DNA from: Verrucomicrobiota bacterium
Lineage (GTDB): Bacteria > Verrucomicrobiota > Verrucomicrobiia > Limisphaerales > UBA11358
Assembly: GCA_028873125.1 (NCBI GenBank)
Contig: JAGWMQ010000007.1
Location: 1-57,880 of the forward strand
Direction of reading: 5' to 3'
Length of the DNA: 57,880 nucleotides
Shown here: piece by piece, positions 1 to 57,880 of the stretch
How positions within the stretch are numbered: position 1 is the first letter of the stretch
Layout of the letters: every line of letters starts with the position of its first letter
Notes under the pieces: model-generated
The model's database searches: none
Seen by the model: only the letters and a program-made list of their open reading frames with translations
What the model was told of the DNA's origin: nothing
Position numbers and translations under genes: made by a program

Positions 1-1
1 C

Positions 2-3000
2 CACCGGCGTCAGGTCAATTCCTTCAGCGGCTGGCTGGACTGGGCCAGTCTGGACCGACCCGTTTCCGCCTATGCCTCGCGCTCCTGGCAAGTGGACGAA
101 GGGCTGCCCGATAATCTGGTCCAGGCCATCACCCAGACCAGCGATGGATTTCTCTGGGTGGGGACGCGCGACGGCCTGGCGCTATTCGACGCAGCCAGTT
201 TGTCTGCTACAACGCCCGGAACACGCCGGCGCTCAGGAATTCTTCCATCACGGCGTTGTGCGCCGGCAAGGACGGGTCGCTGTGGATCGGCATCGACGGC
301 GACGGCCTCATCCGGTTGAGGGATGGGCTTTTCTCCCAATTCACCCGCACCAATGGCCTGGCTGGAGACAAGGTCCGGGTGGTCTATGAAAGCCGCGACG
401 GATCGCTCTGGATCGGCACCACGGACGGCATGAGTTGTTATCGCGACGGGCGCTTCCGCACCTACTCGGTGCGCGACGGTCTGTTGTCGGACATGGTCCG
501 GAGCATTCGTCAAGACCGCGACGGGAACCTGTGGATTGCGACCGGCAAGGGATTGAACCGTTTGCGTCCGGATGGGACCATGGACGCGTTTGCCATGCCC
601 AACGGCCTACCGAACGATTCGGTCCGGGTCATCTGCCAGGACAGAGGCGGCCGGATCTGGGTCGGCTCGAACAACGGGTTGCTCTGGTATGACTGGTTTT
701 GGGGAAATGGTTTTTGCGCCTACACCACCAAATATGGCCTATCCGACACCTTCGTCAGCGCCATCTGCGAGGATGACGGCGGCAATCTGTGGGTGGGCAC
801 CTACAGCGGCCTGAACCGATTCCGTGACGGCCGGTTTTACAGCCAGCCGGACAGCGACGGGCAGCAGTTTGACCGGGTCAACGCCCTGTTTGTGGACCGG
901 GCGGGAGACCTGTGGGTAGGCTCGCAGGAAGGACTGACCCGTCTGACGCCTGAAAAATTTTTCACGTACACCAGACAACTGGGACTGACACACAACAACA
1001 TCACGTCGGTGTTGCAGGATCGGAAGGGCCGGATGTGGATCGGAACCTGGGGCGGCGGATTGGATGAATTAAAAAGTGAAGGCATTACCGCCTATGGGCT
1101 GGGGCCCAGCAACGCCCTGTCACAAAATCTGATTTTGTCGCTGTGCGCGGGGCGTGACGGCAGCCTGTGGGTGGGGGCCGATTATGACGGCGGACTGACG
1201 CAGTTGAAAGGAGGGCGCGTGACGCATTATACCTGGCGGGATGGGCTGATTGATGCCGGCCTGCGGGTGTTGCACGAAGACGCCGCGGGCAATCTTTGGA
1301 TCAGGACGGATCGCGGCTTGAGTTGTTTAAAGGACGGAAAATTTCGCGCCAACCGCGCGACGCACAGCCTGGCCGGCGACGGCGTCCGGGACATTTGCGC
1401 GGACAGGTCGGGCGCGCTCTGGTTTGCGACGCAAAACGGGCTGGGTCGCTGCCAGGAGGGCCGCTTCACGATGTTTACCACGGCGGACGGCCTGTCGGAC
1501 AATTCGCTCACCGCGCTTTGCGCGGACCGCGAAAACACGCTTTGGATCGGCACCAACGGCGGCGGTTTGGATCGTTACCGGAACGGCCGGTTCACGGCCT
1601 ACACCACGCGGCAGGGTTTGTTCAGCGACGAGATTTTCGGGATTCTGGAGGATGACCGGGGCTGGTTGTGGATGATCTGTTCCGAAGGCATCTTCCGGGT
1701 CCGCAAGTCGGCCTTGGAGGCCCTTGACCACGGCAGGATTGCGACGCTGGCGTGCGTGGCGTACGGAAAAGCCGACGGAATGGAAAGCCCGTAATGCAAC
1801 GAGACGGGCAAACCTTCCGCCTGGAAATCCAAGGACGGCCGGCTGTGGTTCCCGACCAGCAAAGGGCTGGTGAATGTGGACCCTCACACCGTCAGGGTCA
1901 ACAGGGAGGCGCCCCCGGTTTTTGTGGAATCGGTTGTGGCCGATGAGAAAACGGTCGAAGACGGGCGGACCCATCTCTCCGGACCGGCTTCCGCGCTGGC
2001 GCGCCGGGCCGTGCCGTTGCGCATTCCGCCGGGACGCGGCGAACTGGAATTCCAATACGCGGCGCTGGACTTTCCCGCCCCGGAGAAGGAACGCTTCCAA
2101 TACCGTCTGCAAGGCGTGGATTCCGGCTGGATTGACGCCGGCACGCGCCGCATTGCCTATTACAACAATCTCTCGCCGGGCCGCTACCGTTTTCAGGTCG
2201 CGGCGTGCAATCAGGACGGTGTCTGGAACACGGCGGGGGCGGCGCTGACCGTCATCCTCCTGCCGCATTACTGGCAGACGCTCTGGTTCCGTGGGTTGCT
2301 GGTCCTGGCGATCCTCGGCCTGGCCTGCGGCACGGCGCTCTACGCGGCCCCGCGGCGGATGCAACGGGCGCTGGCTCGGCTGGAGCAGCAACACGCCGTG
2401 GAGAAGGAACGCGGACGGATTGCCAAGGACATGCACGACCAGATCGGCGCGGGATTGACCCAGATCGGGCTGCTGGGTGAATTCGCCCGGCGCGCCGCCG
2501 ACCACCATGGCGCCGCCCGGTCTCACGCGGAAAAAATCTGCGACACGGCCCGCGAACTGGCGCAGACCCTGGATGAAATCGTCTGGATGGTCAATCCCCG
2601 GAACGACCGGCTCAACAAGCTCGGCGTCTATCTGGCGGCTTACGCCGAGGAATTCTTCCAGGCCACGCCCATCCGCTGCCGGCTGGACATCCCGCCGGGC
2701 CTGCCGGCCTGGCCGCTTTCGGCCGAGTTGCGGCACAAGCTGTTTTTGACGGTCAAGGAGGCCCTGACCAACATCGCCAAGCATTCCCAGGCCTCCGAGG
2801 CCCGGCTCCAGTTGTCCCTGAGCGATTCCACTCTGGAGATTGCCGTGGAAGACGACGGCGTGGGATTGCCGTCCGCCAGGCCGGGCGTTTCGTGCAACGG
2901 CTTGTCCAACATGAAGGAACGGATCGAAGAGATCGGCGGAGCCATTGAAATTGCCGGCCGGCCGCAAGGAGGAATTCGCCTTTGCCTGCGGGTTCCGATA

Positions 3001-3042
3001 AAAGACGGCGCCGTGAACCATGAACATGATCCGAAAGCGTGA
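2..3042 (+). pseudogene. Two-component sensor histidine kinase (beta-propeller, Y_Y_Y, HisKA_3, HATPase), 5'-partial, frameshifted and with an internal stop
   Basis: This is a membrane-bound sensor kinase of the reporter-propeller family, whose members often sense polysaccharide breakdown products. The N-terminus lies before the window. Propeller repeats of the type DGSLWIGT/DGLWVG run to about base 1790. A Y_Y_Y domain follows at about 2040-2260, one membrane helix at about 2280-2350, then a HisKA_3 segment with the phospho-acceptor His encoded at 2434 (RIAKDMHDQIG). The HATPase has N-box EALTNIAKHS and G-box EDDGVGLP. Two lesions break the frame. One base (probably G) is missing at 190/191, where GACGCAGC should read GACGGCAGC. 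An in-frame TAA at 1792-1794 replaces the Glu of the family motif GMxSxECN. With one base added the length is divisible by three. It is either a real pseudogene or an assembly error. The regulator gene follows after 59 bases. Confidence 0.85.
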
Positions 3043-3101
3043 ACGCCGGCCGGGAATGAAGGCCATCTCCAGACGGGCCCGGCGAACCCGCCCTCCCATT
3101 C

Positions 3102-3728
3102 ATGCCCATCACCGTTTCCATCGTTGAAGACGACCGGCGTGTCCGGGAGAGCCTGGCCGTCCTGATCAACGGCGCGGAAAACCTCCGTTGCGTCAGCGTT
3201 CATTCGACCGGCGAGGAGGCGCTGGAGGAACTGGCGCGCAAAAGGCCGGACGTGGTGCTGATGGACATCAACCTGCCCGGCATCTCCGGGGTGGAATGCA
3301 CCCGCAAGCTCAAGGGGCTGATGCCCCGGCTGCAAATCCTCATGCTCACGATGTATGAGGACGACGAGAAGGTCTTTCAATCGCTGGTGGCCGGCGCCAG
3401 CGGCTACCTGGTCAAGCGCACCACGCCGGCGGAATTGCTCAAGGCCATCGAGGAGGTCCACAGCGGCGCCTCGCCGATGTCGGGCAAGATCGCGCGCACC
3501 GTCGTCGAATATTTCCAGAAACTGCAAAACGCCTCCCCGCAGCAGGAATACCTCTCCAACCGCGAGGAGGAAATATTGGACCTCCTGGTCAAGGGCTACC
3601 GTTACAAGGAGATTGCCGACGCGCTTTCCATCAGCTTTGAAACCGTCCGTTCCCACCTGAAAAACATCTACGACAAGATGCACGTCCATTCCCGGACCGA
3701 GGCGGTCGTCAAATACCTCCGCAAGTGA
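3102..3728 (+). CDS. NarL/FixJ-family response regulator
   Basis: This 208-residue cytoplasmic transcription regulator should be phosphorylated by the kinase encoded just upstream. The receiver domain (about 1-120) has the acidic pair E9/D10/D11, phospho-Asp D55 in VVLMDINLPG, T83 and K105. A LuxR-type helix-turn-helix follows at about 153-207 (YKEIADALSISFETVRSHLK). It probably controls the glycosidase operon that starts about 300 bases downstream, since pairing of propeller kinases and such regulators with carbohydrate genes is common. The start is the ATG directly before the receiver strand PITVSIVED. I see no clear Shine-Dalgarno sequence. Its C-terminus (HVHSRTEAVVKYL) is almost identical to that of a second, orphan regulator near 36.6-37.3 kb. 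Confidence 0.93.
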   Translation: MPITVSIVEDDRRVRESLAVLINGAENLRCVSVHSTGEEALEELARKRPDVVLMDINLPGISGVECTRKLKGLMPRLQILMLTMYEDDEKVFQSLVAGASGYLVKRTTPAELLKAIEEVHSGASPMSGKIARTVVEYFQKLQNASPQQEYLSNREEEILDLLVKGYRYKEIADALSISFETVRSHLKNIYDKMHVHSRTEAVVKYLRK

Positions 3729-4041
3729 ACCCCCCAAATGGGGGATAAATCCCGCCGTTGTTTCCGGTTTGTCACGCGCAATTCCCAACAAAAGGGGATT
3801 CCGTGGCGCCGGTTGGTTGTGCTATTCATAGGGAAAATGAAATTGGTTTTCGTGTCGCTTTGGCGGCGTTCGACGTTGTTCATCGTCGCCGTCCCGGAAG
3901 GCAACCAGGCTTGCGCAGCATCTCACCGCCCGTGTCTTCCGGCTGCCAAGACTCGCCGGCCAGGTCGCCGTTGAATTTCCGTCTGAACCCACCCACTGCC
4001 ATTCCACCGCCACCAAACCCGAGCCGTTCCTGCCAAGTCCT
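3729..4041 (+). other. Intergenic region upstream of the LamG/glycosidase operon
   Basis: About 313 bases without a convincing gene. The short open frames here lack family features. Immediately after the regulator stop lie two overlapping palindromes, listed separately. The rest is moderately AT-rich around 3820-3850 and may hold the promoter of the downstream operon, but no convincing -35/-10 pair was found. Confidence 0.6.
3731..3753. promoter_or_regulatory. Two overlapping palindromes (possible operator or small hairpin)
   Basis: CCCCCAAATGGGGG at 3731-3744 has 6-base arms around AA. GGGATAAATCCC at 3742-3753 has 5-base arms, also around AA, and shares three G with the first. The pair sits just after the response regulator stop and about 290 bases before the first operon gene. 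It could be a response-regulator binding site or a weak terminator. There is no T-tract after it, which argues against an intrinsic terminator. Confidence 0.4.
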
Positions 4042-7000
4042 ATGAAACGAAACACCATCCTTGGGGCCGCCCTGTTCGCGGCCCTCACGGCCGCAATCGC
4101 GGCCCGCGCCCAAACCTACTCCAACGCCGTCATGAATTTGAATCCGGCGGCCTATTGGCCTTTGAGCGAAACCACGCCGCCGCCGCAGCCGTTGGATCTT
4201 ACCGCCCATAACCTGGGCAGCCTGGGGTCGTCCGGCAATGGATATTATGGCGCGTGGTATCAGCCCTCAGGCAGCACTTGGTACATTACCAACAACGTTG
4301 CTCAAACCAACGGCATCACCTTCGCGAACGACAGCGATACGGCGTTGTGGTGCCAGAGCCAGCCCGGCCAGTATGTCATCGTGCCGCGCAACACCAACGG
4401 CGCGGGCAATCCGGCCATAACGCTGGTTCCGCCGTTCACCATCGAAACTTGGGCATTGATTGGCGCGACCAATTCGGCCAACCGAACGCTGGTGAGCGAA
4501 GGGCAGGTGCCTTTGAACATCGGCGGGTCCGACACCAACAATCCCTATTACGGCGGCACCGGCACCGGCTGGGCCGGCTTTCCCTTGGGGCAATACCAGG
4601 ACTACTTCTATCTCAGTTGCTTCTGCACAAACGCCGTGAACAACAAGTCCAGCGAATTGGACACGAGCGGTTACAACAAATGGCAGGGGGTCAAAGTCGG
4701 ACAGTGGGTGTACGTGATGGCGACCTTTGACGGCACCACCGAAACTGTCTGGACCAACGGCGTGGTGGCGGCGTCCAAGAACGTTTCGGCCAACGGCGCC
4801 GGGCTGAAATACGTGCCAGACCCGACGTCGCCCCTGATGATCGGCAGCGGCAACATTGTGCCCCTGACCTCCGGCCAAAATACTTTCTCCGGCGCTTTGG
4901 ACGAAGTGGCCATTTACACCAACGTGCTCCCGGCGACGAGCATCCAGAACCACTTTGAAACCGCCTACGGCACCAACGCCACCTACGGCGCCAATTACAC
5001 CAACGCGGTGTTGGCGGACAACCCGATTCTTTATTACCGTTTGGATGAATTGCAGAGCAATCTCAGTGATCCGTATCCCAGCAGCACCTTTCCCACGGCC
5101 ACCAACTATGGCAGCTTGGGCGCCGCAGCAGACGGTGTTTACCAGCCGGGGACCACGCCGGGCGTGTCCGGTCCGTCCTACGCCGGCTTCGGCGCCGGCA
5201 GCAAGGCGGTGGCCATCAATGGCTGGTTCGGCGCGGTGGATGTGGGCGGCGGCAATCTTCCTGCCGAACTGAATCCGACCACCAACGTGCCTCTGAGCGT
5301 GGTCACCTGGTTCCGGAGCGGTCCCGCCGATGCGCCGGGACGCTTCCAGAACATTCTGGGACATGGCGACAATTCCTACCGCATGGCCCTGGGCCAGACT
5401 GCCGGTGAAAATCATTTTAACGCCGGCCACGGACCGGAGCTACAGTTTGCGAACCCGGCGGACGTGGCCACCAATGGCTTTGCCTTCAATGACGGCCGCT
5501 GGCACATGGCCGCGGGCGTCTTCGACGGCACGAATGAATACATGTACCTGGACGGCGCGCTGGCCAAGAGCGCAGTCGTGACCAATGCCATCATCGGCTC
5601 CACCAATGACCTGCTGTTGGGCGGAGATTCGCAATACACCTATGCCAGCGCCTCTTCGGGCAACACCATCAAGGACTTCGACGGCGAGGTGGCGCAGGTG
5701 GCCTTCTGGACCAATGCCCTTTCCGCGGCGGATATTCAGTCGCTGTTTTCCGCCGCGGGCGTTCCGCCTTACATCTGGCAGCAGACCACCGGGGCCACCT
5801 TGGATGCTGGTCAGAATGTGACGCTTTCCGTCGGCGCACGGGGCAGCGCGTTGAAGTATCAATGGTATCAGAATGATTCGCCCGTCACCGGACAGACCAA
5901 TGCCAGCCTCGTGTACGCGCCGTCGGAGGGCGCCAACGCCGGCAGCTATTATGTGGTGGCCAGCAACGCGGATGGCATGGTGACCAGCGCCGTGGTCAGC
6001 CTGACCATCTATTCCACCCCGGTGATCACCAGTCAGACTCCTAAAGCTTATACCAACCTGATCGCCCTTTTCGCCGGGGCCAATCCGACCTTCTCGGTTT
6101 CGGCGGTTGGTCGACAGCCCATTTCCTACCAGTGGCTGGCCGACGGCAATCCCGTCGCCGACGCCACCAACGCCAGCTTCACTTACACCAACATCCAGTC
6201 CGGCGGGCCGACGCACTTCAAGTGCGTGTTGACCAATCTCGACGGATCGGCCACCAGCATGGTCTGGAACATTTCCGTCCTTGCGGCGCCCACCGCGGCG
6301 TATCCGGCGGCGGTCCTGGCCGCCGCCCCGATTGGCTACTGGCGGTTGAACGAAGGTCCCGATGACGGCAACGGCAATCAAGGCGCCCTGTGTCACGATT
6401 ACGTGAGCGGCAACGACGGCATCTACACCAACGTCAATCTCGGCCAGTCGCCGGGCTACAGCCAGGCCACCGAGCCTGGCGTGACTTCGACGTTGTTTGG
6501 TTTGACGGGACTTTCCTTTTTCGACAGCGACGCCGACCAGATCGAGGGGATTGATTTCTCGGCCCCGACGAATAGCAGCGTGGCCTTCTCGGTCGAGGCC
6601 TGGATAAACGGCTATCAGCAGACCTCCGACGCCGGTCTGGTGACCAAGGGTTATGGAAACGGCGGCGAACAATTCTGCCTGGGCTTCGGGACCAACAGCG
6701 CCGTGGGCGCCGAAACCTTCCGTTTCCTGGTCCGGGACACCGCGGGGAACGCCTATGTCATCAAGACCGGAATGGCGCCCGTGTATGGCAACTGGTATCA
6801 TCTGGTGGGCGTTTGCGACGAGCCCAACGGGTTGTTGACGCTTTACGTGAACGGCGAGGCCGTCGGCACGCACAGCATCGGAACGAACGTCGGCATCCTG
6901 TCCTCGACCAATCCGGTGACCATCGGCTCCCGGATGAGCGGCGCCGGCACGGACAACGACTCGCAGTTTGTCGGCTACATGAACGACGTGGCCATTTACA

Positions 7001-8808
7001 ACCATGCCCTGACGTTCAGTCAGGTTGCCGCCCAGTACTATGATGCCGGCATCGCGGCGGTCATTACCCAGGCCGCGCCGGTGAATGTGACGACCAATCA
7101 AGGCTCGGATGTGACCTTTGAAGTCGCCGCTGGAGGCACGCCGCCGCTGACCTACCAATGGTACGACCCCAACAGCAATCCGCTGTCGGGAGCGACCAAC
7201 AGCACCTTGGTCCTGACCAATCTGCAGCAAAGCCAGTCGGGCATGTACAGCGTGACGGTGAACAACGCCTACGGCTCGGCCAGCACCAACTTCTCGCTCA
7301 ACGTGGTTCTGGGCCCGCCGCAGATTACGCAGGACCTGCAGCCGACCAGTTGGACCGGCTACGCGGGCACGCCGCTTACGTACTCGATCGTGGTGTCCGG
7401 CAGCCAGCCGCTCCATTATCAATGGTATCAGGACGGCATGGCGGTCCTCGACGAGACCAACTCCAGCTATTCCTTTGACGTGTTGTTGGGCACCCATACC
7501 TACTACTGCTCCGTCACCAACGCGTACAGCAGCGGGCCGACCGTCAGCAGCACGGCCACGGTCAACGGGATCGCGCCCACGACGGTGGACCCGGCCGGCT
7601 TCAACAGCCGTTTGAAGATCACCTTCAGCGGTTACGACCGCAATGAAACGCTGTCCGACTTCCCGGTCCTGGTGCGGTTGAGCACCAACGTGCCCGGCTT
7701 CTCCTACTCCGAGTTTGCCTCGCCCAGCGGCGGCGACCTGCGGTTCGCCGACTCCAGCGGCACGCGGGAGTTACCCAGTGAAATTGACCAGTGGAACGAC
7801 AGCAACGGCGTCTCCAGCGTCTGGGTGCAGGTGCCCAGCCTGTCGAGCATCAACGACTTCATCTGGGCCTACTGGGGCAATCCCAGCGATACGACCCCGC
7901 CGGATTCGCAAACCAACGGCGCCGTGTGGCTGCCGCCCTCGTTCCAGACCCTGCCGGCTTACGACGTGGTATATCACTTGAAGGAAGACGGCTTCCCCTA
8001 TGCCGACAGCACGACGCAGTATCCGTCAACGAACGGCACCGCGGCGATATTGTCGGGTGGCATTGTCGGATCCGGGGAGTTGTTTGCCGGCACCAATTAT
8101 CTCGACGCGCAGCCGGTCAGCTTGGGCAGTACGTTCACGCTCTCGGCCTGGGTGAATCTGTCGCCCACCGCTTCGCATCTTCAGACCGTCTGGGCGAACA
8201 GCCCGGGCGGCTGGAATTCGGACGGCTTCCGGTTCTACCTCAACTCCTGGACTGGAGGAGCCGACGGCATGCTGATCTTGGAGATTGGCGACGGGACCGG
8301 CGGCAACACGGTTGCCACGGCGGCGGGCGCGGTGTCGGCAGGCGCGTGGCACTGCGTGACCGCAGCCATTGATCATGACGGCGGCACGGCCAAATTGTAC
8401 GTGGATGGTGTTCAGGAGGCCGCCGATACCATTCTCAACGACTTTGCGACCAATGTTGACCTCAACCTGGGACAGTTCACCAATAATGCCGGCCAATTCA
8501 ACGGCTCGATTGATGAAGCACGCATCCAGGCCGGGGTCGAGTCGGCCAACTGGATCTGGGCCAGTTACATGACCGTGGCGCAAAATTCGCAGTTCGCCAC
8601 CTACTCGACGGTGAGCAACACGGTCCCTCTGTCGGTGAACATCACCATCCAGCTCTCCGGCAACAATGTGGTTCTGTCCTGGCCGCAGGGCACGCTCCAG
8701 TCGGCCAGTCAGGCCGCCGGTCCGTATAGCGACGTGCTCAGTGCTACCTCGCCTTACACCAACACCGTGTCCGGAGCGCAGGAGTTCTACCGGATCAAAG
8801 TCCAATGA
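4042..8808 (+). CDS. Secreted LamG / Ig-like / DUF2341 multidomain protein
   Basis: A 1588-residue exported protein, probably for binding or holding polysaccharide at the cell surface. No catalytic domain was recognised. It has a signal peptide (MKRNTILGAALFAALTAAIAARA). Two concanavalin-like LamG domains lie at about 4110-4990 and 5000-5790, Ig-like segments at about 5790-6280, a third LamG at 6300-7060, and another Ig-like pair at 7070-7580. DUF2341 follows at about 7600-7890 (SPSGGDLRFADSS, FIWAYWGNP), then a fourth LamG to about 8600. The last 60 residues form a small module ending in FYRIKVQ, shared with three other large exoproteins here. Repeated starts of the type NAVLADNPILYYRLDE show internal duplication. 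The stop overlaps the next gene by four bases (ATGA), so translation is probably coupled. Confidence 0.88.
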   Translation: MKRNTILGAALFAALTAAIAARAQTYSNAVMNLNPAAYWPLSETTPPPQPLDLTAHNLGSLGSSGNGYYGAWYQPSGSTWYITNNVAQTNGITFANDSDTALWCQSQPGQYVIVPRNTNGAGNPAITLVPPFTIETWALIGATNSANRTLVSEGQVPLNIGGSDTNNPYYGGTGTGWAGFPLGQYQDYFYLSCFCTNAVNNKSSELDTSGYNKWQGVKVGQWVYVMATFDGTTETVWTNGVVAASKNVSANGAGLKYVPDPTSPLMIGSGNIVPLTSGQNTFSGALDEVAIYTNVLPATSIQNHFETAYGTNATYGANYTNAVLADNPILYYRLDELQSNLSDPYPSSTFPTATNYGSLGAAADGVYQPGTTPGVSGPSYAGFGAGSKAVAINGWFGAVDVGGGNLPAELNPTTNVPLSVVTWFRSGPADAPGRFQNILGHGDNSYRMALGQTAGENHFNAGHGPELQFANPADVATNGFAFNDGRWHMAAGVFDGTNEYMYLDGALAKSAVVTNAIIGSTNDLLLGGDSQYTYASASSGNTIKDFDGEVAQVAFWTNALSAADIQSLFSAAGVPPYIWQQTTGATLDAGQNVTLSVGARGSALKYQWYQNDSPVTGQTNASLVYAPSEGANAGSYYVVASNADGMVTSAVVSLTIYSTPVITSQTPKAYTNLIALFAGANPTFSVSAVGRQPISYQWLADGNPVADATNASFTYTNIQSGGPTHFKCVLTNLDGSATSMVWNISVLAAPTAAYPAAVLAAAPIGYWRLNEGPDDGNGNQGALCHDYVSGNDGIYTNVNLGQSPGYSQATEPGVTSTLFGLTGLSFFDSDADQIEGIDFSAPTNSSVAFSVEAWINGYQQTSDAGLVTKGYGNGGEQFCLGFGTNSAVGAETFRFLVRDTAGNAYVIKTGMAPVYGNWYHLVGVCDEPNGLLTLYVNGEAVGTHSIGTNVGILSSTNPVTIGSRMSGAGTDNDSQFVGYMNDVAIYNHALTFSQVAAQYYDAGIAAVITQAAPVNVTTNQGSDVTFEVAAGGTPPLTYQWYDPNSNPLSGATNSTLVLTNLQQSQSGMYSVTVNNAYGSASTNFSLNVVLGPPQITQDLQPTSWTGYAGTPLTYSIVVSGSQPLHYQWYQDGMAVLDETNSSYSFDVLLGTHTYYCSVTNAYSSGPTVSSTATVNGIAPTTVDPAGFNSRLKITFSGYDRNETLSDFPVLVRLSTNVPGFSYSEFASPSGGDLRFADSSGTRELPSEIDQWNDSNGVSSVWVQVPSLSSINDFIWAYWGNPSDTTPPDSQTNGAVWLPPSFQTLPAYDVVYHLKEDGFPYADSTTQYPSTNGTAAILSGGIVGSGELFAGTNYLDAQPVSLGSTFTLSAWVNLSPTASHLQTVWANSPGGWNSDGFRFYLNSWTGGADGMLILEIGDGTGGNTVATAAGAVSAGAWHCVTAAIDHDGGTAKLYVDGVQEAADTILNDFATNVDLNLGQFTNNAGQFNGSIDEARIQAGVESANWIWASYMTVAQNSQFATYSTVSNTVPLSVNITIQLSGNNVVLSWPQGTLQSASQAAGPYSDVLSATSPYTNTVSGAQEFYRIKVQ

Positions 8809-11678
8809 CCGCGGCGGGGTCTGTGTGGCGCCGCGCTCGGGATGAGCGCGGCGCGCCGCCGGTTCTCCGCGGTGGAAAGACTGGAAAACGGGCGGCTGAC
8901 CCTGGGCGCCGCCGCGGGGCCGGCACCAGGCTTAAGTTGGCGGCGGCGGCGCTGGTTCTGATCGGAGCCGGGGGCATGTTGCAGGCGGCGACGTTGTCGG
9001 ATCCGCAGGTGGATGCCTACAACGTCCGGGTCGGCACCGAGACCTTTGCGGGGCTTTACAAGTTCACCACCAACACCCTGTTGGTTGAGACGGCCGAGGC
9101 CATCACGAACCTGGGCAGCGACACCATCAAGTTTTATCTCGGGTATGACACGTCGTTTCAGAGAGGTGTCACGCTCACGCCCAACATCACCAACCTGTTG
9201 ACACTGGCCCGCGACGAGCCCAGCTACCGGAAGGTGTTCGACATGCCGTTCCGGCATTACATCATCTGGGCCTATCCGTTTGCGAACTCGGATGATTGGT
9301 GGGGCAGCGGCTACAACGCCACCCAGGGGGCGAAGGATTACGGGGAAATGTATGATCTGACGCGTTATCTCCTGACCAACTACAACAACTCCGGCAAGAC
9401 CTTTTACCTCGGCCATTGGGAGGGTGACGGCTACCTCAAGGTCAATGATTGGACCACCAATCCCAGTCCGGCAACGATCCAAGGCATGATTGGCTGGCTC
9501 AACAACCGGCAGCAGGCCGTGGACGACGCCAAGCGCGACACGGTATTCACCAACGTCAACGTCTTCAATTACACCGAGGCCAACCGGGTGCGCGACGCCA
9601 TGCTCGACGGCCCAACCAACAACCAGCGGGTCATCAACTATGTCGTGCCTTACGTGACCAACCTGGATTACCTGTCCTATTCTTCCTACGATGCGGAGGA
9701 CCTCTCGGCGTCGGATCTGCACGCCACGCTCTACTACATGCAATCCATGCTGCCGGCCAACAAGGCCGGGAGCGTGCCCGGCGAGCGCATCTGGATCGGC
9801 GAGTACGGCCACGGCGGCTGGAGCACGGATTCGCAGGAGCCTTTCAATCGCGGTTACATCCAGCGGCTGCTCAACTGGAATTACAACGGGCAGGTCGTGC
9901 CCTTCATCCTATACTGGGAAATGTATGACAACGAGGCCGGCAAGAATTTCTGCCTGATTGACTCCAACAACGTCAAAACGGCAAGCTGGTATCTGCAAAA
10001 CTATTTCATCAACGACGCCCGGTTGCGCGTGGCCCAGTTCAAGGAAACCCATGGGCGGTTGCCCACCGACACGGAATTCGTTTCGCTGGTGTCGCCGTTG
10101 TTGGACCAGCCGCTGCCCGCGCCGGTCCCGCTCAGCCTGACCGACTTGGGCACGACGATGCTGACCAACACCTCGGTCACCGTTTCCGGCTCGCTCGCCC
10201 AGGGCGTTTACGGCGATGACCAGGCCAGGGTGTGGGTGTTTTACGGAAGAAAAGACGGAGGCACCACGCCCGGCGCTTGGGAAAACAGCCGGTTCATCGG
10301 CGTCAACACCAACTTCAATCCGACCACCTTCGTCGCCACACTCACCAACCTGGTTTCCCAAACCAACTATTTCTTCCGTTTCTACGCGACCAATGCCAGC
10401 AGCAGCGCCTGGGCGCCATCCTCCGCACAATTCGGCACCCAGACCCTCAACCCCTCCGACTTCGGTTCACGACTGAAAGTGTCGTTCGCGGGCTACCACC
10501 GCGCCGAAATCCTGACCAATTTTCCGGCGCTGGTAATCTTGAGCACGAATCTGCCGGGGTTTTCCTACCGGCAATTCGCCTCGCCCTCCGGCGGCGACCT
10601 GCGCTTCACCGATGGCGGTGGCTGGCGGCTGATTCCGCACGAAATTGATGAGTGGGACACCAATGGGACATCCGCCGTCTGGGTGAATGTGCCCTTGCTC
10701 TCGTCCAGCACCGATTGCATCTGGGCGTATTGGGGCAATCCAGCGGCGGCCAATCCGCCCTTCTACACGACCAACGGCGCCGCCTGGCCGGGCTTCGATC
10801 TGGTCTGGCACCTCAAGGAGAATGGGTTTCCTTTTGCGGACGGCACTCTCCAGCATCCGGCGACCAACGGGGTGACGCCCGTGCTCAACGGCGGCGTCAT
10901 CGGCCACGGCGAGTCGTTCGATGGCTTCACGGAATATTTGGACGCGGGGACCGTCAATCTGGGCACCGCCTTCACGCTGTCCGCCTGGGTGAATGTGGCG
11001 CTGAACGCGGGCAACATCCAGTCGGTCTGGGCCAACGGCGCCGGCGGATATAATTCCGCCGGCTTTCGCCTTTTCGTCAACAGCTACAATACCAGCGACG
11101 GAAAAGTCCTTTTGGAAACGGGCAACGGCAGTCAGGGGGCGGCCGCGGCGACCGGAACGGGGGCCGTCTCGTTCGGTCAATGGCACCTCCTGACGGCCGC
11201 CGTGGACGAGGCGGCGGGGGCAGCCCGATTGTTTGTGGACGGCGCGGACGAAACCCAGTCCGGCCCGGCGCTGACGGACTTTGCCAACCAGTCTGACGTG
11301 AACCTCGGGCGCTTCACCAACAGCGTTTATTATTTCAAAGGGGCGCTCGACGAGGCGCGCATCCAGTCCGGTGTCCAGTCGTCCAACTGGATTTGGGCAA
11401 GCTGGGCAACGGTGGCGGCCAACGCCGCCTTGGAAACTTATTCCGCCGTCGCCCGGGAGATTCCCGCGCTGACGATCGGCGCCGTCGGCGGCTCCGGCAC
11501 TCTTCTCACCTGGCCTGGCAGCGGCGTCGGCTTCGCGCTGTACTCGGCATCGAACCTGACGGCACCGGTCGTCTGGACTCAGGCCACGAACTCTCCGGTG
11601 CTGGCGGACGGCAGGTGGCAGGTGGATCTGGCCGCCAACAACCACGGCGCCTGCTTTTACCGTCTCAAGTCGCAATGA
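8805..11678 (+). CDS. Secreted putative glycosidase (TIM-barrel-like) with DUF2341 and LamG domains
   Basis: A 957-residue protein. After a long basic n-region, a hydrophobic stretch (LKLAAAALVLIGAGGMLQAA) looks like a signal peptide. Residues about 60-430 resemble a clan-A type glycosidase barrel. E206 in LGHWEGD and E333 in IWIGEYGHGG are plausible acid/base and nucleophile, and FILYWEMYDNE would close the barrel. I do not recognise the family, so the enzymatic role is an inference. A fibronectin-like segment leads into DUF2341 (about 545-650) and a LamG domain (about 690-880) that closely match the same pair at the end of the preceding protein. The C-terminus is the FYR-x-x-Q tail (FYRLKSQ). 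The four-base overlaps at both ends indicate one operon. Confidence 0.8.
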   Translation: MTAAGSVWRRARDERGAPPVLRGGKTGKRAADPGRRRGAGTRLKLAAAALVLIGAGGMLQAATLSDPQVDAYNVRVGTETFAGLYKFTTNTLLVETAEAITNLGSDTIKFYLGYDTSFQRGVTLTPNITNLLTLARDEPSYRKVFDMPFRHYIIWAYPFANSDDWWGSGYNATQGAKDYGEMYDLTRYLLTNYNNSGKTFYLGHWEGDGYLKVNDWTTNPSPATIQGMIGWLNNRQQAVDDAKRDTVFTNVNVFNYTEANRVRDAMLDGPTNNQRVINYVVPYVTNLDYLSYSSYDAEDLSASDLHATLYYMQSMLPANKAGSVPGERIWIGEYGHGGWSTDSQEPFNRGYIQRLLNWNYNGQVVPFILYWEMYDNEAGKNFCLIDSNNVKTASWYLQNYFINDARLRVAQFKETHGRLPTDTEFVSLVSPLLDQPLPAPVPLSLTDLGTTMLTNTSVTVSGSLAQGVYGDDQARVWVFYGRKDGGTTPGAWENSRFIGVNTNFNPTTFVATLTNLVSQTNYFFRFYATNASSSAWAPSSAQFGTQTLNPSDFGSRLKVSFAGYHRAEILTNFPALVILSTNLPGFSYRQFASPSGGDLRFTDGGGWRLIPHEIDEWDTNGTSAVWVNVPLLSSSTDCIWAYWGNPAAANPPFYTTNGAAWPGFDLVWHLKENGFPFADGTLQHPATNGVTPVLNGGVIGHGESFDGFTEYLDAGTVNLGTAFTLSAWVNVALNAGNIQSVWANGAGGYNSAGFRLFVNSYNTSDGKVLLETGNGSQGAAAATGTGAVSFGQWHLLTAAVDEAAGAARLFVDGADETQSGPALTDFANQSDVNLGRFTNSVYYFKGALDEARIQSGVQSSNWIWASWATVAANAALETYSAVAREIPALTIGAVGGSGTLLTWPGSGVGFALYSASNLTAPVVWTQATNSPVLADGRWQVDLAANNHGACFYRLKSQ

Positions 11679-13210
11679 GGTTTTTAAGACCAGTTTTGGC
11701 CCTGGGATGGCTCGCGGTTGTGCTCAGCGCCGGCGCAGTCGGCGCCAACAACGCCGCCCTGTGGCGTCCACGCTTCGCCACGCCGGCCATCGTGGCGCTG
11801 GACTGCGCGGCGGACCGGCAGTTCACAGCGGAAATCAAAGCTTCTCCTTCCGCCCATCATTGGAGCGCGACCCTCGCCAACGACTTGAAAACGTGGCCGT
11901 GCCGGGTCGTTTCGGCGGTTTACTCGGCGATTGACAACGGCGCCAGGCCGGGCTGGCAAATCCGGGTCCGCGTTCCCGCCGACGCCTCGCCGGAACTGTT
12001 CACGCTGACGGTCGCCTGCAACGAGAGCCTCAGCGTGCAGCCGCAGTCGGTCAGCGTGGTGCCGGCCTTCGAGACCAATTTTTGCATTTTGCACATCACC
12101 GACGAGCAGATCGTCAACCAACTGCACACCGATCCCTCGGGCCAGTACTACAAAATGGTGGGCACCTGGGAGGAGATGAAGTGGATGCGGGAACCGGTGA
12201 ACCTCATCAATCCGCGCTTTGTTCTGATCACCGGCGACCAGATTGATTTCAACGGCGCGCTCGACGGTTGGAACAACTGGGCGAACTGGGGCTACCGTTC
12301 CCAGGGCAAGAAAATCTTCACGCGGCGGGAAACAATGGATTTGGAGAACCGGTTGAGCGACATGTGCAAGGACTGCCACCAAGGCTATCATGTGGCCTAT
12401 GTCGAAACGCCCGGCAACCACGACGTGACCCCGCCGGGAAAAGTCCTTGATGGCTCCACGATCAAGTGGCACCCGATATCGGCGCGGATTTACGAACGGC
12501 AGTTTGGGCAGCGCGACTGGTCGTTTCGCATGGGCGATTTCTACGTCCTGATGCACGATTGGAGCAGCGCCCGGCTCAGGACCTGGGAGGCCCGGGAGTA
12601 CGCCGCGGCGCTGGCCGACCCGGCGATCAAGTTTCGGCTGATCGGGCAGCATTTTTACACCAACTCGGACTGCCGCGACGCCTTCGTGCCGGCGAAGTGC
12701 GATTTGATGTTGATCGGCCACGTCCACGTGACCCGGACCATTCAGACTTCGCCGTATTGCATTTACGAGGACCGCGCCGCGTTCATCTATGGCACGGCGG
12801 GCTTTTTCAATTTCCGGCGCACCGCCGGCGGCTGGTCGTGCGACCAGACTGTCGCGCCCCGCGACGAAGTGAAGGATGTCTGGCCGCTCTTCACCGCCAA
12901 CGGCCTCACCAAGAAAGTCCGCGCCAATGTGGCCGATCCCAGGAACATCACCACCAACTCGGTGACCATCATCAACGACCTGCCGGAGAATTTTTACGAT
13001 GGGCGCGTGCGGTTTGTCCTGAACAGGGGCGCCTGCCGCACGGTGGAAAACGGGACGATACTTTCCGAATACGGCTGTGTCCACGGCACCAAGACGGCGG
13101 TGCTGGTCAGGGTCAACGTTCCCGCCAGCGGGAGGGGCACCGTCAGCGTTTCAGCCGGATGGCCGGTTCGATTGCCGCCTGCCGCCTTGGGAATGCGCCA
13201 GACGGGGTAG
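11675..13210 (+). CDS. Exported calcineurin-like metallophosphoesterase
   Basis: A 511-residue phosphoesterase with a signal peptide (MRFLRPVLALGWLAVVLSAGAVGA), so it acts outside the cytoplasm. The dimetal motifs appear in order: ILHITDEQI, LITGDQIDF, ETPGNHDVT, LIGQHFYTN and LIGHVHVT. The substrate cannot be told from sequence. The start is the ATG that overlaps the previous stop (ATGA). The frame stays open further upstream, but that part lies inside the previous gene and the signal peptide fits this ATG. The N-terminal 130 residues form a beta-rich domain before the catalytic core. It sits between LamG exoproteins and glycosidases, so removal of phosphate from a glycan or glycan fragment is possible. 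Confidence 0.85.
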   Translation: MRFLRPVLALGWLAVVLSAGAVGANNAALWRPRFATPAIVALDCAADRQFTAEIKASPSAHHWSATLANDLKTWPCRVVSAVYSAIDNGARPGWQIRVRVPADASPELFTLTVACNESLSVQPQSVSVVPAFETNFCILHITDEQIVNQLHTDPSGQYYKMVGTWEEMKWMREPVNLINPRFVLITGDQIDFNGALDGWNNWANWGYRSQGKKIFTRRETMDLENRLSDMCKDCHQGYHVAYVETPGNHDVTPPGKVLDGSTIKWHPISARIYERQFGQRDWSFRMGDFYVLMHDWSSARLRTWEAREYAAALADPAIKFRLIGQHFYTNSDCRDAFVPAKCDLMLIGHVHVTRTIQTSPYCIYEDRAAFIYGTAGFFNFRRTAGGWSCDQTVAPRDEVKDVWPLFTANGLTKKVRANVADPRNITTNSVTIINDLPENFYDGRVRFVLNRGACRTVENGTILSEYGCVHGTKTAVLVRVNVPASGRGTVSVSAGWPVRLPPAALGMRQTG

Positions 13211-13241
13211 GGAGGGTCGCGCACAAGAATTCAACCCGGGT

Positions 13242-15824
13242 GTGAAAACAAACAACATCGCGCGAGGCATTCTGCTCGCCTGCCTGGTTGCGGGCGCGGC
13301 TGATGCCTTTGCCCAGCCGACGGTGAAAGTGGAACTGCCGGGGCTGCGTCCGGACGGATCGGTGCTGCTGCCGGACCGGTGGTCGCTGCGCCCGGCGGGC
13401 CGCCAGGTGCTGCTGGGGGATTTTCCGGTCAACATCGCCGTTCATCCCGCCGGCCGGTTCGCGGCGGTCCTCCATTCCGGTTACAGCCGCAATGAAATCA
13501 TCGTGGTGGATTTGAAGGCGGCGAAGGTGGTTTCGCGCACGCCGCTGGAGGAATCCTTTTACGGCCTGGCCTTTTCGGCCAACGGCCGGCGCCTGTATTG
13601 CAGCGGCGGCGGCCAGGAGGTCGTCCACGTCTTTGATTTCAAGGACGGCAGGCTGACGCCGGACCGCGAGCTCCGCCTGCGCGACGCGCAGCAACGCGGC
13701 GTGCCCTGCGGCCTGGCGGTGTCAAAGAATGAACACCAACTGTTTGCCGCCAATGTGTGGGGCCAGACGGTTTCGGAAGTCAATCCGGCCAACCCAACCA
13801 ACGTGACGGACATCGTGTTCACCACGAACGCCATTAACGCCGCGGCCACTTTCAAAAACCGAGGTCCGATTGACCCGTATCTGGCTGCCGTCCAAAAGCG
13901 TGCCCAGGCGGCGCTGGATCCTTCCAAACCCGACGCGTCGTTTCCCTACGATTGTGTTCTGGACGAAAAACGCCGCCGGCTCTACGTCAGCCTGTGGGCG
14001 CAATCCTGCGTGGCGGTGGTGGATTTGACAACGCGCCGGGTCCTGGCCCGCTGGCCCACCGGCGAACATCCCAATGAAATGCTCCTGACGAAATCGGGCC
14101 GCCATCTTTTCGTGGCCAACGCCAACCTGAACACGGTGACCGTCCTGGACACGGCCGCCGGACGGGCCGGAGAGACCTTGAACGCGGCGCTGGGGCCTCA
14201 TGCCTTGCCGGGTTCCACACCGAACAGCCTGGCGCTGTCGCCGGACGAGTCCAGGCTGTTCGTCGCCGACGCCTGCAACAACAACGTGGCCGTGTTTGAC
14301 GTCAGCACCATCGGCAAGAGCCGGGCGCTGGGCTTCATCCCGGTGGGCTGGTATCCAACCTCGGTGCGCGTGACCCCGGACGGCCGGAAACTGCTGGTGG
14401 CGGACGGCAAGGGGCTGATTTCCATGGCCGATCCGCACGGGCCGGAACCGGGCAAGCCGAACTACGTGGGAACACAGTACATCGGCAATCTGTTTCCCGG
14501 CGCGTTGAGCATCATTGATTTGCCAAAGGGGAAAAACTTTGAACGGCAACTCGCCGCCTGGACGGCGCGGGCGTATCAATGCACGCCGCAGCACAGCGTC
14601 GCGCCCGTGACCCCGGCGGCGGACAACCCGGTCCCGGTCCGGCAGGGCCTGCCGAGTCCGATCAAGTATTGCATTTACATCATCAAGGAAAATCGGACTT
14701 ACGACCAGGTCCTCGGCGACCTGAAGGAAGGCAACGGCGACCCCGACCTTTGCCTCTTTCCCGAAAAGGTCGCGCCCAATCATCACAAGCTCGCGCGGGA
14801 ATTTGTGCTGCTCGACAACTTCTACGTGGACGCCGAGGTCAGCGCCGACGGCCACGAATGGTCCATGGGCGCTTACGCGAGCGATTTTGTGGAAAAAACC
14901 TGGCCGTTGAGCTACGGGCACAATCAGGAGGGAAAATATCCCTATCCGTCCGAGGGTTCCTTCCCGATTGCTTATCCGGCCAACGGCTATTTGTGGGACC
15001 GGGCGCGGGAGGCGGGCGTCAGCTACCGCAGCTACGGCGAATTTGTGCAAAACAGCGACAAGCCCGGCGAACCGGCGTTCACCCACGTCGCCACGCTGCA
15101 AGGACGTTTTGATCCCTGGTATCGGTCGTTCGACATAGACTACTCCGATGTCCAGCGCGCGAAGCATTTCATCGGCGAACTGAAACGTTTTGAAGCCGCA
15201 GGCCACATGCCGCGGCTGCAAATTCTGCGCCTGCCCAACGATCACACCTCCGGCACGGTCAAAGGAGCCCTCACGCCGACGGCTTTGGTGGCCGACAACG
15301 ACCAGGGACTGGGACTATTGGTGGACGCGGTGAGTCATTCGAAGTTCTGGCCGCAGACGGCGATTTTTGTCCTCGAAGACGACGCCCAGGACGGCCCCGA
15401 CCACGTGGACGCGCACCGCAGCCCGGCGTTCATCATCAGTCCTTACGCCCGGCACGGCGCGGTGGATTCCACGATGTATTCCACCAGCAGCATGTTGCGG
15501 ACGATGGAATTGATTCTCGGCCTCCAGCCCATGACCCAGTTCGACGCCGCGGCCACGCCGATGTTCAACGCGTTCCAGGCCCGACCGGATTTGCGCCCAT
15601 ACGACGCCGCGCCGCCGCAGGTGGATTTACAGGAGCGCAACACGGCGAAATCCTGGGGCAGCGCCGCCTCGGGAAAAATGAATTTCAGCAGGGAAGATGC
15701 CACCGGCGAGCAGCAGCTCAACGAAATCATCTGGCATTCCGTGCGCGGCGCAAACAGCCCGATGCCCGCGCCCGTCCACGCTGCGTTTGTGTTCGGGCAT
15801 TCAAAGGATGACGATGATGACTAA
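13242..15824 (+). CDS. Exported YncE-type beta-propeller / phosphoesterase (alkaline phosphatase-like) fusion
   Basis: About 860 residues, starting at a GTG that gives a clean signal peptide (KTNNIARGILLACLVAGAADAFAQ). Residues about 30-430 are propeller repeats of YVTN/YncE type (AVHPAGRFAAVLHSG, LALSPDESRLFVADA). The second half matches the bifunctional YncE/phosphoesterase family: KENRTYDQVLGDL, a DGHEWSMGAY motif, LPNDHTSGT and LEDDAQDGPDHVDAHRSP, the last with likely metal ligands. The role is hydrolysis of an unknown phosphate ester in the periplasm. The 31-base gap before it and the 8-base overlap with the next gene place it in the operon. The protein ends in DDDDD, produced where its reading frame crosses the repeated ATG/ATGA start region of the GH2 gene. 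Confidence 0.87.
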   Translation: MKTNNIARGILLACLVAGAADAFAQPTVKVELPGLRPDGSVLLPDRWSLRPAGRQVLLGDFPVNIAVHPAGRFAAVLHSGYSRNEIIVVDLKAAKVVSRTPLEESFYGLAFSANGRRLYCSGGGQEVVHVFDFKDGRLTPDRELRLRDAQQRGVPCGLAVSKNEHQLFAANVWGQTVSEVNPANPTNVTDIVFTTNAINAAATFKNRGPIDPYLAAVQKRAQAALDPSKPDASFPYDCVLDEKRRRLYVSLWAQSCVAVVDLTTRRVLARWPTGEHPNEMLLTKSGRHLFVANANLNTVTVLDTAAGRAGETLNAALGPHALPGSTPNSLALSPDESRLFVADACNNNVAVFDVSTIGKSRALGFIPVGWYPTSVRVTPDGRKLLVADGKGLISMADPHGPEPGKPNYVGTQYIGNLFPGALSIIDLPKGKNFERQLAAWTARAYQCTPQHSVAPVTPAADNPVPVRQGLPSPIKYCIYIIKENRTYDQVLGDLKEGNGDPDLCLFPEKVAPNHHKLAREFVLLDNFYVDAEVSADGHEWSMGAYASDFVEKTWPLSYGHNQEGKYPYPSEGSFPIAYPANGYLWDRAREAGVSYRSYGEFVQNSDKPGEPAFTHVATLQGRFDPWYRSFDIDYSDVQRAKHFIGELKRFEAAGHMPRLQILRLPNDHTSGTVKGALTPTALVADNDQGLGLLVDAVSHSKFWPQTAIFVLEDDAQDGPDHVDAHRSPAFIISPYARHGAVDSTMYSTSSMLRTMELILGLQPMTQFDAAATPMFNAFQARPDLRPYDAAPPQVDLQERNTAKSWGSAASGKMNFSREDATGEQQLNEIIWHSVRGANSPMPAPVHAAFVFGHSKDDDDD

Positions 15825-18814
15825 ACTCAAAACCATTTGCGTTTGTGCCGGCGTTCTGGCCGGCGTGAGCCTGGCGCAGGCGGAGGTGCCGGGCCAATTT
15901 CGGCCCAAGCCGATTGTGTCTCCCGTCGAAAACGCGGAAGCCAAGGGCACGGACGTCCAGCCGACCAACACTTATCCCGTGTCGCGTGCGCCGCTGATCA
16001 ACACCGCGCGGCGCAAGCCGAAACTGGCCGACCCCGGCGAACCGGCGTTGCGCGGCGACGAACTGGTCTTCAACGCCGGCTGGGAAATGATCGAAGCGCC
16101 GCGGCTCAAAACCGCCGACGGCGCGGCGCTCTCGCGGCCCGGCGTGGACACGCGCGATTGGTATGACGCGACGGTGCCCGGCACGGCGCTGACGACGCTC
16201 GTGAATGAAGGCGTTTATCCGGACCCGTATTACGGCCTGAACAACCTCCTCATCCCGGAGAGCCTGAACAAACAGGATTACTGGTACCGCACGCAATTCA
16301 CCCTGCCCAAAAAATTCGCGGGCCGTGAACTCACCCTGCAATTCAACGGGATCAACTATTACGCCGAGGTGTGGTTCAACGGCGAGTATCTCGGCCACAT
16401 CACCGGAGCGTTCATCCGCGGCAAGTTCGACGTGACGAAGCTGGCGAAGCCCGGCGCGGAAAACGTGCTGGCCGTCATGGTCGCGCCGCCCCCGGATCCG
16501 GGCATTCCCAGCGAGCAGTCGGTCAAGGGCGGTCCCGGCGACAACGGCGGCAAGTTGTGTCTCGACGGGCCGACCTTCGAATGCACCGAGGGATGGGACT
16601 GGATTCCAGGCGTTCGCGACCGGGACACCGGCCTCTGGCAGGACGTGATTCTGCGGGCGACCGGTCCGGTGATGATTGAAGATCCACAGGTCATCACCAA
16701 GCTGCCGCTGCCCGACATTTCCCGCGCGGACGTGACGATCAACGTGGGACTGCACAACACCGCGGACGCCATCCGGCACGGCGTGCTCGAAGGTTCGATT
16801 GAAGGAGTCCGCTTTGAGCAGCCGGTCACGCTGCAGGCCGGCGAAACCAAGATCGTCAGTTTCGCGCCCGGGGATTTTCCGCAATTGACCGTGAAGCATC
16901 CGCGCCTGCGGTGGCCCAACGGTTACGGCAAACCGGAGCTTTACCACTTGAAACTCGCTTTCGACATGGACAATCGAAAGGAATCCGACCACACGGCGTT
17001 GCATTTCGGCATCCGTGAAATGAGTTACGAGTTCGAAGTGAAAAAGCCCGACGGCGCCCGCGAGCGGGTCGAATTCACGCCGACCCTGGCGCTCGGTTCG
17101 GGCGGTCGCATCATTGACAACCGCCGCGATACGATGGTCTGGGGACCGGAGAACAAGGCCCGGCGCGACGCGGCCATCATCGCGGCGGGCGGCAAACCGC
17201 CCACCACGCCGTTTTGGTGGGGCCGGGACCAGGAGACCATGGTGGGCTTGTGGCCCGGCGCGGAACAATCGCCGGCGCTGCGGCCGGCGGACGACAAGGG
17301 CATGGGACCGTATCTCGTCATCAAGGTCAACGGCCAACGCATCGAGTGCCTCGGCGGCGACTGGGGCATGGATGACGCCATGAAACGCGTGTCGCGCCGG
17401 CGGTTGGAGCCTTACATCCGCATGACGCGCGACGCGCACATGACGATGATCCGCAACTGGGCCGGCCAGAGCGCCTCCGAGGCCTTCTATGATTTGTGCG
17501 ACCAATACGGCATTCTGGTCTGGAACGATTTCTGGGACAACACCGAGGTCCACAACTATGCCCCGGCGGATTACGACCTCTCGGCCCGGAACGTCGCCGA
17601 CATGTTGAAGCGCTTCCGCAACCATCCCAGCATCGCCCTCTGGTGCTCCGGCAACGAATGCGTCCCGCCCGAACCCTTGCACGAAGCCTACAACAAGTTG
17701 ATCTACCAACTGGACGGCACACGCTATTACCAGCCCAATTCGCGTCTGGTCAACATGCGCAACAGCGGGCCCTGGTCGAACCTGCCGCTGGACAAATACT
17801 TCACGGATTTGAACCAGGGTTTCAGCACCGAGATCGGCGCCAGTTCGATTCCTTCGGCCGAAGTCATGCGCAACCTTCATCCCCAAGGCGGACTTGTGGC
17901 CCTACGGCGATCTGTGGGCGTACCACGACCTCCACAGCGAGGGCGCCGGCGACAAGACGTCCACATTCGAGCGCCTCGTCAGCCGCTACGGCGCGCCGCG
18001 CGACCTCGACGATCTCTGCCGCAAGGCCCAGATGCTCAACTACGAAACCTTCCGGGCGATTTACGAAGGGTTCAACAGCCGGCTGTGGCACGATTGCAGC
18101 GGCGTGATCGTGTGGATGAGCCATCCGTCCTGGCCGAGCCTGGTCTGGCAATTTTATTCCTGGGACTACGACCCCGACGCCTCGCTTTTCGGGGCGAAGG
18201 AGGGCGCGGAGCCGGTACACATCCAGATGAACCTGCCGGACTGCAAAGTCGCCGTGATCAACCATCGTGCCGCCCCGCTGATCAACGTAGCCGCGAGCGC
18301 GGCCATCTATGATCTGTCCGGCCGTCTGGTGCGCAGCAGCCGGCAGTCCCTGACGGCCCCGGCGGACGCTTGCACGGACGCCTTCTCCCTGGATTGGCCG
18401 GGCAATGGCGCGTATCTGGCGCGGCTGGAGCTGCGCGACAAGGACGGCCAGTTGCTTTCACGGAATTTTTACTGGCACGCGCGCGATGAACGTCAACTGC
18501 AACAGTTGAACGCCATGCCCGAAGTCGCGTTGGAAGGCAAAACGCGCGTCCGACGCACGGCGAAAGGGATCGTGGTCGAGGCTGAGGTGAAAAATCCAAG
18601 CCAAACGCCGGCGCTGCAAATCCGGCTGACGTTGCGGGATGCCCGGACCGGACTCCGGATTTTGCCGGTCTATTACGGCGAAAATTATTTTTCGCTGTTG
18701 GCCGGCGAATCGCGTACGATTCGGATCGAGTCGCCCGTCGCCGCGCGGGAAGTGCGCGTGACCACCGACGGCTGGAACATCAAACCGACAAAGTTGGACA
18801 ATGAAGCGATGTAA
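15817..18814 (+). pseudogene. Exported GH2 glycoside hydrolase (exo-glucosaminidase/beta-mannosidase-like), one frameshift
   Basis: When repaired it encodes about 998 residues with a signal peptide (MTKLKTICVCAGVLAGVSLAQA). The N-terminal sugar-binding domain has VPGTALTTLVNEGVYPDPYYG, as in exo-beta-glucosaminidases and beta-mannosidases of GH2. Acid/base E614 lies in WCSGNE and nucleophile E672 in GFSTEIG, both before the break. An extra C in the run at 17881-17884 (CATCCCCAAG for CATCCCAAG) shifts the frame. The remaining 300 codons (PYGDLWAYHDLHSEG onward) are intact in the new frame, and the repaired length is divisible by three. The ATG at 15817 has AAAGG eight bases upstream; 15808 and 15814 are alternatives. 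The run of C suggests an assembly error, but a real mutation cannot be excluded. The GH92 start overlaps its end by 14 bases. Confidence 0.85.
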
Positions 18815-21043
18815 GGCGCCGCGTGCAATTCTTCTGGCGGCGTGTCTGGCGGCGTGCTCCGGGCTTCCGGACGCGCTGCGCGCCCCCGCCCAGGTGGAAT
18901 ACGTGGATCCGTCCATCGGCTCGGTCGCCCAATTGCTGGAGCCGACGCGCCCGACGGTCTCGCTGCCGAACAGCATGGTGCGCGTCTATCCCGTCCGCCG
19001 GGACGGATTGGACGACCAGATTCATTCCTTTCCGCTCACGATCATTTCGCATCGCCTCGGCGAATTGTTCTGGCTTATGCCGTGCGCCGGCGCACCGGAC
19101 GCCGGCGCGTGGGACCGCCCGGCGGCCTGTGACCAGGAGCGGGAAACGCCTTATTACTACTCGACACGGCTGGATGGGTCCTGGATCCGGATCGAATTGA
19201 CGCCGACCACGCATTGCGGCTTTTTCCGGTTCACGTTTCCCTCCGGCAAGCCGGTCGTGCTGCTGGCGAACCGCATCGGTGGCGAAATGACTCCCGAGGG
19301 CACGGACTCATTTTCCGGCTGGGAGCGGTTTCATGGGATGAAAGCTTTCGTTTACGGCCGGTTTAACGCGCCGGTGGATTTCAACCGCAGCGAGGCGTCG
19401 GGGAAAGCGCGTCTGGCGGTTTCCAGCCGCGCGCGGCAAAACGAGTTTGAACTGCGCTACGGCATCTCGTTCATCAGTATCGAGCAGGCGCGGAAAAATC
19501 TGATCGAGGAAATTCCGGACTGGAATTTTGACCGCGTCAAGCAACGCGCGCGCGACCGCGCTGGAACCGGGTCCTCGGCCAAATTCAGGTGGAAGGCGGC
19601 ACGCCGGCGCAACGGCGCGTGTTTTACACGGCGCTGTATCGTTGTTACGAGCGCATGGTGGACATTTCGGAGGACGGCGGTTACTACAGCGCCTTCGACC
19701 ACCAGGTGCATCAGGACCCGAGGCCGTTCTACGTGGACAACTGGATTTGGGACACGTATCGCGCGCTCGAACCGTTGCAGACGCTGCTGAACCCGGAACA
19801 GGAAGCGGACAAAATCCAGTCCTACGTCCGGATGTATGAGCAGTCGGGCTGGATGCCGTCCTTCGCCGTGCTTTGGGGCGACGCCCCGTGCATGATCGGC
19901 AATCACGCCGCCGCGTGGATGGCCGACGCGTGGTTCAAAGGCGTGACCAATTTCGATTTGTCCGCGGCTTACGCCGGGCTGCGCAAAAATTCCCTGGACG
20001 CCACGCTGCTCCCGTGGCGCAACGGACCGAAGACCCGGCTCGACGATTTTTACAATGAACACGGCTGGTTCCCCGGCCTGCGTCCGGGCGAAAAGGAGAC
20101 CGTTGCCGAGGTCAACCCCAACGAATTGCGCCAGTCCGTTTCCGTGACGCTGGAGCAGAGTTACGACGACTGGTGCGCCGCACAGTTGGCGCGGCAACTC
20201 GGCAACGTCGCGGACTACCGGCTTTTCCTCAAACGCGCCGCGTTTTACAAGAACGTCTATCGCGCCGACAAGGGCTTCGTGTGGCCGAAGGATGAGGACG
20301 GAAAGTGGATCGAGCCGTTCGATCCCAAATTTCCGACCGGTCGCGGCGGGCGCGACTATTTCGCCGAAAACAACGCCTACACCTACAACTGGGACGTGCA
20401 GCACGATTTCAGCGGCTTGATTCAGTTGATGGGCGGCCCGGGCGCGGCGGAGGCGAAGCTGGACCAGCTTTTCCGCGAAGACCTCGGTGTCCCCCGGTAT
20501 GCCTTCTACAATTATTCTCCCGACTCGACCGGATTGGTCGGAGAATTCGTGATGGGCAACGAGCCGAGCTTCGTGATTCCCTACGTTTACAACCACCTTG
20601 GAGCGCCCTGGAAGACGCAGAAACGCATCCGCCAGTTGCTCGAATTCTGGTTTACCGACACGCCGCTGGGCATTCCCGGCGACGAGGATGGCGGCGCGAT
20701 GTCGGCCTTTGTGGTGTTCTCGATGATGGGCTTTTATCCGGTTGTGCCGGGCGTGCCGGTCTATGAAATGGGCAGCCCGGTTTTCGACCGCGTGACCATC
20801 CGGCTCCACAACGGCAAAACGTTCCGCCTGATTTGCAAAAACAATTCGCCTGACAACAAATACATCCGGAGCGTCCGGTTCAACGGCCGGCCGCAGGATC
20901 AAATCTGGTTCCGTCACTCGGACGTTCTGAAAGGACTGACCATCCGGCTGGACATGGCTGACATGCCGGACACCTCGCTGGGCGCCAATCCGGCCAATTT
21001 TCCACCGTCCAGCATGAATCTGAATCCGGCGACTTTTGAATGA
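18801..21043 (+). pseudogene. GH92 alpha-mannosidase, predicted lipoprotein, one frameshift
   Basis: The repaired protein is about 747 residues. GH92 enzymes are calcium-dependent exo-alpha-mannosidases. The N-terminus has a lipobox (LAACLAACSG), so it is probably anchored in a membrane. The family core is clear: DNWIWDTYRALEPL, WGDAPCMIGNHAAAWMADA, GNEPSFVIPYVYN, and GDEDGGAMSAFVVFSMMGFYP in place of the more usual GNDDxGQMSAW. One base is missing at about 19560/19561 (ACCGCGCTGG), where RDRAWNRVLGQ was expected. The downstream frame then runs without a break to its stop. The lesion lies in a CG-alternating stretch (CGCGCGCGCGACCGCGC), prone to sequencing slips. It is the last gene of the compact operon; 211 bases without a recognisable gene separate it from GH31. 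Confidence 0.85.
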
Positions 21044-21254
21044 GAACCGGGTGTGGAGGCGCGCGCAAGGCGCGAGCGCAAGCGCACATGGGATGGCGCT
21101 CGATGTGCCGGATTGGCGGCACAACATGATGACCGGAATCCAACGGGGCTCGAAGTGATTGGCGTTTGGATCCGCTTTCAAGGCGCCCGCGGCCGGACTG
21201 TTGCCCGGCGTCCTGGCACTGTCGGTTTCCCGCCAGACAAGTTAAAACAAAGCG

Positions 21255-23866
21255 ATGAAAACCTGGACCCAAAAATTGACTGGATTTGTTTCACGATTGA
21301 GGAGATGTGTTTCCGCGCATGCGCCGGTCGCTGTGGCGTTGACGCTGGGTGTGAGCGCAGGCGCGCTGCCGGCAGCCGAAGTTTCGCCCGCCGGCCCGGC
21401 TCAAAACAAGGCCGCCCACGGCGGCTGGACGACGCTCGGCGCCATGCCCGCGCCCGGTTGGGACGGCAAGACGCTGCTCTTTCAAGGCAACCAAGGCAGG
21501 CTCGCGATCACGCCGTTTTCCGACGATGTCGTTCGCGTCCGGTTAACGACCAAACCCGCCTTTGGCCGCGACCATTCCTACGCCGTGGTCCATCAGGACC
21601 TCGAAACGCCCGCGGTAAAGGCCCACGTTGGAACCGCCGCGGCAACGCTCACGACGCCGTCACTCAAGGTCACGGTCCAATACGCGCCGCTGCGGATTAC
21701 CTTCGCCAACGCCGCCGGCGAAATTCTCGACGCCGACGACCCGGCGCGCGGCATTTCCTTCGCCGGCACGGAATTCCGTGTCGCCAAAAAACTCACCGAC
21801 GACGAGCACGTCTATGGCTTAGGTGAAAAAACCGGCCGACTCGAAAAGCGCGGCTGGAAACTGGGCGGCTACAACTACGTCATGTGGAATTCCGACACGC
21901 CCGCCTACGATTCCAGCACCGACCCTCTTTACTGCGACGTTCCGTTCTTCATGGTCACCCGCAAAGGCGTTGCGCACGGCATTTTTCTCGACAATACCTG
22001 GCGCAGTTTCTTCGATGTGGGCCGGGAAGAGCCGGGCTTGCTGACTTTTGGCGCCGACGGCGGTGATCTGGATTATTATTTCATCAACGGTCCGGACCCG
22101 AAGAGGGTGATCGGGCGCTACACCGCGCTCACCGGCCGGATGCCGTTGCCGCCACTGTGGGCGCTCGGCTACCAGCAGTGCCGCTGGAGTTATTATCCCG
22201 AATCCCGCGTGCGCCTCCTGGCTGACACGTTCCGCCAGAAGCAGGTTCCCGCCGACGGCATCTGGCTCGACATCCATTACATGGATGACTACAAACCATT
22301 TACCTGGGACCATCGCCGGTTTCCGACCCCGAAGAAAATGATTTCGGATTTGCGCGCCCAGGGATTTCGCGTCGTCACCATTCTCGACCCGCATCCGCCG
22401 GCATTGAAAGGTTACGCGCCCTATGATTCGGGCATCGCCGGCGACGATTTTGTGAAATTGCCGGACGGAAAAGTTTATGAAGGCCCGGTCTGGCCGTCGC
22501 AGGCGGGCGGGCATCCGTTCAGCGTTTTCCCCGATTTCAGCCGTCCCGCGACGCGCCAATGGTGGGGCAATCTGTACAAAAGCCTGCTGGACGCGGGCGT
22601 CGCCGGCATCTGGAACGACATGGACGAACCGTCGGTCTTCGACACGCCCAACGGGACCATGCCGTCGGACGTCATTTTTGACAACGATGGCCGGCCGGCG
22701 ACGAGCCTGGAAATTCACAACGTCTATGGCCAGCTCATGAGCCGGTCCACGTTCGAGGGCTTGGGCCGGCTGCGGCCCAACAAACGCGCCTTCGTGCTGA
22801 CCCGTTCCAGCTTCGCGGGCGGGCAGCGTTATGCGGCGGTGTGGACCGGCGACGCCACAGCGGATTGGTCGTCGCTGCGGCAGTCCGTCTCCATGCTGCT
22901 GGGCCTGGGCGTTTCGGGCTTTCCGTTTGTCGGCAGCGACATCGGCGGCTTCGTGCGGATGCCGTCGGCGGAATTGTGCACGCGCTGGCTGCAGACGGCC
23001 GTTTTCTATCCGTTCATGCGAATGCATACGGAACTGACCACGCCGGACAAGGAGCCGTGGTCATTCGGCTGGCGCCATGAAGCCGTCAACAAGCAAGCGA
23101 TTGAACTGCGTTATGAACTGTTGCCCGATATTTACAACGTGATGCATCAGGCCAGTGAAACCGGCGTGCCGGCGATGCGTCCGCTGTTCCTGGAATTCCC
23201 CGACGACGAGCACGCCGCCAAGATTGACGACGAATTTCTTTTCGGCTCCGATCTGCTGGTCGCCCCGGTCTTGTGGCAGGGCGTCGGCAGCCGGGAAGTC
23301 TATCTTCCCGCCGGCGACTGGTTTGACTACTGGACCGGCCGCCGCCATGCGGGGCCAGTGACCCTGCACGTGCCGGTGACCTTGCATTCAATTCCGATCT
23401 TCGTGCGCGGCGGCGGCTTCATTTTCCGTCAGCCGGTGGTACAATGCACCGGCCAGATGCCCGGGAATCCCTTGCGTGTCCTGGTCGCGCCCGCGGCCGA
23501 ATCCGAATCGTCGCTTTACGAAGACGACGGCGAAAGTCTGGCCTACCGCAAGGGCGATTTTATGAACCGCCAGTCTCATCAAATCCGCGAAGCGGGCAAA
23601 GTGATGGTCGAAATTTCCACGCCGAAAGGCTCCTACCGCCCGGCGAAGCGCGCTTTGATCCTGGAAGCCTGGATGGATCATGAGCCCATGGGATAACGGA
23701 ACAAACCGGCGCCGCAGCCGCGGGACTGGAAACGTTGCCTCATCTGAATGCCGACGACTTTGCGAAGTCGCCCAGGGGCTGGTTCTACTCCGGCGGACTG
23801 GTCAGCGTGAAGGACAACGATCGTTTTGAAGCCGTCCGTTTCACCATCCAGAAGGCCAACCCATGA
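21255..23866 (+). pseudogene. Exported GH31 alpha-glucosidase, frameshift near the C-terminus
   Basis: A GH31 enzyme with a signal peptide (about 1-40), an N-terminal beta-sandwich and a (beta/alpha)8 barrel. Nucleophile D455 lies in GIWNDMDEPS and acid/base D533 in WTGDATADW. The family includes alpha-glucosidases, alpha-xylosidases and processing glucosidase II, and the exact specificity is not visible. The uninterrupted frame stops at 23694-23696 after WMDHEPMG. Adding one G to the GGG at 23690-23692 continues it for 57 coherent codons (ITEQTGAAAAGLETLPHLN to VRFTIQKANP) and a stop at 23866, giving about 870 residues. The catalytic part is unaffected, so even the truncated form might work. 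Confidence 0.85.
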
Positions 23867-23937
23867 TTCTCACGGCGCGCGCCGCACCATTTCACACTAC
23901 AGGTATAGCATTGGCACCGCCGGCTTCACCCGGAAGC

Positions 23938-25146
23938 TCACGGTAGCGCCGGAGCCAAGGTGTTCGCCACGGGAGAGCCTAAACCTGTCACGAAATCGTA
24001 TCCGTTCGTTGCAACGTCGTCCGGATCGCTTCCATTGCTGCCCGAGTTAATGTCGTAGAAATAGTACTGGTTCATGCGAGGAGGTGTACTCCCGGCCCCA
24101 GCCGTGGAATAAAGTGCCGTATCTGCCGAGCTCAGCGGTGAACTGTGCAAGGCATTGGCAAGCGCCACCAAGGCTGACCATTGTGGGGCGCCGACACTGG
24201 TGCCGCCAAATACATACAACCTCCCGCCATAGACCACTTCGACTCCGGTGTTCGGATCCGCAACGTAGCTGACATCCGGCACGGAACGCTCGTTACCGGT
24301 GGGGAACTGCTGCCAGCCGCTCTGGAATGCTGGCATGGTCTCATACTGGCTGATGCCTCCGCCGCTGCCGGGCCAGGCGGACTCCGAGACGCGGTTGGTG
24401 CTCGAATTCAGATAGAGACTCGTGCCCCCGACGCCCACAACATAAGGCGACGCCGCGGGCCATTCGACCCCCTCGCTGCTGTCGCCAGCCGAAGCGACAA
24501 ACGTCACGTTCGACGACGGATTAAAGTGATAATCGTAGCCGGCCTCGCCGGAAAATTCCCCGGAGCCCCAACTCATTGAAACCACCGTTGCGCCATTCGC
24601 GACCGCATAATCCACGGCGCCCAGAAGGTTGTTCAGGCTGTTATTCGCCGCCACCACCAGCATGATGTGGGCGCCGGGCGCGATGGCGTGCGCCCATTCC
24701 ACATCCAGCGAAGTTTCTTCCGCCCAGCCGGTGTTTCGCCCGGGCTTCCCTTGTGGATACAGGATGTCCACGGTTGCTGATGGCAAGCCGAAGTAGGAAC
24801 AGAACGTGTTCAAATCCTTTTGAATGGACGGGCTGCCGTAGGCATCAATGATCGCGATGATCTGATTGGCGCCAGTCGTTGTGGTGTAGATTGGACTAAA
24901 TCCATAGGCTTGGCGGATTTGAGCCGGATTGTAATAAATCGAGGTTGTTCCACCGCCGCCGCCGCCGCCCGGTCCCCTGCTGCCGCCCGGCCCTTTGAAG
25001 GGGCCAAGGTTCAGGTAAAGCGGCGGACGGGCGTGTCCGGGCTGTGGCGTGCCGCCGATGTTGACGATCTGAGATGAAGCGGGCGCGGTTACCACGACCG
25101 CAAGACAACAAAAAGCCCCGTACAGGGTGCCAGTCTTGATTTTCAT
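23938..25146 (-). CDS. S53 (sedolisin) serine-carboxyl peptidase lacking a pro-domain
   Basis: A 402-residue secreted protease with a signal peptide (MKIKTGTLYGAFCCLAVVVTAPASS). Catalytic Glu and Asp are probably E144 and D148 in EETSLDVEW, the oxyanion Asp D222 in SAGDSSEG, and the nucleophile S317 in GGTSVGAPQWSA. A C-terminal YFYDINSGSNG resembles the calcium site. Sedolisins are usually made as zymogens, but this one has no pro-kumamolisin domain. In its place is a Pro/Gly-rich linker with seven consecutive Gly (about residues 49-67). It is transcribed away from a much larger S53 protein. No C-terminal extra domains are present. Confidence 0.9.
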   Translation of the reverse strand: MKIKTGTLYGAFCCLAVVVTAPASSQIVNIGGTPQPGHARPPLYLNLGPFKGPGGSRGPGGGGGGGTTSIYYNPAQIRQAYGFSPIYTTTTGANQIIAIIDAYGSPSIQKDLNTFCSYFGLPSATVDILYPQGKPGRNTGWAEETSLDVEWAHAIAPGAHIMLVVAANNSLNNLLGAVDYAVANGATVVSMSWGSGEFSGEAGYDYHFNPSSNVTFVASAGDSSEGVEWPAASPYVVGVGGTSLYLNSSTNRVSESAWPGSGGGISQYETMPAFQSGWQQFPTGNERSVPDVSYVADPNTGVEVVYGGRLYVFGGTSVGAPQWSALVALANALHSSPLSSADTALYSTAGAGSTPPRMNQYYFYDINSGSNGSDPDDVATNGYDFVTGLGSPVANTLAPALP

Positions 25147-25300
25147 AAGCCTTTTATAGACGGTTCTTCACTGCGATTTATGACAAAGATTAAATCACTT
25201 ATTAGCTCCTGTCAACGAAATCTTTCGGTTGCTGATCCATGTAGCCGCAGGGTGGAATGGCTTGCCAACAGGCCGGCATGTAACTTAGGATGAAGGACCT
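25147..25300. promoter_or_regulatory. Divergent promoter region between two S53 peptidase genes
   Basis: This 154-base stretch is more AT-rich than the flanks and must hold promoters for both divergent genes. On the right a strong ribosome binding site (AAGGA at 25293-25297) sits three bases before the ATG at 25301. No -35/-10 pair with good spacing was identified for either direction. Confidence 0.5.
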
Positions 25301-28300
25301 ATGAATGGCTTGGTGGGATCTTCTTCGAACCAGTTTGCGTTCCCAAAGCTCGGCTGGGGCCGTCTCACAAGCATCGCCAGAATTGGCTGCCTCCTGTGGT
25401 CGGCGTTGTGGCTGGGATGGACGACCGCCGAAGCGCAGTCACAACGGGTCGTCGCCGGTCATGCCCCGGAGGCGGTGGCGCATCTGAAGTCAGTCGGCGT
25501 TTTGCCAGCCACTCATCGGCTGCGTTTGGTCCTCGGCCTGCCGCTGCGTCATCAGCCGGCGTTAAACGATCTGATCGGGCAATTGTACGATCCGGGCAGC
25601 GCCAGCTATCACCGGTGGTTGAAGCCGGAGCAATTCACGCAACGATTCGGTCCGACGCGGGACGATTACGAGAAGGTGATCGCTTTCGCCAGGGCCAATG
25701 GTTTGGAGGTGACCGGTCTTTGCTCCAACCGGATGCTGGTGGACGTGGAGGCGCCGGTGTCGAACATTGAAAAGGCGTTCCGCGTGACGTTGCGCCTTTA
25801 TCCGCATCCGACGGAGAAGCGGAATTTTTACGCGCCGGACACCGACCCGACGGTGGACACCAACGTTCCCATCCTGCAGGTCAGCGGCCTGGACAACTAC
25901 ATCGTGCCGCATCCTTTGCTGAAATTGGGAAACAACGCCTCACCCGCCGATTCCAACCAGCCCGTGACGCCCTTTGCCACCGGTTCCGGGCCGGGCGGCG
26001 ATTTTACCGGGAAAGATTTTCGCGCCGCCTACGCCCCGGGCGTGACCAATACCGGCGCCGGCCAATACATCGCCATCGTGGATGTCGGCGGCCCTTACTA
26101 CGCGAAGGACATTTACATGTATGAGACCAACGCCGGCTTTTCCACCAACATCGTCGTCACCAACATTCTGCTCTCGGGCTGGACCGGCGTTCCCACCGGC
26201 TCCAGCCAGGATGACGGAGAGGAGACGTTGGACATTGACATGGCGCTCTCCGTGGCGCCGGGCGCGACGATCCTGAACTACGAGGGCGAGGCACACGACG
26301 TTTTCAACCGCATCGCCACGGACGATCTGGCCAAGCAAATCACGCTGTCCTACGGCTTCGGCATTGACGCGAGCATCCAGCAGATGTTCATGGAATTCGT
26401 CGCGCAGGGGCAGGCGTTTTTCCAGGCGTCGGGTGATGGCGGCGCCGACCTGCCCGGCGGCACCGGATTGACCGGCGAGCCGTACGCCACGATTGTCGGG
26501 GGAACCTCGCTAACGACCAGCGGGGCGGGCGGGCCGTGGCAGTCGGAGACGACTTGGATTGGCAGTGGCGGCGGCAGCAGCGGCTACGGAATTCCCGCCT
26601 GGCAACAAGGCGTCAACATGGCCGCCAACCAAGGCTCGACCCTCGTGCGCAATTATCCGGACGTGGCGATGCTGGCGGACACGGTGATCTGGTGGTATTT
26701 CAAGAATGGCCAGGGGGGAACGGTCGGCGGGACCAGCGCTTCCTCGCCGCAATGGGCCGGTTTCATGTCGCTGGTCAATCAATCGGCGGCCGCCCGCGGC
26801 CTGCCGTCGGTGGGTTTCCTAAACCCGGCCGTTTATGCCATTGGCAAAGGAAACTACTCCGCCTACGCCAATGCGTTTCACGATATTGCCACGGGCAATA
26901 ATTTCAATTCCCAGAACCCGACGCGGTATGCGGCTGCGTATGGCTACGACTTGTGCACCGGCTGGGGCAGTCCCCGGGGAAACAGCACCATCGCCGCGCT
27001 TGTCGGTTTCGGGACCAACGACTTCACGCTAAATGCGTCGCAAGTGGGTCTCACCGTAGTGCCCGGCGGCGTCGCGGTCGCCGTCCTTCAAGTGGCGCCC
27101 ATGAAGGGTTTCAAAGGGAATGTCAGTCTGGCGATGTCGGCGTTGCCGGCCGGCGTGGCCGCGTCGCTGAACCCGTCGTCCGTGACGACCAACCCGAGCA
27201 TCCTGACGCTGACGACCAGCAGCAGTACTCCGGCGGAAACGAGCAATTTGACCTTGACGGCCGCATCCGGCGCATTGACACATACGTTGACGATCAACCT
27301 CGCCGTACTGCCGCCGTATCCCGGCGCGGCGCAGGTGAGCCTTTCGTCTTACTTCAACCGCGCCGGCATTTACACTGATGGCAGCGTGTTCGGCGGTGGC
27401 TTGGATGGGGGCGGTTCAGCTTACTCGGCGAACCTGCTGGGGCCGCGGCCGAGCTTGGGAAACATGCTCTTTGCCCTCGGACCGGCGAACAGCGGCGACG
27501 CCATAGCCTGTTCAGGCCAGACGCTGGCGCTTCCCGCCGGCCATTACACGACCTTGCAGATGCTGGCCACCGGCATCAACGGCAACCAAAACAACCAAAC
27601 GTTCAACGTGAGTTACACGGACAATTCGAAGACCACCTTCGCGCAAGGCGTCAGCGACTGGTTCACGCCGCAGCATTACGCCGGCGAGTCCATTCTCGCC
27701 GCCATGCCTTACCGCGACAATTCCAACGGCACCAAGGACAATCGAACGTTTTACCTGTATGATCATTCCTTTACGCTCGACCAGACGAAGACGGTCAGAA
27801 GCATCACCCTGCCGAACAACGGCAACGTGATCGTCATGGCGATCACGCTCGCAAATGCCCCGGCGGCGGCTTCGCTGGCCTCCTTTTACAATCGCGCCGG
27901 GATTTACACCGACGGCACGACGTTTACCAATCCGCCCAGCGGCGGCATGGACGGCGGCGGTTACGCGTATTCGGCCAACCTGCTGACCGGCTCGCAAACC
28001 TGGAGCAACACGCTGTTCAATTTCGGTCCCGCCAACGCGACGAACGTCGTCAGCGCCGCCGGCCAGACCCTTCCGCTGCCGGCGGGCAATTATTCCATCC
28101 TGCGGATGCTGGCCACGGGCGTGCAGGGCAACCAGATGTCGCAAACCTTCAATGTGAATTACATGGACGGCACGGCACAGAGTTTTGTCCAAAGTCTGAG
28201 CGACTGGTATTCGCCGCAAAACTACGCCGGCGAATCCAAGGCGCTGGTCATGGGCCATCGCAACGTCAGCGACGGCACGGCGGACAAGCGGACCTTTTAT

Positions 28301-28885
28301 CTCTACGGCTACTCGTTCAAATTGAACAGCGGCAAGACGGTTCAAAGCCTCCGGCTGCCGAATGATCCCGACGTGATTGTCGCCGCCGTCAGCCTGGTTC
28401 CCAACTGGCCGCCCACGTTCAACCTCAATCCTTTCGCCGAACCCGACGTCGTCGCGGGACAAAATTATTCCGCCAACATTTCGACCAACGCCGGCGATCT
28501 GGACGGCGACGCGCTCGCCTTCGCCAAGGTCAGCGGCCCGGCTTGGCTCAACGTCTCCGATTCCGGCGCGCTGTCGGGCACGCCGCTGTCGGCCCAGGTG
28601 GGCACGAACACGTTTCTGGTGAGCGTCACGGACTCGGGCGGTTTGTCCAACACCGCCACCTTGAACATCACCGTCCTGCCCGCGCCGCCGATCCTTCTCG
28701 GCATCATCAACGCCACGACCAACCTGGTCTTGAACTGGAGCGGCGGAATCGCCCCATTCCAGGCGCAGATGTCCACGAATCTGGCCAGCCCGAACTGGGT
28801 CAATGTCGGCAGCCCCATCAGTTCAAACACGCTCGTCATCGCGCCCAGCAACGCGGCGGCGTTTTACCGCATCCTGGGACAATGA
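25301..28885 (+). CDS. Pro-kumamolisin S53 peptidase with duplicated C-terminal modules
   Basis: A 1194-residue secreted protease. After a signal segment (about 20-45), a pro-kumamolisin activation domain spans about 55-205 (HRWLKPEQFTQRFGPTRDDY). The S53 domain is at about 225-570, with E307 and D311 in EETLDIDMA and the nucleophile S479 in GGTSASSPQWAG. An Ig-like segment leads into two tandem copies of a module of about 170 residues, each opening with YNRAGIYTDG or FNRAGIYTDG. A cadherin/He_PIG-like domain follows (PAWLNVSDSGALSGTPL), then the C-terminal tail ending FYRILGQ. The double module resembles the C-terminus of the GH38 mannosidase at 37-40 kb. A good Shine-Dalgarno sequence supports the start. 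Confidence 0.9.
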   Translation: MNGLVGSSSNQFAFPKLGWGRLTSIARIGCLLWSALWLGWTTAEAQSQRVVAGHAPEAVAHLKSVGVLPATHRLRLVLGLPLRHQPALNDLIGQLYDPGSASYHRWLKPEQFTQRFGPTRDDYEKVIAFARANGLEVTGLCSNRMLVDVEAPVSNIEKAFRVTLRLYPHPTEKRNFYAPDTDPTVDTNVPILQVSGLDNYIVPHPLLKLGNNASPADSNQPVTPFATGSGPGGDFTGKDFRAAYAPGVTNTGAGQYIAIVDVGGPYYAKDIYMYETNAGFSTNIVVTNILLSGWTGVPTGSSQDDGEETLDIDMALSVAPGATILNYEGEAHDVFNRIATDDLAKQITLSYGFGIDASIQQMFMEFVAQGQAFFQASGDGGADLPGGTGLTGEPYATIVGGTSLTTSGAGGPWQSETTWIGSGGGSSGYGIPAWQQGVNMAANQGSTLVRNYPDVAMLADTVIWWYFKNGQGGTVGGTSASSPQWAGFMSLVNQSAAARGLPSVGFLNPAVYAIGKGNYSAYANAFHDIATGNNFNSQNPTRYAAAYGYDLCTGWGSPRGNSTIAALVGFGTNDFTLNASQVGLTVVPGGVAVAVLQVAPMKGFKGNVSLAMSALPAGVAASLNPSSVTTNPSILTLTTSSSTPAETSNLTLTAASGALTHTLTINLAVLPPYPGAAQVSLSSYFNRAGIYTDGSVFGGGLDGGGSAYSANLLGPRPSLGNMLFALGPANSGDAIACSGQTLALPAGHYTTLQMLATGINGNQNNQTFNVSYTDNSKTTFAQGVSDWFTPQHYAGESILAAMPYRDNSNGTKDNRTFYLYDHSFTLDQTKTVRSITLPNNGNVIVMAITLANAPAAASLASFYNRAGIYTDGTTFTNPPSGGMDGGGYAYSANLLTGSQTWSNTLFNFGPANATNVVSAAGQTLPLPAGNYSILRMLATGVQGNQMSQTFNVNYMDGTAQSFVQSLSDWYSPQNYAGESKALVMGHRNVSDGTADKRTFYLYGYSFKLNSGKTVQSLRLPNDPDVIVAAVSLVPNWPPTFNLNPFAEPDVVAGQNYSANISTNAGDLDGDALAFAKVSGPAWLNVSDSGALSGTPLSAQVGTNTFLVSVTDSGGLSNTATLNITVLPAPPILLGIINATTNLVLNWSGGIAPFQAQMSTNLASPNWVNVGSPISSNTLVIAPSNAAAFYRILGQ
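27335..27860 (+). repeat. Module copy 1 (about 170 residues) within the S53 peptidase
   Basis: Opens with FNRAGIYTDG, then has SAYSANLLG, GPANSGDAI, GQTLALPAG, TFNVSYTDNS and RTFYLYDHSF, ending in RSITLPNNGNVIVMAITL. It aligns throughout with the next copy and, more weakly, with the end of the GH38 protein. It is probably a beta-sandwich binding module, an inference from its pattern. Confidence 0.75.
27870..28400 (+). repeat. Module copy 2 (about 170 residues) within the S53 peptidase
   Basis: Tandem second copy, with YNRAGIYTDG, YAYSANLLTG, GQTLPLPAGNYS, TFNVNYMDG, RTFYLYGYSFKL and QSLRLPNDPDVIVAAVSL. Similarity to copy 1 runs from end to end with few gaps. Confidence 0.75.
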
Positions 28886-28949
28886 AAAATGGGCGCGGCG
28901 GGCGCGGAAACATTTTCATTCTGGCCGGCGCCGTTTATGTTGTGCCGGC

Positions 28950-30170
28950 GTGAAGCCCGATGAAATTTCCTTGAACCGCCCGGCCGCCGATCCGCGGCAC
29001 TGGGTGCTTGATCCCGGAGTCGTCTTCCTGAATCACGGCGCCTTCGGCGCCTGCCCGCGGCGCGTTCTGGAATGTCAAAGCGGGTGGCGCGCGCGAATGG
29101 AACGCCAGCCGCTGCAGTTTCTGGTGCGCGAACTGGAACCAGACCTGGATGCCGCTCGCGCGGCGCTGGCGCAGTTCGCCGGCGCGGAGGCGGACGACCT
29201 GGTTTTCGTGCCGAACGCGACGACCGGCGTGAACACCGTGCTGCGTTCGCTGGAATTCAAGCCGGGTGACGAGCTGCTGGCGACCGACCATGAATACAAC
29301 GCCTGCCGCAACGCGCTGGACTTTGTCGCCGAACGCTCCGGAGCGCGGGTGGTCGTCGCCAAACTGCCATTCCCGTTTCGCAGCACGGATGAATTGATTG
29401 CGCCGGTTTTGGAATGCGTCACGTCGCGGACCCGTCTGGCGCTGCTCGATCACGTGACGAGCCAGACGGGGATGGTTCTGCCCATCGCGCGGCTGGTGAG
29501 CGAGTTGAACCGTCGCGGCGTGGACGCGCTGGTGGACGGCGCGCATCCGCCCGGCATGGTTGATCTGAATCTAAGTCAACTCGGCGCCGCCTACTACACC
29601 GGCAACTGCCACAAATGGCTGTGCGCGCCGAAGGGCGTGGCGCTGCTGCACGTGCGGCGCGACCGGCAGAAATGGATCCGCCCGCTCACGATCAGCCACG
29701 GCGCGAATTCGGCGCGCACCGACCGGTCGCGTTTTCTGCTCGAGTTCGCCTGGCCGGGCACATGGGACCCGTCGGCGGCGTTGAGCGTGCCGGAGGCGAT
29801 TCGTTTTCTCGGCTCGCTGTTGCCGGGCGGCTGGCCGGAAGTCATGGCGCGCAACCGCGCGCTGGCGCTGGCGGCCCGCAATATTCTTTGCGCCGCCCTG
29901 GAGATTGCCGAACCATGCCCGGCGGAGTTCATCGGCGCGCTGGCCGCCGTTCCGCTTCCGCCAGCGCCGCCAGAGGCCCTGCCGCGGCCGCCAATGAATG
30001 AATATCCGCTCCAGGACGCCTTGCGGCTGAAGCACCGGATTGAAGTGCCGGTCATTTCCTGGCCTGCGCCTCCCCGACGGGTGCTGCGCGTTTCGGCGCA
30101 ACTTTACAATGCGCTGCCGCAATATGAACGGCTGGCCAGGGCCTTGATTTTGGAACTGCCCGGCGCCTGA
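28950..30170 (+). CDS. Class V aminotransferase (isopenicillin-N epimerase-like, PLP-dependent)
   Basis: About 406 residues, cytoplasmic. Fold-type I PLP features are the N-terminal FLNHGAFGACPRRVLE, NATTGVNTVLRS for phosphate binding, LVDGAHPPGM with the pyridine-binding Asp, and the Schiff-base Lys in YTGNCHKWLCAPKG. The HGA-x-G opening and CHKW motif match the isopenicillin-N epimerase/cysteine desulfurase-like branch. The actual substrate is unknown. The start is the GTG at 28950; no ATG in this frame lies between the previous stop and the conserved N-terminus. It follows the S53 gene by 64 bases and converges with the BSP metalloprotease gene, 13 bases apart. A link to the surrounding glycan/protease genes is not apparent. 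Confidence 0.87.
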   Translation: MKPDEISLNRPAADPRHWVLDPGVVFLNHGAFGACPRRVLECQSGWRARMERQPLQFLVRELEPDLDAARAALAQFAGAEADDLVFVPNATTGVNTVLRSLEFKPGDELLATDHEYNACRNALDFVAERSGARVVVAKLPFPFRSTDELIAPVLECVTSRTRLALLDHVTSQTGMVLPIARLVSELNRRGVDALVDGAHPPGMVDLNLSQLGAAYYTGNCHKWLCAPKGVALLHVRRDRQKWIRPLTISHGANSARTDRSRFLLEFAWPGTWDPSAALSVPEAIRFLGSLLPGGWPEVMARNRALALAARNILCAALEIAEPCPAEFIGALAAVPLPPAPPEALPRPPMNEYPLQDALRLKHRIEVPVISWPAPPRRVLRVSAQLYNALPQYERLARALILELPGA

Positions 30171-30183
30171 CCTTCGGTGGTGC

Positions 30184-31554
30184 TCAATCCCGTGTGGTTG
30201 AAGTGTCCATGCGAGCGAACTGGGCCTCAATGTCGTTCTTCCATTCCGCGCCGAGTTCGGGCGCCGTCTTGCCGGTGTGTCTTTTCCAGAGGTTGTCCTC
30301 GTATTTGCCTTCGCGCATGGCGGCGTTCAACTGCCGGACGATGTCCGGGTCATACTTTTCCGCCACCCAATTCAGGAAGTTGGCCGTGACCCGGTAGCTG
30401 TCGTTGTAACGGGGAGTAAAGTGACGGAGCCGCCGCATCCAGACCAGGTCCGCGCCGTGGCTTTGGGGTTCATACTTGAACCAGCGGATATAGTCTGCGG
30501 TGCCTTCCACCAGCCAGCCGGGATTGTGCCCCGCGTGGTGTCCGAATTGCTGGACGACATGGACCAGTTCGTGGACCACCGAACCGAGGGCTTGACGGCC
30601 CATTTGCGCCTGGATCCAGGCCGAACTGACGGCGATGGTGTCGCCGCTGGTATAGGCCACGCCGTTCATGGGTTTGATGAGGATCCTCACGCGGGCCGGC
30701 GGGGTGTATCCCGGGCTGGGCAGCATCGCTGCGATTTTCGGATACCACCCGGCCACCACGGGGGCGAGCTTGTGCTCCGCCCAATCCTTCAACGCCGGCG
30801 CCCGATCGGCGTTGATGGTGATCGTACTTCTTCCGTCCGCGGCCTTGACGGAAAAAACCGCGGTGGAGATCGGGCGGGGGGCAGCCGGCGCATCCGCATC
30901 CACGACGTCCATCTCGCTGTAAAACGTGTTGCCGAAGTTGTCTTCAAGTTCGGTGGGCGCGATGTCAAACAGCAGGTAGCGGTAATGGCCGAGGCTGCCG
31001 TCGGAGTCCGAAATAGTCACACCGTACTGGCCGCCGCCGGTTCCCGATTTGGGTTGGGTGTTGACCGTGGCGATGAATTTCCAGCCGCACTCGACGGGGG
31101 AAATTCTCTTTGCCGGCCTGGTGTTGAAATTTTCCGCCGTTCCGTCGCTGGCATACAGTTTGTAGATTTGCGGGCCGCGCGCGCCGGGATGCCACGAATA
31201 GGTGTTGACCTCGCGGATGCTGATCACCCGCCCCAAATCCACCAGCAGCCGCCCGCCGTCGGTCCCGGCCTGAAAGAAGAAATTCTCCCCCGGCTGGTCC
31301 GGTTCGTCGGGAAGCCGTCCGTCGTGGAGTTTGTCCAAACCGCCGCTGTGGGGATCGGCGTCGCCATAAACGATGGCGAACCGGGCGGTCGTGGCGGCAT
31401 CGTCTGCGGACGGGGAGGAAACCGACTCGAAGGCGAATTCCGGCGTTGTCGTGTCGTTGTTGTGGTAATCCACGGTCACCTTGGTTTCGGCCGACGCGGC
31501 GAGGCCCGCCAACAGGCAGAGGCCCGTGGCAATGACCGGCAGATGATTTTTCAT
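30184..31554 (-). CDS. Secreted basic-secretory-protein (BSP) family zinc metallopeptidase with a discoidin-like domain
   Basis: About 456 residues. The signal peptide (MKNHLPVIATGLCLLAGLAASAE) fixes the start at the internal Met; the frame stays open further upstream but overlaps the GH92 gene. Residues about 30-205 resemble an F5/8 type C (discoidin) domain (GGRLLVDLGRVISIREVNTYSW). The C-terminal half matches the BSP family, with zinc motif HELVH at about 328-332 and a downstream EGTADYIRW. BSP proteins are presumed peptidases. It lies 10 bases downstream of the GH92 gene on the same strand, so the two are probably co-transcribed. A protease paired with a mannosidase suggests glycoprotein degradation. 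Confidence 0.85.
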   Translation of the reverse strand: MKNHLPVIATGLCLLAGLAASAETKVTVDYHNNDTTTPEFAFESVSSPSADDAATTARFAIVYGDADPHSGGLDKLHDGRLPDEPDQPGENFFFQAGTDGGRLLVDLGRVISIREVNTYSWHPGARGPQIYKLYASDGTAENFNTRPAKRISPVECGWKFIATVNTQPKSGTGGGQYGVTISDSDGSLGHYRYLLFDIAPTELEDNFGNTFYSEMDVVDADAPAAPRPISTAVFSVKAADGRSTITINADRAPALKDWAEHKLAPVVAGWYPKIAAMLPSPGYTPPARVRILIKPMNGVAYTSGDTIAVSSAWIQAQMGRQALGSVVHELVHVVQQFGHHAGHNPGWLVEGTADYIRWFKYEPQSHGADLVWMRRLRHFTPRYNDSYRVTANFLNWVAEKYDPDIVRQLNAAMREGKYEDNLWKRHTGKTAPELGAEWKNDIEAQFARMDTSTTRD

Positions 31555-31564
31555 GTCCGGCGCC

Positions 31565-33871
31565 TCACTCCGGGATGCTGGGATGGATTCCCCACGTTGT
31601 GCTGGGTTGCGGCCCCATCGTGAAATCAATTTTCCCGCCGTTTTTCAATTCGGCGTAGGGCAGGAAAGTTGAATCCCAGTTCTTGCCGTTCAGTTTGACC
31701 GACTGGACATAGATGTTCCGGTCCGAAAGATCTTCCGCCGTCATGGTGAAGGTCTTGCCGTTGGAAAGGCGCATGACGGCCTTGGGAATTTGCGGCGCGC
31801 CGATCACGTAGTAATCGCTCCCCGGACACACTGGGTAAAATCCCAGGCAGGTGAACAGATACCACGCCGACATCTGGCCGCAATCGTCGTTGCCGCAGAG
31901 CGAGCCGGGCTGGTTGCCGTACTGGGTGGTGACCACCTGATGCAACAGCCGCGCCGTCTTCCAAGGCTGGCCGGCGTAGCAGTAGAGATAGATGATGTGA
32001 TGGCTCGGCTCATTGCCGTGCCAGTATTCACCGATGCAGCCCCGCTGGTCGGCCGGCGACAGTTCCTTCGTCGCCTCCGTGTCGGTGAACAGGGAGTCCA
32101 GTTTGGCGATGAACTTTTCCCGCCCGCCCATCAACGCGATCAAACCGGGCACGTCCTGCGGCACAAACCAGGAATACTGCGAACTGGTCCCCTCGGTGAC
32201 GTCGGCGAGGTGTTCGCCGCCGCCGAAGGCGTGCGGATTGAACGGCGCGCGCCAGTGGCCGCGGGAATCTTTCGGCCGCATCCAGCCGATGGACGGGTCG
32301 TAAATGTTTTTGTAGCCGGCGGCGCGCTTCATGAAATGGGCATAGTCATTGGTCTGGCCAAGCGCCCTGGCCATTTGCGCGATGCACCAGTCGTCGTAGG
32401 CGTATTCGAGGGTCTTGGAGAGCGATTCGTTTTCCTCGTCGCACGGCACCCAGCCCAGCCTCCGATAGGCGGCCAGGCCGTCGTAATCGGGATTCATCGC
32501 GGTGGTTTTGATGGCGTCGTAGGCGCGCTGCGCGTCAAAACCCCGCACGCCCTTCAAATAACCGTCCACGATCACCGGCACGGCGTGGTAGCCGATCATG
32601 CACCAGGTTTCGTTGCCTTGCAGTTCCCACATCGGCAGCAGGTGGTCCGCGCTCTGATCGTAGTGCGCCAGCATGGAATTGATCATGTCCGAATCGCGTT
32701 TCGCATGGATCAAGGCCAGCAACGGATGCTCGGCGCGGAAGGTGTCCCACAATGAAAACACGGTGTAGTCGGTGAACCCCTTGGCCCGGTGGATGTTCTG
32801 GTCAAAGCCGCGATAGTCGCCGTTCACGTCCTCGTAAAGGTTCGGAACCAGCAGCGCGTGGTAAAGCGACGTGTAAAAGGTCTCCTTCTGCTGCGGCGTC
32901 CCTTCGATCTGGACCCGGCGCAATTCGCGGTCCCAACTGGCCCGGGTCGCCGCTCGCACCTTGTCAAAATCCCAACCGGGGATTTCCGCGTCGAGATTTT
33001 GCAGGGCATCGGCGGAGCAGACGGCGGAGAGGGCAACCTTGACCTGGATGACCTCGCCGGCGTGCGTCTTGAACAGGGCAAAGAATTGCAGACGCGTGCC
33101 GGCGGCCTCCCGGCGGCTGCGAAACCGGTAGTTGGCGTAGCTGTTGTAAATCACCGGCCGGCCGTCGCTGAGGATGACCGCCCCGTCAAACGGACGCGAG
33201 TAACGCGCGGCAAAATAGAGGTAGCGTTCCTTGGCCCAGCCGTTGATGAGATGAAAGCCGGTGATGGTGGAATTGTCTTCGATGCGCACGCGCGATTCCG
33301 CCACGTGCCAGGGACCGATGATGTGGCTCAGGTCGGTCAGGATGGAGGCTTGGTCGCTGGCGGGGAAGGTGAAGCGCAACATGCCCGCGCGTTCCCCGGC
33401 GGTCAACTCCGCCGTCACGCCGGATTTGAGCAGTTTCACGCTGTAATAACCGGCGGCGGCGGATTCGTCCTGGTGCGAAAACGCGGATTGATATCCCTCC
33501 TCCGGGTGGTCCTTCCGGCCGGGAAACAAGGCCGGCTGGCCCACCTGCGGCATGAACAGAAAATCGCCCAGGTCCGGACAACCGGTGCCGCTCAGATGCG
33601 TGAGGCTGAAACCTTGAATGGTCGGGTCGGTGTATTCGTAACCGGAATCGGTCTCCCAGTTCGTCGTGTCCGTGTCCGGACTGATTTGAATCATGCCGAA
33701 GGGCGCGGAGGGGCCGGGATAGGTGTTGCCTTCGCCCTGTGTGCCGACAAACGGGCGGATGTAATCCGACAGCCGGGTCTGGCATTGGGCGGTTGGGACA
33801 AATCCAATCAGCGGCAGCGCGGCCAGGACCAGGACGCGTGTGCAGGTTGAAATGAGGTGTCTTTTTTTCAT
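31565..33871 (-). CDS. Exported GH92 alpha-mannosidase
   Basis: About 768 residues, intact. The signal peptide is MKKRHLISTCTRVLVLAALPL, with the start chosen at this Met since the frame extends 20 codons upstream without other support. Canonical GH92 motifs are PFVGTQGEGNTYPGPSAPFGM, HLSGTGCPDLGD, FSLWDTFRAEHPL, GNEPSHHIIYLYCYAGQPWKT and GNDDCGQMSAWYLFTCLGFYP. The Glu of GNEPSHH and the Asp pair of GNDD fit the catalytic acid, base and calcium site of the family. The enzyme should release terminal alpha-linked mannose in the periplasm or outside the cell. It is only distantly similar to the other GH92 at 18.8-21 kb. The gene is followed after 10 bases by the BSP metallopeptidase. Confidence 0.93.
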   Translation of the reverse strand: MKKRHLISTCTRVLVLAALPLIGFVPTAQCQTRLSDYIRPFVGTQGEGNTYPGPSAPFGMIQISPDTDTTNWETDSGYEYTDPTIQGFSLTHLSGTGCPDLGDFLFMPQVGQPALFPGRKDHPEEGYQSAFSHQDESAAAGYYSVKLLKSGVTAELTAGERAGMLRFTFPASDQASILTDLSHIIGPWHVAESRVRIEDNSTITGFHLINGWAKERYLYFAARYSRPFDGAVILSDGRPVIYNSYANYRFRSRREAAGTRLQFFALFKTHAGEVIQVKVALSAVCSADALQNLDAEIPGWDFDKVRAATRASWDRELRRVQIEGTPQQKETFYTSLYHALLVPNLYEDVNGDYRGFDQNIHRAKGFTDYTVFSLWDTFRAEHPLLALIHAKRDSDMINSMLAHYDQSADHLLPMWELQGNETWCMIGYHAVPVIVDGYLKGVRGFDAQRAYDAIKTTAMNPDYDGLAAYRRLGWVPCDEENESLSKTLEYAYDDWCIAQMARALGQTNDYAHFMKRAAGYKNIYDPSIGWMRPKDSRGHWRAPFNPHAFGGGEHLADVTEGTSSQYSWFVPQDVPGLIALMGGREKFIAKLDSLFTDTEATKELSPADQRGCIGEYWHGNEPSHHIIYLYCYAGQPWKTARLLHQVVTTQYGNQPGSLCGNDDCGQMSAWYLFTCLGFYPVCPGSDYYVIGAPQIPKAVMRLSNGKTFTMTAEDLSDRNIYVQSVKLNGKNWDSTFLPYAELKNGGKIDFTMGPQPSTTWGIHPSIPE

Positions 33872-34134
33872 GGCTTTTTTCCCCGGCGCCGAAAATCCGG
33901 GCGCGGGAACCCCGTCAGGATGCCGAACCATCCTCCAGATTCAAAGTTCTTTTGATCTGGCTGGCTGGTCAAAGTCAGGCAGCATCGTCTGCCAGATCGC
34001 CGACGGCCGGTTGCAGGCGGCAAAGATCAACGGAAAAAACTGGTTGCGCCGATTCGTTCGTTGGCGTCGCAACGTGGCGGCCTTCCGCGGCGCAGGTCGC
34101 CCCCTTCGCGGCCCAATGACGCTATCCGTCTTGC
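33872..34134. other. Intergenic region with no recognised feature
   Basis: 263 bases between two same-strand genes. No gene, clear promoter, terminator or repeat is visible. It presumably holds the GH92 promoter near its left end, where revcomp GGGGAAAAAAGCC precedes the start codon. Confidence 0.5.
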
Positions 34135-36438
34135 TCACTGCTGCGGATAGACCAGCACATCGTTGTGGACCACCACGATCAAATCCTTTTTCCCGTCGCC
34201 GGTCACGTCGGCCACGAGGGCCTCGCGCGGTTCGGGCAGGGCGTCTGTGGTGCCGCGAAAGGTGTGCTGTTCGAAGACCTGCCAGCGCGTTGCGGGGACG
34301 AGCTTGTGATGTGAGTTGAAGCGGACGATGTCCAGATAATTTTTGGCGATTTCCATGAACACCAACTCCTTGCGTCCGTCGTGGTTCAAATCGCCCGCGG
34401 TCACGTCGTTGAGGTAGCCGTTCTTGATGGGTGTGTCATAACCGTCCAAGGCGGTCATTTGCCAGACCTCGCCGGACAGGGGCATCCAGGCCACGGCATT
34501 CAGCCCCAAAAAGCCTACGCTGGGGACGCGGCCGCCGTCCAGATCCACGGCCTGCAACCGGTTGAAATCCGAGACGGGCAACTCGGTGTTCCGGACGACT
34601 TCCCACACACCCTGGGCGTCGCGTTCGCACAGCGTCAACTGCCCGTGCGCGGCGTCGAGCAGAAAAATGGCGGGCGATTTGCCGCCGTTGGGAACGGCGC
34701 AGGCGCCCACGATCTGGGAATCGCTGGATGCGCCGTTGATCTGGTCCTTCACACGGAAGGTCCAGCCGGTCTGGTTGGTCGGGCCGAGTGTTTCCACTTG
34801 TTTTTCGAGCACCACGGCCCGAACGAAATTCTTTTGCGGAAGCAGCAACTCCGGCTTGCCGTCGCCGTCCAGGTCCACCGAGGCCATCCAGGGTTGCGCG
34901 ATCGGGCCGCCGGGCGGGTCCACGTCCTCTTCGTCAAAACCGCCGCCGGGCTTTTGCAGCAGCACCTTGATTTTGTCGTAGGGAATCAGCACCACCAGGT
35001 CTGGCAGGCCGTCCTGATTGACGTCCTGGACGGCCATGGCGGTGGGATTGTCCTTGAAACTGTCGCTCAGTTTTTGCGTCTGCGTTTTGCCGTCCGCCGA
35101 GCGGACCACGAGATAACGCTGGCCGTTCTGGTCCACGATGAGGCACAGAGCCGGTTTGGCGTCCGGGTGCAACGTGCCCACCGCCATAACCAGCGGTTTG
35201 CCGTCAATGGGCAGGAGGGTGGGGAACGGCAGACGGCCCTGCTTGTCCCACTGCGCCACGCCGACGGCCTGCTCCGTGCGGCTCAACATGAAGATCTCCG
35301 GCCGGCCGTCAGCGTTCCAGTCGCTGGCCGCCAGTTGGCTCACGCCCGCCAGGGTGGGAAAAATTTTGGACGAGGCCAGCGAGCCGTCGGCTTGCTGCAG
35401 ATAGACGGCGATTTGCCCGCTGTCCGGCTGGGCCACGAGCAGGTCAGGCCGCCCGTCGCCGTTGATATCGGCCCACAAAATGCCGCGTTGCGCCACGTCG
35501 GTCTTGGTCAGCGGCAGGACCTGAAACTGCCCCTGCCGCAGTTTTCCGGACAATATTTCAGCCGGCCGGCGCGTGAAGTCCGAGACTTCCGCGCGGCCTG
35601 AGTCGCGGGCGATGGTCACCACGTAATCCTTGTCGCCGCCCTCGAGATTGTCGGCGCAATAGGAGCGAATGGGCTGGGACTTGAAATAAATTTCCGGCCC
35701 CAACTGGCCGCCGGCGTTTTGCAGCCGAAAGCGGAAGGGCGAGGGGCTGTCCCACGCCACCAGCAGCAAATCCTTCCGGCCGTCGCCGTTGACGTCCACG
35801 ATCTGCACGGCCTTGGGAGTGCCCGAATAGGGGATTTTTTTCGGTTCGGCCAGGGTGTGGTTGGCCTGCTGGGCCAGAAAATAAACGGAGCCGTTGTCGC
35901 CAAGCAACGCCAGGTCGCAGCGCCCGTCGCCGTTCAGATCGCCGGCGGTCAGCGAGTTGCCGTTCATTTCGCCGTCCTCAATGTGCCAGCGCTGGGGATC
36001 GCTCCAGCCGTTGGTGCCCCGGTTGTAAATCACTTCCAGATCCTTGCCGTCGCCGTAAAAGGCGATGTCCGGCCGGCCGTCGCCGTTGAGGTCGGTCACG
36101 CACATCGAGGCGATGCGTTCATCCACGGGAATGGAATCAATGCGGAAGCGCGAGCCGGGGGGCAACTGGTTGATGTCCAGCGGCTGGGGATTGGCGGCGG
36201 GCGGATTGGTCTTGCCGGTCTGATTGAACAGCAGGACGATTTTGGAGCGCAGATTGTCGGCCAAGACAAGGTCGTTCAAGCCGTCGCCGTTCAAGTCCGC
36301 GGCGTGCAGCAGGCCGATTTGCTGGTCAATGGGGAAAATTTCCGGGCCGGAAAACGCCAGGGCGTTGGTCATGCTTTCGCCGCGGACGGCGAAGGCCAGG
36401 CCGAAAATTAAAACCAACGGGCGGCGCGCGAATTTCAT
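34135..36438 (-). CDS. Exported FG-GAP/VCBS repeat protein
   Basis: About 767 residues, with a signal peptide (MKFARRPLVLIFGLAFAVRGES). The start is set at this Met rather than seven codons upstream. The protein consists of FG-GAP/VCBS-like blades with recurrent calcium-binding loops: DLNGDGLNDLVL, DLNGDGRPDIAF, DLNGDGRCDLAL, DVNGDGRKDLLL, DINGDGRPDLLV, DVNQDGLPDLVV, DLDGDGKPELLL, DLNHDGRKELVF and DVTGDGKKDLIV. Such proteins form integrin-like propellers, often used for binding at the cell surface. No catalytic motif is seen, and the ligand is unknown. It is on the same strand as the PTS/GH38/regulator operon, but a gap of about 180 bases separates it from the regulator. Confidence 0.87.
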   Translation of the reverse strand: MKFARRPLVLIFGLAFAVRGESMTNALAFSGPEIFPIDQQIGLLHAADLNGDGLNDLVLADNLRSKIVLLFNQTGKTNPPAANPQPLDINQLPPGSRFRIDSIPVDERIASMCVTDLNGDGRPDIAFYGDGKDLEVIYNRGTNGWSDPQRWHIEDGEMNGNSLTAGDLNGDGRCDLALLGDNGSVYFLAQQANHTLAEPKKIPYSGTPKAVQIVDVNGDGRKDLLLVAWDSPSPFRFRLQNAGGQLGPEIYFKSQPIRSYCADNLEGGDKDYVVTIARDSGRAEVSDFTRRPAEILSGKLRQGQFQVLPLTKTDVAQRGILWADINGDGRPDLLVAQPDSGQIAVYLQQADGSLASSKIFPTLAGVSQLAASDWNADGRPEIFMLSRTEQAVGVAQWDKQGRLPFPTLLPIDGKPLVMAVGTLHPDAKPALCLIVDQNGQRYLVVRSADGKTQTQKLSDSFKDNPTAMAVQDVNQDGLPDLVVLIPYDKIKVLLQKPGGGFDEEDVDPPGGPIAQPWMASVDLDGDGKPELLLPQKNFVRAVVLEKQVETLGPTNQTGWTFRVKDQINGASSDSQIVGACAVPNGGKSPAIFLLDAAHGQLTLCERDAQGVWEVVRNTELPVSDFNRLQAVDLDGGRVPSVGFLGLNAVAWMPLSGEVWQMTALDGYDTPIKNGYLNDVTAGDLNHDGRKELVFMEIAKNYLDIVRFNSHHKLVPATRWQVFEQHTFRGTTDALPEPREALVADVTGDGKKDLIVVVHNDVLVYPQQ

Positions 36439-36617
36439 AGCGTCAAAAACGACGCGCAAACTGCCATCCGCCGCGGCGTTTGGCGAGTTTATTTGTGCCG
36501 GCCCACGCGGCTGGAGCGCTGACGCGGAGGGCGGACGGCGCGAGTTCCACTTTTCCCTTTCAAGCCGATACGCGGACCCGGTGAGATTCAGCCGCCGACG
36601 AATTCAATGCGCCAAAG

Positions 36618-37310
36618 TCAAAAGCTCAGATATTTGACCACCGCTTCCGTGCGGGAATGGACATGCAGCTTTTCGTACACCTTGGAAATGTAGCTGTGCA
36701 GCGTGCCGAAGCTGATGCCCAGGTTCTCCACGATTTCCTTGTAGCGAAAGCCTTTGGACAGTTGCTCCAGGATTTCCTGCTCGCGCGGCGTCAGCTTGAC
36801 CGCCGCCGCTTCCGTGGCCGAGATCTGCCGGAACCGCTGGATCACGCGCCGGGCGATTTCGGGCGTCATCGGCGCGCCGCCCTCGCAAACTTCGCGGATG
36901 GCCGACAGCAACTGGGCCGATCCCGACCGTTTCAACAGATAGCCGCTGGCGCCCGCCGACAGGGATTTGAACAGGCGGTTGCCGTCCTCACAAACCGTGA
37001 GCATGATCACATGGACGCGGGGCATCAGTCCTTTCAGCCGCCGGACGCATTCCACCCCGTCCATGCCCGGCAGGTGGATATCCATCAGGACCACGTCGGG
37101 AGCGGATCGTGGCAGATCTTCCAAGGCCGATTCCGCGTCGGGGAAGCTTCGGACGACGCTATAGGACGGGTTTAGGGCAATCCGCTCCGCCAGCTCGGCG
37201 CGCACGCCGGCGTCGTCCTCGACAATCGCGACGCGGATGGCTTTGGGCTGGATGGGTGTTTTCCCGATCTTGATCAGGTCAGGCAACATGGGTTCAAGCA
37301 TGGTATTCAT
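36618..37310 (-). CDS. Orphan NarL/FixJ-family response regulator coupled to GH38
   Basis: 230 residues. An extra N-terminal 25 residues precede a receiver domain with E31/D32/D33, phospho-Asp D77 in VVLMDIHLPG, T105 and K127. A LuxR-type helix-turn-helix lies at about 172-228 (YKEIVENLGISFGTLHSYIS). The ATG overlaps the stop of the GH38 gene (ATGA), so it is the last gene of the PTS/mannosidase operon. No histidine kinase lies near. The only kinase in the window is the damaged one at its left end, whose own partner regulator shares the C-terminal HVHSRTEAVVKYL. The recognition helix differs (TLHSYISKVY against TVRSHLKNIY), so the two probably bind different sites. Confidence 0.9.
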   Translation of the reverse strand: MNTMLEPMLPDLIKIGKTPIQPKAIRVAIVEDDAGVRAELAERIALNPSYSVVRSFPDAESALEDLPRSAPDVVLMDIHLPGMDGVECVRRLKGLMPRVHVIMLTVCEDGNRLFKSLSAGASGYLLKRSGSAQLLSAIREVCEGGAPMTPEIARRVIQRFRQISATEAAAVKLTPREQEILEQLSKGFRYKEIVENLGISFGTLHSYISKVYEKLHVHSRTEAVVKYLSF

Positions 37311-40300
37311 TGGGAGTTGGCCCAGCCTTGGGACAGGGCGATGGGTTTGCGGTTGGCAAAATCGTCGTAGAGCGGATGCGCCGGTCGCGTGTCGTCGTCG
37401 TCTTCCGCCAGCGTCACGGCCAGCACGCGAAGGCCCGGGTTGTTCGGCAATGTCAAGGTTTTCGCGCCCGCAGGAATGTCCAGTCCGTATTTGAACAGGT
37501 AGCTGTAGGAATAAATCGCGTCGCCCCCGTCAGCCAGACGGCGGTGGTCGCAATACCACGCCAGCGGCGCGCGCTTGATGAACGCCGCGTCAATGCGCTC
37601 CAGCCGATTGGTGACGTTGTAGCTCAATTCCGGCACGTCGCCTTCAAACACGCGGTTGTCCCAGGAGCCGATGTAGCCGGTCCAATTTTGAATGCGCAGC
37701 GGCCTCGAGCGGCCGTCCACCGAAAAGTCGCCTTCGGTGTCGCCATGCACCGACGCGGCCAGGAGGTAAAGGCGGTTGAACCGGCCGTCGGGCAGCCGGA
37801 TCGTCTGGCCTTCGCAGGCCACGGCGTTCTTCCGGTCGGCGGCGCGCGGACCGATCTGGAACGTCACGCCGTCATCCGTCACCGTGTCGCCGATCATTTC
37901 GGCGGGGATCGCCGAGCCGGCGCCGTCAAAGTCGGGATCCGCCTTTTCGTCCCGGAAACCGAAGGCGGCCAGGTTGTATGGCAGGGCGACCGGGACGCAA
38001 ACCGGCGGCGAGAGTTTCAAGGGCGACTTGAGCGTGAGCGCAATCGAGCGGAGTTGATACGGCGTGAAATCGAGCGTCAAACCGCCGGACGAGGTTTTGA
38101 GAGGGTGGAGGAATTCTTCAAGCCCGTTGACTTCGTCGGCTTTTGCCACGCCGGTAGTCGTGAGTCGCACCGCATTTTCCGGAGCGCCGTTCAGCTCTTG
38201 CAATCGGACGATGACGCGATTGCTGTCCTCGGCCAGCTTGATGGCGCGGATGGCAATTCGATCCGAATCAAGACGCAACAGGCTGAAGTGACGCCCGAGT
38301 TTGCCGGCGTGCGGGCCGGTTTGAAAAACAAACATCGGCTGATCGAGCCGCGCCGCCTGCCAGTCGGAGCGGCCCTGGCGCCAGTCGCCGGGGTGGCCGT
38401 AAATGCCATAGACAAATTCGTGCCGGCCCCAGTCCTGCCAGCGTTGCTCGTGGAATCCATTGGCATTTTTGATCCCCGGCGTATAAAGCAGCGTTAGGCG
38501 CAGCACGTTGTCCGCGGGCTTGTTGCTGCCGTATTTGTCCGGACACAGGATGGAAACGCCGTAATCGCCGGTCTTGTCGGTCAGGTCGAACCATTCATGG
38601 CTGGGCACTTCAAATTTTTTCAGGTCGTCGTTGCCGCGCTCCACCTTGCCCAGTTCCCAGTTGTAAGTGGCCAGCGCGTTGGAAACGTTGAGTGGAAACG
38701 CGGCCTTGAGCGAGCAGGCCTTGCTTTCCCACGCCACTTGATTTTCCACTTCCACGTGGTCGCCCGCGTTGCCGGCGGCCAGACGGATGGTTTGGACGAA
38801 GGTGGAATGTTCCGCCTCGCGCCGGACCTGGATGGCCACGCGCACCGGGCCGTTTTCCACGACGCTGAATTTGGCCGGACCGCCCACGTGACCGCGCGGC
38901 GGCTGGCTCTGGTCCGCCCAGCGCATGTTCCACGCCGGATAATGGTCGGGATTTTGCGTGAGAAATTCGAGCCGCGCCGGCGCCGAGAGCAGCTCGCGCC
39001 CCGCCGCCTTGTCGTAAATGCCGGCAATGTCGCCCGCGGCATTGAGCGTGACGCGGTAGCGGACGTTCTCCAGCAAGCGATGGGCGAGGTCAACTTTAAG
39101 CGGCGACTTCGTTCCGGTTGCGGCGGACGCCTTCACGGAATAAACCGCAAAGCCGACCGGCGGCGCTTTGGCCAGGAATAGAAAATGACATTGGCCGTTG
39201 TCGTCGGAAAGCCACTGCGTCGGCACCGGCCTGCCCGCGCCGTCATAGACCTGCGCGCCCGCCGCCCCGGGCAGTTCCACTTCCGCTTCGACGACGTCCT
39301 GGCGCGCGATGGACAGCGGATTGTACACGACCAGCGGCGAGCCTTCCGTGCGCGTATCCAGTCCGCGCGCGACGGCGCCGACGGCGTTCTGCAGCGCGTC
39401 GGCAAAGGAGTTCATGGCGATGACTTCGTCGTTCCAGATGTATTCGTAGGCCTTGGGGATGCACGTGCCGGGCAGCATGTCGTGCATCTGCGAGCGCAGC
39501 ACCAGTTCCCACGCCGCGTCCAGTTTTTGGCGCGGATACGGCGCGGCGCCGAGGAGCCATGCAGCCACGGACGCCCGCTCGGCGGCGTCGGCGAGCAACT
39601 CGTTCTCGTGGTTCCAACGCTTCATGTAAGCCTCGGAAGTTAAACTACCCGTGGAATGCTCGGTGAGCAACAGGTCGCCCTGATATCGCGGCAGACGCGC
39701 CTTCTGCGCGTCGGTGATGTCGCGGAACATTTCGTCGCCGCGCGCGCAAATCACGCGCACCGGGCCGTCGGACGTGACGCTTTTCTCAATCCAGCGGACC
39801 GACTCCTCGTCCGGCGCGCCGCCGCGGTCGCCGGCGCCGAAGTAGGCGTAATCGGCAAAGACGCCGGATTTCGCCCCGTCGGCTTCGAGGCGTTCCAGCC
39901 AGCGGGCGCTGTGGCTGCGGTCGCTTCGGACCTTGCTGCCGTAACCTCCCGGATTGAGCGCGGCGATCACGGAGTGGCCGTCCGGCCCGATCCATTCGCC
40001 GACGTTGAACGGGATGCCGACCGCCGAACCCCAGGTGAGTTTTTGCGTGGAAAAGCCGCGAATGCCGCAGTGCGCCAGGATGGAAGGCAGCGACGCCGGA
40101 AAACCGAAGCAATCGGGCAGGATGTAATCGCTGCTCTCGACGCCGAATTCCTTTTTGAAAAATTCATGGCCGAGCAGAAGCTGGCGGATGATGGATTCGG
40201 ATGACGGGACGTTCACGTCGTTTTCCTCCCACGACGAGCCGGTGGGCCACCAGCGTCCGGCGGCGGTTTCCTCGCGCACTTTTTCAAAAAGATCCGGGAA

Positions 40301-40630
40301 GTATTCCTTCAACAACTGGTAGCGCCCGGCCCCGGTCCAGTTGAAAACGTAGTGCGGATATTTTTGAAACAGCGGCAGATTGTCGCGGACGGTGTTGGGA
40401 ATGAACTCGCCGATGACCTGCGGATACGTCCAGCGCCACTCGGTGTCCAGATGCGAGTAGCCGATTTCATAAAGCGTCGGCCGGGACAAGTCCGGCGGTG
40501 CGTTCGTCTCCGCGGCCAAGGCGCGGCCGCAGAAGATTAATCCGACGGCCAGGCAGGCGAACCGCCCTTCGAGTGTTGGAAACCGAATCTTCCCGGATCC
40601 AACCGCGTCATTTTGATGGGTCCCGTTCAT
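37307..40630 (-). CDS. Exported GH38 alpha-mannosidase with a C-terminal module shared with an S53 peptidase
   Basis: 1107 residues. The signal peptide (EGRFACLAVGLIFCGRALAAE) follows a 21-residue n-region, so it is likely exported. GH38 motifs are GYSHLDTEWRW (H60 and D62, zinc ligands), EENDVNVPSSES, and YILPDCFGFPASLP with nucleophile D173. The final 200 residues hold a module with ACEGQTIRLPDGRFNRLYLL and SYSYLFKYGLDIPAGAKTL, related to the tandem modules of the S53 peptidase at 25-29 kb. It sits 20 bases after the PTS phosphotransfer protein gene and overlaps the regulator gene by four. The pairing of a fructose-family PTS with a GH38 resembles E. coli mngAB, but there MngB is cytoplasmic. 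No Shine-Dalgarno sequence is visible. Confidence 0.92.
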   Translation of the reverse strand: MNGTHQNDAVGSGKIRFPTLEGRFACLAVGLIFCGRALAAETNAPPDLSRPTLYEIGYSHLDTEWRWTYPQVIGEFIPNTVRDNLPLFQKYPHYVFNWTGAGRYQLLKEYFPDLFEKVREETAAGRWWPTGSSWEENDVNVPSSESIIRQLLLGHEFFKKEFGVESSDYILPDCFGFPASLPSILAHCGIRGFSTQKLTWGSAVGIPFNVGEWIGPDGHSVIAALNPGGYGSKVRSDRSHSARWLERLEADGAKSGVFADYAYFGAGDRGGAPDEESVRWIEKSVTSDGPVRVICARGDEMFRDITDAQKARLPRYQGDLLLTEHSTGSLTSEAYMKRWNHENELLADAAERASVAAWLLGAAPYPRQKLDAAWELVLRSQMHDMLPGTCIPKAYEYIWNDEVIAMNSFADALQNAVGAVARGLDTRTEGSPLVVYNPLSIARQDVVEAEVELPGAAGAQVYDGAGRPVPTQWLSDDNGQCHFLFLAKAPPVGFAVYSVKASAATGTKSPLKVDLAHRLLENVRYRVTLNAAGDIAGIYDKAAGRELLSAPARLEFLTQNPDHYPAWNMRWADQSQPPRGHVGGPAKFSVVENGPVRVAIQVRREAEHSTFVQTIRLAAGNAGDHVEVENQVAWESKACSLKAAFPLNVSNALATYNWELGKVERGNDDLKKFEVPSHEWFDLTDKTGDYGVSILCPDKYGSNKPADNVLRLTLLYTPGIKNANGFHEQRWQDWGRHEFVYGIYGHPGDWRQGRSDWQAARLDQPMFVFQTGPHAGKLGRHFSLLRLDSDRIAIRAIKLAEDSNRVIVRLQELNGAPENAVRLTTTGVAKADEVNGLEEFLHPLKTSSGGLTLDFTPYQLRSIALTLKSPLKLSPPVCVPVALPYNLAAFGFRDEKADPDFDGAGSAIPAEMIGDTVTDDGVTFQIGPRAADRKNAVACEGQTIRLPDGRFNRLYLLAASVHGDTEGDFSVDGRSRPLRIQNWTGYIGSWDNRVFEGDVPELSYNVTNRLERIDAAFIKRAPLAWYCDHRRLADGGDAIYSYSYLFKYGLDIPAGAKTLTLPNNPGLRVLAVTLAEDDDDTRPAHPLYDDFANRKPIALSQGWANSQ
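37395..37985 (-). repeat. Module copy 3, at the C-terminus of GH38
   Basis: Third, more diverged copy of the module found twice in the S53 peptidase. The shared order is a Gly-rich start, a Gly-Gln-Thr followed by LP, a FSVDGRS strand, a tryptophan strand, a Tyr-rich YSYSYLFKYG and a final LPNNPGLRVLAVTLA. Confidence 0.6.
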
Positions 40631-40650
40631 TGTTTTGCTTTTGGTGTGGT

Positions 40651-43164
40651 TCAGCTTTCAAAGGACGGCTGCAAAATCGCGCAGAGTTTTGCCGGGTCGC
40701 TTTCCCGCTCCAGTCTGGTACGGAAACCTCCATCCATCAACCGGCGGGCAAGCCGGGCGAGGATTTTCATGTGCTCGGTCGCGCTGCGGTCCTCGCGAAC
40801 GGCCAGCAGGATCATCACCCGCACAGGCTGCCCGTCCAGGGATCTCCAGGCCACGGGCGCGCGCGGTTTGAGCAGCGCCAGCGAGCTGAATCGCATGGCG
40901 TTGGTCTTGCAATGAGGGATGGCGAAGCCGTTTCCGAACCCCGTGGAGTACGCCGCCTCGCGCTGCCACACGGCTTCTTCGACGGCCAGCGGCTCCTCCG
41001 TCCGCCCCAGCACGAACAACCGGTCCACCGCCTGTTTGATGGCTTCCTCGCGGGTGGCCGCGTCGGAGTCGGCGATGATCAGATCCGGATCGAGCAGGGG
41101 AAGGCCGTGGCGCGAGGCGAATTCCTCCAGCAAGACCCCCGCTTCCTCGGCCGTCGCGCAGTGCAGCGCCGCGTCAAGCAACTGCCGGCATTCGTCCGCG
41201 CTCAAGCCGGCCAGTTCGGTCTTGAGTCCGGCCAGGACCGGCGCGGCGGCGCTGATTTTATTCAACCCCAGTCCGGTCAGCAGCGGCAGAAACCGCGTCT
41301 GCCCGCCCATCTCGCCGCACAGGCCGATTTCTTTTTGCCGGGCGCGCGCGGCGTCGGCGATTTGTTTGAGCAGGCGCAGAAACGCCGGTTGCAGGGGATC
41401 GTGGAGGGCCGCCAGCCGCGTGTTCATGCGGTCGGCGGCCATAAAGTACTGGAGCAAATCGTTGGAGCCGATGCTGAAAAAATCCAGTTCACGGCACAAT
41501 GCCTCCATCGCGAAGGCCGCCGCGGGCACTTCAATCATCGCCCCCACGGGCATCGCTGCGTCAAACGGGAGCTTTTCCGCCGCGCAGCGGGATTGTTCCT
41601 CGGCAATGACTTTTTTGACCCAGCGCACCTCCTCGGGCAGGGCGACCATGGGAACCATCACGCGCAATTTGCCGAAGGCGGAGGCGCGAATCAGCGCGCG
41701 GAGCTGGGTGCGGAAGAGCGGCTCGAACTCGGGATAAATCCGCACGGCGCGCCGGCCCAGGAACGGATTTTCCTCCGCCGGCAGATTCAGGTAAGCCACC
41801 CGCTTGTCCCCGCCGGCGTCGAGGGTGCGAACGATCACCGGCCGGTTGCCGGCCGCCTCCAGGACCCGGCGATAGACCTCAAATTGTTCAGTTTCGTCCG
41901 GCGGTGAATTGCGGTCCAGAAAGAGCATTTCGGTGCGGAACAACCCGATGCCCTCGGCTCCGCCGTCGAAGGCCGCGGCGGCTTCGTCGGCCGTCGCGAT
42001 GTTCGCGGCGATTTCGATGCGCCGGCCGTCCCGGGTGGTTGCCGGAAGCGAGGCCGCCTTTTGCAGGCGCGCCCGCCGCCCCGCCAGCCGCCGCTGCTCC
42101 ATCGCGTAATAACGACGCGCCGCGTCGGTGAGCTGCGTCACCAGCACACCCGCGTCCCCGTCCAACACCGCCTCCCCGCCGTCCGATTGGAGGGTGGCGA
42201 GGTCTTCCACACCGGCCAACGTCGGGAGGTTGAAGGAGCGGGCCAGGATGACCGTGTGCGAGGTCGCGCTGGCGTCAGCCAGGACCAGCCCCTTGAGAAA
42301 CTTGCGGTTCAGCGCCAGAAACTGGCCGGGCGTGAGGGCTTCGGCCACGACGAGGGAATCCTCGGTCAGTTCCGGGTTGATTTCGACGGCCGCGCCGTCG
42401 TACACCTCCTGCAGGAGCTGAGCGCAAACGTCCTGGATGTCCAGCGCCCGGTCGTACAACAGCGCGCTGCCGCTGGCGGCGAGCAGCCCGGTGAAATGCG
42501 CCGCGGCTTCCTCGATCGCCCCCGCCGCCGTGCGCCGCCGGGCCATGACCGCCTCGCGCAAACGCCGCCGGAACTCCACGTCGCGCGCGATGGAACGGTG
42601 CACCTTGATCAAATCATTTTCAATTCCCCTTGCCACCGCCAGTCTCTCGTCGTAGGCGGCCTTGAGCTTTGCCAGCGCCGCGTCCAATTGGCGCCACTCC
42701 GTTTCAGGATCGGTCACGCCGTTGCGCGGGAGCGTTCGCGGGATGCTGAATTTTCCGACTGGAACCAGGCGTCCGCGGGCGATGCCTCGGACCAGGGAAA
42801 CGCCGCCGTGCACCGTCGCGCCGGCGTTCCGCAGGCACGGGGAGAGCCGCAATTCGCCGCTCCGTCTGGCCGCCGGGAGGAGCGGTTCGTCGCAACGCGG
42901 GAAGGTGTTCTGAAGGAACGCCGTCAGCGCCGCCATCGCCTCCCGTTCGTCCGGGCCGCTGATGGTGAAAAGGCAGGGATCCCAGTGGCGGATGTCCGCG
43001 CCGACTATGGCCAGGACGCTTTTGCCGTTGGCCGCGCGGCGGGTGCGCTGGTTCAGCAGCGTGACTTCCGACTCGAAGCCGCGGACGACTTCCTCCAACA
43101 CGCTGGCCGGCCGGGCGTGGACGCCGTTGGGCAACGGACAAACAAAATGTTGCTCCAAAGCCAT
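40651..43164 (-). CDS. PTS multiphosphoryl transfer protein: HPr-EI-EIIA(Fru) fusion
   Basis: 837 residues, cytoplasmic. It carries phosphate from phosphoenolpyruvate to the sugar-specific EIIB. Domain order is HPr (about 1-90, H16 in NGVHARPA), enzyme I (about 115-680, H303 in DASATSHTVILAR, PEP-binding GLFRTEMLF and GLCGEMGG), then a fructose/mannitol-type EIIA (about 690-837, H751 in GNGFAIPHCKTNAM). The FruB/FPr-like proteins of other bacteria have different domain orders. Together with the EIIB and EIIC genes upstream this gives a complete phosphorelay in one operon. Its start lies 93 bases after EIIB and its end 20 bases before GH38. The sugar is not visible from this protein. Confidence 0.93.
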   Translation of the reverse strand: MALEQHFVCPLPNGVHARPASVLEEVVRGFESEVTLLNQRTRRAANGKSVLAIVGADIRHWDPCLFTISGPDEREAMAALTAFLQNTFPRCDEPLLPAARRSGELRLSPCLRNAGATVHGGVSLVRGIARGRLVPVGKFSIPRTLPRNGVTDPETEWRQLDAALAKLKAAYDERLAVARGIENDLIKVHRSIARDVEFRRRLREAVMARRRTAAGAIEEAAAHFTGLLAASGSALLYDRALDIQDVCAQLLQEVYDGAAVEINPELTEDSLVVAEALTPGQFLALNRKFLKGLVLADASATSHTVILARSFNLPTLAGVEDLATLQSDGGEAVLDGDAGVLVTQLTDAARRYYAMEQRRLAGRRARLQKAASLPATTRDGRRIEIAANIATADEAAAAFDGGAEGIGLFRTEMLFLDRNSPPDETEQFEVYRRVLEAAGNRPVIVRTLDAGGDKRVAYLNLPAEENPFLGRRAVRIYPEFEPLFRTQLRALIRASAFGKLRVMVPMVALPEEVRWVKKVIAEEQSRCAAEKLPFDAAMPVGAMIEVPAAAFAMEALCRELDFFSIGSNDLLQYFMAADRMNTRLAALHDPLQPAFLRLLKQIADAARARQKEIGLCGEMGGQTRFLPLLTGLGLNKISAAAPVLAGLKTELAGLSADECRQLLDAALHCATAEEAGVLLEEFASRHGLPLLDPDLIIADSDAATREEAIKQAVDRLFVLGRTEEPLAVEEAVWQREAAYSTGFGNGFAIPHCKTNAMRFSSLALLKPRAPVAWRSLDGQPVRVMILLAVREDRSATEHMKILARLARRLMDGGFRTRLERESDPAKLCAILQPSFES

Positions 43165-43257
43165 GATGGTTCAAACCGTTGAAGGCCGCGGGATCAGCCC
43201 GGACAACTGTCAATCGGTCTCCGTGCCTCGATGTGTCTGGGTTGATTCATTCGCGGT

Positions 43258-43560
43258 CTAATCCTTGTTCAACCCCGCAAAAATGGCCTCGGGGTCCTTC
43301 AGCGCCGCCTGGACGGGCACCTGGATTTTGCGGGCGCGGCTGAACCGCTCCTCGCGCTCCACGGCGATGTCGGCAGCGATAATCACCGCTTCCGCCCCGT
43401 CCACCTCCGCCTGGCTCAGTTCATTTTCGATGCCCATGGCGCCCTGCGTCTCCACCTTGATGCTGTGGCCGAGTTTCTTCGCCGTCTTTTCAAGCTGCTC
43501 GGCGGCCATGTAGGTGTGGGCAATGCCCGTGGGACAGGCGGTGACAGCCACCAGTTTCAC
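43258..43560 (-). CDS. PTS fructose-family EIIB subunit
   Basis: 100 residues. The active Cys is C9 in the EIIB(Fru) motif ACPTGIAHTYMAAEQLE. It accepts phosphate from the EIIA domain of the downstream fusion and passes it to the sugar held by EIIC. The N-terminus overlaps the EIIC stop by four bases (ATGA). In most fructose transporters EIIB and EIIC are fused, whereas here they are separate. Confidence 0.93.
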   Translation of the reverse strand: MKLVAVTACPTGIAHTYMAAEQLEKTAKKLGHSIKVETQGAMGIENELSQAEVDGAEAVIIAADIAVEREERFSRARKIQVPVQAALKDPEAIFAGLNKD

Positions 43561-44642
43561 GACTTGTTTCCTCCCGTTGGCGCCGCGGTCGTGACGGCGT
43601 CCTTTTTGACCAGGTTGATGACGAGGGCCGTGACGAAGGAGCCGATCACAAAGGCGGCAACGTAGTTGAGCCGGTGGTCCACCACCGGCAGCACAATCGG
43701 TCCGCCGTGCGGCGCATGGTCGCCCACGCGGCCCAGCATGGCGAGGGTCGCCGAAATCATCGAGCCGAACATGATCGTCGGGATCACCCGGATCGGATCG
43801 GCGGCGGCGAAGGGAATCGCGCCCTCGGTGATCCCGATCAATCCCATCCCCAGCGCCGCCAGACCGGATTCGCGCTGTTCGTCGGTCCAGCGCCGCCGGC
43901 TCAGCAGCGTCGCCAGGCCCAGGCCCAGCGGAGGCGTGCAGATGGCCGCGGCGTCGGCGCCCATGATCCGGTAGTTGCCCTGCTGGATCATCGCCACGCC
44001 GAAAAAGAAGGCCGTTTTGTTCACCGGCCCGCCCATGTCGAAGGCAATCATTGCTCCCAGCACCATCGCCAAGACGATTTGGGAACCGGCCTGCATGTTG
44101 CCCAGAAACAGGTTCAGGGCCACCATCAGCCTGGCCATGGGCAGGTTCAGCGCCAGCATCAACAGACCGACCGGCAGCGCCGACAAAATGGGGACAAAGA
44201 TGATTGGCATCACTGGCCGGACGATTTTCGGCACGGGAACTCTTTTGATGACATTGACGATGTGTCCGGCGGCCAAGCCGATGATCAGCGCGCCAAGGAA
44301 ACCGGCGCTGACGCTCTTGTCGCCGACGGTCTGCGGTGTCCCGGCGATGAAGCCGCCAATCAGGCCCGGGACCAGTCCGGGTTTGCCCGCCATGCCGTAG
44401 GCGATGAAACCCGCCAGCACCGCCGGGAAGAGTTCAAACGCCGTGCTGCCGATGACAAACATCTCCCGCACCACCCAGGGGCCCCGGGCCGGGTCCGGCC
44501 CGCCTTGTGCGTTCAGGAGTTGAAAATGGAAAGCGTAAGCCAGCGACAGGGCGATCAAAATGCCGCCGCAGGCGATGAACGGAATGACGTAGGAAACTCC
44601 CGTCAACAGGTATTGCTTGTGTTTTTGCAACACGTCTTTCAT
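43557..44642 (-). CDS. PTS fructose-family EIIC permease
   Basis: 361 residues, an inner-membrane permease with about eight to ten hydrophobic segments. The fructose-type EIIC signatures are YVIPFIACGGILIAL near the start, AFDMGGPVNKTAFFFG, and GITEGAIPFAAADPIRVIP, the conserved substrate-site motif. Fructose-family EIIC proteins carry fructose, mannose or mannosylglycerate. The co-operonic alpha-mannosidase argues for mannose or a mannoside. It is the first gene of the operon and is divergent from an AraC regulator, 106 bases apart. Confidence 0.93.
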   Translation of the reverse strand: MKDVLQKHKQYLLTGVSYVIPFIACGGILIALSLAYAFHFQLLNAQGGPDPARGPWVVREMFVIGSTAFELFPAVLAGFIAYGMAGKPGLVPGLIGGFIAGTPQTVGDKSVSAGFLGALIIGLAAGHIVNVIKRVPVPKIVRPVMPIIFVPILSALPVGLLMLALNLPMARLMVALNLFLGNMQAGSQIVLAMVLGAMIAFDMGGPVNKTAFFFGVAMIQQGNYRIMGADAAAICTPPLGLGLATLLSRRRWTDEQRESGLAALGMGLIGITEGAIPFAAADPIRVIPTIMFGSMISATLAMLGRVGDHAPHGGPIVLPVVDHRLNYVAAFVIGSFVTALVINLVKKDAVTTAAPTGGNKS

Positions 44643-44674
44643 GCGGCTGCGCGTCGGGGTTTGATTACAGCCTC

Positions 44675-44739
44675 ATTATCCACCCCGCGACCGGTCCCGT
44701 GAAAGAAAAAAGATGTAACCTTTATTGTAATTTTGTAAC
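44675..44739. promoter_or_regulatory. Divergent PTS operon / AraC promoter region with TGTAAC repeats
   Basis: TGTAAC occurs at 44714-44719 and 44734-44739, exactly 20 bases apart (about two helical turns), with a third TGTAA at 44726-44730. This is the layout of an AraC-family direct-repeat site. A GATAAT on the minus strand (44675-44680 on plus) is a possible -10 for the PTS operon, with no good -35. The repeats would then lie about 45 to 70 bases upstream of that start, suited to activation by the adjacent AraC protein, and also just before the araC-like gene. Confidence 0.45.
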
Positions 44740-44748
44740 AATCGGAAC

Positions 44749-45642
44749 ATGAATCCACCGGTTTCGGAAAGGTTATGGCCCGAACGCGCCCTGCGGCGGC
44801 ATCCCATCGAAAGGGTGTTCGCCTGCGGACGGCAGTTGCATCCGCCGCTCTACAGCCACGTCGTGAATTTCCCGCGTCTGGAGCTGCCGTTGCGCGGCTG
44901 CTACGAAAACCAGATCGAATCCGGCGGCAGGATCATCACCGTCCGGCTGCGCCCCGGGGCGGCGCTGTTCGCCGCGCCCAACTGCTGGAACCTGCCGGTG
45001 TGGCGGCCCGGGTTGGAGTTGATGTCGCTCCTGTTCGGCGCCAAACAGATCGGGGTGAGCATCGTCACCGCGCGCCGCCGGCAGGGTCCGCAACTGGCCG
45101 CCCGGAAATTCTCCCTGCCGCGCCCGGTGACCGGCCCGGTGCCGCCGCTGCTCGAGGCGATGGTCCAACTGCCGCCGGGCAACGGGGCCTCGGAGATTTT
45201 CCCGGAACTGGCGCGCGCACTGCTCCAGTGCGTGCGTCACCTGCTCCAGCAGCCCCCTTTGCCCACGCCGGCCGGGCGCGCGCACGCGCTGCTGGAAAGC
45301 GTCTGCGTCTTTCTGCAAAACCATTATCAGTATGACATCACGCGCAACTCCGTCGCCGAACAGTTCGGCGTCACCCCCAATCATCTCTCGCGTCTGTTCC
45401 AAATGCAGGGGCACATGACCTTCAGCAATTACCTGACGCACGTGCGGATTGACCGGGCCAAGCACCTGCTGTGGCAGTACAATTTGAAACTGGATGAAAT
45501 CGCGCTGCGCTGCGGTTACCACGATACGCCGTATTTCTGCCACGTCTTCAAGCGGCTGACCAAATCCACGCCCGCCGAGTATCGCGTCAAGGCGCGCGCG
45601 TTGAGGGCCGGTCTGGAAGCTCCACCTGCAAATCACAGTTGA
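44749..45642 (+). CDS. AraC-family transcriptional regulator
   Basis: 297 residues. The N-terminal half (about 1-170) is a cupin-like sensor domain (IITVRLRPGAALFAAPNCWNLP). The C-terminal AraC domain (about 185-285) has two helix-turn-helix motifs, SVAEQFGVTPNHLSRLFQ and EIALRCGYHDTPYFCHVFKRL, and the conserved tail STPAEYR. Its position opposite the PTS/GH38 operon suggests it controls that operon in response to a sugar. The promoter region between them carries TGTAAC direct repeats. Confidence 0.92.
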   Translation: MNPPVSERLWPERALRRHPIERVFACGRQLHPPLYSHVVNFPRLELPLRGCYENQIESGGRIITVRLRPGAALFAAPNCWNLPVWRPGLELMSLLFGAKQIGVSIVTARRRQGPQLAARKFSLPRPVTGPVPPLLEAMVQLPPGNGASEIFPELARALLQCVRHLLQQPPLPTPAGRAHALLESVCVFLQNHYQYDITRNSVAEQFGVTPNHLSRLFQMQGHMTFSNYLTHVRIDRAKHLLWQYNLKLDEIALRCGYHDTPYFCHVFKRLTKSTPAEYRVKARALRAGLEAPPANHS

Positions 45643-45705
45643 CCCACGGCAGAATTTGTCAAGACGGCCAGCAAATGCCCATGCGGAGGCGGGCTGCGGC
45701 AGGAC

Positions 45706-48700
45706 TCATTGCGAGAGTTCGAGGCGGTAGAATTGTTGCGGACTGGTCATCGGCGCGCTGAATTGCCAAACGCCGTTGGTGCCCAGCGTGTTGGTGGCCA
45801 GCGGCAGCCAGCCGCCGGGCACGGCGAGGTTTGTGGTGGCTTGGAGGATGTAGGTGAAGCCGGCGCCGCCGTTCAGTTCGAGGAGAACGGTGTTGTTGGT
45901 GCCGCCGGACACGCTGGTGATGGCAGGGGTGGCGTTGGTCGGCAACGGCAGCACGGTGACGGTCACGGCCTGATAATTGGTCCCGCCCCAGCCGTCGCTG
46001 ACGGTGCAAACAAAGAGGTCATCCACATTGTTGGAGTTGACATAGACCAGTGTGCCGGCGTCGTTGGTGACGGTCACGCCGTTGGTGCTCACGCCGATGC
46101 CCACCAGCGAAACCGTGTCGCCGTCCGGGTCGCTCCAATTCGACGACAGGTTGGCGACCGGGATGTAGAGTGTGAAGCCGGCGTAGCGATAGGTCGAGAA
46201 GGGCGCCGCCACCGGCGGATGGTTGGTGACGATTTGCGCGAGCAGGTTGGTCGCCGGCAGATAAACGGTGTCGCCCGAATAGACGGCGGCAATGAAGTTG
46301 GTGCCGCGTGGCAGCGTATCGTTGGTCACGCTCGCCGCAAGCCCCGCAAGCAGTGACTCGGTGTCGAAGGCGATGCTGTTGGTGAGAAATTCCACCGAAC
46401 CGGTGGCGTTGGTCGGCATGAGGCTGGCGCTGAAATAAATTCCATCCTTGTAACCGGTGGGATTTTCGGATGAAGCCAGGGCCAGCGAAGGCTGGAGCCG
46501 GGCAACCGTCAGGACGGCGACAGCGCTGGTGCTGGAACCGCCGGCGGCGCTGGCGACGACAAAGTAATCTCCCGCCAGCGTCGAGTCGAGATTGGAAATC
46601 GTCAGCGTGCTGTTGTTCTCGCCGGCCAGCAGGGCGTTGTTGAAATACCATTGGTAAGCCAGCGGCGTGCATGCCGTCGCCACAAGACTGAAGCTGGCGT
46701 TGGTTCCGGCACTGACGGTCTGGCTTTGCGGCTGGTTCCAGATCAGCGGTGGGGATTGGTCCTGGACGGTGACGGAGTTGGTCGAGTAGGCGGCGTTGCC
46801 GTAGGCGTCCAGGACGGTGAGCACTACGGGATTGGTGCCCTCGGGCAGGACGGCGCCGTTGGTGGGACTCTGGGTGATGGTCAGGGGCCCGGACAGGTCG
46901 GTGGCCAGGATAAAGTTGGTTCCGGTCACGTCGGGCAGGAGGGCGCTGCAATTGGTGCCGGCGGCCAGGACCAGGTTGGTGAAGCTCCATTCAATGGTCG
47001 GAGGCGTGGTGTCCTGGACAATGACCGTGCGGGTGACGGTGTTGGTGTTGCCATTGCCGTCGCCGGCGGTGTAGGTGACCAGGTTGGTCCCCACGACATT
47101 GGTGTTGACCGAGCCGGTGATGGTGACAGGGACCACGCCCATGCACAGGTCGTAGGCCGACGCCCCCGGCTCGGTGTAGGCGCTGCCCAATTCGACGTAA
47201 TACGGATTGGTGCTGTTCAAGCTGATCACCGGCGGAAGCGTGTCCTGCACGACCAGCGCCGTCGAACTGGTCGCGCTGCCGTAGAGATTGGTGACCAGGA
47301 CCGTCACGGTGTGATCAGGCAGAGGCACGCCGGTCAACAGCAGATTGGTGCTGGTCGCGCCCGCGATGGCCGTCCCGTCCAGGCTCCACTGGTAATGCAA
47401 CGGCGCCGTGCCGGTGGCGGTCACGCTGAAAGCGGCGTTGCTGCCGCACTGGATGGTCAGGGACGAAGGTGGCACGGTGATGGTCGGCGGCTCGGTCACC
47501 GTCAGGGTGGCCACGCTGCTGGTGGCCGAGCCGTAGAGGTCGGTGACGACCAACGTGTAATTGCCGGCGTCGCCCAGGGTGACCGAGGTGAGCGTCAACA
47601 CGTTGCTGGTGGCGCCCGACACGTTGCCGCCATTGAGCAGGTTGGTTCCGTTCTGCCGCCACTGATAAGCTAGCGGCGAGGCGCCGGCGACCGTCGCGCT
47701 GAAGACCGCATTGCCGCCGACGGGGACCGTTTGGTTCGTCGGTTCCGTGGTGAAGGTGGGCGGAAACACCACGGTCAGCGCGGCCACGCTGCTGGTCGCA
47801 GCGCCGTAGCCGTTGGTAACGACGACGTTGTAATTGCCGGCGTCGGCGGACGTGACGGAGGCGATAGTCAGCGTGCTGCTGGTCGCGCCGGAAATATTTC
47901 CGCCACTGGTCAGGGCGTTTCCGTTGAACAACCATTGATAGCTCAACGGCGACTGGCCGCCGGCGGTGACGCTGAAGGTGACGTTGTTTCCATTGGTCGC
48001 CGTCTGGCTGGCCGGCGGCGTGAGGATGGAGGGCGTCGGCACAAGGGCGTTGATCAGGTTGGTGCCGGTGGGCGTGCCCAGGCCGGTGCACAGGTCGTAG
48101 CCGGTGACGGCGTAGAAGAGTCCGGGCGTGTTGGTGCCGATGTTGTTGCCGGTGGTGGTGTCGTGAAAGCAGGCGGAGTAATTGGCGCTGTTGGCAATGG
48201 TGTAAAAGGCCGGATTAAGAAAACCGACCGTGTCGGTGGAGTTGCCGGAAGCCGCGACGGAGGCTTGATTGACCAGCGCGCAAAAGCCGGCCCACAACGG
48301 CGCGGCGCAACTGGTGCCGGCAAAGCCCCCCGAACTGCCGTTGTTATAGTCCACAAAGACCTGGTCGGCGGTGAGGGCCACGTCGGGGATGTTGCGCATG
48401 GTGGTGGAGCCGGAATTGGCGGACATGCTCACGTTCGTCTGCCACCAAGGGATGGTGTAGTAAGTGCTGATGCCGCCTCCCGAGCCGGTGTTGGCGTAGG
48501 AACCGCCATAGCTGTGGTAATTCCAAACCTTCTCGGACGACCACGACGCGCCGGAGCCGTTCATCGTCAAAGTCGTGCCGCCGACGGCAATCACGTTGGT
48601 GCTGTCCACCGGCGCATCCGTCAGGCTGGAATTATCCAGCGCGTTCGCGCCGGTGTAGGCATCGTCGTCGCCGGAGGCCTGGAAGAAGGTTTGTCCTTGG

Positions 48701-49743
48701 GACTGCATTTGTTTGAAGGTGGCGTCAATGGTCGAGTTGGGGCCGCCGCTCCAGGACCAGGAACAGCTTATCTGTTTGGCCAGATCGTCCGTGGCCATCT
48801 TTTGCAAAAGGCTGCTGGCGCTGCCGCTGCTTTCATACACGATCACCTTCGACAGTTGCGGCGCCATGGCGATGGCCACCTCGATGTCCAGCGCCACCTC
48901 GGCGTTGTTGTTGGCGTTGGGCGCGGGGTGCCCCACCACCACGTTGTTCAGGGGAACATAATTCGTCATGCCGATGGTGTTTTCGTAATTGGTGATGTCC
49001 GACTGGTAGTAGGACGAGAATTCCACCAGTCCCACCGTCTGGCCCGAGCCGGTGAGCGTGGTGCCGGGCACGTAGGCGTTGCGAAAATCGTTGCCGGCGA
49101 AATAGCCGCTGGGACCGGAGCCGGAAAGCGGCCGGGTCAGCGGCGGCCTGGCCGGATGCAACAGGGGATGCGGCGGTTCAAAATTGCTCAGGCCCTCCAC
49201 GTCCAGCACCGGCACATTCGCGGGCACGGACGGCTCGGTGTCCGGCGCATAAAATTCGCGCGGCTCCGTCGGGTGGCGGTAAAGGCGCAGGGTGATTTGA
49301 AAGGCGCGTTCGACGTTGGAGACGCCGCCCACCACGTCCAGGATCATCCGGCTGCGATCCGTGCCGACCACGATGAAGCCGTTGCTCTCGGCGAACCGGA
49401 TGACCAACTGATATTGCTGCCGGGTCGGGCCGAAACGTTCGGCAAACTGCCCGGGCGCAAGGTATTTGTGGTAATTCGTGCTGTGGGGGTCCTGAAGCTG
49501 CCGCAGAAACTCATCGAGTTCCGATTGGTTCCGCAACGGCAGTCCAAGGGTCAAGGGAAGGTTGGTCGTCTCCGGCAGGAGGCCCTTCGGTGTCAGCCGC
49601 GCCACCACCGGCGGAACGTGTCCGCGCAACGTCGTCCGTCCTGGCTCTGCCCCAAAAAGAGATGGCGCCGTGCTCCACAATTGGACAACAGCCATTGCGC
49701 AAAGCAGCAGTCTCCCGGCCAGCGAGGCGACTTTTACTTTCAC
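45706..49743 (-). CDS. Pro-kumamolisin S53 peptidase with multiple Ig-like domains
   Basis: 1345 residues, secreted. After a signal segment (about 1-32), the pro-kumamolisin domain spans about 40-195 (YHKYLAPGQFAERFGPTR) and the S53 catalytic domain about 215-550. Catalytic E282 and D286 lie in AEVALDIEVA and the nucleophile S478 in AGTSCAAPLW. The rest is a string of Ig-like domains. Three at about 550-815 repeat SPLSYQWLFNG-like cores, an HYR-like pair lies at about 820-985, another Ig at about 1000-1080, and a cadherin-like domain near 1175-1260 (SNWSDPDGDTVSLVG). It ends with the C-terminal module and FYRLELSQ. The long Ig stalk probably displays the protease away from the cell. Confidence 0.92.
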   Translation of the reverse strand: MKVKVASLAGRLLLCAMAVVQLWSTAPSLFGAEPGRTTLRGHVPPVVARLTPKGLLPETTNLPLTLGLPLRNQSELDEFLRQLQDPHSTNYHKYLAPGQFAERFGPTRQQYQLVIRFAESNGFIVVGTDRSRMILDVVGGVSNVERAFQITLRLYRHPTEPREFYAPDTEPSVPANVPVLDVEGLSNFEPPHPLLHPARPPLTRPLSGSGPSGYFAGNDFRNAYVPGTTLTGSGQTVGLVEFSSYYQSDITNYENTIGMTNYVPLNNVVVGHPAPNANNNAEVALDIEVAIAMAPQLSKVIVYESSGSASSLLQKMATDDLAKQISCSWSWSGGPNSTIDATFKQMQSQGQTFFQASGDDDAYTGANALDNSSLTDAPVDSTNVIAVGGTTLTMNGSGASWSSEKVWNYHSYGGSYANTGSGGGISTYYTIPWWQTNVSMSANSGSTTMRNIPDVALTADQVFVDYNNGSSGGFAGTSCAAPLWAGFCALVNQASVAASGNSTDTVGFLNPAFYTIANSANYSACFHDTTTGNNIGTNTPGLFYAVTGYDLCTGLGTPTGTNLINALVPTPSILTPPASQTATNGNNVTFSVTAGGQSPLSYQWLFNGNALTSGGNISGATSSTLTIASVTSADAGNYNVVVTNGYGAATSSVAALTVVFPPTFTTEPTNQTVPVGGNAVFSATVAGASPLAYQWRQNGTNLLNGGNVSGATSNVLTLTSVTLGDAGNYTLVVTDLYGSATSSVATLTVTEPPTITVPPSSLTIQCGSNAAFSVTATGTAPLHYQWSLDGTAIAGATSTNLLLTGVPLPDHTVTVLVTNLYGSATSSTALVVQDTLPPVISLNSTNPYYVELGSAYTEPGASAYDLCMGVVPVTITGSVNTNVVGTNLVTYTAGDGNGNTNTVTRTVIVQDTTPPTIEWSFTNLVLAAGTNCSALLPDVTGTNFILATDLSGPLTITQSPTNGAVLPEGTNPVVLTVLDAYGNAAYSTNSVTVQDQSPPLIWNQPQSQTVSAGTNASFSLVATACTPLAYQWYFNNALLAGENNSTLTISNLDSTLAGDYFVVASAAGGSSTSAVAVLTVARLQPSLALASSENPTGYKDGIYFSASLMPTNATGSVEFLTNSIAFDTESLLAGLAASVTNDTLPRGTNFIAAVYSGDTVYLPATNLLAQIVTNHPPVAAPFSTYRYAGFTLYIPVANLSSNWSDPDGDTVSLVGIGVSTNGVTVTNDAGTLVYVNSNNVDDLFVCTVSDGWGGTNYQAVTVTVLPLPTNATPAITSVSGGTNNTVLLELNGGAGFTYILQATTNLAVPGGWLPLATNTLGTNGVWQFSAPMTSPQQFYRLELSQ

Positions 49744-49974
49744 ACCGATTCCTGATGAAGCTTAAAACTAAATCTGAAACGTCACCAAAGCAAATCTCAT
49801 TCCATCGGCGCCTCGGCGGAGCCGATAAATTCGCGCGTACAAGCCGGCCTGGCGCCCTCTTTGCCGCAAACACGGCAAACTCCTGTCGGCGGCAGCCGGG
49901 TGATTTGTGTCAAAATCCGGCGCGAGGCCCGGCGGCCTCCCGCGCTGCCCACCCGGGCCTCCTTGCGAATGCCA
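49744..49974. other. Intergenic region with no recognised gene
   Basis: Separates the divergent S53 peptidase and accA genes. No conserved motif or RNA gene was recognised here. A possible accA promoter lies at its right edge. Confidence 0.5.
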
Positions 49975-50003
49975 TTGATTCTCCCAGCGGACGGGTCTAA
50001 GCT
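49975..50003 (+). promoter_or_regulatory. Possible sigma-70-like promoter of accA
   Basis: TTGATT at 49975-49980 and TAAGCT at 49998-50003 are separated by 17 bases. The predicted transcript start falls at or next to the accA ATG at 50012, consistent with a leaderless mRNA and the absence of a Shine-Dalgarno sequence. The -10 match is only moderate. Confidence 0.35.
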
Positions 50004-50011
50004 TTTGACTT

Positions 50012-51016
50012 ATGAAACACCAGCTCGATTTCGAGAAACCGATCATCGAATTGCAGAGCAAGCTGGACGATTTGCGCGAACACCCCGAAAAGCACTCGAT
50101 GGGTGTCAGTTTCGATGACGAAATCCGGCTCATCGAGAAAAAGCTGGCGGAAACGCGCCAGCAGATCTTCTCCAATCTGACCGCCTGGCAGCGCGTTCAA
50201 CTGGCGCGCCATCCCAAGCGTCCATACACGCTGGACTACATCGCCCGGGCCTTCGCCGATTTTCACGAATTGCATGGCGACCGGCTTTTTGCGGAGGACC
50301 GCGCGATGGTCGGCGGCTTTGCCAAACTCGGCAAACACCGCGTCATGGTCATCGGCACCCAGAAGGGGCGGGACACGAAGGAAAACATCCTGCGCAATTT
50401 CGGCTCGGCCCATCCCGAGGGCTATCGCAAGGCCCTGCGGCTGATGCGGTTGGCGGACAAGTTCGGCCTGCCCATCATCACCCTCATTGACACCGCCGGC
50501 GCGTATCCGGGCGTCGCCGCCGAGGAACGCCACATCGCCGAGGCCATCGCCGTCAATCTGCGGGAAATGACGCTGTTCGAGGTGCCTATCATAGCCGCGG
50601 TCATCGGCGAGGGGGGGTCGGGCGGGGCGCTGGGCGTCGGCGTGGCCGACCGGGTGTTGATTCTGCAAAACGCCTATTATTCGGTCATCAGTCCCGAGGG
50701 TTGCGCGGCCATTCTGTGGAAGGACCGCGCCGCCTCCGCCAAGGCGGCCGCCGCCCTCAAAATCACCGCCGCAGATCTCCTTGAACTGAAGCTCGTGGAT
50801 GAAATCATTCCCGAGCCGCTGGGCGGCGCGCACACCGATCCGGCCGCCACCGCCGAGAACTTGAAAAAACACCTGCTCAAACACTTGGAAGCGGTGCTGG
50901 CGATGCCTGTCCCAGACCGGCTGAAAAGACGCTACGACAAATTCCGCGCGCACGGACAATTCTTTGAAAAGGTCGAGCCGGCCGCGAACAGCACCGTTCG
51001 GCGGGCCGTCGCCTGA
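50012..51016 (+). CDS. accA: Acetyl-CoA carboxylase carboxyltransferase subunit alpha
   Basis: 334 residues, cytoplasmic. It transfers carboxyl from biotin to acetyl-CoA to make malonyl-CoA for fatty acid synthesis, together with AccD, which is not in this window. The family is clear from DFEKPIIELQSKLDDLR, RPYTLDYIARAFADFHELHGD, LIDTAGAYPGVAAEERHIAEA and IGEGGSGGALGVGVADRVL, with EGCAAILWKD near the C-terminal part. Length is close to the usual 315-325, with a slightly longer tail. It is followed by manA after 88 bases. Confidence 0.96.
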   Translation: MKHQLDFEKPIIELQSKLDDLREHPEKHSMGVSFDDEIRLIEKKLAETRQQIFSNLTAWQRVQLARHPKRPYTLDYIARAFADFHELHGDRLFAEDRAMVGGFAKLGKHRVMVIGTQKGRDTKENILRNFGSAHPEGYRKALRLMRLADKFGLPIITLIDTAGAYPGVAAEERHIAEAIAVNLREMTLFEVPIIAAVIGEGGSGGALGVGVADRVLILQNAYYSVISPEGCAAILWKDRAASAKAAAALKITAADLLELKLVDEIIPEPLGGAHTDPAATAENLKKHLLKHLEAVLAMPVPDRLKRRYDKFRAHGQFFEKVEPAANSTVRRAVA

Positions 51017-51104
51017 TGATTTGGGGCTGTCGCATCCAGAAAACCCGCTCCGTCTTGAAACTCGATTTTCCCAGCACGCGCGGCGCTCCCCGCGCCTTTG
51101 ACCC

Positions 51105-52079
51105 ATGCTGCAGCCACTGACTTTCCAGCCCATCTTCAAGGAACGCGTCTGGGGCGGGCGCGAACTGGCGCGGCTTTATGGCAAAAAACTCCCGCCCGGC
51201 GGGCGCATCGGCGAATCGTGGGAAATCTCCGACCGGCCCGGTGACGAAAGCGTCATCGCCGACGGAACCTTCGCCGGAAAGACGTTGCACTGGCTCATGG
51301 AGCATCACCCGGGGGAACTGCTGGGCGATGCAAAACCCGCGAATGGAAACCGTTTTCCGCTGCTGATCAAAATCCTCGACGCGCGGGAAAAATTGTCGCT
51401 GCAGGTCCATCCGCCGGCGGGCAGTGCCGCCGAACTCGGCGGCGAGCCGAAGACCGAGATGTGGTTCATCGCCGACGCCGCGCCGGGGGCCGAACTGTTC
51501 GTGGGCCTCAAGCGCGGGGTCACGCGGGCCATCTTCGAGAAAAAGATCCGGGACGGCGGCGTGGCCGACTGTTTTCATCGCGTCCCCGTGCGCGCGGGCG
51601 ACGCGATGTTTCTGCCCAGCGGGCGCGTCCACGCCATCGGCGGCGGCCTGGTGATTTTTGAGATCCAGCAGAACTCGGACACCACGTACCGGGTCTTCGA
51701 TTGGAACCGCGTCGGCTTGGATGGCAAACCGCGCGCCCTGCACGTGGCCCAATCGCTGGCCAGCATTGATTTCCACGACTTCGAGCCGGCGCCCGTGGAA
51801 ACCGGGTTTGTGGCCGACGGAAAAATCCAGAAGCGCCCGTTGGTGAACGATGCCTTGTTCAATGTCGAGGCTTGGACGTTGCCTTCCGGCGCGGGCGCCT
51901 CACTGAAACCGAACCGGCTGCAAATCGTGGCCGTGACGCGCGGTCTGGCGGGAGTTCGAAGCGGCCCCGGTTCGGTGGATTTGTCCGCCGGCCAATTCTG
52001 TCTGGTGCCGGCGGCTTTGGAGCGAAGTGAAATTCTGGGGAAATCGGATGCGACAGTGCTGCGCGTGGAGGCCAATTGA
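51105..52079 (+). CDS. manA: Class I mannose-6-phosphate isomerase
   Basis: 324 residues, cytoplasmic cupin-type zinc enzyme. It interconverts mannose-6-phosphate and fructose-6-phosphate. Family motifs are KERVWGGRELARLYG, GESWEISDRPGDES, FPLLIKILDAREKLSLQVHPP with zinc ligands, and the distinctive GRVHAIGGGLVIFEIQQNSDTT with the zinc-binding His. Its C-terminal cupin domain is present and it is of the short class common in Firmicutes and Verrucomicrobiota. It could complete the path from PTS-imported mannose to glycolysis, although it is not in the same operon. Confidence 0.93.
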   Translation: MLQPLTFQPIFKERVWGGRELARLYGKKLPPGGRIGESWEISDRPGDESVIADGTFAGKTLHWLMEHHPGELLGDAKPANGNRFPLLIKILDAREKLSLQVHPPAGSAAELGGEPKTEMWFIADAAPGAELFVGLKRGVTRAIFEKKIRDGGVADCFHRVPVRAGDAMFLPSGRVHAIGGGLVIFEIQQNSDTTYRVFDWNRVGLDGKPRALHVAQSLASIDFHDFEPAPVETGFVADGKIQKRPLVNDALFNVEAWTLPSGAGASLKPNRLQIVAVTRGLAGVRSGPGSVDLSAGQFCLVPAALERSEILGKSDATVLRVEAN

Positions 52080-52378
52080 ATGGAACGGGTTCCGCGCCGG
52101 AGGCCTCGGTCACGCTTGATGTGCCAGATTTGTTTTCGTGTCTTTCACGCCGTTCCTAGTTAAATTTTTCCCGCGATGCTTCAACACCCAGATTTGCTCA
52201 GGCACGCCCGGGATCGCAGAAGACCGTGGCGGACGGCCTCGCCGCCATGCCGGGCGCTCACCCGGTTCTGTGGCGGCAAAGGCGGTTTGCGCTACGGGAC
52301 CTGCCCGAGCGGCGCGGATCTGTTTCCGGGCGCGCCGGGATTGTCTCGCAAAACTGACCTCCACCGCTCGCGCCCACG
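52080..52378. other. Intergenic region upstream of thyA with no recognised gene
   Basis: About 300 bases. The only notable point is a T/A-rich island near 52125-52170 (TTGTTT, TAGTTAAATTTTT), which may hold a promoter, but hexamer spacing is poor (21 bases). No protein-coding or RNA gene was recognised. Confidence 0.5.
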
Positions 52379-53212
52379 ATGAAGCCGTATCTCGATCTCC
52401 TGGCGCACATCCTCGATCACGGCGCGGTCCGCGGAGACCGGACCGGGACCGGGACGCGGAGCATCTTTGGGGCGCAATTGCGCTTTGATCTGTCGCAGGG
52501 ATTTCCACTGGTCACCACGCGGAAGGTTTTTTTCAAAGGGGTCGTCCACGAACTGCTGTGGTTTCTAGCCGGCGGCACCAACATCAAGTATCTCAACGAC
52601 CGCAAAGTTCACATTTGGGATGCGTGGGCGGATGAAAAAGGGGACTTGGGACCCGTGTATGGCGCGCAATGGCGCTCTTGGGAGGCCCCGGGCGGGAGTC
52701 GAATTGACCAGATCAGCCGTCTCATGGAGCAGATTCGGAGCACGCCGGAGTCCCGTCGGCTGATCGTGAGCGCCTGGAACCCGGCGGTGCTCCCGGACGA
52801 AAGCCGGAGTCCTCAGGACAACGTCCGCGCGGGACGGGCCGCCTTGGCTTCCTGCCACACCCTCTTTCAATTTTACGTGGCGGAGGGGCGGCTCTCGTGC
52901 CTGCTCTACCAGCGCTCGGCGGATTGCCCGGTCGGGCTGGTCTTCAACATCGCGCAATATGCGTTGCTGACTCACATGGTTGCACAACAGTGTGATTTGC
53001 GACCCGGCGAGTTTGTCTGGACCGGCGGCGATTGCCACATCTATTCAAACCAGGTCGAAGGCGTGCGGGAGCAACTCCAGCGGGAACCCCGGCAGTTGCC
53101 GCAACTGTTGCTCAAGCGCAAGCCCGCGTCCATCTTCGATTACCAGTTCGAGGACGTCGAGATCGTCAGTTATGACCCGCACCCGCCGATCAAGTATCCC
53201 GTGGCGGTGTGA
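52379..53212 (+). CDS. thyA: Thymidylate synthase
   Basis: 277 residues, cytoplasmic. It methylates dUMP to dTMP with methylenetetrahydrofolate. Signatures are [47 protein letters not shown], the catalytic C159 in [35 protein letters not shown] and [11 protein letters not shown] short insertion before the catalytic Cys ([14 protein letters not shown]) is known from other ThyA subgroups. The C-terminal [13 protein letters not shown] closes the active site as usual. No Shine-Dalgarno sequence is visible. Confidence 0.95.
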
Positions 53213-53485
53213 TGCCTGCGGCCAACGGGACGAAAACACGCACGCTCCTGAAGGCTCTCACAATTTCATCGGCCCCGCCCGGACACTTGTTCCGCACACC
53301 CCATCGAGACTTGGGGCCGCGCCGTGGGTAAAGTCGTCGCAACACTGGTCCAGTTGCAAGTGGAGCGCCAGACGGTTTCGTGTCGGGTGGCATGGACGAT
53401 CGGAATTGCCAATTCCTTTTTTGGCTTTCATTCGAGCCGCAAGCAGCTAAGCATCACACCGTTCAAACGCTCGCATTCCTGGTTT

Positions 53486-56299
53486 ATGTCAATGTCCCGT
53501 CGCAAATTCTTCGGGGCGGCCACGGCCGCTTCCGCCACGCTGGCCCTCACCTCGGCGTGGAGCGAAGAGGTCGCTGCGCCGTATCGGATCAAGGTCACGG
53601 GCCGCTCCCGGAATGGGGAGGTTGCTGGACGGGCGGGGGACCCCGCCGCCATACCCGTCATCGTGCCGGCGACCATGGCCATGGGGTCCGGCGCGCCGCT
53701 GGGCGGCATCGGGACCGGCTCGGTTGAATTGCGTCCGGACGGATGTTTTCACGACTGGGATATCGTCAATCGCGGACCCTGGTCGGCCAGCGGCCGGCAG
53801 ACCCCGCCCGGACCCAATGCGCCGGTGCCGCCCAATCTCCGGTTTTTCCTGTGGACCAACCAGCGCGGCCGCCGTTCCCCGCAACTTCGCCGCTTCTATC
53901 TGCGCTCCGACGAGAACGACCTTTACTCGCTGGGTTATGCCCAAGACGTGGAGGCAATTGATTACGAGGCCTGGTTTCCGATGATCACCCTCCGCTACCA
54001 TGACCGCACGCTGCCAGTCCGGGCGGGCGCCACTGCCTTTTCGCCGTTCATGCCTGGCAAGGCCCGTGAGTCGGCGACACCGGGATTTCATGTGGTCTTC
54101 ATTTTGGAGAACACTTCCGACGAGACTGCTCAGGCCTCAGTGCTGTCCATCCTCGACAACCCGATCGTCTCCACGCTGGCCGACCGCCGGCTCAAGAACA
54201 CCGTGCGCCATGAGGACGGCGCCGCCCGGCTCATTTTTGAGACGGATGCGCAACCTGGAGACCAGTCGGATTTGGGCAGCCTGTGCTGGTCTGTGACTGG
54301 AGGAAAGCCGTCGTGGATCAGCGGCACGTTCCAGCCGTTCGCCCTGCCCGGCTTGTGCCGGTGGGAGAGCCGGCGGGTACATGCCATGCTGCTGGACGTG
54401 CTTCAGGATTTTTTCAAAGCCGGGCGGCTCCCGGACACCGAGGCCGAGCGCGACCCCGCGCACGACTTCAAGCTGGACGACGATGAAATCAACGCTCTCT
54501 CTCGTGCCCAACTCCAATCGTGGATCGGCCGGCTCTCCGGCGACGCGTTGTTTCGCCGCGTGATCGCCGAGGCCCGGACGGCCAATCCCCGGGATGCGGA
54601 CAGCGACGAGCAAATGCGGATGTTGCTCAAGGAAATTGCCCGTAACCTCTCCGGCAACCTGGCTGGACGAGACCGTGAACATTCCACGTGGGGCACCGGG
54701 GCGCTGGCTTCAACCGTCACGCTGGCGCCCGGTCAACGCTTGGAAATCCGTTTCACGCTCGGCTGGTTTTTCCCTCATCACCACAACGCGCGCGGCGAGG
54801 AAATCGGCCATCGCTACGCCAACTGGTTCAATCATGCCGCCGAAGTCGTCCAGTTTCTCTCGCGCCATTACGCCGGTCACCGGGAAGGCACCGAACGATT
54901 CGCCCGCACCTTGGCCGACACGTCGCTGGGCGGTCCGCTGGCCTTTGCCTGGTCGAGCCATCTGGGCACCCTGGTCAAAAACACCTGGTGGAGCAAAGAC
55001 GGCCACTACGCCATCTGGGAGGGGCTGGGCTGCTGCGGCCTGAGCACCACGGACGTGGATTACGACGGCAGTTCCTCCATCGTCGCCTTGTTTCCGGAAC
55101 TCAAGCTGGGCCAGATGAAAGACATTCTCCAGTTCCAGAATGCGCAAGGCCAGGTGCCCCACAACTACAGCGACAGTTTTGACCGCGTGGACCGCGGCGG
55201 CTACGGCCGGGTGGACATGAATCCGCAGTTCGTGATGATGGTTTGCCGCGATTATCTCTGGACCGGCGACCAGGAGTATCTGGCCGCCATATGGCCCGGC
55301 GTCGCCAAGGCGATGGAATACACCGCTTTGCTGGATACCGACGGTGACGGTCTGCCCGACAAAGATTGCGGGCTCCAAACCTATGATCAATGGAGCATGC
55401 GCGGCGCTCCGTCCTACTTCGCCTCGCTGTGGATCGGCGCGCTCCGGGCGGTTGTCCGCCTGGCTCGAGACCTAGGCAAAACCGACGACGCCCGCCGTTG
55501 GCAGGAGCTGCTGGACAAGGCTTCGGCGAGCTTCGACCGCGTGCTCTTCAATGGCCAGTACTACAGCCTTTGGGTGGACGGCGCCGTCCGCGATGAAATC
55601 TGCATGAGCGACCAGGTCAGTGGCGAGTGGTTCAGCCACCTGATGGGCCTGCCCACGACCACCTCCACGGCCAATCTCGCCACGGCGACCGACAGCATTT
55701 GGAAAAACAACTTCAGCCCGGAAACCGGCTTGCGCAACGCCACCGCGCCGCGCGGCGGGCCGGACGGCCTGGTCATGGACAACCTCCAGGCCGGCGGTGT
55801 CTGGTCGGGCATCGAATACGCCTTCGCGTCGTTCCTGATGGATCATGGACGCTTCGCCGATGGCGCGCGGCTGGTCGAAGCCGTCCACCGCCGCTACCTC
55901 CGGGCGGGCATGCCGTGGAACCACGTCGAATGCGGGAGCCATTACACCCGCGCCATGAGCAGTTGGACCACGCTCCTGGCCGCCACCGGTTTCAAGCCGG
56001 ACCGTCCCGCGCAGTCACTCGCCGTCCTGCCCGGCGTGCCCGGCGATTTTCATGCGCCATGGGTCACCGCCGACGGTTTTGGCCGTCTCAGCCGAAAGGC
56101 CGGATCGCTGATCTTCGACTGCCACTCCGGCGCGCTGACATTCAAACGGCTTTGGGTGAGCCTGCCCAATACTCAACCGTCCGTCCGCCTCGCCGGCCGC
56201 GCGGTGGAAGCCGCGGTGTCGCGGGAGGGCGCCGTCAGCAGGCTCGAATTTTCAGTGCCCCTTTCCATTCGTGCCGGCCAGACTTGCAGCATCGGATGA
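53486..56299 (+). CDS. Tat-exported GH116 family glycoside hydrolase (GBA2-like)
   Basis: About 937 residues. A twin-arginine signal (SRRKFFGAATAASATLALTSA) sets the start near the ATG at 53486; 53492 is an alternative, and the open frame upstream has no support. GH116 enzymes are retaining beta-glucosidases/beta-xylosidases related to the human glucosylceramidase GBA2. The N-terminal domain carries GGIGTGSVELRPDGCFHDWDI. In the catalytic (alpha/alpha)6 domain the likely nucleophile is E512 (YAIWEG) and the acid/base D634 (TYDQWSMRG), followed by the family pattern SYFASLWIGALRA. Export through Tat means it folds, perhaps with a metal, before secretion. No linked regulator is seen. Confidence 0.9.
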   Translation: MSMSRRKFFGAATAASATLALTSAWSEEVAAPYRIKVTGRSRNGEVAGRAGDPAAIPVIVPATMAMGSGAPLGGIGTGSVELRPDGCFHDWDIVNRGPWSASGRQTPPGPNAPVPPNLRFFLWTNQRGRRSPQLRRFYLRSDENDLYSLGYAQDVEAIDYEAWFPMITLRYHDRTLPVRAGATAFSPFMPGKARESATPGFHVVFILENTSDETAQASVLSILDNPIVSTLADRRLKNTVRHEDGAARLIFETDAQPGDQSDLGSLCWSVTGGKPSWISGTFQPFALPGLCRWESRRVHAMLLDVLQDFFKAGRLPDTEAERDPAHDFKLDDDEINALSRAQLQSWIGRLSGDALFRRVIAEARTANPRDADSDEQMRMLLKEIARNLSGNLAGRDREHSTWGTGALASTVTLAPGQRLEIRFTLGWFFPHHHNARGEEIGHRYANWFNHAAEVVQFLSRHYAGHREGTERFARTLADTSLGGPLAFAWSSHLGTLVKNTWWSKDGHYAIWEGLGCCGLSTTDVDYDGSSSIVALFPELKLGQMKDILQFQNAQGQVPHNYSDSFDRVDRGGYGRVDMNPQFVMMVCRDYLWTGDQEYLAAIWPGVAKAMEYTALLDTDGDGLPDKDCGLQTYDQWSMRGAPSYFASLWIGALRAVVRLARDLGKTDDARRWQELLDKASASFDRVLFNGQYYSLWVDGAVRDEICMSDQVSGEWFSHLMGLPTTTSTANLATATDSIWKNNFSPETGLRNATAPRGGPDGLVMDNLQAGGVWSGIEYAFASFLMDHGRFADGARLVEAVHRRYLRAGMPWNHVECGSHYTRAMSSWTTLLAATGFKPDRPAQSLAVLPGVPGDFHAPWVTADGFGRLSRKAGSLIFDCHSGALTFKRLWVSLPNTQPSVRLAGRAVEAAVSREGAVSRLEFSVPLSIRAGQTCSIG

Positions 56300-56553
56300 T
56301 GGCGGCGGAACGGTCGTCAATACGCTGGCGTCAGGAGTTTTGCGAAACAGCTTGCCACCAGCATGATTTCTTGGGAAATAACTGCCAGACGGGATGTGAC
56401 GGTTGGACATGAGAACCAGCGTCTTTGCCAATTGCTGTCGGGCAGGCTGGCGATGCTGTCTTTGTCGGTTTCTGACCCCCAGCGCCCGAAGCCGGCGTCA
56501 AAGGGCCAAACCGTTGCGCCTGACGACATTGCGGGTCGTTTGAATCAATGTTT
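56300..56553. other. Intergenic region before the tRNA gene
   Basis: 254 bases without a recognised gene, repeat or clear promoter. It presumably holds the tRNA promoter. Confidence 0.5.
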
Positions 56554-56646
56554 GGAGAGGTGGCCGAGTGGCTGAAGGCGGCGGTTTGCTAAACCGTTAT
56601 ACGGTCAAAAGCCGTATCGGGGGTTCGAATCCCCCTCTCTCCGCCA
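56554..56646 (+). tRNA. tRNA-Ser (anticodon GCU)
   Basis: A class II tRNA of 90 nt plus an encoded CCA. The acceptor stem pairs GGAGAGG with TCTCTCC (one G-T at the base). The anticodon loop TTGCTAA gives anticodon GCT. The long variable arm folds as ATACGG/CCGTAT. The T stem is GGGGG/CCCCC around TTCGAAT. It reads AGC/AGU codons. The gene marks the edge of an apparent integrated element. Confidence 0.97.
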
Positions 56647-56678
56647 TTCAATAAAATCAATTGTTTTATTGAATTTTT
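56646..56678 (+). terminator. AT-rich hairpin with T-tract after tRNA-Ser
   Basis: ATTCAATAAAA pairs perfectly over 11 bases with TTTTATTGAAT (56646-56656 and 56664-56674) around a 7-base loop, followed by a short run of T. It is suitable as an intrinsic terminator for the tRNA. An alternative role as part of an attachment site cannot be excluded. Confidence 0.65.
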
Positions 56679-56684
56679 GGTGTC

Positions 56685-56707
56685 AGTGGCAACATCTAGT
56701 GGCAACA
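56685..56707. repeat. Short direct repeat AGTGGCAACA
   Basis: AGTGGCAACA occurs at 56685-56694 and 56698-56707, a 13-base period. It lies between the tRNA terminator and the mobile-element remnants, so it may be a recombinase arm site. Confidence 0.45.
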
Positions 56708-56810
56708 AATCTACCTGTATTCAGGGTTATTTGTCAATGTCACACAGGTCGGAATCCGCCTGAATTTCATACTGCTTGAGGAATCGTTTGAACGCTCCCG
56801 GCTTGGCAGC
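56701..56810 (-). pseudogene. Decayed C-terminal fragment of an excisionase-like protein
   Basis: Reading the minus strand gives a short frame ending FLKQYEIQADSDLCDIDK and a stop. It matches the end of the neighbouring intact protein (FIEQCEVRANSDRSDTGEQP) at corresponding positions. At DNA level 56701-56786 aligns with 56808-56896 over about 85 bases, with many transitions and one 3-base gap. Only the last 30 or so codons remain and no start is present. Confidence 0.6.
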
Positions 56811-56830
56811 AACAATAAATTTACCCGTGT

Positions 56831-57166
56831 TCAGGGTTGTTCGCCAGTGTCGCTTCGGTCGGAATTTGCCCGGACTTCACACTGCTCAATGAATGCCAGA
56901 ATGCTGGTAAGATGGAAAAGCCGGACGCCTTTTATCCGTCCGGGTTCACGAATGGAGACGGAGCGGATAAAACTTTTGGCCGCCCAATCGTAGAGTTTTG
57001 CCCGCGAGCAGCCGGAATAAAATTCATGCCCGCGCTTTGGCGCGCGAACCCAAACCGGCAAATCACCGTTCCGGTCGGCCATGAACTGCGCTGCCCGATG
57101 CGGCGCGGAACGGCTGCCGCTATCAAGCGAGTCGGCATTCATTGGCAATTTTGGGCTGGTGTTCAC
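56831..57166 (-). CDS. Small helix-turn-helix (excisionase/AlpA-like) protein
   Basis: 111 residues. The central part (about 52-96) resembles HTH_17/excisionase domains, SRAKLYDWAAKSFIRSVSIR and then KGVRLFHLTSILAFIEQ, a form common in integrative elements next to tRNA genes. It probably binds DNA to direct excision or transcription of the element. The first 45 residues have no recognised domain. The following gene on the same strand begins upstream of it. The similar decayed tail further left shows that the gene was duplicated or replaced. Confidence 0.7.
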   Translation of the reverse strand: MNTSPKLPMNADSLDSGSRSAPHRAAQFMADRNGDLPVWVRAPKRGHEFYSGCSRAKLYDWAAKSFIRSVSIREPGRIKGVRLFHLTSILAFIEQCEVRANSDRSDTGEQP

Positions 57167-57183
57167 AAAAAATTTACCGTTGC

Positions 57184-57880
57184 TCAGACTTTCATTCTCC
57201 GGGTGGGCTTGGGTTTGATGGTTTCATTTTTATCGGGTTGCTCCCCTTCAACGATGGCCTCGGTGTTTTCAGCGGCTTCAAGCTGGTTGGGGGCCTGATT
57301 TTTGGTGAGGTCAAGTTTCTCCTCAATTTCCGACTGGCGTCGGGCCAGGTGATGATACCGCTCCTCCTTCTCGAAGGGTGCGCCCACCTTGGCTTCCAGT
57401 TCGACCGAACGCTTTTGCGAATCTTTGATGTCGGCTTCGAGCCGCCCGGCGCGTTCCTCGAAGCCCTGCACGGTGGATTCCAGAGAACGGATGGTGCCCA
57501 AGGCCGTGTCCGTAACGCGCGTGCCGTAACTATTTTTACCCCGCAAGACGAGTTCGGCGCTGTTATTGAAACTGGCGCGGATGAACAAATCGAAGCCGGC
57601 GAACCGCCCGATGCGGATGTCCTCGCCGAACCGTTGTTTGATTTTTTCCGCCCGCCGCAAAATCAATTCGCCGGCGATGCCACGGTTATCAAGAATTTGC
57701 TTATCCAGTTCGATGCGGAACTTGTCGCCGGACGTATCCAGCCACAATTTCAAATCCTCCCGCAAATTTGCCAGCCGTTCCGTCCAAGTTTCGACTTCTT
57801 CGTGCGAATGGCGAAGACTGCTGCGGATGCGATATTGTTCCTCGGCATGAGCCGAGCGCAGCCGGGTCAACCGGATCAAC
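57184..57880 (-). CDS. C-terminal part of a large mobile-element protein (helicase/methylase-like), cut by the window end
   Basis: At least 231 residues; the frame is open to the window edge, so the N-terminus lies outside. The visible part has coiled-coil runs (RSLESTVQGFEERAGRLEADIKDSQKR) and a basic Pro/Lys-rich tail (NETIKPKPTRRMKV). The segment LREDLKLWLDTSGDKFRIEL followed by IGRFAGFDLFIRA resembles the C-terminal regions of large SNF2-helicase/N6-methylase proteins carried by integrative and conjugative elements. The catalytic domains are not in view, so this is a tentative family call. Base composition is less GC-rich than in the chromosomal genes to the left. Confidence 0.55.
   Translation of the reverse strand, partial: LIRLTRLRSAHAEEQYRIRSSLRHSHEEVETWTERLANLREDLKLWLDTSGDKFRIELDKQILDNRGIAGELILRRAEKIKQRFGEDIRIGRFAGFDLFIRASFNNSAELVLRGKNSYGTRVTDTALGTIRSLESTVQGFEERAGRLEADIKDSQKRSVELEAKVGAPFEKEERYHHLARRQSEIEEKLDLTKNQAPNQLEAAENTEAIVEGEQPDKNETIKPKPTRRMKV

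Follow-up and report, generated by a model that had tools for sequence, protein, structure and literature searches.

An uncatalogued C-terminal FYR domain family of Verrucomicrobiota and its possible role in protein sorting

The FYR-containing tails that close four proteins encoded in a 57,880-nucleotide stretch of Verrucomicrobiota DNA (the window, meaning that whole stretch) belong to a real, large and almost phylum-bound family of C-terminal domains that is not catalogued in Pfam or NCBIfam. Judged from their sequences and from structural models, the four tails are versions of a single folded domain some 60-75 residues long, which in the genome of origin is carried by about ninety otherwise different proteins, most of them exported-looking. 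The reading that we prefer, to which we give somewhat less than an even chance, is that this FYR module is a C-terminal sorting domain of Verrucomicrobiota, which would work in the manner of a T9SS or PEP-CTERM tag while being neither of them.

Translation of the window confirmed the four tails FYRIKVQ, FYRLKSQ, FYRILGQ and FYRLELSQ at the sites reported in the initial annotation, each followed directly by a stop codon. The first LamG protein (ORF 4042..8808, + strand; Pfam Laminin_G_3, Ig_3 and others), which has a signal-like N-terminus, carries the shortest copy of the module at 8599..8808 (+; profile match 8599-8805, E 1.0e-11) and ends FYRIKVQ. The second LamG protein (ORF 8805..11678, +; Pfam LamG and DUF2341) carries its copy at 11445..11678 (+; profile match 11445-11675, E 9.5e-18) and ends FYRLKSQ. 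The other two parents are S53-type proteins with a Pfam pro-kumamolisin activation domain: in the first (ORF 25301..28885, +; also He_PIG), the module lies at 28652..28885 (+; profile match 28652-28876, E 6.2e-16) and ends FYRILGQ, and in the second (ORF 45706..49743, − strand; also Ig repeats and Big_9), it lies at 45706..45975 (−; profile match 45715-45975, E 6.5e-19) and ends FYRLELSQ. A peptidase ORF adjoining an S53 gene (23938-25146, −; Peptidase_S8 match, signal-like N-terminus) is without an FYR tail and ends APALP. The parents had been described as four unrelated exoproteins; they represent two different parent types, but as two pairs (two LamG and two pro-kumamolisin S53 proteins) they are not wholly unrelated. 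Similarly, the TNL/SNL plus W core ascribed to most of the tails is present in three of them, whereas the shorter copy at 8808 has neither element. When the window was scanned in six frames for [FY][FYW]R with a stop within eight residues, 12 places were found, and the eight beyond the four tails are short frames with no module before them. No Pfam or NCBIfam domain was reported for the tail region of the four proteins.

A first profile, made from the four window tails alone, was run against the 3.74 Mb genome of the same organism with E up to 10, revealing 47 places, the four included, of which 44 end 0-23 residues before a stop codon. A wider profile was then made from 69 tails, namely 43 of 44 tails of this genome (a 62-residue fragment was dropped) and 26 from other genomes, and with E up to 0.01 it detected at least 107 copies in the genome, with 150 of 164 candidates scored. 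Therefore, with so many places recovered by both profiles and those of the first so close to a stop, the tails are not a chance resemblance. One of the 107 copies runs off a contig end, so its placement could not be judged and the denominator is 106. Within this set, 94 copies, each on its own ORF, end at most 10 residues from the stop codon. One more ends 13 residues before it, and 11 are internal: eight have a known stop, and three are 500 residues or more away from any stop in their stretch. Extreme C-terminal placement, as proposed from the window, thus holds genome-wide, and internal copies, whose frequency had been named as the check on that proposal, proved to be few. A few of the 94 terminal copies are weak or fragmentary, such as C167 (E 8e-4, no FYR end) and those in ORFs of 62-123 aa. 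In a background set of 166 non-tail ORFs of at least 250 codons, taken stop to stop from the same DNA and perhaps including some spurious ones, F[FYW]R was found in the last 14 residues of a single ORF.

The internal copies mostly pass straight into the next stretch, with no evident strand G or extra strand. One of the eight with a known stop (C135:10246-10449) no longer has its FYR end in frame, perhaps owing to a frameshift close to its terminus. On contig 187, one ORF ends in tandem FYR modules (C187:17781-18245, L056), the first of which ends 75 residues before the stop.

A related fold type was used as a control for placement. Unlike the FYR module, none of the nine PF00041 (fn3) matches in the same genome ends within 10 residues of the stop, one lies at 16, and seven of the nine sit in ORFs that end in an FYR module, so that both domains occur in one protein. 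By this one control, which with nine fn3 matches is small, terminal placement is not just the usual behaviour of such domains.

The very last residue was also analysed. The terminal copies of the genome end in Pro (50/94) or Gln (26/94), that is, 76/94 together, versus 26 of the 166 background ORFs (9/36 of those with a signal-like N-terminus and 17/130 of the others). Each of the four Pro codons and the two Gln codons is in use at this position, and a comparison of the DNA 3′ of the stop in terminal copies revealed no conservation. The spacing is narrow: of 89 copies, 47 have four residues following FYR and 22 have five. However, Pro or Gln occupies the same position after FYR in several internal copies too, and among the terminal copies of relatives from the same order, only 11/24 end in Pro or Gln, with Lys or Arg in 9/24. 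For these reasons the last residue may be a strand-ending cap, which fits as well as a recognised end.

The proteins that carry the module look exported more often than others. By crude signal-peptide rules, under which roughly one carrier in three went unscored and several that look exported by eye were missed, an export-like N-terminus was detected in 58 of the 87 carriers whose 5′ ends are complete versus 45 of 166 other ORFs (hydropathy rule), and a second rule gave 54/87 carriers with any start or, with Met starts only, 47/87 versus 36/166. A membrane-helix-like stretch was found in the last 120 residues of none of the 87, which rules out a PEP-CTERM-type anchor. Pfam (E up to 1e-5) was run on 66 of the 94 carriers (250-1400 aa). 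Among 25 of the 64 families, LamG accounts for 10 carriers, Ig families for up to nine, beta-helix for four and pro-kumamolisin for three; glucoamylase, arylsulfotransferase and LRR occur in single carriers, and RCC1 and Big are also represented.

Six glycoside hydrolase genes of the window (families 2, 31, 38, 92 twice and 116) are without an FYR tail; the export of their products was judged by eye, and for some of them only. Within this group, a family 92 gene is split at 18801-21043 (+), with the N-terminal domain (18801-19790) and the catalytic domain (19589-21043) in different frames, apparently by a frameshift or an assembly error, and family 2 parts are spread over ORFs 15697-18312 and 17894-18814 (+), which overlap and of which the second has an Ig_GlcNase end, an arrangement over 15697-18814 that suggests a frameshift.

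When genomes of Verrucomicrobiota were scanned with the profile, as the initial annotation had advised, the module proved widespread and mostly C-terminal. It was detected in all 39 genomes sampled from the same order, with 1 to at least 134 matches per genome when up to 140 candidates were scored, and, at up to 37 candidates scored per genome, in 45 of the 145 genomes of a phylum sample that includes its own (44/144 others). Taking the best hit per genome, 24 of 25 order relatives end at most three residues from the stop, and a further four of four likewise, and in the other genomes of the phylum sample 26/29 end within six.

The same family was approached through the S53 proteins. With one of these, 41 loci were gathered by six search peptides, none of them from the tail, and 19 loci contain the module: 18 of the 27 titled Verrucomicrobiota and 1 of the 14 others. 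Out of 24 matched stretches, 21 end within 10 residues of the stop, one locus contributing two rows that are a single split match. Among the genomes behind 20 of the 41 loci, seven match the module. Six of the 20 are titled Verrucomicrobiota, and four of these hold 78 to at least 150 copies, while two Opitutia genomes gave no module match; one further genome behind these loci has at least 150 copies. A MAG titled Proteobacteria bacterium WB4_2_1501 (G183, locus L218) holds 46 modules, and its title is suspect and may be wrong. The other 12 genomes (Planctomycetota, Bacteroidota, Ignavibacteria, Arthrobacter and Clostridia) were without the module in 11 cases, the sole exception being Taibaiella soli with two weak matches. 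In 18 module loci taken from the matching genomes, those of Taibaiella set aside, the best match ends at most five residues from the stop in 17 and at 17 in the other; one of the 18 has a second, fn3-like internal match.

Residues 40-540 of the second S53 protein found 5140 relatives at E up to 1e-20. The best 120 of the 5140 were examined, 114 of them new, and 92 of these 114 end in the module (E under 0.01). The remainder comprise 14 with an FYR-like tail by eye, three with 15-31 extra residues beyond such a tail and five that look truncated or frame-shifted. In the combined set of 140 S53 proteins, 26 of which were chosen by the tail itself, the module was detected by HMM in 116, and 106 of the 116 end in Pro or Gln.

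The AlphaFold2 models of the copy ending at 11678 (pLDDT 90.6) and of the copy at 45706 (pLDDT 88.3) both have six strands. The predicted fold is an FN3-like sandwich with strands in the order A-B-C-C′-E-F, in which FYRLxx would form the last strand, with FYR opening it, and strand G, which closes an ordinary FN3 domain, would be absent. The TENCON FN3 structure 4lpw_A aligns to residues 2-76 of 93 of the modelled chain. The module may thus resemble fibronectin type III (PF00041) in predicted strand order and fold, but without the last strand. At the sequence level, PF00041 matched 1 of 44 own-genome tails (E 0.075), below its curated cut-off of 25 bits. No Pfam or NCBIfam model covers the module in these 44 tails with E up to 1, and the Por_Secre_tail and PEP-CTERM models gave no match among them in the same search. 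Weak profile similarity was detected to carbohydrate-binding chains of glucanases and chitosanases, which we take to be CBM32 (best E 0.0028), and to an Fn3-like protein (E 0.027). A search of the open-licence PMC literature found no prior description of the FYR tail.

The two Taibaiella soli matches (L263 and L270, profile E 1.2e-5 and 1.2e-4) connect the module with T9SS cargo. There, the domain ends YYRLK-MDETDGKVTYSNVVVLK or FYRLK-TVYTDGSSDYSQVIKL, so that a further strand-like stretch follows YYRLK or FYRLK; from the end of the matches to the stop there are 109 and 111 residues, and in both proteins a T9SS type A sorting domain closes the chain, as matched by TIGR04183 (E 5.1e-9 and 8.1e-8) and PF18962. 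A one-to-one hhalign comparison of the FYR profile with a template of five distinct sequences of this type (L263, L270 and three further proteins) gave a probability of 95.3; the 60 aligned columns stop at the point where the extra stretch starts. The profile matches and the hhalign result indicate that the FYR module is probably related to a T9SS cargo domain and has neither its strand G nor the sorting domain. The FN3-like domain of Taibaiella has a similar profile, YYRLK strand included, but is followed by an extra hairpin and a T9SS domain, neither of which the FYR module has.

The module is not itself a T9SS tail, as no Por_Secre_tail was found among the 44 tails and only 1 of 38 order genomes has any, the own genome having none. 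SprA (TIGR04189) had no match in the own genome, but none in control genomes either. T9SS type A tails (PF18962, TIGR04183) likewise close the chains of a wide variety of exported proteins, are Ig-like and are largely phylum-bound, and T9SS-type tails track their machinery with few exceptions (PMC10202324). However, they are another sequence family, and the two models of the FYR module show six predicted strands, not seven. PMC4804311 describes the T9SS C-terminal domain as a seven-stranded Ig-like sandwich whose last two strands carry the signal, and the last strands can swap between molecules.

The initial annotation had taken the tails for a sorting or anchoring signal comparable to T9SS or PEP-CTERM tails. 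The placement and the excess of exported-looking carriers agree with such a signal, but the tails are neither a T9SS tail nor a PEP-CTERM-type anchor. In terms of position within the chain, the counts speak more for sorting than for an ordinary binding module. In the sorting scheme, carriers would cross the inner membrane by their signal peptide, the FYR domain would fold in the periplasm, and an envelope machine would read its open C-terminal edge and pass the cargo to the outer surface or the medium. This route is modelled on the T9SS with its Ig-like C-terminal domain, and the machine would not be the T9SS as known by its tail family. As for a co-occurring secretion gene, the second thing that the initial annotation had asked for, a GspD-type (type II) secretin, the only checked candidate in all order genomes, is present in 39/39 (18 over the curated cut-off); but secretins are common, which makes this a weak pointer, and the secretin is a possible machine, not a likely one. 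A more specific and unlikely version of the sorting scheme is a donor-strand form of T9SS-type sorting, in which an outer-membrane export route of the Verrucomicrobiota's own would have a transporter or shuttle donate the missing strand to the F edge, serving up to a hundred-plus cargo proteins per genome. Against sorting in general, the 11/106 internal copies without an evident strand G indicate a shape that is not tied to the chain end, and the spread from 1 to at least 134 copies within the order is one that a core route by itself would not predict; the lack of any match in the two Opitutia genomes points the same way.

Uneven copy numbers and internal copies keep a structural or binding cap close behind, as a credible though lesser candidate. 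Such a cap would take no part in export but would close or protect the C-terminus of large extracellular proteins, or bind a glycan or a neighbour. Its C-terminal position would follow from the fold ending with its own last strand, and duplication of gene ends would have spread it. The FN3-like predicted fold, the weak similarity to carbohydrate-binding chains and an Fn3-like protein, the presence of some internal copies (one in tandem), the Pro found after FYR in internal copies too and the very uneven copy numbers between genomes are all consistent with it. In contrast, about nine of ten copies are terminal on proteins of widely differing kinds, whereas the nine fn3 matches keep more than 10 residues from the end, and the six window glycoside hydrolase genes, some judged exported by eye, do without the module.

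Descent from T9SS-type cargo offers another, improbable explanation, in which the FN3-like domain would be a leftover of that design, kept for stability during secretion after loss of the sorting domain. The Taibaiella matches, which stop 109/111 residues before the end with PF18962/TIGR04183 to follow, and the hhalign probability of 95.3 over 60 columns are in its favour; but the five distinct sequences of Taibaiella kind that were compared do not fix the direction of descent, and a pure stability role does not explain why a strand was lost as well.

Less probable still is a donor-strand acceptor as in chaperone-usher pilins, with another protein supplying strand G so that surface polymers or delivery by a chaperone would result. 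In the strand lettering of the pilin Ig fold, it is strand G that is missing. Both the Ig-like chaperone-usher pilin and the FYR module have incomplete folds, the latter ending at strand F at the C-terminus in the two AlphaFold2 models, but both models reach high confidence with no partner strand present, a sign that the domain may be stable alone. Also, the FYR module is found on large multidomain exoproteins, whereas chaperone-usher pilins are small subunits; according to PMC6615685, their Ig-like fold is incomplete until a donor strand is added.

PEP-CTERM and MYXO-CTERM tags consist of a short motif and a membrane helix, the former with a PEP motif and a basic end. A processed, sortase-like tag of the PEP-CTERM/exosortase kind is already largely refuted and hardly credible here, despite the 12 PEP-CTERM and two exosortase matches of the own genome and an exosortase in 36/39 order genomes, given the lack of a membrane helix (0/87), the absence of a PEP-CTERM match in 44 tails and the genomes G153 (57% complete), G151 and G168, with 14, 1 and 2 modules and no exosortase detected. 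These tags share with the FYR module a C-terminal position on dozens of proteins, as is described for MYXO-CTERM in PMC11980579, but the FYR module is predicted to be a soluble folded domain with no helix. As PEP-CTERM and exosortase matches occur beside FYR modules in one genome, two C-terminal tagging styles may share one envelope.

Verrucomicrobiota are abundant in soil and water, where they degrade polysaccharide and protein, and to our knowledge it is not settled by which route their large enzymes and adhesins reach the outside of the outer membrane. The 94 carrier ORFs are about 3% of the genes, with gene number estimated from the 3.74 Mb genome. Even as a mere cap, the FYR module would be a large domain family absent from Pfam and NCBIfam. 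As a sorting domain, a common C-terminal module of this kind would define the secretome from sequence alone and would give a bait for the machinery.
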